Shown here one piece after another: positions 1 through 33,560 of a stretch of DNA of 33,560 nucleotides. The first letter of the stretch is position 1. Every line of letters begins with the position of its first letter. The stretch comes from Bauldia sp. Lineage in GTDB: Bacteria > Pseudomonadota > Alphaproteobacteria > Rhizobiales > Kaistiaceae. The position numbers and the translations under genes are program-made. The notes under the pieces are model-generated. The model ran no database searches. It saw nothing but the letters and a program-made list of their open reading frames with translations, and was not told the DNA's origin. Where the stretch lies: contig NZ_JAGRLA010000084.1 in assembly GCF_020442045.1 (NCBI RefSeq), positions 1-33,560 on the forward strand. Reading direction: 5' to 3'.

Positions 1-43
<43 letters not shown>

Positions 44-58
44 AAGATCGCCACGCGT

Positions 59-87
59 TCCATAGCCCAGAGTGACGCCGACGACAA
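59..87 (-). promoter_or_regulatory. Probable sigma-70 promoter of the tRNA-Arg gene
   Basis: On the minus strand a TTGTCG box (positions 87-82) is followed after 17 bases by TATGGA (64-59). This places transcription start around position 52, a few bases before the tRNA 5' end at 43. Both boxes are imperfect, but spacing and position suit a stable-RNA promoter. Confidence 0.45.
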
Positions 88-217
88 TGATCTGCCGTCA
101 CCCGTCGCACGCCGCTTATCCCGGCTCGGAACAGCAGTCGTGGCGGCGGCGAGGCCTGTCCGCCGTTTCGCCAATTGAAAAATTGCCAGTTGTCATTTCC
201 GCAAAACCGGCGTCAGA

Positions 218-757
218 GTGAGCGAGGTCCATTTCCGCTCGCGCAGGATGCGTAGCTTCTCGATCGGCGACGCCGCCCTTTCCGACATTGATGGCCTCGT
301 GCGGCTGGAGGAAGCCTCCTTCGGCTCCGACCGCATTTCACGGCGAAGCTTCCGCTGGCTGATCCGCTCGGCGAGCGCAATCTGCCGCGTGGCGCGGGCG
401 GGCGATGCGATTGCCGGCTATGCCGTGGTGCTGACGCGTGACGGCGGTTCGGTCGCACGCCTCTATTCGATCGCGGCCGACAAGCCCTGGCAGGGTATCG
501 GTCTCGCCACGACGCTGATTGCCGACGCCGAGCGGGCGGCCCGCGATCGTGGCATGACCCGGCTGCGGCTCGAAGTGCGGGAGGACAATAGCGGCGCGAT
601 CCGGCTTTACGAAAGGCTGGGCTTCGGGCGCTCGGGCCTTCGCGCCGAATATTATGCCGACAAGGCGAATGCCATCCGCTACGAGAAACGGTTGCCCGCC
701 CTTTGGCCGCCACGCGCAGCCACCGCATCGCGCCGAAACAGACAACCTGCAGGATAG
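218..757 (+). CDS. GNAT-family N-acetyltransferase (RimI-like)
   Basis: This 179-residue single-domain protein probably transfers an acetyl group from acetyl-CoA to an amine. The acetyl-CoA pyrophosphate-binding segment of the GNAT fold is visible as QGIGLATTLIADAE around residues 92-105. The C-terminal motif typical of RimI-like enzymes (NSGAIRLYERLGF) follows near residues 123-135. The reading frame begins with GTG at 218; an ATG at 248 (MRSFSIGD) is an equally credible start and would shorten the protein by 10 residues. It ends 7 bases before the ATP-grasp ligase gene, so the two are almost certainly cotranscribed. GNAT proteins next to RLAN-type ATP-grasp ligases are a known genomic association, proposed to modify a small peptide or amino-acid conjugate. 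The substrate is unknown. It is not RimI itself, whose context differs. Confidence 0.85.
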   Translation: MSEVHFRSRRMRSFSIGDAALSDIDGLVRLEEASFGSDRISRRSFRWLIRSASAICRVARAGDAIAGYAVVLTRDGGSVARLYSIAADKPWQGIGLATTLIADAERAARDRGMTRLRLEVREDNSGAIRLYERLGFGRSGLRAEYYADKANAIRYEKRLPALWPPRAATASRRNRQPAG

Positions 758-764
758 CCGAACC

Positions 765-2219
765 ATGGCCGACTGGGTGGTCATCGTCGATACGCTGAAG
801 GACTTTGACAATGCCGGCACGCCTCACAAGGTGATCACGGCCAACGACTATCTCGCCCGGGCAAACCTGTTCCGGGGGGCACGGCCGAAAATCATCAACC
901 TGTCGCGCTCCTTCGCCTACCAGAGCCGCGGCTACTACTGCTCGCTGCTTGCCGAGGCGCGGGGCCACCGGGTCATCCCTTCGGTCGAGACGATGATCGA
1001 CCTCGGCGCGCGCCAGCTCTACGCCCAGGCGGTCCCCGAACTCGAGGACGCTTTCGGCAAGGCGCTGGCCGGCACCGACGGAGCGGTCCCCGGCCGGCTT
1101 CTCGTCTACTTTGGCACGGTCGAGGACCATCGTTTCGACCGGTTCGGCAGGCTGGTCTTCGACTGGTTCCGGTGCCCCGTCCTCGAGGTCACAATCGAAG
1201 CGGGCGCTCGTCCCCAGATCAAGCGACTGGCGGCCGTGCCGGTTACCAGGCTGACGGCGGGTGAGCTCGAATTCTTCCACGCCGCGCTCCATAACCACAC
1301 CAGCCGGCAATGGCGCTCCCAACGGGATCGCGTGGCGCCGCGCTATTCATTCGCCGCGCTCCACGATCCAGCCGAAAGCCTGCCACCGTCGAGCATCGCA
1401 AGCCTCAGGCATTGGTCGAGAATCGCCGCGAAACTCGGCGTCGAGGTCGAGCCGATTACCCGGCGCGACCTTCCGCGCCTCGCGGAATTCGATGCTCTTT
1501 TCATTCGCGAGACGACCTCGATCGACAATCATACTTATCGCTTCGCCCGCCGGGCGGCGCAGGAGGGCATGCCGGTCATCGACGATCCGGTGTCGATGAT
1601 CCGCTGCACCAACAAGATCTACCTGCATGAATTGATGACCACAAACGGCCTGGCCGTGCCGCCGACGGTGATCATCGCCGGCAAGCAGGACCTCGTCCGC
1701 GCAGCCGATGAGCTCGGCTTCCCGATGGTTCTCAAGATTCCGGATTCCTCCTTCTCCCGCGGTGTCGCCAAGGTCGGCAACGCCGCCGAGCTCGAGGCGC
1801 TGTTCAGGCTCTGGTACGAGGACACCGACCTCCTGCTCGCACAGAAGTTCATGCCGACCGAATTCGATTGGCGCGTCGGCGTTCTCGGCGGCAAGCCGCT
1901 CTTCGTCACGCAGTACCTGATGGCTAAGAAGCACTGGCAGATCGTCAAGCACAGCGCCGACGGCAAGGCATTGGAGGGCGGCTTCCGCACGCCGTCGCTC
2001 GGCGAGGCGCCGCCCGCGGTGATCGACGTCGGTCTGCGCGCCGCCCAGTTGATCGGTGACGGCCTCTATGGCGTCGACCTCAAGGAGACCAGCGACGGGA
2101 TCTTCGTCGTCGAGGTCAACGACAACCCCAATATCGACCATGGCGTCGAAGACCGGGGCGAGAAGGACCAGGTGTGGATCGAGCTCACCAGATGGTTCAT
2201 CGATCGCCTCGAAGCCTAG
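765..2219 (+). CDS. RimK-like ATP-grasp amidoligase with N-terminal RLAN domain
   Basis: The protein has 484 residues from the ATG at 765. An upstream in-frame extension from 654 overlaps the preceding gene and is not credible. Residues 1 to about 150 match the RLAN domain (RimK-like ATP-grasp N-terminal), including INLSRSFAYQSRGYYCSLLA. The rest is a RimK/glutathione-synthetase-type ATP-grasp. It has an ATP-binding lysine in FPMVLKIPDSSFSRGV, an adenine-loop segment LLLAQKFMPTEFDWRVGVL, and the Mg-binding end GIFVVEVNDNPNIDHG. Such enzymes form amide or peptide bonds through an acyl-phosphate, with ATP converted to ADP. Together with the GNAT gene 7 bases upstream it forms a compact predicted modification module. 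In some gammaproteobacteria the GNAT partner is fused to a C39 peptidase; no peptidase is present here. Substrate and product are not known. Confidence 0.85.
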   Translation: MADWVVIVDTLKDFDNAGTPHKVITANDYLARANLFRGARPKIINLSRSFAYQSRGYYCSLLAEARGHRVIPSVETMIDLGARQLYAQAVPELEDAFGKALAGTDGAVPGRLLVYFGTVEDHRFDRFGRLVFDWFRCPVLEVTIEAGARPQIKRLAAVPVTRLTAGELEFFHAALHNHTSRQWRSQRDRVAPRYSFAALHDPAESLPPSSIASLRHWSRIAAKLGVEVEPITRRDLPRLAEFDALFIRETTSIDNHTYRFARRAAQEGMPVIDDPVSMIRCTNKIYLHELMTTNGLAVPPTVIIAGKQDLVRAADELGFPMVLKIPDSSFSRGVAKVGNAAELEALFRLWYEDTDLLLAQKFMPTEFDWRVGVLGGKPLFVTQYLMAKKHWQIVKHSADGKALEGGFRTPSLGEAPPAVIDVGLRAAQLIGDGLYGVDLKETSDGIFVVEVNDNPNIDHGVEDRGEKDQVWIELTRWFIDRLEA

Positions 2220-2229
2220 GTCGGCATCC

Positions 2230-2271
2230 CCTCCCGCGGGCCCCCGCGGAGGCTTCGATTGCCCCCTTTTT
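2230..2271 (+). terminator. Possible terminator after the ATP-grasp gene
   Basis: CCTCC and GCGG (2230-2239, with one bulged C) can pair with CCGCGGAGG (2244-2252) around a four-base loop. The following T-run is at 2267-2271, about 15 bases past the stem. That is too far for a textbook intrinsic terminator, so the call is weak. Confidence 0.35.
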
Positions 2272-2318
2272 GCCGCTTAGCGCGTGTTATCTCCGGCGTG
2301 GCGACAATGGGGTGAATC

Positions 2319-2618
2319 GTGAAAGTATTTCTGATCGTGGCGATGACAGGATTGATGGCCGGTTGTGCGAGCGTCGACAGCGGTGGACCAAGCAGACCTG
2401 ATCAAGGCATCTGGCTGAGAACCGATGGCCAGTCGGGGCGGAACAATCCCGCTCTCGCGCAGCAATTCGAGATCGACAAGGCATCCTGTACCGACCGCGG
2501 ACAGGTCAACCAGCTTTGCATGACCCACCGCGGCTACATCCTGGTGCCGCAGAGCCAGGTCGAGGCCAAGGCGGCCGAATTGCGCGCCGCCGCAGCCGCC
2601 CGCGGCACCGGCTATTGA
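2319..2618 (+). CDS. Small putative lipoprotein, function unknown
   Basis: This is a 99-residue protein with a GTG start. It begins with a short charged N-terminus, a hydrophobic stretch, and the lipobox LMAGC with the acylated cysteine at residue 16. That indicates Lgt/LspA processing and anchoring in the cytoplasmic or outer membrane. The mature part is hydrophilic and has two cysteines, in ASCTDRG and QLCMTHRGY. The CM-x-x-RGY pattern is common in short alphaproteobacterial lipoproteins of unknown role. It ends in an Ala-rich helix. The gene stands alone and is followed by a good intrinsic terminator at 2675-2713. Confidence 0.75.
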   Translation: MKVFLIVAMTGLMAGCASVDSGGPSRPDQGIWLRTDGQSGRNNPALAQQFEIDKASCTDRGQVNQLCMTHRGYILVPQSQVEAKAAELRAAAAARGTGY

Positions 2619-2674
2619 CGCGGGCCCTGTCCGGCGCCTGCCTTTCCCGTGGTGACGGAATAGCGTAGAGAAGA

Positions 2675-2713
2675 GTCGGATCCTCCGGGGGGTCCGGCTT
2701 CTTTTCTGTTCTT
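2675..2713 (+). terminator. Rho-independent terminator of the lipoprotein gene
   Basis: GTCGGATCC (2675-2683) pairs along nine positions, two of them G-T, with GGGTCCGGC (2690-2698) around a six-base loop. TTCTTTTCTGTTCTT follows directly. It separates the lipoprotein gene from the MFS gene 15 bases further on. Confidence 0.75.
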
Positions 2714-2727
2714 CCGTTGATCGCTGG

Positions 2728-3969
2728 ATGACTCACGCTGATGCCTCCTCGCCTCAGCCAGCCTGGGGCGCGCTTCGCCACCGCGGATTCGCGCTCTTCT
2801 GGGTGTCGCGCTTCTGCACGACCTTCGCCACGCAGATCGTCAGCGTCGCGGTGGGATGGCAGATCTACGACCTGACCCGCGATCCTTTCGATCTTGGCCT
2901 GGTAGGCCTCGTCCAGTTCGCTCCATCGCTTCTGCTGGTCCTGGTAACCGGCGCGGTCTCCGATCGATTCAATCGACGGATGATCGTCGCCATCTGCCAG
3001 TTCATCGAGGCAATCTGTGCCGGCTTGTTGCTCTATCTGGTCTGGACCGGCGACGTGACCGTCCCCGCGATCTTCGCCACGTTGGTCGCCTTCGGCGTGG
3101 CGCGGGCCTTCATGAATCCGGCGTCCCAATCGCTGATCCCGAATCTGGTGCCGGCGGAGGCACTCGCCAGCGCCATCGCCCTGTCGTCGTCATCCTGGCA
3201 GATCGCGGTCATTCTCGGGCCGGTGGCCGGCGGGCTTCTCTACGGCCTTGGAGCGGATATCGCCTATTTCGCCGCCGTCGCCATTTTCATCGCCGCGGCG
3301 ATCCTGATCGCCCTGGTTCCCCGGCCGCCGCAAAAGACCGTGCCCGAGCCGGCGAATTGGACGACCGTGATCGCGGGCTTCCGCTACGTGTGGCACGAGA
3401 AGATCGTCCTCGGCGCGATCTCCCTCGACCTCTTCGCGGTCCTGCTCGGCGGGGCGGTCGCGTTGTTGCCGGCCTATGCGCGGGACGTGCTCGACGTCGG
3501 GCCGTGGGGGCTCGGCCTGTTGCGATCGGCGCCGGGAATCGGCGCGATCGTCGTCGCGCTGGTACTGGCGGTTCGGCCGATCCGCGACCATGCCGGCCTG
3601 ATCATGTTTGCCTGCGTTGCCTTGTTCGGTGCTTTCACGCTGACCTTCGGCCTTTCGACCCTCGTCTGGCTCTCGGTCGCCGCACTGGCCCTGGCAGGCG
3701 CCGCCGATATGGTCAGCGTCTATATTCGCGAAACGCTGATCCAGCTCTGGACGCCCGATGCCGTGCGCGGTCGCGTCAACGCCGTCAACATGGTGTTCAT
3801 CGGCGCGTCGAACGAACTCGGCGAATTTCGCGCCGGCTCGGTCGCGGCGCTGATCGGCCTGGTGCCGGCCGTGGTGATCGGCGGTATCGGCACCATCGCC
3901 GTCGCCGGCCTGTGGATGTTCATGTTCCCAGCCCTCAGGAAGGCCCGCCACCTCAGCGGACGGGTCTAG
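2728..3969 (+). CDS. MFS transporter, EntS-like (MFS_3) family
   Basis: This 413-residue protein has about twelve hydrophobic segments. It has a typical loop 2-3 motif (GAVSDRFNRRMIVA, near residues 77-90) and a mid-protein cytoplasmic linker (VPRPPQKTVPEP). The N-terminal WGALRHRGFALFWVSRF and the overall pattern match the proton-coupled exporter group that includes the enterobactin exporter EntS. It probably sits in the inner membrane and exports a small molecule using the proton gradient. It has no neighbour in the same transcription unit: a terminator lies just upstream, and the asparaginase gene downstream runs the other way. The substrate cannot be told from sequence. ATG 2728 is the first in-frame start after the terminator; no strong Shine-Dalgarno sequence is visible. 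Confidence 0.85.
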   Translation: MTHADASSPQPAWGALRHRGFALFWVSRFCTTFATQIVSVAVGWQIYDLTRDPFDLGLVGLVQFAPSLLLVLVTGAVSDRFNRRMIVAICQFIEAICAGLLLYLVWTGDVTVPAIFATLVAFGVARAFMNPASQSLIPNLVPAEALASAIALSSSSWQIAVILGPVAGGLLYGLGADIAYFAAVAIFIAAAILIALVPRPPQKTVPEPANWTTVIAGFRYVWHEKIVLGAISLDLFAVLLGGAVALLPAYARDVLDVGPWGLGLLRSAPGIGAIVVALVLAVRPIRDHAGLIMFACVALFGAFTLTFGLSTLVWLSVAALALAGAADMVSVYIRETLIQLWTPDAVRGRVNAVNMVFIGASNELGEFRAGSVAALIGLVPAVVIGGIGTIAVAGLWMFMFPALRKARHLSGRV

Positions 3970-4026
3970 AGAAAAGCGCGCGTCTTGATCATCCGTTATT
4001 GCGCATCGATGGGCTGTGCTTCTTGC

Positions 4027-5004
4027 TCACCCTCCTAAATACTCAATCTCTGCGCGCATTTGATCGCCGCTCAGGTCCATTCCGAGCAGAACCGACAGGA
4101 GCACCCGCGCTTTCTGACCGCTCAGGTCTCCCGCGAACACGATTCCCGCTTCGGCCAAGGTCTTGCCGCCGCCGTTGCCGTAGATTGGCTTCACGCGTCC
4201 CCTTTGGCAGCGGCTGGTCATGATGACCGGAATACCCTTCTTGATCACGTCGGCGGCGGCCGCGGTAACGGCGGGAGTGGCGTTGCCCCGCCCGAACCCC
4301 TCCAGTACCAGGGCCTGCGCTCCATTGTCGGCGGCGAAGCGCACATAGCGGTCGCTGGTTCCCATGGCGAGCTTGATCAGGTCGATATCCGTCGCGACCC
4401 GGTCAGCATCATAGACGCGGCGCAACATGGGTTTGCGATGCACGACGACACGGTCGCCGTCGATGTCGCCGAGCTTGCCGTGCTCAGCAGAAAGGAAGGT
4501 GTCGGTGCGTGACGTATGGGATTTCGTGACGTCGCGCGCGGCATGGAATTCGTGGTCGAAGCAGATCACAGCTCCCAGGCCGCATGCCTCGTCGGATGCG
4601 GCGAGGCGGAGGGAGTCGGCCAGGTTCTGCGGGCCGTCGGGGTTTGGCTCGTCGGCGGCATGCTGGGCACCCGTGTAGACGATAGGCTTGTCCGACCCGA
4701 CGACGAGATCGGCCATGAAGGCGCTCTCCTCCATCGTATCCGTTCCGTGCGCGACGACGACGCCGTCGAAACCATCTTCGAGGCGCCTGGAAACATGCCG
4801 CGCGAGGGAAAAGCTGAGCGGCAGATCCATGGCGTAGCTGCCCACCTTGCAGAAGTCGTCGACGGTAACGTCTATCTCTCCAATCGGGTAAGTCAGCATG
4901 GCCCGCAATTCGGACCCGGTAATGCTTGCCGTCACATGCCCGCTATGTGGATCGCGCTGTGACGCGATCGTCCCTCCCGTCGTTATCAGGCATACTTTCC
5001 GCAT
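4027..5004 (-). CDS. Asparaginase-family amidohydrolase, cytoplasmic
   Basis: The protein has 325 residues from the ATG at 5004-5002; a longer frame reaching 5193 overlaps the upstream regulator gene. Both threonine motifs of the family are present: TTGGTIA with catalytic Thr12 and HGTDTMEE with Thr88-Asp89. The family hydrolyses the side-chain amide of asparagine or glutamine, releasing ammonia. No signal peptide is seen. By eye, the substrate-carboxylate pair Ser58-Gln59 of E. coli AnsB appears here as Ser56-Tyr57, and no tyrosine stands at the usual flexible-loop position (HVTASITG). A substrate other than asparagine is therefore plausible. It lies 97 bases downstream of the LacI-type regulator on the same strand and faces away from the importer operon. 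That suggests it is part of the same regulon and works on the imported compound or a breakdown product. Confidence 0.88.
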   Translation of the reverse strand: MRKVCLITTGGTIASQRDPHSGHVTASITGSELRAMLTYPIGEIDVTVDDFCKVGSYAMDLPLSFSLARHVSRRLEDGFDGVVVAHGTDTMEESAFMADLVVGSDKPIVYTGAQHAADEPNPDGPQNLADSLRLAASDEACGLGAVICFDHEFHAARDVTKSHTSRTDTFLSAEHGKLGDIDGDRVVVHRKPMLRRVYDADRVATDIDLIKLAMGTSDRYVRFAADNGAQALVLEGFGRGNATPAVTAAAADVIKKGIPVIMTSRCQRGRVKPIYGNGGGKTLAEAGIVFAGDLSGQKARVLLSVLLGMDLSGDQMRAEIEYLGG

Positions 5005-5101
5005 TCGAAGGCCTCGTTGAAGTGTCTGTTTGATTGAATTTCGGATGAGGTAGGAGAGGCGCCCGCAGGAAGACGCCGGCACAGAGACGGAGAGGCTGGA
5101 G

Positions 5102-6127
5102 CTATCTCTCCAGACGGCCTCGCGACGAATCGCGGACGACCAGATAAGGAGTAAGCCGCCGGGAGGCGACGGCTTCTCCGTCCATTCGGGCAAGGATCAT
5201 CTCGATAGCCGTGCGACCCATGACGTCGATAGGCACGCGCACGCTGGAAAGCGGCACCAACAGGTCGTCCGCGATGGTGATGTCGTTGTAGCCGACGACC
5301 GCGATATCCCTTCCGACCTCGAGCCTTTCGTCGCGGATCACGCCCATCACGCCGATGGCGGAATAGTCGTTGACGGCAAAGATGGCGGTTGGCCGAGGCC
5401 GCATGGCGAGCAGTTCCCTTGCCGCCCGGCGGCCGGCCGCGGCATCGAAACCGGCATTGATGACCATTTCGGGAGGGAGGACCATGTCCTCCTTTGCCAG
5501 TGCATCAAGAAAACCCTTCGCCCGGACGACGCCCGAGCTGGCGTAGCTCGGGCCGTTAACGATAGCTATGTGTCGATGACCTATGTCGAGAAAGTGCCGT
5601 GCGACGATCGCTCCTCCTACCTCGTCGTCCCACGTCACCGAAGGGTGGCTTCCCGACGAGCGGTTGAACAGGATGAACGGCACGTTGCGCTCCGCAAGTT
5701 CGTCGAGGAAGGGCGCCTCGAGATGCGCGTCCCCAATCAACAGGCCGTCGAACCTGCGGTCGAGATAGTGCTCGATCCTTCGCCGCTGTTGCTCGGGGTC
5801 GTCTCCGGACGAGCCGCCAACCGCGAGATAGCCGCGCGATTGCGCATGCTGTTCGATGGATTCATAGACCGCGGCCATGACCACGTCGGTCAGGCGCGTA
5901 ACGACGACGCCGAGCGCATGCGTCCGGCGGCTCCTGAGGCTGGCTGCCCAGACATCGGGCCGATAGCCGAGCTGATCGGCCAAACGCCTTATCTCTTGCG
6001 CGACCTCGCTGTCGGAGTTCGCCGGGCGTTGCCGCAACACGCGCGACACGGTGGAAACGTTGACGCCCGCCATGTCCGCGATGGAACGCATGGTGGTTCG
6101 TCCTGGCTTCGTCGTATCCTTCGCCAT
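5102..6127 (-). CDS. LacI-family transcriptional regulator
   Basis: This 341-residue protein carries the LacI-type helix-turn-helix at its N-terminus (SIADMAGVNVSTVSRVLRQR, about residues 15-34). A hinge region and a periplasmic-binding-protein-like sensor domain follow, containing FDGLLIGDA, AIFAVNDYSAIGVM and the dimer-core segment IAVVGYNDITIADDL. It is transcribed away from the ABC importer operon, from a 296-base intergenic region that contains a perfect 30-bp palindrome with CG-centred half operators (6349-6378). A repressor of the importer operon, released by a ligand related to the transported compound, is the natural reading. A GAGAGGGGA Shine-Dalgarno sequence precedes the ATG at 6127. 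The asparaginase-like gene follows in the same direction. Confidence 0.92.
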   Translation of the reverse strand: MAKDTTKPGRTTMRSIADMAGVNVSTVSRVLRQRPANSDSEVAQEIRRLADQLGYRPDVWAASLRSRRTHALGVVVTRLTDVVMAAVYESIEQHAQSRGYLAVGGSSGDDPEQQRRRIEHYLDRRFDGLLIGDAHLEAPFLDELAERNVPFILFNRSSGSHPSVTWDDEVGGAIVARHFLDIGHRHIAIVNGPSYASSGVVRAKGFLDALAKEDMVLPPEMVINAGFDAAAGRRAARELLAMRPRPTAIFAVNDYSAIGVMGVIRDERLEVGRDIAVVGYNDITIADDLLVPLSSVRVPIDVMGRTAIEMILARMDGEAVASRRLTPYLVVRDSSRGRLER

Positions 6128-6315
6128 ATCCCCTCTCTCGCTCCGGCTTAGCGACGACAGTCTGCTATCTGGCGAACGCTAACGGCAAGCAGGTCGATAC
6201 CGCATCGGTAGCCCGTCGTGGGACGCGCATGGCGCCTCGGCAGCCGGTTCGTGATCACGATCGCCGCTCGCCATCGAATTGTCCGTCGCAAAAGTCTCGG
6301 CTCACCTGGGCACCC

Positions 6316-6345
6316 TTGACACGAATAAGCTAACCGTGATGTTAA
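6316..6345 (+). promoter_or_regulatory. Promoter of the ABC importer/catabolic operon
   Basis: A perfect -35 box TTGACA (6316-6321) is followed after 18 bases by TGTTAA (6340-6345), with an extended -10 TG at 6337-6338. Predicted transcription start is near 6352, inside the palindromic operator that begins at 6349. This is the geometry expected for repression by blocking initiation. Confidence 0.6.
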
Positions 6346-6348
6346 ATG

Positions 6349-6378
6349 GGTGCAAACGATTGCGCAATCGTTTGCACC
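6349..6378 (+). promoter_or_regulatory. Perfect 30-bp palindrome: double LacI-type operator
   Basis: The left half is GGTGCAAACGATTGC and the right half is its exact reverse complement, with no spacer. Each half contains a LacI-type, CG-centred operator of its own (TGCAAACGATTGCG and its mirror image CGCAATCGTTTGCA). The element can be read as two overlapping operators in opposite orientation or as one extended palindrome. It lies across the predicted start site of the importer operon, and the divergent LacI-type regulator is the obvious binder. Binding is inferred. Confidence 0.75.
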
Positions 6379-6423
6379 GGTCGTCACAACCGCCGGAAGT
6401 CCGGCACAAAGTGGAGGAAGCGA

Positions 6424-7473
6424 ATGCGACAGCATCGCGTTATTGCAACGGTTTGTTTTGCCCTGGTTTGCTCGGGCGCGTTCAGCGTGGTCGATCACGC
6501 CGCCGCCGCCGAGAAGAAGGTGATCGGATTTGCCGTGCCCGTGCTGGCCAATCCGTTCTGGAAGCAGGAAGTCGACTTCGCCAAGCGTGTGGCCGACGAA
6601 CTTGGCGGGGAACTCATCGTCGAGGATGCCAACCAGGACGAAGCGAAGCAGCTTCAGATCATGGATAACTTCGCGTCCCGCAAGGTTGACGCCATCATCA
6701 CGGCGCCGGTGACGACCGCCGTCGCGCCCGCCCTCATCAAGGCTGCCGGCCGCGCCAATATTCCGATTTTCTTCGCCGAGCGCACACCGGGCTTCGAGCC
6801 GGATCCGGATAAGTATCCGCAATATATCGGCTTCGTCGGCGCCGATAGCCATCAGGGCGCATTGGCCACGGCCAAGGCGCTCTATGATGCCGGCGCGCGC
6901 AAGATCGTCGCCACGACCGGCACCAAGGGCAGCTCGATCGCGGAAGACCGCATCGGCGGCCTGAAGGAATTCGCCAGCCAACATCCCGATTTCGAAGTCC
7001 TGCAGATCCAGTACGGGGTCGAACTGCGCGAGGACGGCATCAAGGCGACCGAAAACTATCTCTCCGCCTATCCGGGACCTGGTTTCGACGGTATCTGGAA
7101 CTACGACGATGGCGCGGCGATCGGTGCGGCCGCGGCTCTGAAGCAGGCCAGTCTGACCGGCAAGGTGCTGGTCACCGGCTTCGATGCGGAGGCCGATGGC
7201 GCCCAGGCGATCAAGGCTGGTGATATCCTGGCCGATTCCGGTGGACAGTTCATCGACGGCGGCTTCGCCTATATCATGGCCTTCGACTATCTCAACGGCC
7301 ACCAGCCGAAGAATCCCTACATCGTCATGGACTACCTTTTGGTCACCAAGGACAACGCGGACAAGTACATCGAGCAGTTCGGTTCGGGCTTCCCGCCTTA
7401 CGACATCAAGAATATGTCCGTGACCTACAATCCCGACGCGTCGACCGACGACTACAAGATCGCGATTCAGTAG
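6424..7473 (+). CDS. ABC importer periplasmic binding protein, ribose-type (CUT2)
   Basis: The protein has 349 residues from the ATG at 6424, which has GGAGG at 6413-6417; an in-frame start at 6346 lies within the operator region and is rejected. The N-terminus is a Sec signal peptide ending near HAAAA/EKK (residue about 24). The mature protein is a Peripla_BP_4-type sugar-binding protein with KVIGFAVPVLANPFW, an NPFW segment typical of this family, and KVDAIITAPVTTAVAP. The family binds monosaccharides, polyols or related small ligands in the periplasm and delivers them to a RbsC-type permease. It is the first gene of the rightward operon. The strong stem-loop after its stop codon would favour a higher level of this protein than of the membrane components. 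The ligand is unknown. Confidence 0.9.
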   Translation: MRQHRVIATVCFALVCSGAFSVVDHAAAAEKKVIGFAVPVLANPFWKQEVDFAKRVADELGGELIVEDANQDEAKQLQIMDNFASRKVDAIITAPVTTAVAPALIKAAGRANIPIFFAERTPGFEPDPDKYPQYIGFVGADSHQGALATAKALYDAGARKIVATTGTKGSSIAEDRIGGLKEFASQHPDFEVLQIQYGVELREDGIKATENYLSAYPGPGFDGIWNYDDGAAIGAAAALKQASLTGKVLVTGFDAEADGAQAIKAGDILADSGGQFIDGGFAYIMAFDYLNGHQPKNPYIVMDYLLVTKDNADKYIEQFGSGFPPYDIKNMSVTYNPDASTDDYKIAIQ

Positions 7474-7483
7474 CGACTCGCGT

Positions 7484-7519
7484 GGGCGGGCCGGCGTAAT
7501 GCGCCGGACCGCCCCTTTT
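7484..7519 (+). terminator. Intra-operon stem-loop (partial terminator or mRNA stabiliser)
   Basis: GGGCGG-G-CCGGCG (7484-7496) pairs with CGCCGG-A-CCGCCC (7502-7514): twelve base pairs with one G-A mismatch and a five-base loop TAATG. It is followed by CTTTTG. It lies between the binding-protein gene and the ATPase gene, as often seen in ABC operons where most transcripts stop, or are protected, after the binding-protein gene. Confidence 0.7.
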
Positions 7520-7538
7520 GCGAAGCAGAAAGGCAAAG

Positions 7539-9050
7539 ATGTCGGATTCAGTCCGTCTGGCCTTGAAGGGCGTACGAAAGGCCTACGACGCCTCGACCGT
7601 TCTCGATCTGACGGATTGCGGAGACGTGGTCTTTCGCCGCGGAGAGATCCATGCGCTTGCCGGCGAGAATGGCGCCGGCAAATCCACGCTCGTGAAGGTG
7701 GTGTGTGGACTGGTGCCGCCGACCAAGGGCACGATGGAGCTCGACGGCAGGCCCTATTCGCCCGCAAGCCTCGCCGATGCCCGGGCGGCCGGCGTGGAGA
7801 TCGTGCTTCAGGAACCCGGCCTGGTTCCGGGGTTGACCGTGGCCGACAACCTGTTCCTCGGGCGCGAGCGCCTGTATTCCCGTTTCCGGCTGCTGAACGG
7901 GCGCCGGCGCGACGAACTTGCCCGAAATGCGTTGCAGAGGGTCGGCGCCGTCATACCCACCGGTATGCGCGCCGGCGACCTCGATCTCGAATCGCAGAAA
8001 TTCGTGGAACTCGCCCGTGCCCTGGCATTCCAGCCGCGCGTTCTCGTGGTTGACGAAATGTCGGCCAGCCTGACCAGGCAGGGCGTCGAGCGCATGTCGC
8101 GCGTCCTGCGCGAAGTGGCGGCCGAGGGGACGACCATCCTGTTCATTTCCCATTACTTGGAGGAAACGTTCGACCTGTGCCAGCGCGTGACGGTGCTGAA
8201 GGATGGACGGCATGTCCGCACCCTTGCCACGACCGAACTGGACGAAAGCCAGTTACAGACTCTGATGGTGGGGCGCTCGCTGGTGAGCGAACTCTATCAC
8301 GACGAAGCCCGTGTTCCCACGGCTGCCGGCGCCGCGGTTCTCAGCATCTCGGGCCTGTCGGCCGGCAAGGCGGTACGTGATTTCAACCTCGAAGTCCGGG
8401 GCGGGGAAATCGTCGGACTGGGCGGCCTGGTCGGATGCGGCAGCGAGGACGTCACCTATGCCGTCTTCGGGGTGGGCAATGTGAGCGGCGGCAGGATGGC
8501 GCTGTCGGGCGAACCCTACCGGCCCGGCAGTTCCAGGCAGGCCATCGACAGCGGCGTCGGCTTCGTATCCGGCGACCGCGAGGCCAATGACCTGCTCCTG
8601 CAGGCCACCATCCAGGATAACATCGCCCTGCCGACCTTGCCGATGCGCTCCAGATGGGGCGTCACGTCGCGGCGCGGGGACGCGGTCGAGGCCGGCAAGG
8701 TCATCCTGCAGCTTTCGATCGCCTGCCGTGGTCCGACTGACTATCCGGCCAATCTCAGCGGCGGCAACAGGCAGAAGGTCGTGCTGGGCAAATGGATGCT
8801 GCGCCGCCCCCGGTTGCTGGTGCTGCAGAATCCCACGCGCGGCGTCGACGTCGGCGCCAAGTCCCTGATCTACCGTACCTTGCGGGAGCTGGCGGGCATG
8901 GGCACGGCGATCCTGCTGATCAGCGACGAATTGAACGAGTTGCGCGGGATGAGCGACCGCATCGTCATCATGCGACGCGGCGCGATTGCCGGAGAATTCG
9001 ACGGTTCCACGAATCCGAGCGAGGAGGACCTCGTCGCGTGCATGGTTTGA
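7539..9050 (+). CDS. Sugar-type ABC importer ATPase, two fused nucleotide-binding domains (RbsA-like)
   Basis: The protein has 503 residues from the ATG at 7539, preceded by GAAAGG; a TTG at 7518 lies in the stem-loop tail and is unlikely. Domain 1 has an intact Walker A (GENGAGKST, 42-50), Q-loop Gln91, Walker B RVLVVDE (Glu173) and His205, but its signature region reads GDLDLES instead of LSGGQ. Domain 2 is the opposite: its P-loop position reads GLVGCGSED with no lysine, and its Walker B reads LLVLQNP (Gln430, Asn431 in place of Asp-Glu), but the signature LSGGN (406-410) is intact. One competent composite ATP site is therefore predicted, using the Walker motifs of domain 1 and the signature of domain 2. 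It energises the permease encoded 11 bases downstream. Confidence 0.92.
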   Translation: MSDSVRLALKGVRKAYDASTVLDLTDCGDVVFRRGEIHALAGENGAGKSTLVKVVCGLVPPTKGTMELDGRPYSPASLADARAAGVEIVLQEPGLVPGLTVADNLFLGRERLYSRFRLLNGRRRDELARNALQRVGAVIPTGMRAGDLDLESQKFVELARALAFQPRVLVVDEMSASLTRQGVERMSRVLREVAAEGTTILFISHYLEETFDLCQRVTVLKDGRHVRTLATTELDESQLQTLMVGRSLVSELYHDEARVPTAAGAAVLSISGLSAGKAVRDFNLEVRGGEIVGLGGLVGCGSEDVTYAVFGVGNVSGGRMALSGEPYRPGSSRQAIDSGVGFVSGDREANDLLLQATIQDNIALPTLPMRSRWGVTSRRGDAVEAGKVILQLSIACRGPTDYPANLSGGNRQKVVLGKWMLRRPRLLVLQNPTRGVDVGAKSLIYRTLRELAGMGTAILLISDELNELRGMSDRIVIMRRGAIAGEFDGSTNPSEEDLVACMV

Positions 9051-9061
9051 AGGAAAAGGAA

Positions 9062-10033
9062 ATGGTGCAGACTGCCGAGCAAGGCGCAGCAACCGGCAAG
9101 GTCTTGAAGACCGGCGGACGCGAGGTGGCGCGCAAATTCATCCCGTTTGCGGCGCTGGCTCTCCTTATCGTCATCTTCGGCATTGCCGCGCCGGATCGCT
9201 TCATGACGTTCGACAATGCCAGGACAGTTCTCGTCCAGACAGTCGTCCTGGCAATCGTCGCGTTCGGCTCCACGCTTGTGATCATCGCGGGCTCCATCGA
9301 CCTCTCGGTCGGCTCGGTGGCCGCGCTTTCCAGCATGGTGGGGGCCAGCGTCGCCATGGAGGTGAACGGGCTGGCCGGCCTGATTGCCGCTATCGTGGTT
9401 GGAATGATCGCCGGCGCCGCCAACGGCATCGGCCTGGCCTATCTGAAAGTGCCCTCGTTCATCATGACGCTGGGAATGCTGTCGGTAGCGCGCGGGCTGA
9501 CGCTGCTTTATTCCGGCACGCAGCCGATCATGACCCCCGGCGATTGGGACTGGATGGGCGTAGCGCCCGGTATCTACATTCCCGGCATCGTCGTCTTTAT
9601 CGCCACTTTCTGTCTCTTCGGGTTCACGGCATTCGGCCGGTACGTCTCGGCCGTGGGCGGTCAGGAGAAGGTCGCGTCGATGTCCGGCGTGCGGGTCAAC
9701 CAGGTCAAGGTGCTGGTGTTCGTCATTTCCGGCATCACGGCCGCGATCGGCGGGGTCGTCCTCGCCTCGCGCGTCGGCGCGGCCACGCCGATGGCCGGAA
9801 CGGGCATGGAACTCACCGTTATCGCGGCGGTCGTCCTGGGCGGAACCCCGCTGACAGGCGGCATGGGCAGCCTGGTGAACACCATCGTCGGCGCACTGAT
9901 CATCAACATCCTGCTCAACGGTTTGATCATCGTGGGGATAGGCGCCGAACTGCAGATCATCGCCCAGGGCCTGGTCCTCTTCGCGGCCGTGCTCGTGTCG
10001 CTGGACCGCAAGAAGATCGGCATCATCAAGTAG
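9062..10033 (+). CDS. ABC importer permease, RbsC-like
   Basis: This 323-residue integral membrane protein has about eight to ten hydrophobic segments. It has the family segment SIDLSVGSVAALSSMVGA near residues 80-97 and the conserved end-loop AAVVLGGTPLTGGMGSL. It is a BPD_transp_2 permease, which forms a homodimer or heterodimer with the fused ATPase. No second permease gene is present, so a homodimer is expected. The ATG at 9062 follows AGGAAAAGGAA, 11 bases after the ATPase stop; a longer frame starting at 8792 runs through the ATPase gene and is a shadow. The next gene starts 17 bases after its stop. Confidence 0.92.
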   Translation: MVQTAEQGAATGKVLKTGGREVARKFIPFAALALLIVIFGIAAPDRFMTFDNARTVLVQTVVLAIVAFGSTLVIIAGSIDLSVGSVAALSSMVGASVAMEVNGLAGLIAAIVVGMIAGAANGIGLAYLKVPSFIMTLGMLSVARGLTLLYSGTQPIMTPGDWDWMGVAPGIYIPGIVVFIATFCLFGFTAFGRYVSAVGGQEKVASMSGVRVNQVKVLVFVISGITAAIGGVVLASRVGAATPMAGTGMELTVIAAVVLGGTPLTGGMGSLVNTIVGALIINILLNGLIIVGIGAELQIIAQGLVLFAAVLVSLDRKKIGIIK

Positions 10034-10050
10034 ACGAAACCAGACCCATC

Positions 10051-11133
10051 ATGCGGAACTATTCGATTGCGGTGATTCCCGGCGACGGGATCGGCGTGGA
10101 GGTGATGCCGCCAACGCTCGACATCCTCGATGCCGTCGCCGCCAGCCACGGCTTCGGCCTGTCCTACACGCATCTGGCCTGGGGCTGCGAGTTCTACGCC
10201 CGCAACGGCCGGATGATGGACGAGGACGGCCTGGAACAGCTGGCGCGCCACGACGCCATCCTGCTCGGGGCGGTCGGATATCCGGGCGTGCCGGACCATG
10301 TTTCGCTGTGGGGCCTCCTCATCCCCATCCGGCGCGCCTTCCGCCAGTACATCAACCTGCGCCCGATCCGCCTCCTGGAGGGCGTGCAGGGGCCGTTGGC
10401 GAACAAGGACGGCACGATCGACATCCTCATCGTCCGTGAGAACAACGAGGGCGAATATTCCGAAGCCGGCGGTCGCCTCTATCGCGGCACGGCCGACGAA
10501 CTGGCGATTCAAGAGGCGCTCTTTACCCGGCGCGGCATCGAACGCGCCGCCAGCTACGCAGCCGACCTCGCCAAGGGCCGCTCCGGCTCCATGGTGTCGG
10601 CTACCAAGTCGAACGGCATCATCCATACCATGCCCTTCTGGGACGAGGTGTGCGGTGCCGTCGCCAAGGACAAGGGAGTCGGCATCAGCTTCCGCCACAT
10701 CGATGCGCTGGCGGCGGATTTCGTGCTCCATCCCGAACGGCTGGACGTGGTGGTCGCTTCGAATCTGTTCGGCGATATTCTGAGCGATCTCGGCGCCGCG
10801 GTTGCCGGGAGTATCGGCATCGCGCCGTCTGCGAACCTCAATCCGGAGGGCGAGTTCCCATCCATGTTCGAGCCGGTCCACGGCTCGGCGCCCGACATCG
10901 CCGGGCAGGACATCGCCAATCCCATGGGCCAGGTCTGGTCCGCCGCCATGATGCTGGACCATCTCGGCGAGAAGGCGGCTGCTGCCGAAATCATGGGGGC
11001 GCTGGAGTCTAGTTTGGCATCTTCGCCGATCCGTACGAGGGATCTCGGCGGGCAGGCGTCCACGAAGGAATTCGCGCAGGAAATCAAGAGCCGGCTTGGG
11101 GCCGAGGCTGCCGTGCCGGAAAAGGGATCATAG
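10051..11133 (+). CDS. Tartrate/D-malate dehydrogenase-like (isocitrate/isopropylmalate dehydrogenase family)
   Basis: This 360-residue protein has IPGDGIGVEV at its N-terminus. The segment GAVGYPGVPDHVSLWGLL and the following QYINLRPIR mark the tartrate dehydrogenase / D-malate dehydrogenase (decarboxylating) branch rather than LeuB or Icd. Other family elements are LIVRENNEGEYSEAGGR, the metal-binding NLFGDILSDLGAAVAGSIG and FEPVHGSAPDIAGQ. Members use NAD+ and Mn2+ or Mg2+ to oxidise 2-hydroxy-dicarboxylates (D-malate, tartrate, 3-alkylmalates), often with decarboxylation. Its place directly behind the importer genes indicates that a 2-hydroxy-diacid is an intermediate of the imported compound. 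Exact substrate is not predictable. Confidence 0.88.
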   Translation: MRNYSIAVIPGDGIGVEVMPPTLDILDAVAASHGFGLSYTHLAWGCEFYARNGRMMDEDGLEQLARHDAILLGAVGYPGVPDHVSLWGLLIPIRRAFRQYINLRPIRLLEGVQGPLANKDGTIDILIVRENNEGEYSEAGGRLYRGTADELAIQEALFTRRGIERAASYAADLAKGRSGSMVSATKSNGIIHTMPFWDEVCGAVAKDKGVGISFRHIDALAADFVLHPERLDVVVASNLFGDILSDLGAAVAGSIGIAPSANLNPEGEFPSMFEPVHGSAPDIAGQDIANPMGQVWSAAMMLDHLGEKAAAAEIMGALESSLASSPIRTRDLGGQASTKEFAQEIKSRLGAEAAVPEKGS

Positions 11134-11146
11134 AGGGAACCGACTC

Positions 11147-11902
11147 ATGAAACAGGCTGTGATCATCACGGGAGCCGGGATCGGCATCGGCCGGGCGACG
11201 GCTGTCGCTTTCGGAAAGGCCGGCTTCCACGTCGCCGTTACAGACGTGCTGGAGGAACAGGGGCGCAAGGCAGCCGCCGACATCGCGGCGGCCGGCGGCT
11301 CGGCGGCGTTCCACAAGCTGGACGTAACCAGCACCGAGGACGTCGACAAGGTCGTCAGCGGCGTGGTCGATGAATTCGGCGCCCCCTACGCCGTGGTGGC
11401 CAACGCCGGTATCGCCCTGCGCGAGCCGTTCGCCAAGATGAGCGACGAGGGCTGGCAGCGGACGCTGGACGTCGACCTCAACGGCGTTATGCGCCTCTTC
11501 CGTGCTGCCGCCCCGAGCATGCGCGCCGCCCGTAGCGGCAGCATGATCGCCATGTCGTCGATCATGGGCATCGCCTATGGCTGGGACGAGCATGTGCACT
11601 ACTCGGCGGCCAAGTCCGGCGTGATCGGGCTCGTGCGTGCGCTGGCCGTCGAGCTCGCGCCCGAGGGGGTACGGGTGAACGGCATCGCGCCCGGCTATAT
11701 CCGTACCGCGCAGGCCCTCTCGGTCGACCACTCGCTGGGCCCGGAGGGACTGGAGGCGGCCGCGGCCTACATTCCGATGCGGCGCGTCGGCGAGCCCGAG
11801 GATATCGCGGATGTCGCGCTTTTCCTGAGCTCGGAGCAATCGCGCTATGTGACCGGGCAGGTGATCACGGTCGACGGCGGCCTGCTGGTAGGACGCTTCT
11901 GA
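11147..11902 (+). CDS. Short-chain dehydrogenase/reductase (SDR), classical
   Basis: This is a 251-residue classical SDR. The nucleotide-binding motif TGAGIGIG is at residues 9-16, NAG at 86-88, and the catalytic set is a serine near 137, Tyr152 and Lys156 (YSAAK). The C-terminus EQSRYVTGQVITVDGG is typical. Asp33 at the end of the second beta strand (AVTDVLEE) favours NAD(H) over NADP(H). It starts 13 bases after the previous stop, with GAGGGAA upstream, and is part of the same operon. It probably oxidises a hydroxyl group of the imported compound or an intermediate. A gluconate or 3-oxoacyl type annotation would be over-specific. Confidence 0.9.
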   Translation: MKQAVIITGAGIGIGRATAVAFGKAGFHVAVTDVLEEQGRKAAADIAAAGGSAAFHKLDVTSTEDVDKVVSGVVDEFGAPYAVVANAGIALREPFAKMSDEGWQRTLDVDLNGVMRLFRAAAPSMRAARSGSMIAMSSIMGIAYGWDEHVHYSAAKSGVIGLVRALAVELAPEGVRVNGIAPGYIRTAQALSVDHSLGPEGLEAAAAYIPMRRVGEPEDIADVALFLSSEQSRYVTGQVITVDGGLLVGRF

Positions 11903-11974
11903 CGGTCGGCACGGGCCGACCGCATGACCGCCGATTTGCAACAGCTTGAAACGTCATCACGCCGGGAGAAGATC

Positions 11975-12877
11975 ATGGCCAAGAAGATTTATTGCGCGCT
12001 CGGCACGGATATCGACTCCGTCGCCGGCTGGATCGGATCTTACGGCGGCGGCGACAGCCCATCCGACATCCAGCGCGGTATCTTCGCGGCGGAGGTCGGT
12101 ATACCGCGGTTGCTCAGGCTCTTCCGCAAGTACGACCTGCGCACCACCTTCTTCATCCCGGGTCATTCGCTCGAAACCTTCCCGAAGGAGATGAAGATGA
12201 TCGTGGATGCCGGCCACGAGGTTGGCGCCCATGGCTACCTCCACGAGAACCCCATCGCGATGACGCCGCAACAGGAGGAGGACGTGCTGGCGAAGTCGAT
12301 CGAACTGATCGACGGGCTGACCGGCAAGGCACCGCTCGGATATGTGGCGCCGTGGTGGGAAATGTCTCCGGTGACGGCCGACCTTCTCCGGAAATACGGC
12401 TTCAGCTACGATCACAGCCAGGGCTATCGCGACTTCCAGCCCTTCTACGCACGCGTCGGTGACGAGTGGACCGTCATTGACTACACCCGGAAGGCCGCGG
12501 ACTGGATGCACCCGCTGAAACACGGCAGGGAAATCGATCTGGTCGATATCGCCGCCAACTGGTATGTCGACGACCTGCCGCCGATGATGTTCATGAAAAA
12601 GTCTCCGAACAGTCACGGCTTCGTCAATCCCAGGCATCTCGAAGAGATGTGGCGTGACCAGTTCGACTGGGTATACCGCGAGATGGATTATGGCGTGTTC
12701 GCCTGCACCATTCATCCGGACGTATCGGGCCGGCCGCAGGTCCTGCTGATGCTCGAGCGACTGATCGAATACATCAACGGCCACGAAGGCATCGAATGGG
12801 CGACGTTGGAGGAGATCGCCGCCGACTTTCGTCAGCGCTATCCGTTCGAAAGCGGCAAACGGCCGGAGGTGGTCTGA
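11975..12877 (+). CDS. CE4-superfamily hydrolase, PgdA (H. pylori)/cyclic-imidase-like
   Basis: The protein has 300 residues from the ATG at 11975, which has GGGAGAA in place; an upstream in-frame ATG at 11924 is less likely. The sequence follows the subgroup typified by H. pylori PgdA and by bacterial cyclic imide hydrolases. It has [16 protein letters not shown] at the N-terminus with the metal-binding Asp (Asp12 or Asp14), [13 protein letters not shown] with His86 and His90, and [12 protein letters not shown]. There is no signal peptide, so it is cytosolic and unlikely to act on peptidoglycan. Within a small-molecule catabolic operon, hydrolysis of a cyclic imide or an N-acyl group is more plausible. 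It is followed by a CxxC protein and a G3E GTPase, which may supply its metal ion. Confidence 0.87.
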
Positions 12878-12882
12878 AACCC

Positions 12883-13176
12883 ATGTGCAGCGCCTGCGGC
12901 TTCCCCTCGCTGCCGGGCCATTGGACAGATGCGGGAGCGCGGAATCCGGGAAGCCGGCTGCGGTTGCGCTTCACGCGGTTGGCGATGGTGAACCGACTGC
13001 TCGCGCCCTATCGGCTGCGCGCCCATGACGATGGCTCGACGCCGGGCCTGCAATTGATGGCGCCGAGCGGCGAGCGCGTCCTGGTTCCCGATCTCGAAGC
13101 ACTGTGGACGGAAGCGGCACGGTTGGCCGGCACGCCCATCGATCCGCTGTCGCCACGCTCGTTGGGCGATGCGTGA
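12883..13176 (+). CDS. Conserved small CxxC protein, function unknown
   Basis: This 97-residue protein starts at the ATG at 12883, five bases after the CE4 gene, and ends with its stop codon inside the start of the GTPase gene (ATGCGTGA, 8-base overlap). The N-terminus MCSACGFPSLPGHWTDAG carries two cysteines and one histidine that could bind a metal ion. The remainder resembles a small alpha/beta unit without recognisable catalytic motifs. Tight coupling to a G3E GTPase suggests a partner role in metal delivery. I know of no functional characterisation; this is an inference from context. Confidence 0.75.
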   Translation: MCSACGFPSLPGHWTDAGARNPGSRLRLRFTRLAMVNRLLAPYRLRAHDDGSTPGLQLMAPSGERVLVPDLEALWTEAARLAGTPIDPLSPRSLGDA

Positions 13177-14158
13177 GGGCGCGCGCGCCGACGGCCGCCT
13201 GCCGCTGACCATCATTGGCGGTTTTCTCGGTGCCGGCAAAAGCACGTGGCTGCGCCATCAACTTCATCGGAAGGCGTTCGGCGCCGTCCACATCCTCGTC
13301 AACGAGGCCGCCGAGATGCCGGTCGACAACCTGCTTCTCAGCAAGGCCGACCGTGTTTCGGTTCTGGCCGGCGGCTGCGCCTGTTGCGACGGTCGTGGCG
13401 CGCTGGTGGCCGCCCTGCGCGCGATTTGCGCCGAACAGGACCGGCCGGGATCCTGCCGTATCGACCGGATTTTGCTTGAAACCAGCGGCCTCGCCGATCC
13501 CGGCGCGATAGCAAGGCTCGTGTCCGACGATCCCATGCTGGCCCGACGCATCATGCTCGAAGACATCATCGCGCTGGTCGACGCGCTGCACGGCCCGGTC
13601 CAGCTTCGGGAGGAGGCTCTTGGAAGGCGCCAGGTCGAGTCGGCCGGGCGGCTCATCGTCACCAAGCCACGGGAGGTTCCACCCCTGCAGGTTGCGCGTC
13701 TGGTCAATACCCTGCGCCAGCTCAATCCGGTGGCGCCGGTCGAAGGCGCCGAGCATGGCGAACCCTTCGGACTGCCACCAGTTCCCGATGCCGAACCCTA
13801 TGCGCTTCCCGACCTGGCGGGCGCCAGTGCAGGGCCGATCAGGTCCTGCCGCCTCGACATCTCGGGCGGTAACGGCTGGGCGGCATTCTCCGTGTGGTTG
13901 TCGGCCCTGCTCGCCGCGCGCGGCGACGATATCGTACGGGTGAAGGGCGTGGTTACCGACCTCGACGGCCGGCTCTTGGTGCAGTCCGTGCGCAAGCAGG
14001 TGCAGCCGCCGGAGATGCTGCCCGAACCGGAGCAAGACAGCCCGACCCAGGCAACACAGAACGATGTTCTCATCCTCATGGGACGCGGGATCAATGAGGA
14101 GCTTCTCGCTCACGCCTGGACGAGATTTTGCGATGGGCCCGCAATCGCTTGTCTTTGA
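13169..14158 (+). CDS. G3E-family (COG0523/CobW-like) GTPase, putative metallochaperone
   Basis: This 329-residue protein has Walker A GGFLGAGKST (17-26), the family metal-binding CxCC inside GGCACC (68-73), and the Walker B / switch segment LLETSGLADP (102-111). The usual guanine-specificity motif NKxD is replaced by VTKPRE around residues 164-169, so guanine selectivity may be relaxed. A CobW C-terminal-like region follows. Members insert or deliver Zn, Co or Fe to partner enzymes. The gene overlaps the small CxxC gene and is the last of the operon, two genes after the metal-dependent CE4 hydrolase. That makes the hydrolase the most likely client. No zinc-starvation (Zur) site was noticed, so a general zinc-homeostasis role is less likely. 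Confidence 0.88.
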   Translation: MREGARADGRLPLTIIGGFLGAGKSTWLRHQLHRKAFGAVHILVNEAAEMPVDNLLLSKADRVSVLAGGCACCDGRGALVAALRAICAEQDRPGSCRIDRILLETSGLADPGAIARLVSDDPMLARRIMLEDIIALVDALHGPVQLREEALGRRQVESAGRLIVTKPREVPPLQVARLVNTLRQLNPVAPVEGAEHGEPFGLPPVPDAEPYALPDLAGASAGPIRSCRLDISGGNGWAAFSVWLSALLAARGDDIVRVKGVVTDLDGRLLVQSVRKQVQPPEMLPEPEQDSPTQATQNDVLILMGRGINEELLAHAWTRFCDGPAIACL

Positions 14159-14168
14159 GCGGCCTAAC

Positions 14169-14238
14169 CGCCTGGGACAGCGGCGATATTTCCTATTCGA
14201 CGGACGGCTCGGTTGACCGGAATATCGGCTTCCAGGCG
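14169..14238. repeat. Interrupted long inverted repeat in the gap after the GTPase gene
   Basis: CGCCTGG (14169-14175) pairs with CCAGGCG (14232-14238). Inside it, CGATATTTCC (14184-14193) pairs, with one bulge, with GGAATATCG (14219-14227). The enclosed loop is about 25 bases. The gap from 14159 to 14380 otherwise shows no gene. No T-run follows, so it is not a standard terminator; it may still end the operon transcript or be the remnant of a mobile palindrome. Confidence 0.5.
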
Positions 14239-14380
14239 AGTAAAGCGCCATTCAACGACGAAGATGCGAAGTCCGGGCTGGGTCCGGCATGCACCAATCC
14301 ACCGGACGTGATTCGAACACATCGCAATCGAAACTCGAAACCGCCAATCCGTCGCCCCGCACAACCTGTGAGGCTCACAC

Positions 14381-14671
14381 CTAGAGCGGCGTGTAGTCGA
14401 CCTCGAGAAAGTCGTCGACTTCGGTCATCCAGCGGTCGCGGACGAAAGCGACATGATCGGGATGGTCATTGTATCCGGCATAGGCGTCGCCGTCGGTGAA
14501 TTCCATCGAGAAGCCGTAGGTGAAGTCGTTCTTCGGGCTCACTTCCCGCAGTTGCTCGAACTTCTCGACGCCGGGTATCGCCGCCAGAACCTTCGCATCT
14601 TCGAGGAAGGCTCTTTCCTGCGGCGAGCCGGGGGCATGCTTAAGGCGAAAGACAACGGTATGGCGGATCAT
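14381..14671 (-). CDS. Dabb-domain (stress-responsive alpha/beta barrel) protein
   Basis: The protein has 96 residues from the ATG at 14671-14669. It begins with MIRHTVVFRLKHAPGS and contains DFTYGFSMEFTDGDAYAGYNDHPDHVAFV, the typical Dabb signature with the conserved YxxHPxH-like region. The family forms small dimeric ferredoxin-like barrels; described roles range from stress proteins to small-molecule cyclases. It is transcribed alone, convergent with the GTPase operon. No substrate is predicted. Confidence 0.85.
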   Translation of the reverse strand: MIRHTVVFRLKHAPGSPQERAFLEDAKVLAAIPGVEKFEQLREVSPKNDFTYGFSMEFTDGDAYAGYNDHPDHVAFVRDRWMTEVDDFLEVDYTPL

Positions 14672-14818
14672 CGGCTGTTCCCGCAGGTTGTGCGACTGAA
14701 CGCAGTCTAGCCCGCGATTTCCCGCCTCCAAAAGCCAAAATCAGCCACCGGAGCCTTGACGATCCATAGCCGCCTGACGACAGTGGCGCGGCAATCGCCG
14801 GGCGAAATGGAGACCAGC

Positions 14819-15316
14819 ATGGACGCGTATGAAATACTGAAGGAGACGCCCTTCTTCTCGGAAGTGCTCGATGAGTCCGAGTTGAAGATCCTCTCCGACC
14901 ACGCCCGGACCGTGGTCTTCGACAAGGGCACCAAGCTGATCGAGGAGGATGGGCCCGGCCATTCGATGTTCGTGATCGTCAAGGGCGAGGCCGAGGTAAC
15001 GGTCGCGGACGAGGACGGCGCCGTCGCCACACTTGGTGCCGGCGGGATACTCGGCGAGATGTCGTTGCTGACCGGCGCCCCGCGCAGCGCGACCGTGACG
15101 GCGACCGAGACGATCGAGGCCCTCGAGGTCGACAAGTCGGCGCTTGCCAACGTGCTGTGGATGTCTCCGACCCTGGTCGATCGTTTCGCCACCATGCTGA
15201 TGCGTCGTCAGCGCGAACTCGACAAGATGTATGGTGGCGTCGCATGGGGCATGCTGAGGCCCGGCAAGGCCGAGCTCACCAGCATGATCCGGGACTTCCT
15301 CCAGACGACCGAGTAA
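14819..15316 (+). CDS. Stand-alone cyclic-nucleotide-binding domain protein
   Basis: The protein has 165 residues from the ATG at 14819, with GGAGA five bases upstream; an ATG at 14756 has no clear Shine-Dalgarno sequence. It is a Crp-like beta-roll: FVIVKGEAEVTVAD, then the phosphate-binding cassette GEMSLLTGAPRSATVTA with its Glu and Arg. Both residues needed to hold a cyclic phosphate are therefore present. The C-terminal part is helical, and no helix-turn-helix or kinase domain is fused. It may act as a partner-binding sensor or have a structural role. It lies 126 bases upstream of lepA on the same strand. Confidence 0.85.
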   Translation: MDAYEILKETPFFSEVLDESELKILSDHARTVVFDKGTKLIEEDGPGHSMFVIVKGEAEVTVADEDGAVATLGAGGILGEMSLLTGAPRSATVTATETIEALEVDKSALANVLWMSPTLVDRFATMLMRRQRELDKMYGGVAWGMLRPGKAELTSMIRDFLQTTE

Positions 15317-15442
15317 CCGCAGGCGAGCAATATCCTTTCGGCAGACAGAATCGGGGCCTGGCGGCGTGCCCGGTCGTATTGCGCGGCGGCCGCCTAAGTC
15401 CTCGCTTGCCCAGCCTTCCCGTCACAGTGTATCAGCGCGGCC

Positions 15443-17248
15443 ATGACGACCGTGTCCCTGGATAACATTCGCAACTTCGCAATCATCGCCCATATCGACC
15501 ACGGCAAGTCGACACTCGCAGACCGGCTGATCCAGCTCTGCGGTGGGCTTTCCGAGCGGGAGATGAAGGCGCAGGTGCTCGATTCGATGGACATCGAGCG
15601 CGAGCGGGGCATCACGATCAAGGCGCAGACCGTGCGCCTGACCTACCGGGCGCGCGATGGACAGGACTATGTCCTCAATCTCATCGATACGCCCGGGCAT
15701 GTCGACTTCGCCTATGAAGTCAGCCGGTCGCTCGCCGCATGCGAGGGCTCGCTGCTCGTCGTCGATGCGAGCCAGGGCGTGGAGGCGCAGACGCTCGCCA
15801 ACGTCTATCAGGCGATCGACAACGACCATGAGATCGTTCCTGTGCTCAACAAGGTCGACCTTCCCGCGGCCGAGCCCGAGCGGATCAAGCAGCAGATCGA
15901 GGACGTGATCGGCATCGACGCCAGCAATGCGATCGAGATTTCCGCCAAGACCGGCATCGGTGTCCCCGAAGTGCTCGAAGCGATCGTCACCCGCCTGCCG
16001 CCGCCTAGGGGCGACCGCAATGCACCGCTGAAGGCGCTCCTCGTCGACAGCTGGTACGACGCCTATCTCGGTGTCGTCGTGCTGGTCCGAATCGTCGACG
16101 GTGTGTTGAAGAAGGGGATGCGGATTCGCATGCTCGGCGCGGAAGCGACCCACGACGTCGAATCCGTCGGTGTCTTCACGCCGAAGCTGGTCGGCTGGCC
16201 GGAGCTCGGGCCCGGCGAGCTCGGCTTCTTCACCGGCTCGATCAAGGAGGTCGCGGATACCGCGGTCGGCGACACGATCACCGAGGAGCGGCGGCGGGCC
16301 GATGCGCCGCTGCCGGGCTTCCGGCCGGCCCAGCCGGTTGTCTTCTGCGGCATCTTTCCCGTCGATGCCGGGGATTTCGAGGACCTGCGCACCGCGATCG
16401 GCAAGCTGCGCCTCAACGACGCGGCCTTCACCTTTGAAATGGAGACGTCGGCGGCGCTGGGCTTTGGATTCCGCTGCGGTTTCCTCGGCCTGCTCCATCT
16501 CGAGATCATCCAGGAACGGCTGAGCCGGGAGTTCGATCTCGACCTGATCGCGACGGCCCCGTCGGTGGTCTATCGCATCACCCTGACCAACGGCGACGAG
16601 ATCGAGCTCCACAACCCGGCCGACATGCCGGACCCGGTCAAGATCCGCGAAATTTCCGAGCCCTGGCTTCGCGCGACGATCATGACTCCGGACGACTATC
16701 TCGGCGCGATCCTCAAGCTCTGCCAGGAACGCCGCGGCATCCAGGTCGACCTCTCCTATGTCGGCAGCCGCGCTGTGGTCCAGTATGACCTGCCGCTCAA
16801 CGAAGTGGTGTTCGACTTCTACGACCGACTGAAGTCGGTCTCGAAGGGTTATGCATCCTTCGACTATCAATTGACCGACTACCGGGTCGGCGATTTGGTC
16901 AAGATGCAGATTCTGGTCAACGCCGAGCCCGTCGACGCGCTTTCCATCCTCGTCCATCGCAGCCAGGCCGATCGGCGCGGGCGGGCAATGTGCGAGAAGC
17001 TCAAGGAACTGATCCCGCCCCACATGTTCCAGATCCCGATCCAGGCGGCGATCGGCGGCAAGGTGATCGCCCGCGAGACGATACGGGCGCTGCGCAAGGA
17101 CGTTCTGGCCAAGTGCTATGGCGGCGACGTCACCCGCAAGCGCAAGCTGCTCGACAAGCAGAAGGCCGGCAAGAAGAAGATGCGCCAGTTCGGCAAGGTC
17201 GATATTCCTCAGGAAGCCTTCATCGCCGCGCTGAAGATGGACGACTAG
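15443..17248 (+). CDS. lepA: Elongation factor 4 (LepA), ribosome back-translocating GTPase
   Basis: This protein has 601 residues, the normal LepA length. The GTPase domain shows G1 AHIDHGKST, the G2 region [12 protein letters not shown]3 DTPGHVDF, and G4 NKVD ([10 protein letters not shown]). Domains II, III and V follow, then the LepA-specific C-terminal domain with [17 protein letters not shown]. LepA binds translating ribosomes and helps them in stalled or mis-translocated states, and in 30S assembly. Start ATG at 15443 agrees with the family N-terminus ([15 protein letters not shown]). No lepB (signal peptidase) follows; otsB is next after 76 bases. Confidence 0.98.
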
Positions 17249-17324
17249 CGGTCATCGGGGTCTTCACCTGACCTTGCAACAATGACTGCTGCACCGCGGC
17301 CCGAAACAAGCGGACAATGCAACA

Positions 17325-18071
17325 GTGACCGAAACCCCGCCTCTGACGCCTGATGACTGGGCCTTCTTCCTCGATATCGACGGGACCCTGATCGACATCG
17401 CTCCGACGCCCGATACCGTTGTGGTTCCGCCGGGCCTTCCTGGCATCCTCGGACGGCTGCGCGACTCGACCGGCGGCGCGCTGGCCCTGCTTACCGGCCG
17501 CGGCCTGGACACCGTCGATCGCCTGTTTACGCCGGTTCGCCTCCCGGTCGGTGCCGTCCATGGTACCGAATTGCGTTTTCCCGACGGGCGCATCGAGGCG
17601 CCGGCGGTGGCGGACGCGCTCTCCGGGATAAGGAACCGTCTGGCAGACTTTGTCGCCGGACATGCCGGCACCCTGCTCGAGGACAAGGGGCTGGCGCTCG
17701 CCGTCCATTTCCGTGCCGTCCCGGAGCTGCATGATGCGGTCGAGGCGGAGGTGCGCGAGGCGGCGGCGGCAGCGGAGGACGTGCTGACCGTGCAGCCCGG
17801 CAAGGCGGTCTTCGAGATCCGACCGGCCCATGCCGACAAGGGCCACGCGCTTGGCGTTTTCATGGAAAACCCTGGATTCAAGGGGAAACGCCCCCTGGCG
17901 GTCGGCGACGACGTGACCGACGAGAGCATGTTCAAAGAGGCGGTTCGCCGCGGAGGGCGGGCATTGAGGGTCGGTGATGCCCAACAAGGCAGCCATGCGC
18001 GTCAAGCATTCGACAATCCCGACGGAGTACGCGCATGGCTTGCCGATCTGGTCGGCCAGCAACTGCGCTGA
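17325..18071 (+). CDS. otsB: Trehalose-6-phosphate phosphatase
   Basis: This 248-residue HAD-superfamily protein has a GTG start. Motif I is FLDIDGTLIDIAP with the nucleophilic Asp. GALALLTGRGLDTVD provides motif II (Thr), HGTELRFPDG follows, and VGDDVTDESMF is motif IV. It removes the phosphate from trehalose-6-phosphate, the second step of trehalose synthesis, in the cytosol. otsA, which makes the substrate, lies 125 bases downstream on the same strand. Trehalose protects against osmotic stress and drying. Confidence 0.95.
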   Translation: MTETPPLTPDDWAFFLDIDGTLIDIAPTPDTVVVPPGLPGILGRLRDSTGGALALLTGRGLDTVDRLFTPVRLPVGAVHGTELRFPDGRIEAPAVADALSGIRNRLADFVAGHAGTLLEDKGLALAVHFRAVPELHDAVEAEVREAAAAAEDVLTVQPGKAVFEIRPAHADKGHALGVFMENPGFKGKRPLAVGDDVTDESMFKEAVRRGGRALRVGDAQQGSHARQAFDNPDGVRAWLADLVGQQLR

Positions 18072-18120
18072 ATTGCCCAACTATCTGGAAAATAATGCTG
18101 CGATGCAATATATTGACGAT

Positions 18121-18200
18121 AAGGAGGAAAACTGATCGCCGATCTGGCGTTGATCGTGCATTGGCCTCATAGTCATCGAGCTAACGGGAGGTTGTCTTGA
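18121..18200 (+). promoter_or_regulatory. Orphan Shine-Dalgarno sequence and short CTG-initiated frame before otsA
   Basis: A near-perfect AAGGAGG (18121-18127) sits 76 bases before the otsA start, without an ATG, GTG or TTG at a usable distance. CTG at 18132 is four bases away and opens a 22-codon frame that ends in TGA at 18198-18200, overlapping the otsA TTG start (TTGA). It may be a leader peptide coupled to otsA, or an evolutionary remnant. Evidence is positional only. Confidence 0.3.
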
Positions 18201-19624
18201 GTAGGCTGATTGTCGTTTCCAACCGCGTTCCGCCGCCGGCTGACAAAGGGGCGAGCGCCGGGGGATTGGCAGTCGCCCTTCAGGCAGCGCTTCGGGACCG
18301 CGGCGGGCTCTGGCTCGGATGGTCCGGCGAGACAGCCGAATCCGAGGCGGAGAGCGAGCATATCCGGACCCGGGTCGAGGGGAATATCACCTTCTCGCTG
18401 GTCGACCTCACCAAGCGTGACCAGGAGGAATATTATAGCGGATTCGCCAATCGCGCGCTCTGGCCGCTCCTCCATTATCGACTCGACCTTGCCGATTTCG
18501 ACCGCCGCGACACGACCGGCTATTTCCGCGTCAACGCCTTCTTCGCCCGCATCCTGGCCGCGCAGATCCGACCGGACGATGTCATCTGGGTGCAGGACTA
18601 TCATCTGATCCCGCTCGCGGCGGAATTGCGCGCCCGCGGCATCACCAACAAGATCGGCTTCTTCCTCCATATCCCATGGCCGCCGCCGGACGTCTTCTTC
18701 GCCATGCCCTGGCATCGCCGCCTCCTCGAAGCCTTCACCAGCTACGATCTCGTCGGCTTTCAGATCGACTATGACGCCGAGAATTTTGTCAACTGCCTGG
18801 TCCGCGAAGGTCTCGGCCGCGAGACGAGTCGCGGAACCTTCCGTGCCGGCGATCGTGAATTCAAGGTCGGGGCGTTCCCGATCGGCATCGAGACCGAGGA
18901 ATTCACCAGGATCGCCGTCGAGGCCGAAAACAACGCGCTGGTCAAACGAATGGCGGTCAGCCTGGGCGACCGCAAGCTGATCATCGGCGTCGATCGGCTC
19001 GACTATTCCAAGGGTATCGACCAGCGGATGCTGGCCTACGAGCGGTACCTCGAGAAGAACCCCGCCTCGCATGGCAAGGTGGTCTACCTTCAGGTGACGC
19101 CGAAATCGCGCTCGGAAGTCCCCGAATATGCTGAGATGCAGCGCGAGATCGCCGAGACGGCCGGCCGCATCAACGGCGCCTTCAGCGATCTCGACTGGGT
19201 GCCGATCCGCTATATCAACCGGACCATCAAGCGTACGACGCTTGCCGGCCTCTATCGGCTCGCCGATGTCGGTCTCGTCACGCCGCTGCGCGATGGCATG
19301 AATCTCGTCGCCAAGGAGTTCGTGGCGGCGCAGAAGCCCGAGGACCCGGGGGTGCTGGTTCTATCGCGCTTTGCCGGCGCGGCCCGCGAGCTCGACGGCG
19401 CCGTGCTGGTCAATCCCTACGACATGGAGTCGACGGCTGGCGCCATTGCCGGCGCTGTCGCCATGCCGCGCGACGAGCGCATCTCGCGGTGGCGGAGCAT
19501 GTACGACCAGTTGACCCGCTACAACGTCAACCGCTGGTGCGAGGAGTTCCTCGAATCGCTTGAGACGCCGCTCAACGATCCGGCCTTCGGGTCCCAGCAG
19601 CCGCACTTCCTCAAGGCGAGCTGA
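18197..19624 (+). CDS. otsA: Trehalose-6-phosphate synthase (GT20)
   Basis: The protein has 475 residues from a TTG start at 18197, supported by GGGAGG at 18186-18191. The N-terminus [14 protein letters not shown] and the substrate loop SAGGLAVAL are typical. [48 protein letters not shown] and the donor-binding [16 protein letters not shown] are all intact. It joins glucose from UDP- or GDP-glucose to glucose-6-phosphate. Together with otsB it forms the OtsBA route. The gene converges on the ABC-F gene, with 30 bases between the stops. Confidence 0.97.
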
Positions 19625-19654
19625 AAGCAGCGCGCATGATCACGCTGCTCTAGA

Positions 19655-21478
19655 CTAGGTTTCCTCGATCGACTCGCGGAGCAGCTCTATCCGCAGCCAC
19701 TCGTCCTCGGCCTCCGCGAGGGACTCCTGCGCCGTCGTCAGCGCCTTGGTCGCGCCGGCAAAGGCGTCGGGGTCGCGCGCATAGAGGTCCGGATCGGCCA
19801 GCGTTTCCTCGTGACGGCGCACGTCTTTCGTCAGCTCCGCAATCCGCCCGGGCAGGGTCTTCAACGCGTGCTGGTCGTTGAAGGAGAGCCGTTGCTTCGA
19901 CTTCGCACGAGGCTTCGGCGTGGTGTCCTCCTTCGGCGCGGAGCGGTCTCGCCCTGTATCAGGCCGTGCCCGCCCACCGATGCCGTGGCCCCGCTGCGCG
20001 ACCATGTCCGAATAGCCACCGGCGTAAAGCGTCCACTCGCCATCGCCATCCGAGGCAAGGGTCGCTGTCACGATCCGGTCGAGGAAGTCACGATCGTGGC
20101 TGACGAGGATCAATGTCCCGGGCAAGTCGGCAAGCATCTCCTGGAGCAGGTCGAGGGTTTCGAGGTCGAGGTCGTTGGTGGGCTCGTCGAGAACGAGAAG
20201 GTTTGACGGCCGTGCCAGTGCCCGCGCCAGCATCAACCGGCCGCGCTCTCCGCCGGACAGCGCCTTGACCGGCGCTCGTGCCTGATCCGGCCGGAAGAGG
20301 AAATCCTTCATGTAGCCGACGACGTGACGCGCTTCGCCGCCGACGATGACCGTGTCGCCGCGACCGTCGGTCAGGACCTCGGCGACCGTCGCTTCCGGGT
20401 CGAGGCTCTCGCGGCGTTGGTCGAGGGTGGCGAGCTCGACATTGGCCCCGAGCCTCACCTCGCCGGAATCGGGCGACAGAACGTCTGTCAGCAGGTTGAC
20501 CAGCGTCGTCTTGCCGGCTCCGTTCGGGCCGACGATGCCGATCCTGTCGCCGCGTTCGATCCGGATCGACAGGGCGCGGACGATCGGCCGGTGATCGTAG
20601 CTCTTGACGATTTCTTCGGCCTCGATCACCAGCTTGCCGGACTGGCGGGCTTCCTGGGTCGACATGGTGACGCTGCCCGTCGGTTGTCTCGCCCGGGCCT
20701 CGCGCCGGTCGCGACGCAGGTCGTTAAGCGCCCGCAGTCGCCCCTGGTTGCGCTTCCGGCGCGCGGTGACGCCATAGCGGAGCCAGTCCTCCTCCCGGGC
20801 AATCTGACGGTCGAGCTTGTGGCGGTCGCGTTCCTCTTCTTCGAGAACAGCATCGCGCCAGGTCTCGAAATCCGCGAAGCCCCGGTCCAGCCGCCGGGTC
20901 GTACCGCGATCGAGCCAGACTGTGGCGCGCGAAAGGGTCTCGAGAAAACGGCGATCATGGCTGATCAGGACGATAGCCGATCGCAATTCGCCAAGCATGC
21001 TCTCCAGCGCCTCGATGGCGACGAGATCGAGATGGTTGGTCGGCTCGTCGAGAAGGAGGATGTCGGGCTCCGGCGCAAGCACGCGGGCAAGCGCGGCACG
21101 ACGGCTTTCGCCCCCGGAAAGTCGACTTGCGGCTTCGTCACCGGTGAGACCCAAGGCCTCCAGCAGGAGCCGCGCGCGATGCGGATCGTCGCCGGAGGCG
21201 AGTCCCGCCTCGACGAAGGCGAGGGTCGTGTTGAAACCGGAAAGGTCCGGTTCCTGCGGCAGGTAGCGGATGGTGGTCGACGGCTGGAGGAAGCGTGTCC
21301 CCCCATCCGGTTCCACCATGCCGGCGGCGATCTTGAGCAGCGTCGACTTGCCGGAACCGTTGCGACCGACGAGGCAAAGGCGATCGCGCGCTGCCACCGC
21401 CAACTCGGCGCCGTCGAGCAGCGGCTCGCCACCGATATCGAGGCGAACGTCCTGAAGCAGGAGGAGCGGCGGCGCCAT
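19655..21478 (-). CDS. uup: ABC-F family ATPase, Uup type
   Basis: The protein has 607 residues from the ATG at 21478. It has two ABC domains without membrane segments: Walker A GRNGSGKST (about 39-47) and GPNGAGKTT, signatures LSGGESRR and LSGGERGR, and Walker B segments ending DEPTNHLD and DEPTNDLD. The linker between the domains is basic (RLRALNDLRRDRREARAR). A C-terminal helical, coiled-coil-like tail (from about residue 530) is the mark of Uup. ABC-F proteins bind the ribosomal E site; Uup has been linked to ribosome rescue, assembly and prevention of transposon excision. It starts two bases after prfC ends, so the two are cotranscribed. Confidence 0.85.
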   Translation of the reverse strand: MAPPLLLLQDVRLDIGGEPLLDGAELAVAARDRLCLVGRNGSGKSTLLKIAAGMVEPDGGTRFLQPSTTIRYLPQEPDLSGFNTTLAFVEAGLASGDDPHRARLLLEALGLTGDEAASRLSGGESRRAALARVLAPEPDILLLDEPTNHLDLVAIEALESMLGELRSAIVLISHDRRFLETLSRATVWLDRGTTRRLDRGFADFETWRDAVLEEEERDRHKLDRQIAREEDWLRYGVTARRKRNQGRLRALNDLRRDRREARARQPTGSVTMSTQEARQSGKLVIEAEEIVKSYDHRPIVRALSIRIERGDRIGIVGPNGAGKTTLVNLLTDVLSPDSGEVRLGANVELATLDQRRESLDPEATVAEVLTDGRGDTVIVGGEARHVVGYMKDFLFRPDQARAPVKALSGGERGRLMLARALARPSNLLVLDEPTNDLDLETLDLLQEMLADLPGTLILVSHDRDFLDRIVTATLASDGDGEWTLYAGGYSDMVAQRGHGIGGRARPDTGRDRSAPKEDTTPKPRAKSKQRLSFNDQHALKTLPGRIAELTKDVRRHEETLADPDLYARDPDAFAGATKALTTAQESLAEAEDEWLRIELLRESIEET

Positions 21479-21480
21479 CC

Positions 21481-23076
21481 TCAGCTCTCGACCGTCTGGC
21501 CCTGATAATCCTTGACGTCGGTGAAGGCGATGCTCGGGAAACGGTCGCGCTCGTGGCTCAGCATGAAGGACGAGGTCGCCATATAGACCAGCGCCCCATC
21601 GAGGTCTTCGGCCATGTCGCCCCGATGGCTGGCGGCGAAGGCATCGACATCGGCGGGATTGGCGCTCTCGACCCACCGGCAGACCTCGAAACGGGTCGTC
21701 TCGAACTCGATCGGCAGGCCATATTCCGCCGCGAGCCTCCCCTTCAGCACGTCGAGCTGGAGCGCACCGACAACGCCGACGATCGGTTGCGCGCCGTCGA
21801 TCGGCAGGAAGACCTGGACCACGCCTTCCTCGGCCATCTGGCGCAGCGCCTCGCGGAGCTTCTTGGCCTTCATCGCATCCTGCACGCGAACGCGGCGCAG
21901 GATTTCCGGAGCGAAGCTCGGCACGCCGCGGAACGTCAGGTTCTCCCCTTCGGTCAGGGAATCGCCGATCCTGAGTGTGCCGTGGTTGGGAATGCCGACG
22001 ATATCGCCCGCAAAGGCCTCGTCGACGGTGGCGCGATCCTGGGCGAAGAAGAACTGCGGTGCCTGGAGGCTGATCGGCTTGCCGGTGCGGACCAGCGTCG
22101 CCTTCATGCCGCGGGTCAGCTTGCCGGAACAGATGCGGGCGAAGGCGATGCGGTCGCGGTGGTTGGGATCCATATTCGCCTGGATCTTGAACACGAAGCC
22201 GGTCATCCGCGGCTCGTCGGGCGCAACGACTCGGGTTGATCCGGGGCGCGGCTCGGGCGACGGCGCAATGCGGGCCATCCGGTCTATGAGGTCGCGGACA
22301 CCGAAATTGCGAAGGGCACTGCCGAAGAGAACCGGGGTCAGGTGCCCCTCCCGGAACGAAGCCAGGTCAAAGGGACGGCAGGCCGCTTTCGCCAGGGCAA
22401 TCTCCTCGGCGACCGTCTGCCGTTCACTCTCGGGCAGGTAGTCGGCAAATGTCGCGGCTTCGAGCGTCTCGACCGGGTCCGGATCGTCACTTTTCCCGTC
22501 GAGCCGGTGGATTGCGTCCTGCTCGAGGTCATAGACGCCAGCGAAGGTCCGGCCGGAGCCGACCGGCCAGTTCACCGGCGCGGTGTCGAGCGCCAGCGTC
22601 TCCTCGATCTCCTCCAGGAGCTCGAAGGGATGGCGGCCCTCGCGGTCGAGCTTGTTGATGAAGGTCACGATCGGGATGTCTCGGAGGCGGCAGACCTCGA
22701 AGAGCTTCTTGGTCCGGGCCTCGATACCCTTGGCGGCATCAATCACCATCACCGCCGAATCGACTGCGCTCAGCGTGCGGTATGTATCGTCGGAAAAATC
22801 CTCGTGGCCGGGGGTGTCGAGCAGATTGAAGACGCAATCGGCATATTCGAAGGTCATCACCGAGGTGACGACCGAGATGCCGCGCTCCCGTTCGATATCC
22901 ATCCAGTCGGAGCGGGTCTGGCGACGGCTCGCCTTGGCCTTGACCTCGCCGGCGAGCTGGATGGCGCCACCGAAAAGCAGCACTTTCTCGGTCAGGGTCG
23001 TCTTGCCGGCATCCGGATGGGAGATGATGGCGAAGGTGCGGCGGCGCGCGGCGGACTGGGCGAGTTTCATCGGCAT
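21481..23076 (-). CDS. prfC: Peptide chain release factor 3
   Basis: The protein has about 531 residues from the ATG at 23076 (a second ATG at 23070 is two codons further in); the E. coli protein is of similar size. GTPase motifs are [46 protein letters not shown] and NKLDREGRHPFEL. RF3 removes RF1 and RF2 from the ribosome after peptide release and takes part in quality control. The frame extends upstream to 23163, but the family N-terminus supports the later start. It is the first gene of the leftward prfC-uup unit. The 282-base region upstream, up to the DUF1508 gene at 23359, contains no other gene that I can support. Confidence 0.97.
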   Translation of the reverse strand: MPMKLAQSAARRRTFAIISHPDAGKTTLTEKVLLFGGAIQLAGEVKAKASRRQTRSDWMDIERERGISVVTSVMTFEYADCVFNLLDTPGHEDFSDDTYRTLSAVDSAVMVIDAAKGIEARTKKLFEVCRLRDIPIVTFINKLDREGRHPFELLEEIEETLALDTAPVNWPVGSGRTFAGVYDLEQDAIHRLDGKSDDPDPVETLEAATFADYLPESERQTVAEEIALAKAACRPFDLASFREGHLTPVLFGSALRNFGVRDLIDRMARIAPSPEPRPGSTRVVAPDEPRMTGFVFKIQANMDPNHRDRIAFARICSGKLTRGMKATLVRTGKPISLQAPQFFFAQDRATVDEAFAGDIVGIPNHGTLRIGDSLTEGENLTFRGVPSFAPEILRRVRVQDAMKAKKLREALRQMAEEGVVQVFLPIDGAQPIVGVVGALQLDVLKGRLAAEYGLPIEFETTRFEVCRWVESANPADVDAFAASHRGDMAEDLDGALVYMATSSFMLSHERDRFPSIAFTDVKDYQGQTVES

Positions 23077-23358
23077 GGTCGCCGGCTCTGGCCGGCCTGA
23101 TCCCTGGCTGGTTGGGGGGCTTGGGACGCCTGCCGTCCGATGACGGCTATGCAGACGCGTCATCGATGCCGGGTGCTGCCGGGCCCGACATCGAACGCGA
23201 TGTCCTTAGAATACCCTTGGGAAGCCCGCAAGGTGGCAGACACATATGCCGGCCGAAGCTCCGATCGCTGCTCAGGCGTCATCGTTGGCTGTAGCGGTTG
23301 ACTTGCTTCGCGTACGGCGGGAGATTCTCTCCTTCCGAATCGCGCGGAGGCGAGGCAG

Positions 23359-23538
23359 ATGGCGTATAAATTCGAAGTCTACAAGGACAAGGCAGGCGAA
23401 TTCCGGTTCCGTTTCAAGGCTTCCAACGGTGAGACGATGTTCGGGTCGGAGGGCTACAAGGCGAAGGCCTCCGCCATGAGCGCGATCGAATCGATCAAGA
23501 AGAACGCGCCTGGCGCCGACATCGACGACGGCACCTAG
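23359..23538 (+). CDS. DUF1508 (YegP-like) small protein, single repeat
   Basis: This is a 59-residue protein. It begins MAYKFEVYKDKAGEFRFRFK and continues with a GETMFGSEGYKAKASAMSAIESIKK-type helix, which is one DUF1508 unit. E. coli YegP has two such units in tandem; a single copy is common in alphaproteobacteria. GGCGAGGC upstream gives a modest Shine-Dalgarno match. No function is established for the family beyond structural data. A strong stem-loop follows 30 bases after the stop codon. Confidence 0.88.
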   Translation: MAYKFEVYKDKAGEFRFRFKASNGETMFGSEGYKAKASAMSAIESIKKNAPGADIDDGT

Positions 23539-23568
23539 CCCGGTCCACCGCGAAACAAGCTGACGATA

Positions 23569-23597
23569 CCCTCGCCGGAAGCCGGCGGGGGCCGTTT
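23569..23597 (+). terminator. Stem-loop terminator after the DUF1508 gene
   Basis: CCCTCGCCGG (23569-23578) pairs over ten positions (one T-G) with CCGGCGGGGG (23582-23591) around the loop AAG. The T-rich tail (CCGTTTGCG) is short, so termination may be only partly intrinsic. Confidence 0.55.
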
Positions 23598-23692
23598 GCG
23601 TTGTCCGGCCATGCCTGCTCCGTGACATCGCGCTTTCACAACCACCGAATAATCAATTGCGATTCCCTTCGCGCCGGACGCGAGCGAAAAGC

Positions 23693-23742
23693 TTTATTAG
23701 CGGCGGACGAAGACCTATTAATAGCGGAGCGAACCGAGGGAG
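23693..23742 (+). promoter_or_regulatory. AT-rich control segment before the TelA-like operon
   Basis: TTTATTAGCGGCGGA (23693-23707) and TATTAATAGCGGAGC (23716-23730) form an imperfect direct repeat. The second copy includes the palindrome CTATTAATAG (23715-23724). These are the only AT-rich stretches in the 210-base gap. Either could serve as a -10 region or a regulator site; no convincing -35 partner was found. The ribosome-binding site GGGAG for the first gene lies at 23738-23742. Confidence 0.3.
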
Positions 23743-23748
23743 TTGCTC

Positions 23749-24948
23749 ATGTCGGACGTAACGATCAAGTCACCTTTGCAGTATCTCGACCAGGCCATGT
23801 CCGGCCTCCGCGACCTCGGACTCGTCAAGGAGACGCCGCCGGACGAGTCGCCGATCGTCGGGCTTCTGGAGAAGATCACCGACCTCGATCCCGACAAGAT
23901 CGCCGTGATTGCGCGGACCCTCAGCCAGATGTCGCTGTTCAACGAGGTTGTCCGCGAGCAGATTTCGGCGATGTCGGTCGGCCAGCGCTACGAGGAGATC
24001 ACCGAGGCGTTCAACTCGATCCGTGACGACGCCAAGGGCATGGTCGACCAGATCGAGGACGGCAAGATCGATATCTTCGAGCGGGCGACCAATGTCTGGA
24101 TGAAGATCTCGCGCGGCGACATCTCCGACCGCTTCGACAAGATCCACGACACCTATATCGAGGTGTCCAAGGACACCAAGAACAACATCGACCGCGAGCA
24201 CAAGATCCTCGAGTCCTACATGGATTTCCGCGGCGCCCTGAAACAGGCGGAGGTCAGCGCCCTCGAGGTCCTCAAGATCGCGGAGGGCAAGCTCAACGCG
24301 GCGAAAGCCGAGCTCGACACCGCGGCCGAGGCGGTCAAGAACTATGCCGGCGACGATCCGGCCGAGCGCGCCCGGCTCGAACTGATGCGTGACGAGCGGC
24401 TCCGCGCCATGCAGACCGAGGATGGCCGCTACCAGATCGCCAAGGACCTCGCCGACAACCTGACCATCGGCTACAACACTTCTGAAGTGGTGATGGCCCG
24501 CCTCAACCAGACGACCAATGCCAAGGAGCGGGTCTACCAACAGGCGGTTTCCTTCTTCACCACCAACGAATCCGTCCTGACCGCGCTGAAGGCGTCCTTC
24601 ACCGGCATTTTCGGCCTGCACGAATCGACGGAGACGCTGAACCGGATGAAGGAAGGCGTTTCACAGTCGATCGAGGTGCTGGCCGATATCGGTGGCAAGA
24701 TCCAGGAGGAGGCGCTCAAGGCCGGCTATGGCCCGACCGTCCGCGCCGATGCGGTCAAGAAGCTGGTCGACTCGGTAGTCAACTTCCAGGAGAAGTCGAC
24801 CGAGATCATCGGTGAGATGCGGACGCTGGCGACCAAGAATTCCGAGGAGATCCGCGACGCTGTGGAGGACGGCAAGCGCCGCATGGCCAAGCTCGCCGCC
24901 GATGCCACGGCGCTGAGCGGTGCCAATGTCATGGCCGGCAATGGCTGA
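23749..24948 (+). CDS. TelA-like (toxic anion resistance family-like) helical protein
   Basis: This 399-residue protein is almost entirely alpha-helical and charged, with no signal peptide or membrane segment and no cysteine. The C-terminal half contains a conserved stretch (NLTIGYNTSEVVMARLNQTT, residues about 237-256; FFTTNESVLTALKASFTGIF, 269-288; GLHESTETLNRMKEG, 289-303) resembling the TelA/KlaA family. That family was named for tellurite resistance, but its chromosomal members have no settled function. The ATG at 23749 has GGGAG upstream. Its last codons overlap the start of the next gene (ATGGCTGA), so the two products are translationally coupled and probably form a complex. The family label is a judgement by eye. 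Confidence 0.7.
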   Translation: MSDVTIKSPLQYLDQAMSGLRDLGLVKETPPDESPIVGLLEKITDLDPDKIAVIARTLSQMSLFNEVVREQISAMSVGQRYEEITEAFNSIRDDAKGMVDQIEDGKIDIFERATNVWMKISRGDISDRFDKIHDTYIEVSKDTKNNIDREHKILESYMDFRGALKQAEVSALEVLKIAEGKLNAAKAELDTAAEAVKNYAGDDPAERARLELMRDERLRAMQTEDGRYQIAKDLADNLTIGYNTSEVVMARLNQTTNAKERVYQQAVSFFTTNESVLTALKASFTGIFGLHESTETLNRMKEGVSQSIEVLADIGGKIQEEALKAGYGPTVRADAVKKLVDSVVNFQEKSTEIIGEMRTLATKNSEEIRDAVEDGKRRMAKLAADATALSGANVMAGNG

Positions 24949-25888
24949 TACCGCCGCGCCGGCGACCAATACGCCGGCGCCGCAACTCGATGACGTCATG
25001 CTGGCGATGGACGTGGTCGACACGCTCCGTCATCAGGAATCGCTTGTCGAGCGGGAGCTGGGTCAGGAATCCCGCGACGAGGCGCTGAAGGCGCGGCTCC
25101 GCCAGATCTACGAAAGCCAGGGCCTCGAAGTCACCGACCGGATCCTCGACCAAGGCATCGAAGCGCTGAAGGAAAGCCGCTTCACCTACACCCCGCCGAA
25201 GCCGGGCTTCGACACCTTCCTCGCCAGGCTGTGGATTCGCCGCCGCGCGGTCGGCTCGATCGCCGGAATCCTGCTCGTTGTTCTGGTCGCCGTTGTCGGC
25301 TGGCAGATCTGGCGTTCCAACGAGGCGTCGCGCGCCGCCGAGGAATTGCAGGTCGAGCTGACCGTCACGCTGCCCGCGGCGGTGAAGGAGGCCGGGAAGG
25401 CGGCCCTCGCGTCAGCCACCGACAAGGATGCCAAGGCGGCCGTCGAAGACGTCATCGCCAAGGGCGACGCGGCGATCACCGCGAAAGACGGGGACGCGAT
25501 GCGCGGCGTCGTGGAAGAGCTGAATGCGCTGCGCGCCGACATCCTCCAGACCTACACGCTGACCATCGTTTCGCGCGAGGGCGAGGATACCGGCGTCTTC
25601 CGTATCCCGGACGTCAACGAGAATGCCCGCAACTACTACATCATCGTCGAGGCACTGACCGACTCGGGCGAGGCGCTGGCGCTGCCGATCGTCAACGAGG
25701 AGAACGGCAAGACGGAAACCGTCAAGAAGTGGGGCGTCCGGGTGCCGGAAGCCACCTTCGAGGCCATCCGCGCCGACAAGTCCGACGACGGCATCGTCGA
25801 AAACAACGTGCTTGGCGAAAAACACCGCGGGTCGTTGAAGGTCGACTATCTGATGGATGTCGAGGACGGGACGATTACCGCATGGTGA
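24941..25888 (+). CDS. DUF6384-like single-pass membrane protein
   Basis: This is a 315-residue protein. Residues 1-100 form a soluble N-terminal region with helical segments (MDVVDTLRHQESLVEREL). A single membrane helix follows at about 103-124 (GSIAGILLVVLVAVVGWQIW), flanked by arginines on the N-side (RIRRR-like). A helical then beta-rich domain follows, including SREGEDTGVFRIPDVNENAR and NYYIIVEALTDSGEALALPI. The positive-inside rule puts the N-terminus in the cytosol and the C-terminal domain in the periplasm. It overlaps the TelA-like gene by 8 bases and is followed after 4 bases by the coiled-coil gene. I recognise the family only as a domain of unknown function. Confidence 0.7.
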   Translation: MADTAAPATNTPAPQLDDVMLAMDVVDTLRHQESLVERELGQESRDEALKARLRQIYESQGLEVTDRILDQGIEALKESRFTYTPPKPGFDTFLARLWIRRRAVGSIAGILLVVLVAVVGWQIWRSNEASRAAEELQVELTVTLPAAVKEAGKAALASATDKDAKAAVEDVIAKGDAAITAKDGDAMRGVVEELNALRADILQTYTLTIVSREGEDTGVFRIPDVNENARNYYIIVEALTDSGEALALPIVNEENGKTETVKKWGVRVPEATFEAIRADKSDDGIVENNVLGEKHRGSLKVDYLMDVEDGTITAW

Positions 25889-25892
25889 GCGA

Positions 25893-27296
25893 ATGATCCC
25901 GGCCAGCAAGGCGCTTTCCTCGATCGAACAGGCGATCCTCGGCGCCCGCCGGGACGAGGACCGGCTGACCAAGATGCTGACCTCGGCCACCGAGGACGCG
26001 GCGCGCATGCGCGCCCAGCAGGCCGAAGCCTTCCGGGCGCTCGCGCGACTGAAGCTCGACGCGCTGGCGCGCGACGAAGTCGTCGGCCGCCTCGATTCGG
26101 CGGAACGGAACGCTCTCGAAGCCCTGCGCAAGCGGAAGACCACTCTCGATGCCCTGGCCAGCGATCGCTCCGACCTGGTCGCAGCCATGGCGGCGGCCGA
26201 AAAGGCGCGCGACGCGGCGGCCGAAAGGCTCGGAAAGGCGGTCGAAGCCGTCGAGGATCAGGCCGACAGAACAAAAGACCGCTTGGCCCATGACGACGGA
26301 TGGCTCGAGCAGTCGCGGCTCGTCAGCGAAGCTGAAGCCAAAGCCGCGGCGGCGGCGGAAAAAGCGAGCCAGTCGGAAGCCGATCGTGACGAGAAGCGGA
26401 AGCCCTACGACGAGGATCCGCTTTTCTCCTACCTGTGGTCGCGCGGCTACGGAACATCCGACTACAGTGCCTGGGCAATCGTCCGGTTCTTCGACGCCAA
26501 GGTCGCGAGACTGATCGACTACGATACGGCGCGGCCCAACTATTACATGCTCAACGAGATCCCGAAGCGGCTTCGCGAACACGCCAACCGGCTGGAGCAG
26601 GCCGCCGCGGAAGCGCGTGCTCAAGGCGAGGCTTTCGAGCGCAAGGCGCTGGAGGCGGATGGCATCGTGGCGCTGGAGGCTGCGGCCACGGCGGCGACCG
26701 AGGCGCATGAGAAGGCCGACGCCGCGGTGGAGGAACTGGAAGCGAAGCTCACCGCCCTCGACGAACGCCAGACCGACCTTCTCGATGGCTCAAAGGACGC
26801 TTCGCTCAATTCCGCCGTCGAAGGCCTCGCGACGGCGATTGCCCGCGAAGACCTGGCCTCCCTCTACAAGCAGGCGATGGCGACGGAGACGCCGGAGGAC
26901 GAGAAGATCGTCAGGACGCTCCGCGACATCGAGCCGAAGCTGGCGCGCCGCGAGGCGGAAGCCGAAGAAGTGCGGAAGGCGGCAGTGGATCTCGCGCGCA
27001 AGCGGGCGGAACTGGAGCAGTCTCGCGATAATTTTCACCGCTCCGGCTATGGCAATCCGCGCGGTCAGTTCGCCGACGGCGCACTGATCGGCAGCATCAT
27101 CACCAGCGTGCTTCAGGGCGCGATGACGTCGAAGAATCTCAACGATGCGCTCGGCAAGGGATTCAGCGTTCGGAAGCCGCCGCGCGGTGGCGGAAGCTTT
27201 GGCGGCGGCTTGCGATTCCCGAGCAGCCCGAGCCGGCCTTCGATGCCTTCGCCGCCGCGCAGCCGCGGCGGCTTCAGGACCGGCGGCCGCTTCTAG
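25893..27296 (+). CDS. Long coiled-coil protein with Gly/Pro/Arg-rich tail, function unknown
   Basis: This is a 467-residue protein. Residues 1-170 and about 225-395 are charged heptad-like helices rich in Ala, Glu, Lys and Arg, predicted to form coiled coils. Between them lies a compact conserved-looking segment (YDEDPLFSYLWSRGYGTSDY at about 172-191, then RFFDAKVARLIDYDTARPNY). A short segment GALIGSIITSVLQGAM near 405-420 follows. The last 40 residues are low-complexity, rich in Gly, Pro, Ser and Arg and ending GGRF. No signal peptide is seen. It is the third gene of the TelA-like operon, four bases behind the membrane protein. A scaffold role with the other two products is likely; the activity is unknown. 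Confidence 0.8.
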   Translation: MIPASKALSSIEQAILGARRDEDRLTKMLTSATEDAARMRAQQAEAFRALARLKLDALARDEVVGRLDSAERNALEALRKRKTTLDALASDRSDLVAAMAAAEKARDAAAERLGKAVEAVEDQADRTKDRLAHDDGWLEQSRLVSEAEAKAAAAAEKASQSEADRDEKRKPYDEDPLFSYLWSRGYGTSDYSAWAIVRFFDAKVARLIDYDTARPNYYMLNEIPKRLREHANRLEQAAAEARAQGEAFERKALEADGIVALEAAATAATEAHEKADAAVEELEAKLTALDERQTDLLDGSKDASLNSAVEGLATAIAREDLASLYKQAMATETPEDEKIVRTLRDIEPKLARREAEAEEVRKAAVDLARKRAELEQSRDNFHRSGYGNPRGQFADGALIGSIITSVLQGAMTSKNLNDALGKGFSVRKPPRGGGSFGGGLRFPSSPSRPSMPSPPRSRGGFRTGGRF

Positions 27297-27318
27297 GGCG
27301 ACCGAAGGCCTCGCCGCC

Positions 27319-27681
27319 TCAGGCGGCAAGCCAGGCTTTGGCGGCCTCGATCTCCCGGACCGGGAACACCTTCAGCGAAGCCGGTATCAGGCCGTCCATG
27401 GCATGTGCCGCTCGACGATAGGGACCGTCCTCGGCGAGAAAAGCGATCCGCTCGAAGTCGCGGAAATGGCGGGTGCCGAAGACAGCGTCGTCCAGCAAGG
27501 CATTGGGCTCGTAACCGGCAAAGTCGGATGCCACGACATAAAGCAGCTTGACCTGTCCGCTGGCTTCAATCGCGCCTTCTATCCCCGCTTCGAGAATCCG
27601 CGTGCGATCCTCGCGACTGACGCGGCCGCTGGCAAGGTAACCTATGGCTCCATCCGGCAGGTTTTCGATCGGCTTGAACAT
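27319..27681 (-). CDS. SpoIIAA-like (STAS-fold) protein, copy 1
   Basis: This 120-residue protein starts with MFKPIENLPDGAIGYLASG and contains VKLLYVVASDFAGYEPNAL. The region RHFRDFERIAFLAEDG and the C-terminal helix ending AKAWLA are characteristic of the SpoIIAA-like family (Pfam SpoIIAA-like). GGAGGG lies just before the ATG at 27681. It is a clear paralogue of the gene at 27794-28156, with the same length and the same FxGYEP, DD-x-x-FG-x-RH-F-DFERIAF landmarks. Family members are structurally like anti-sigma-factor antagonists but have no proven partner. A 6-bp hairpin (27313-27327) covers its stop codon. Confidence 0.88.
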   Translation of the reverse strand: MFKPIENLPDGAIGYLASGRVSREDRTRILEAGIEGAIEASGQVKLLYVVASDFAGYEPNALLDDAVFGTRHFRDFERIAFLAEDGPYRRAAHAMDGLIPASLKVFPVREIEAAKAWLAA

Positions 27682-27734
27682 TCTACCCTCCTCAAAGTCC
27701 CGCAGTGTGCCGCAAGCCTAGGGAGGTCGAACGT

Positions 27735-27756
27735 CCGCATGATGACGATCATGCGG
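27735..27756. repeat. Perfect 9-bp hairpin between the two SpoIIAA-like genes
   Basis: CCGCATGAT (27735-27743) is followed by the four-base loop GACG and then its exact complement ATCATGCGG (27748-27756). There is no T-run on either side, so it is not a normal terminator. It may protect the upstream transcript from decay or be a protein-binding site. Confidence 0.6.
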
Positions 27757-27793
27757 AATCTTCGTTGCAGAAATCGGGCACGACTGTGACCGG

Positions 27794-28156
27794 CTACGCG
27801 GCCAGCCAGGTCTTGGCTTCCTCGATGTCTTTCACCGCGAAGACCTGAACCATCGCAGGCATGAGGAAACCAACGGCGCGTACCGCGGCTCCGTAGCCTT
27901 CGTTGTCGGTCACAAAGGCAATCCGCTCGAAATCGAAGAAATGCCTGAAACCGAAGGCCGTGTCGTCCCACATGGCACCCGGCTCATATCCTTCGAAACC
28001 AGGACCGGCGACGATCATCAGCCGCAGCTTGTGGCCTTCCTTGAGCGCCGCCTCGGCGGTCGGGATAAGGACGTCGTGATAATCGTCCTTGGTAATCATT
28101 CCCTCGAGGGAGAAGCCCAGGACCCGGCCGGGCATGCCCTTCATCTCGGTAATCAT
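27794..28156 (-). CDS. SpoIIAA-like (STAS-fold) protein, copy 2
   Basis: This 120-residue protein has GGAGAGGG before its ATG at 28156. It begins MITEMKGMPGRVLGFSLEG and holds LRLMIVAGPGFEGYEPGAM and FGFRHFFDFERIAFVTDNEG. It closes with IEEAKTWLA. Compared with copy 1 the loops differ, but the FERIAF core and C-terminal helix are shared, so the two arose by tandem duplication. It lies 33 bases downstream of the alcohol dehydrogenase gene and is likely cotranscribed with it. The family is often found beside metabolic or stress genes; its role is not established. Confidence 0.88.
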   Translation of the reverse strand: MITEMKGMPGRVLGFSLEGMITKDDYHDVLIPTAEAALKEGHKLRLMIVAGPGFEGYEPGAMWDDTAFGFRHFFDFERIAFVTDNEGYGAAVRAVGFLMPAMVQVFAVKDIEEAKTWLAA

Positions 28157-28189
28157 ATCCCTCTCCTTCCATTTCGCCCGCGGCGCCGG

Positions 28190-29173
28190 TCAGGGAATCA
28201 GCACGGCGGCACCCTGGATGTCTCCACTGCGCAGACGATCGAGCGCTTCATTGGCCTGATCGAGTGGCAATGGCGTCACCGATGTCCTGATCGGCACCTG
28301 GTCGGCGATGCGCATGAATTCCTCGCCGTCGGCGCGAGTCAGGTTGGCAACCGATCTCACCATCCGCTCGCCCCAGAGGATCGAATAGGCAAAGGCGGGT
28401 ATCTCGCTCATATGGATGCCGGCCGTGATGACCCGTCCCCCCTTGCGAACGGCCCGAAGCGCCGCCGGAACCAGGGGGCCGACCGGGGCGAAGATGATCG
28501 CCGCGTCGAGCGGCTCCGGCGGGCCGATATCCGAATCGCCAGCCCATTCGGCGCCGAGCCCCATGGCGAATTCCTGCGCGGCCCGATCACCGGCGCGGGT
28601 GAAGGCGAAAATCCGCTGCCCCTGAAATGCGGCGACCTGGGCAATGATATGGGCCGCCGCCCCAAACCCGTAGATGCCAAGGCGCTCGGCAGCGCCAGCC
28701 ATCCGGTGCGCGCGATGGCCGATCAAGCCCGCGCAGAGCAGCGGCGCGGCTTCGGCATCCTCATAGCCACCCGGCAGGCGGAAGCAGTAGCGATAATCGG
28801 CAAGGACATAATCCTGATAGCCGCCATCGACGTGGCAGCCGGTAAACCGCGCCTCGTCGCAGAGATTTTCCTCGCCCGACAGGCAGAAACGGCAATGGCG
28901 GCATGTCGAGGCAAGCCACGGAACGCCAACCCTTTCGCCGATGCCGAAGCCCGAGGAGCCCGGGCCAAGCTTCGCTATTTCTCCGACGATCTCGTGGCCG
29001 GGGATGATCGGGTAGCTGCATAGTGGCAACTCGCCGTCGACCAGATGCAGGTCGGTGCGGCAGACGCCACAGGCCCGCACCCGGACCAGCACCTGGTTCG
29101 GGCCGGGCACCGGAATGTCCCGCTCGACGAGGCGGAGGCGTTCACCCGGACGTGAGATGGACATGGCGCGCAT
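28190..29173 (-). CDS. Zinc-dependent alcohol dehydrogenase (MDR family)
   Basis: The protein has 327 residues from the ATG at 29173 (another at 29164). Catalytic zinc ligands are Cys38 (ACGVCRTDLH), the GHE pair His60-Glu61, and probably the cysteine in PLLCAGLIG. The structural zinc site is Cys91, Cys94, Cys97, Cys105 (CRHCRFCLSGEENLC). The nucleotide-binding loop reads GIYGFGAAAHI, lacking one glycine of the common GxGxxG. The protein matches the short 'zinc-binding alcohol dehydrogenase family' group (TIGR02822-like) by its length and segments. It oxidises alcohols or reduces aldehydes with NAD(P). It is the first gene of a leftward operon with two SpoIIAA-like genes. Confidence 0.92.
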   Translation of the reverse strand: MRAMSISRPGERLRLVERDIPVPGPNQVLVRVRACGVCRTDLHLVDGELPLCSYPIIPGHEIVGEIAKLGPGSSGFGIGERVGVPWLASTCRHCRFCLSGEENLCDEARFTGCHVDGGYQDYVLADYRYCFRLPGGYEDAEAAPLLCAGLIGHRAHRMAGAAERLGIYGFGAAAHIIAQVAAFQGQRIFAFTRAGDRAAQEFAMGLGAEWAGDSDIGPPEPLDAAIIFAPVGPLVPAALRAVRKGGRVITAGIHMSEIPAFAYSILWGERMVRSVANLTRADGEEFMRIADQVPIRTSVTPLPLDQANEALDRLRSGDIQGAAVLIP

Positions 29174-29348
29174 TCGCTATTCTGTCATCGCTCGCCCGGT
29201 TGCCAAAGCCCAAACCGGCCCGCGGCCTTGCCCAGGCCATCTTCTCGCCGATAATGGGACCGGCCAAGAGACGATCGATGGCCGGTTAATCGTTCCTTGA
29301 CGACGGTGGTGAACCATGCCGCGGAAAAACTCGCCGGGAGCGCACGCC

Positions 29349-30290
29349 ATGCGCATTGCCTTGATCGCCAGCGTTTTGTCGGCCCTGGGCCTGATCGGGA
29401 CGACCGCCTTCGCTCAGGATTCGACGCCGGCCAAGGAGCTTTTCGGCCGTGTGGTGACCCCGACCGATACGGCCCCCGGCAGCATCGGCTTCTATTCGCG
29501 CGGATGCCTCACCGGCGCAGTGGCGCTCCCGGTCAATGGTCCGGCCTGGCAGGCGATGCGTCTGTCGCGCAATCGCAACTGGGGCATGCCTTCCCTGGTG
29601 AACTATATCGAGCGCCTGGCGACGGACGCCCGGGCGAAGGACGGCTGGCCGGGCCTGCTCATCGGCGACATGTCACAACCGCGCGGCGGGCCGATGCCGT
29701 TCGGGCATTCGAGCCATCAGATCGGCCTCGACGTCGATATCTGGTTCGATCCGATGCCCGGCCGGACATTGACGCCGGAGGAGCGCGAGACGATCAGCGC
29801 CACCTCCTATATCAGGAAGGGCACCAACGTCACGCTCGACCGGTCAAAGTGGACCAGCGCCCACACCCGGCTGATCAAGCGCGCCGCGAGCTATCCGGAG
29901 GTCGAGCGGATCTTCGTCAATGCCGGAATCAAGAAACAGCTCTGCGCCACGGCGGGTTCCGACCGTGCCTGGCTGAGAAAGGTCCGTCCCTGGTATCTGC
30001 ACGACGACCACTTCCATGTCCGTCTCTCCTGCCCACCCGGCATGGCGGGCTGCAAGCCGCAGGATCCGCCGCCCGACGGTGACGGCTGCGGCTCCAACCT
30101 CTCCTGGTGGCTGAGCCCGGCACCCTACGCAAGGCCGGGAAAACCGGCGAAGCCGGCGAAGCCGAAGCCGCCGATGACCCTGGCCGGCCTTCCAGGCGCG
30201 TGCCGGGCGGTATTGTCTGAGCCGTCAGCCGGAATGGCGGGTGCCGAAATCGACATCCCGTTGCCGACGGCAAGGCCCGCGATCAATTAG
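29349..30290 (+). CDS. mepA: Penicillin-insensitive murein endopeptidase (LAS metallopeptidase)
   Basis: The protein has 313 residues from the ATG at 29349, with GGGAG at 29336-29340; an ATG at 29316 gives 11 more residues. A Sec signal peptide ends at TAFA/QD, so the enzyme is periplasmic. The zinc-binding motifs of the LAS fold are in FGHSSHQIGLDVDIWF and in HDDHFHVRL. Four cysteines in the C-terminal third (including CPPGMAGC and DGCGSNL) could form disulfides. The tail is Pro/Lys-rich (KPAKPAKPKPP). MepA cleaves D-alanyl-meso-diaminopimelate cross-links in peptidoglycan. It stands alone, divergent from the alcohol dehydrogenase operon and convergent with the CHAD gene. Confidence 0.95.
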   Translation: MRIALIASVLSALGLIGTTAFAQDSTPAKELFGRVVTPTDTAPGSIGFYSRGCLTGAVALPVNGPAWQAMRLSRNRNWGMPSLVNYIERLATDARAKDGWPGLLIGDMSQPRGGPMPFGHSSHQIGLDVDIWFDPMPGRTLTPEERETISATSYIRKGTNVTLDRSKWTSAHTRLIKRAASYPEVERIFVNAGIKKQLCATAGSDRAWLRKVRPWYLHDDHFHVRLSCPPGMAGCKPQDPPPDGDGCGSNLSWWLSPAPYARPGKPAKPAKPKPPMTLAGLPGACRAVLSEPSAGMAGAEIDIPLPTARPAIN

Positions 30291-30322
30291 GCTCGGACCC
30301 TCGCACCGGGAATGCTGGACGG

Positions 30323-31267
30323 TCAGTCGAGCCGGGCCTTGCGGGCGAAAGCCTTCGGCTTGCGCCCGTAGAGCTTCCCGCCAATCGCGAAAGCCTCATT
30401 CTCAAGAGAACGGCGCTCCACCGCGATCATCGAGAGCTGGCGCATCAGCAAATGACTGGCTTCGGGCGACAGCGCAAGTCGCTCGGCCAGGATCGCGTGA
30501 TCGTGGTCGTAACCCAGCAGATCACCCAGGCGTCCCAGATCGTCCGCCATCCGCCGGATCGATTTGGGCAATCGCTTTCCGCCGAGGCCGATCAGGTGCC
30601 AAAGCGTCTTGGCGTGCTTCCGCCAAGCGTGGAGATCGGAGGTCGACAGGCTCGAACGGGCGCTTTCCATCGCCTTCCGCCCGTCCCGATAGGCGGCCGC
30701 CACCGCCCTGTCGAACAGTCCCGCGCCATCAACCTCGCGTCTCGCCTGATCGATCGTCGCCTCGATCGCCGTCAGCCGCGCGATCACCTCTTCCACCGGA
30801 GCCTCGACCTGGTGCGCTTCGCCGGCCCTGCGCTCCAGGTCGACCACCAGCCGACCAAACCCGACGTCATCTTCGGCGCCGAGCCGCTCTCGGAGACCAC
30901 GCGCCGTCGCAGCAACGACATCCGCGTCCCGCGCCGTCGCCAGCAGCCTGGCGGTGGCGGCGATCGACCGCCTGAGATCGCGTGCCGAATGGCCCATGAC
31001 GGGCCCGAGGATGCCGAGCGACGACCGCGCCCGCTTCAGCCTTTGCCGTGCATGATGGACACGCTTGTCCGGCGTGTCCTTCGCCGAAGCGAGGGCCTCC
31101 CGGGCCGCGGCGACGTCATCGCCCAGCAGCCGCCAGAGTGCCTTGCCGACATCCTCGTCCGTATCGATGCAGTGCGTCAATTCCGGGGCTCCGGCGATCG
31201 GTGACTGCCGTCCCGGCAGCTCCGGGACGGCAGCAATAGCGGGATGGCCGGAATCAGCAACAGGCAA
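30323..31267 (-). CDS. CHAD-domain protein (polyphosphate-binding type)
   Basis: This frame gives 314 residues from a TTG at 31267. No ATG or GTG start is available near the N-terminus, and a TTG at 31180 would also be reasonable (LTHCIDTDEDV...). The CHAD signature is clear: KRVHHARQRLKRARSSLG near 69-86 and DLHAWRKHAKTLWHLIG near 209-225, with the conserved histidines and basic residues that bind polyphosphate. The region DLLGYDHDHAILAERLALSP follows. There is no CYTH (triphosphatase) domain fused or nearby. CHAD proteins bind polyphosphate granules. The gene is the last of a leftward group with msrA. Confidence 0.85.
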   Translation of the reverse strand: MPVADSGHPAIAAVPELPGRQSPIAGAPELTHCIDTDEDVGKALWRLLGDDVAAAREALASAKDTPDKRVHHARQRLKRARSSLGILGPVMGHSARDLRRSIAATARLLATARDADVVAATARGLRERLGAEDDVGFGRLVVDLERRAGEAHQVEAPVEEVIARLTAIEATIDQARREVDGAGLFDRAVAAAYRDGRKAMESARSSLSTSDLHAWRKHAKTLWHLIGLGGKRLPKSIRRMADDLGRLGDLLGYDHDHAILAERLALSPEASHLLMRQLSMIAVERRSLENEAFAIGGKLYGRKPKAFARKARLD

Positions 31268-31317
31268 TCACGGTTCGCGCCGCGCATGGCAAGGCCAACG
31301 GCGACCCTCCATGGTCG

Positions 31318-31980
31318 TCAGGCCGAGACGTTCGTCCCCACCGGGCACGCCACCCCGGTTCCGCCAAGGCCGCAATATCCGCTCGGATTCTTCGCCAGAT
31401 ACTGCTGATGGTAGTCCTCGGCGAAGTAGAAGGCCGGCATCGCGACGATCTCGGTGGTAATCGCGCCATAGCCGTTCTCGGCGAGCTTCTTCGCGTATTC
31501 CGCCTTCACCGCCTCCGCGGTCGCCTTCTGCCCGTCATTCGCGACATAGATGCCGGAGCGGTACTGGGTGCCGACGTCATTGCCCTGACGCATGCCCTGG
31601 GTCGGATCATGCGCCTCGAAGAACTTGCCGACGAGATCGCGATAGCTGATCTGCCGCGGGTCGAAGACGACGCGCACGACTTCGTTATGCCCGGTGCGGC
31701 CGCTGCAGACCTCGTCATAGGTCGGGTTCGGTGTCTCGCCGCCTGCGTAGCCGACGGCGGTCACGTAGACGCCGGGCAATTGCCAGAAAGCCCGCTCGGC
31801 GCCCCAGAAGCAGCCAAGCCCGAACACCGCCGATTCGAAGCCCTCTGGAGAGGATCCCTTCAAAGGCTTGCCGCTGACGAAATGGGTTTCGGCGGTCGGG
31901 ATCGGCTCCGACCGGCCCGGCAGGGCGGTGCCGGGCGCCGGCATAGCCGTCTTCTTGGCGAAGAGATCGAGAATGTTCAT
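31318..31980 (-). CDS. msrA: Peptide-methionine (S)-S-oxide reductase MsrA
   Basis: The protein has 220 residues from the ATG at 31980, preceded by GGAGGTGG; a longer frame to 32082 is not supported. The active site GLGCFWGAE has the catalytic Cys57. [19 protein letters not shown] residues (here [15 protein letters not shown]), FFEAHDPTQ, and YRSGIYV are the usual substrate-site segments. The C-terminal [13 protein letters not shown] carries resolving cysteines (about 203 and 212), which are recycled by thioredoxin. No export signal is seen; the enzyme repairs oxidised methionine in the cytosol. It starts 40 bases downstream of the small membrane protein gene. Confidence 0.97.
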
Positions 31981-32020
31981 GACCACCTCCTTGTTCCGGC
32001 ACTCGGGCCGGGATTCGGCA

Positions 32021-32350
32021 TCAGGACGCGAAGGCCGGACGCATCCGCCGCTTGCGCCCGACATAGAGCAGCCACGCGCCAACGAAACCGAGCACCAGCC
32101 AGCTCGGCAGCATGAGTATCCACTGGATGAGCGGATCCCACAGCCAGTGGCCGATATAGGTCTCGACCGTCTGCTGGATGAAAGCTTGCGAGGCCATCAG
32201 GCTTGACGGGCTGATCGAATACCAGGCCGTTCCGAACGGGGTCACGGTCAACGTCGACGCGGCGATCGTCTTGGTCCCGTCGACCACCAGCGCAACCAGG
32301 GCGCCGGCAACCAGCCAGAAGCCGATGAAGCGTGCGAGGAATGCGATCAT
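32021..32350 (-). CDS. Small integral membrane protein, function unknown
   Basis: The protein has 109 residues from the ATG at 32350. Two strong membrane helices are seen: residues about 2-24 ([20 protein letters not shown]) and about 77-98 ([20 protein letters not shown]). They are separated by an extracytoplasmic loop rich in Thr and Ser, and the protein ends in basic residues ([12 protein letters not shown]). Similar proteins in alphaproteobacteria are sometimes labelled PetM-like, which says little about function here. The gene lies between the RraA-like gene and msrA on the same strand. Confidence 0.75.
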
Positions 32351-32452
32351 GGACCGCGTCCGGAAACTGATCGAGATATGGTCATGGAGCCATTTGACCG
32401 CAACGGCGGTGGCCGTCAACACATCGTGGGCGGTATGTGATCGCCGGTGGCG

Positions 32453-33184
32453 CTATGTGCCGCTGTCCTTCCTGCCCGCCTTTGCTGCCTCGAACTCGGC
32501 GCGGGTGGCCTCGTTGGGCGGATAGAGCCCGATAATCGAGCGCCCCGCCGCCACCTGCTGCTCGACATAATCCTCGAACGCCGTCATCTCCAGCGCCTCC
32601 GCAACCACCTCCGCGGCCATATCGCGGGGTATCACCACGGCCCCCTCTTCGTCAGCGGCGATCCAGTCCCCCGGATAGACCGCCACGCCACCGCAACCGA
32701 TCGGAACGTCGATATCGACGGCGTGATGGCAGGCGAGGTTGGTCGGCGCCGAGGGACCGCGACAAAAGGCGGGGAATCCCATGGCGGCGATCTCGCCGCT
32801 GTCCCGCAAGCCACCGTCGGTGACCATGCCGGCGGCGCCGCGCACCATCATCCGCCGGGCGAGGATGCCGCCGGCGGAAGCGGCGCGATCATCGCCGCGC
32901 GAATCGATGACCATCACGGCACCCGGCGGAATGGTCTCCACCGCGTGGCGCTGGGGATGCCTGGGGTCCTGGAAGACGGACAACGTGTCGAGGTCTTCGC
33001 GCGCGGGGATGTAACGCAGGGTGAAGGCCGGACCGGCCATGCGGCAATGCCTGGCGTCGAGCGGCCGGGCGCCCTGGATGAAGGTATTGCGCAGCCCTCG
33101 CTTGAACAGCGCCGTGGTCAGAGTCGCGGTGCTGACTGCCAGCAGCCCCGAACGGATCGTCGCGTCTTCCCCGGACTCCGACAT
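32453..33184 (-). CDS. RraA-like protein (4-hydroxy-4-methyl-2-oxoglutarate aldolase/oxaloacetate decarboxylase superfamily)
   Basis: The protein has 243 residues from the ATG at 33184; an ATG at 33193 is too close to the GGGAGGAA Shine-Dalgarno sequence, and frames reaching 33460 are unlikely. The metal and substrate motif [10 protein letters not shown] and the segment [15 protein letters not shown] are those of the RraA/HMG-aldolase superfamily. [20 protein letters not shown] fits the region before the active site. Enzymatic members cleave 4-hydroxy-4-carboxymethyl-2-oxoglutarates or decarboxylate oxaloacetate with Mg2+. The RNase E inhibitor RraA of E. coli is shorter. The length and the DGxxRD motif favour an enzyme. 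No pathway genes are adjacent, so its substrate is open. Confidence 0.85.
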
Positions 33185-33416
33185 GATCGGCATTTCCTCC
33201 CCATGGCTGGCCGCCGGTCGACTATCGAACGATACCGCATTTTCGGTCGCGGGGCAGCCGCGCCCGGCCTCCTGATGACCGCGTGGCCGATGACGATCAC
33301 GTCCCTCATTGCCCGCAATCGACGCGCCAACCGGAAAGGCCGGAGCGGCCGGGTCTGGATGCAGGCCGGGTGGCATCCGCACCCTTGGCAAGACCGCACC
33401 CGCGGTGCCGAGGCTC

Positions 33417-33444
33417 TTGCACCGGCGCGCGCGGTGACTATAGT
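33417..33444 (+). promoter_or_regulatory. Promoter of the tRNA-Ser gene
   Basis: TTGCAC (33417-33422) and TATAGT (33439-33444) are separated by 16 bases. Predicted start is near 33451, about 20 bases before the tRNA. A GC-rich stretch (GCGGCGCCCGG) follows the -10 box, as expected for a stringently controlled stable-RNA promoter. Confidence 0.6.
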
Positions 33445-33470
33445 CCGCGGCGCCCGGCAACGCCGGATCA

Positions 33471-33560
<90 letters not shown>

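What the first reader, a model, noticed from the sequence alone, without database searches (positions are those of the whole stretch)
4027..14158. Candidate undescribed catabolic system: LacI-controlled importer with amidase, CE4 imidase-like hydrolase, hydroxy-diacid dehydrogenase and metallochaperone
Seen: a divergent regulator-amidase pair and an eight-gene rightward operon with a CUT2-type importer, tartrate/D-malate-type dehydrogenase, SDR, PgdA/imidase-like CE4 protein, CxxC protein and G3E GTPase. Known: CE4 proteins of this subgroup include cyclic imide hydrolases, the asparaginase family removes amide nitrogen, and the tartrate dehydrogenase branch oxidises 2-hydroxy-dicarboxylates. 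Inference: a cyclic imide or lactam-like ligand is imported, opened to a half-amide by the CE4 protein, deamidated by the asparaginase-like enzyme and oxidised by the two dehydrogenases. I know of no described pathway with exactly this gene set. A sugar-acid or N-acyl-sugar substrate remains possible.
Basis: partly seen in the sequence, partly recalled or inferred. Interest (0 to 1): 0.7.

Follow-up and report, generated by a model that had tools for sequence, protein, structure and literature searches.

The report
Imide-eating operon with metal helpers
Ten neighbouring bacterial genes encode a sugar-type importer and enzymes predicted to oxidise, open and strip ammonia from a small nitrogen ring (a cyclic imide), plus two proteins that likely load metal into the ring-opening enzyme; the enzyme core recurs beside other importers in other bacteria, so it can be tested as a general route for eating such rings.

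Summary
The gene set is real (4027-14158): asparaginase-family and LacI genes leftward; eight genes rightward (CUT2 binding protein, ATPase, permease; tartrate-type dehydrogenase; SDR; CE4; Cys protein; G3E GTPase). CE4 is a close relative of H. pylori PgdA (3qbu), itself the closest structural relative of the fungal cyclic imide hydrolase HxnM, with its active-site residues kept. New here: (1) a 30-bp perfect palindrome before the binding-protein gene, unique in the 4.19-Mb genome and kept in the one other complete locus found; (2) CE4-Cys protein-G3E follow one another in 61 of 80 related loci; (3) close SDR homologs occur in 7 of 41 genomes (own included), once each, all within 9 kb of CE4; (4) of 8 asparaginase-family genes in 25 family genomes, 6 lie within 8 kb of CE4. 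Best reading: the SDR makes the imide from a hydroxylactam, CE4 opens it, the asparaginase-like enzyme releases ammonia (the order of fungal HxnW-HxnM-HxnN), with Cys protein and G3E as metal helpers. No activity or substrate is tested.

The parts
4027..5004 (-). asparaginase-family amidohydrolase (325 aa, no leader by eye), predicted half-amidase; only PF00710 match in the genome
5102..6127 (-). LacI-family regulator, upstream of and in tandem with the asparaginase-like gene
6316..6321 (+). TTGACA hexamer, also present upstream of the palindrome in L042; -35 candidate (no full consensus promoter found by the scan)
6349..6378 (.). 30-bp perfect palindrome (core 24-mer at 6352-6375), predicted LacI-family operator; unique in the genome at up to 3 mismatches; core kept with one change in L042 (5430-5453)
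6424..7473 (+). CUT2 periplasmic binding protein (349 aa, signal peptide by eye)
7539..9050 (+). CUT2 duplicated ATPase (503 aa)
9062..10033 (+). CUT2 permease (323 aa)
10051..11133 (+). tartrate/D-malate-type dehydrogenase (360 aa, TIGR02089); accessory, absent from L042
11147..11902 (+). short-chain dehydrogenase (251 aa); the close homologs found in relatives all lie near CE4; predicted hydroxylactam-to-imide oxidase
11975..12877 (+). CE4 / HpPgdA-type protein (300 aa), predicted cyclic imide hydrolase; D12, D14, H86, H90, W127, H247 kept
12883..13176 (+). 97-aa protein starting Met-Cys-x-x-Cys-Gly, no Pfam family; predicted metal helper of CE4
13169..14158 (+). G3E/COG0523 GTPase with CxCC motif (329 aa), predicted metallochaperone for CE4

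Best explanation
This is a likely catabolic gene cluster in which a sugar-type (CUT2) ABC importer is predicted to bring in a hydroxylated nitrogen ring compound, an SDR would oxidise a ring hydroxyl beside the nitrogen to give a cyclic imide, a CE4 enzyme would open the imide to a half-amide, and an asparaginase-family enzyme would release its ammonia, while a small Cys protein and a G3E GTPase likely load metal into the CE4 enzyme. Shown: the genes, their families, the unique 30-bp palindrome before the import gene, the recurrent triplet CE4 - Cys protein - G3E, and the linkage of this SDR and of asparaginase-family genes to CE4 in other genomes. Inferred: every enzymatic step, the order of steps (taken from the fungal HxnW-HxnM-HxnN pathway), the metal transfer and the operator's function. 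In this strain the tartrate/D-malate-type dehydrogenase would finish a four-carbon 2-hydroxy-diacid; a 3-hydroxysuccinimide (malimide or tartrimide type) is then the simplest imide, because ring opening would give 2-hydroxysuccinamate, the hydroxy analogue of asparagine, and oxidative decarboxylases of this family act on malate-type acids (recalled). That substrate guess is weak (about 0.2); the ring-opening and deamidation core is the firmer part.
For: CE4 matches 3qbu/4ly4 over residues 1-290 at 1.6e-143; the residues that PMC3084791 gives as ligands or near the ion (D12, D14, H86, H90, H247, also W127) are invariant in 9 of 9 aligned sequences, window included. That paper found no activity on the glycan parts tested nor on allantoin, a small closed pocket and no leader; HxnM's closest solved relative is 3qbu, and HxnM shares 64% with a P. 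putida imidase. The SDR gene hxnW and the imidase gene hxnM are a conserved divergent pair in several classes of Pezizomycotina, though not in Aspergillus. Here, SDR homologs at E <= 1e-50 occur in 7 of 41 genomes (self included; up to 66 best candidates scored per genome), one each, all within 9 kb of CE4; about 1e-12 by chance with the near-duplicate G023 left out, relatedness not corrected. PF00710 genes at E < 1e-30: 8 in the 25 genomes of the family, 6 within 8 kb of CE4, self included. Among the 80 best CE4 loci of 546, within 4.5 kb: 12 asparaginase, 26 amidase-signature, 7 N-carbamoylase-type, 44 any of these. CE4-linked asparaginases fall in branches about 32% identical to each other, so recruitment seems repeated. 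Cys protein plus G3E follow CE4 in 61 of 80, in that order in 61 of 61; the eight best non-self G3E matches in 41 genomes all lie within 1.8 kb of CE4. CxCC in 58 of 62 G3E. Operator.
Against: No activity is measured. 36 of 80 CE4 loci show none of the three amidase types within 4.5 kb (27 of the 80 have less than 4 kb on one side; L042, whose asparaginase gene is 6.6 kb off, is among the 36), and 18 of 80 lack G3E, 13 of them Actinobacteria by record title, so CE4 can probably work without these helpers. Two of 8 family asparaginase genes (G004, G015) are not near CE4, and the three in other families (G029 twice, G033) are in genomes without a close CE4; one of those, on G029:C68, does lie about 1 kb from a distant CE4-type match. 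In G008 the SDR is only 44% identical, and in G001 the CE4 beside it is a fragment (residues 1-106). The importer resembles ribose binders, which does not point to an imide. CE4 also sits beside dihydropyrimidinase and N-carbamoylase genes, so hydantoin-type rings remain possible. The tartrate-type dehydrogenase is unlinked to CE4 elsewhere, though G003 and G004 are fragmented drafts. The scan found no consensus promoter. HxnW itself was not available for comparison.
Confidence: 0.5

Rival explanations
1. Sugar or N-acyl-sugar catabolism: the CUT2 importer takes up an ordinary or amino sugar, CE4 removes an N-acyl group, and the SDR and tartrate-type dehydrogenase oxidise the sugar or sugar acid.
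For: LacI and CUT2 families usually serve sugars (recalled); best binding-protein relatives in the PDB are sugar and ribose binders; the SDR scores best with FabG and glucose-dehydrogenase models.
Against: HpPgdA has a closed small pocket and no activity on GlcNAc or chitotriose; no sugar kinase, isomerase or aldolase among the ten cluster genes; it leaves the asparaginase linkage unexplained; in the 80 related loci a PotD-type importer lies within 8.5 kb in 35 and a CUT2-type one in 4 (by seed matches; 36 show none of the importers sought).
Confidence: 0.15
2. Hydantoin or dihydropyrimidine route: CE4 opens a ureido ring (hydantoin-like), and the amide hydrolase finishes it.
For: Dihydropyrimidinase-type genes lie within 4.5 kb of CE4 in 14 of 80 loci; N-carbamoylase, HyuA/HyuB and racemase genes in L120; PuuE allantoinase is the nearest NCBIfam model.
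Against: In those loci a dihydropyrimidinase would already do the ring opening; no dihydropyrimidinase, N-carbamoylase or Hyu domain was found among the ten cluster genes or the ten neighbouring open frames scanned (the window beyond 23163 was not scanned); TIGR03212 is far below its cut-off (87 against 424.6); HpPgdA was inactive on allantoin.
Confidence: 0.15
3. One reading: an imide is imported as such, opened and deamidated, and both dehydrogenases act afterwards on the hydroxy-diacid.
For: The tartrate-type dehydrogenase and the SDR are neighbours in the operon, 13 nt apart; TIGR02089 is above its cut-off.
Against: The SDR stays with CE4 where no tartrate-type dehydrogenase is near (L042; relatives); the one pathway I found in print with SDR + HpPgdA-type imidase + amidase places the SDR before ring opening.
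Confidence: 0.15

Closest known systems
Lower part of the Aspergillus nidulans nicotinate pathway: HxnW (SDR), HxnM (cyclic imide hydrolase), HxnN (amidase)
   Same: SDR + HpPgdA-type CE4 imidase + amide hydrolase; the SDR and imidase genes are a conserved pair in several Pezizomycotina classes (not in Aspergillus) and near neighbours here.
   Different: Here the amidase is of the asparaginase family instead of the FAAH-like type; there are no upstream pyridine hydroxylases among the ten genes; a CUT2 importer, LacI regulator, Cys protein and G3E GTPase are added.
Helicobacter pylori HP0310 / HpPgdA (3qbu, 4ly4)
   Same: Match over residues 1-290 without N-terminal extension, all active-site residues.
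   Different: Recorded as peptidoglycan deacetylase, with no activity found on the defined substrates tested in PMC3084791; genomic setting in the window is catabolic with an amide hydrolase.
COG0523 / G3E GTPase subfamilies, such as the nitrile hydratase activator Nha3
   Same: CobW domains and CxCC motif; encoded beside a presumed client metalloenzyme.
   Different: Client would be a CE4 hydrolase; a Met-Cys-x-x-Cys protein with no Pfam family stands between the two in 61 of 61 loci that have both helpers. The words imide, hydantoin, allantoinase and asparaginase do not occur in the main text of the 2009 survey PMC2770081.
CUT2 ribose/galactofuranose-type ABC importers
   Same: Binding protein, duplicated ATPase, permease.
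   Different: Below the cut-off of every NCBIfam equivalog listed; only 20 relatives at E <= 1e-60 among 5.8 billion proteins, of 7998 candidates scored.

Membership tests
HpPgdA / cyclic imide hydrolase group of CE4 | Near full-length similarity to 3qbu without leader peptide | tested here: met
   1.6e-143, residues 1-290 of 300; alignment starts at Met1
HpPgdA / cyclic imide hydrolase group of CE4 | Metal ligands D14, H86, H90 and water-contacting D12, H247 | tested here: met
   invariant in 9 of 9; roles from PMC3084791
HpPgdA / cyclic imide hydrolase group of CE4 | Hydrolysis of cyclic imides to half-amides | not testable with these tools
   needs an assay
PuuE allantoinase (TIGR03212) | Score above the equivalog cut-off | tested here: not met
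   87.1 against 424.6 bits
Peptidoglycan GlcNAc deacetylase (PgdA proper) | NCBIfam PgdA equivalog cut-off and secretion signal | tested here: not met
   42.6 against 400 bits (NF045821); no leader by eye
CUT2 ABC importer | Peripla_BP_4 binding protein, duplicated ATPase, BPD_transp_2 permease | tested here: met
Tartrate dehydrogenase TIGR02089 | Score above the cut-off | tested here: met
   512.6 against 470.4 bits; PRK08194 just missed (496.6 against 501)
L-asparaginase I/II (TIGR00519/00520) | Score above the subfamily cut-offs | tested here: not met
   157.7 against 260.5 and 174.4 against 314.3 bits; broad family PF00710 met
COG0523 G3E GTPase | cobW domain with CxCC motif | tested here: met
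COG0523 G3E GTPase | Metal transfer to a client | not testable with these tools
   needs biochemistry
HxnW-HxnM-HxnN type lower pathway | SDR and imidase genes kept together across genomes | tested here: met
   7 of 7 close SDR homologs (self included) within 9 kb of CE4
HxnW-HxnM-HxnN type lower pathway | SDR of the HxnW lineage | not tested
   HxnW sequence not held
HxnW-HxnM-HxnN type lower pathway | Amidase of the amidase-signature (FAAH-like) type | tested here: not met
   asparaginase family here; amidase-signature genes within 4.5 kb in 26 of 80 related loci

The most novel reading that the evidence does not exclude
Bacteria hold a widespread, importer-swappable SDR-imidase-amidase module for cyclic imides made from hydroxylated lactams, whose imidase is metallated by its own pair of helpers: a COG0523 GTPase and a new family of small proteins with an N-terminal Met-Cys-x-x-Cys that hands over the metal. 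In this strain the module is fed by a rare sugar-type importer and ends in a tartrate-type dehydrogenase, giving a complete route from a sugar-like hydroxylactam through malimide or tartrimide to central metabolism.
Probability: 0.3. Interest if true: 0.72.

Novelty: new variant of a known kind. Interest (0 to 1): 0.52.

Why it matters
Relatives of this CE4 protein are common (7839 of 8000 scored candidates at E <= 1e-20), and those listed with a name are called polysaccharide, chitooligosaccharide or peptidoglycan deacetylases. The linkage found here suggests what many of them more likely do, and with which partners. It also offers a COG0523 GTPase a concrete client and an unnamed small protein a concrete role, both testable in one co-expression experiment, and it proposes a bacterial counterpart of steps that the fungal paper reports as seen only in its own pathway.

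Tried and rejected
Allantoinase and peptidoglycan deacetylase labels: far below cut-offs. Tartrate-type dehydrogenase as a core step: rejected, absent from L042 and unlinked to CE4 at all 8 non-self places (G003, G004 and G008 hold CE4 on another contig, G003 and G004 being fragmented drafts; the other genomes have no CE4 match above 50% identity). My script held 7 of those 8 places; G026:C126 was left out, and so was the genome's own second copy on C8. Asparaginase specificity from residues: the amino-group pocket looked altered by eye, but L-asparaginases such as 8h44 vary too, so no claim is made. Fold of the Cys protein: AlphaFold2 mean pLDDT 84 with a poor N-terminus, no PDB match at E <= 0.001, best 0.7. 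Further operators in the genome: none at up to 3 mismatches. Importer elsewhere: 1 of 397 order genomes, self only, with the five best candidates scored per genome; no plasmid at E <= 1e-50. Cys protein in the class: 22 of 385 genomes at E <= 1e-5, their neighbourhoods not examined. Papers: the listings showed none on CE4-G3E or CE4-asparaginase clusters; the listings were partial (20 of 27, 15 of 428, 15 of 28), and (tartrate dehydrogenase) gave nothing of use. Papers read as passages only: PMC9304392, PMC3084791 (also its abstract), PMC2770081, PMC8478523; PMC9863593 seen as a listing; the P. putida YZ-26 imidase paper (Shi 2007) seen only as a reference.


Full report
WHAT IS THERE. Ten genes fill 4027-14158: leftward an asparaginase-family gene (4027-5004) behind a LacI gene (5102-6127), rightward eight packed genes from a CUT2 binding protein (6424) to a G3E GTPase (14158). 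Outside lie an MFS gene on the left and, on the right, a cyclic-nucleotide-binding protein and LepA. The genome (4.19 Mb, 196 contigs) is of the same genus as G003, whose contig C207 has the same length and CE4 position as a Bauldia sp. MAG contig (L087), so Bauldia or near it by inference.

CONTROL REGION. A 30-bp perfect palindrome (6349-6378; core 24-mer 6352-6375) stands 45 bp before the binding-protein start. The 24-mer is kept with one change in L042 inside otherwise diverged DNA, has no second site in the window or the whole genome at up to 3 mismatches, and did not occur in 100 shuffles of the window. Both loci carry TTGACA upstream of it, though no full consensus promoter was found. 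Operator function for the LacI protein is inferred.

CE4. The protein matches H. pylori PgdA (3qbu) at 1.6e-143 over residues 1-290. The active-site residues named in PMC3084791 (passages) are invariant in all 9 aligned sequences, window included. That paper reports a tetramer with a closed small-molecule pocket, no leader, and no activity on GlcNAc, chitotriose or allantoin, while earlier work on crude peptidoglycan did report deacetylation, and says that homologs stand with polyamine importers. PMC9304392 (passages) assigns the related HxnM, from deletion strains and metabolites, the opening of 3-hydroxypiperidine-2,6-dione after the SDR HxnW makes it from a hydroxylactam and before the amidase HxnN; PMC8478523 (passages) reports conserved divergent hxnW-hxnM pairs in several Pezizomycotina classes, not in Aspergillus.

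LINKAGE. I scored 80 named loci (the best 80 of 546) and looked at 16 unnamed relatives with close CE4 (a 17th stretch, L037, had no close CE4) in the same way. In the 80: Cys protein and G3E both within 2.5 kb downstream of CE4 in 61, order CE4-Cys-G3E in 61 of 61; no G3E in 18, 13 of them Actinobacteria by title; asparaginase 12, amidase-signature 26, N-carbamoylase 7, any of the three 44, and 49 with dihydropyrimidinase added, within 4.5 kb; SDR within 8.5 kb in 31. Of the 53 loci with at least 4 kb on each side, 42 have both helpers and 32 an amidase. Importers by seed match within 8.5 kb: PotD-type 35, CUT2-type 4, MFS 5, none of these 36. Background: 315 amidase-signature and 13 PF00710 places in 41 relatives, about 8 and 0.3 per genome, so a chance hit within 4.5 kb would be rare (arithmetic mine; other genomes than the 80). 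Close homologs of the window SDR (E <= 1e-50) exist in 7 of 41 genomes, own included, once each, at 3.1-8.8 kb from CE4 in all six non-self cases; the farthest, in G008, is only 44% identical, in G001 the CE4 is a fragment, and at most 66 candidates were scored per genome. PF00710 at E < 1e-30: 11 places in the 41 genomes, 6 within 8 kb of CE4 including self; within the 25 family genomes 8 places, the same 6 near. Two further PF00710 matches were weak and partial (about 1e-10) and were not counted. Of the three places outside the family, one (G029:C68) lies about 1 kb from a distant CE4-type match. The CE4-linked asparaginases include branches only about 32% identical, and plasmids of Paracoccus, Bradyrhizobium and Rhizobium show an asparaginase gene directly before CE4. 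G3E: the eight best non-self matches in 41 genomes all lie 1.2-1.8 kb from CE4; lower-ranked matches are mixed.

IMPORTER AND ACCESSORY GENES. The importer is rare: 20 proteins at E <= 1e-60 among 5.8 billion, 7998 candidates scored; 1 of 397 order genomes, self only, five candidates scored per genome. The whole set recurs in L042 with identities ASN 77, LacI 83, binding protein 86, ATPase 80, permease 82, SDR 82, CE4 88, Cys protein 76 and G3E 63 percent, without the tartrate-type dehydrogenase. That dehydrogenase therefore looks like an add-on; it hints at a four-carbon hydroxy-diacid, no more.

CYS PROTEIN. M1, C2, C5, G6, W14, G63, W75, D87 and P88 are invariant in 39 of 39, and H13 nearly so. 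It has no Pfam family (one chance-level match among the 39 members); its model has a good core and an uncertain Cys end, and no solved fold matches. An adaptor or metal-handling role is inferred from position and cysteines.

VERDICT. A cyclic-imide catabolic cluster built on a recurrent SDR-CE4-amidase core with a dedicated metal-helper pair is the best reading (0.5). The core chemistry is likelier than the exact substrate. Kind: new variant of a known kind.

Noticed in passing
654-2219 (+): RimK-like ATP-grasp protein with an RLAN N-terminal domain (PF14401), function not examined.
   Followed up: no
L079 (Inquilinus limosus), 7300-16000: The CE4 triplet is flanked by open frames that look by eye like corrinoid-binding and methyltetrahydrofolate methyltransferase proteins, suggesting an N-methylated substrate.
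   Followed up: no
L120 (Sulfitobacter plasmid), 5635-15900: The CE4 triplet stands with a second CE4-type gene, N-carbamoylase, dihydropyrimidinase, racemase and HyuA/HyuB, a possible combined hydantoin and imide locus.
   Followed up: partly
NZ_CP147633.1 and four further Klebsiella plasmid records: HpPgdA-type CE4 genes at about 70% identity lie on Klebsiella plasmids, annotated polysaccharide deacetylase; only listed.
   Followed up: no
L102-L117 (mostly Actinobacteria): CE4 relatives at 68-72% identity mostly stand without Cys protein and G3E (L106 and L108 are exceptions), so the need for metal helpers may differ between lineages.
   Followed up: partly
L089, L091, L092, L094 (Halomonas, Psychrobacter): The G3E GTPase beside CE4 lacks the CxCC motif in these four of 62.
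   Followed up: no
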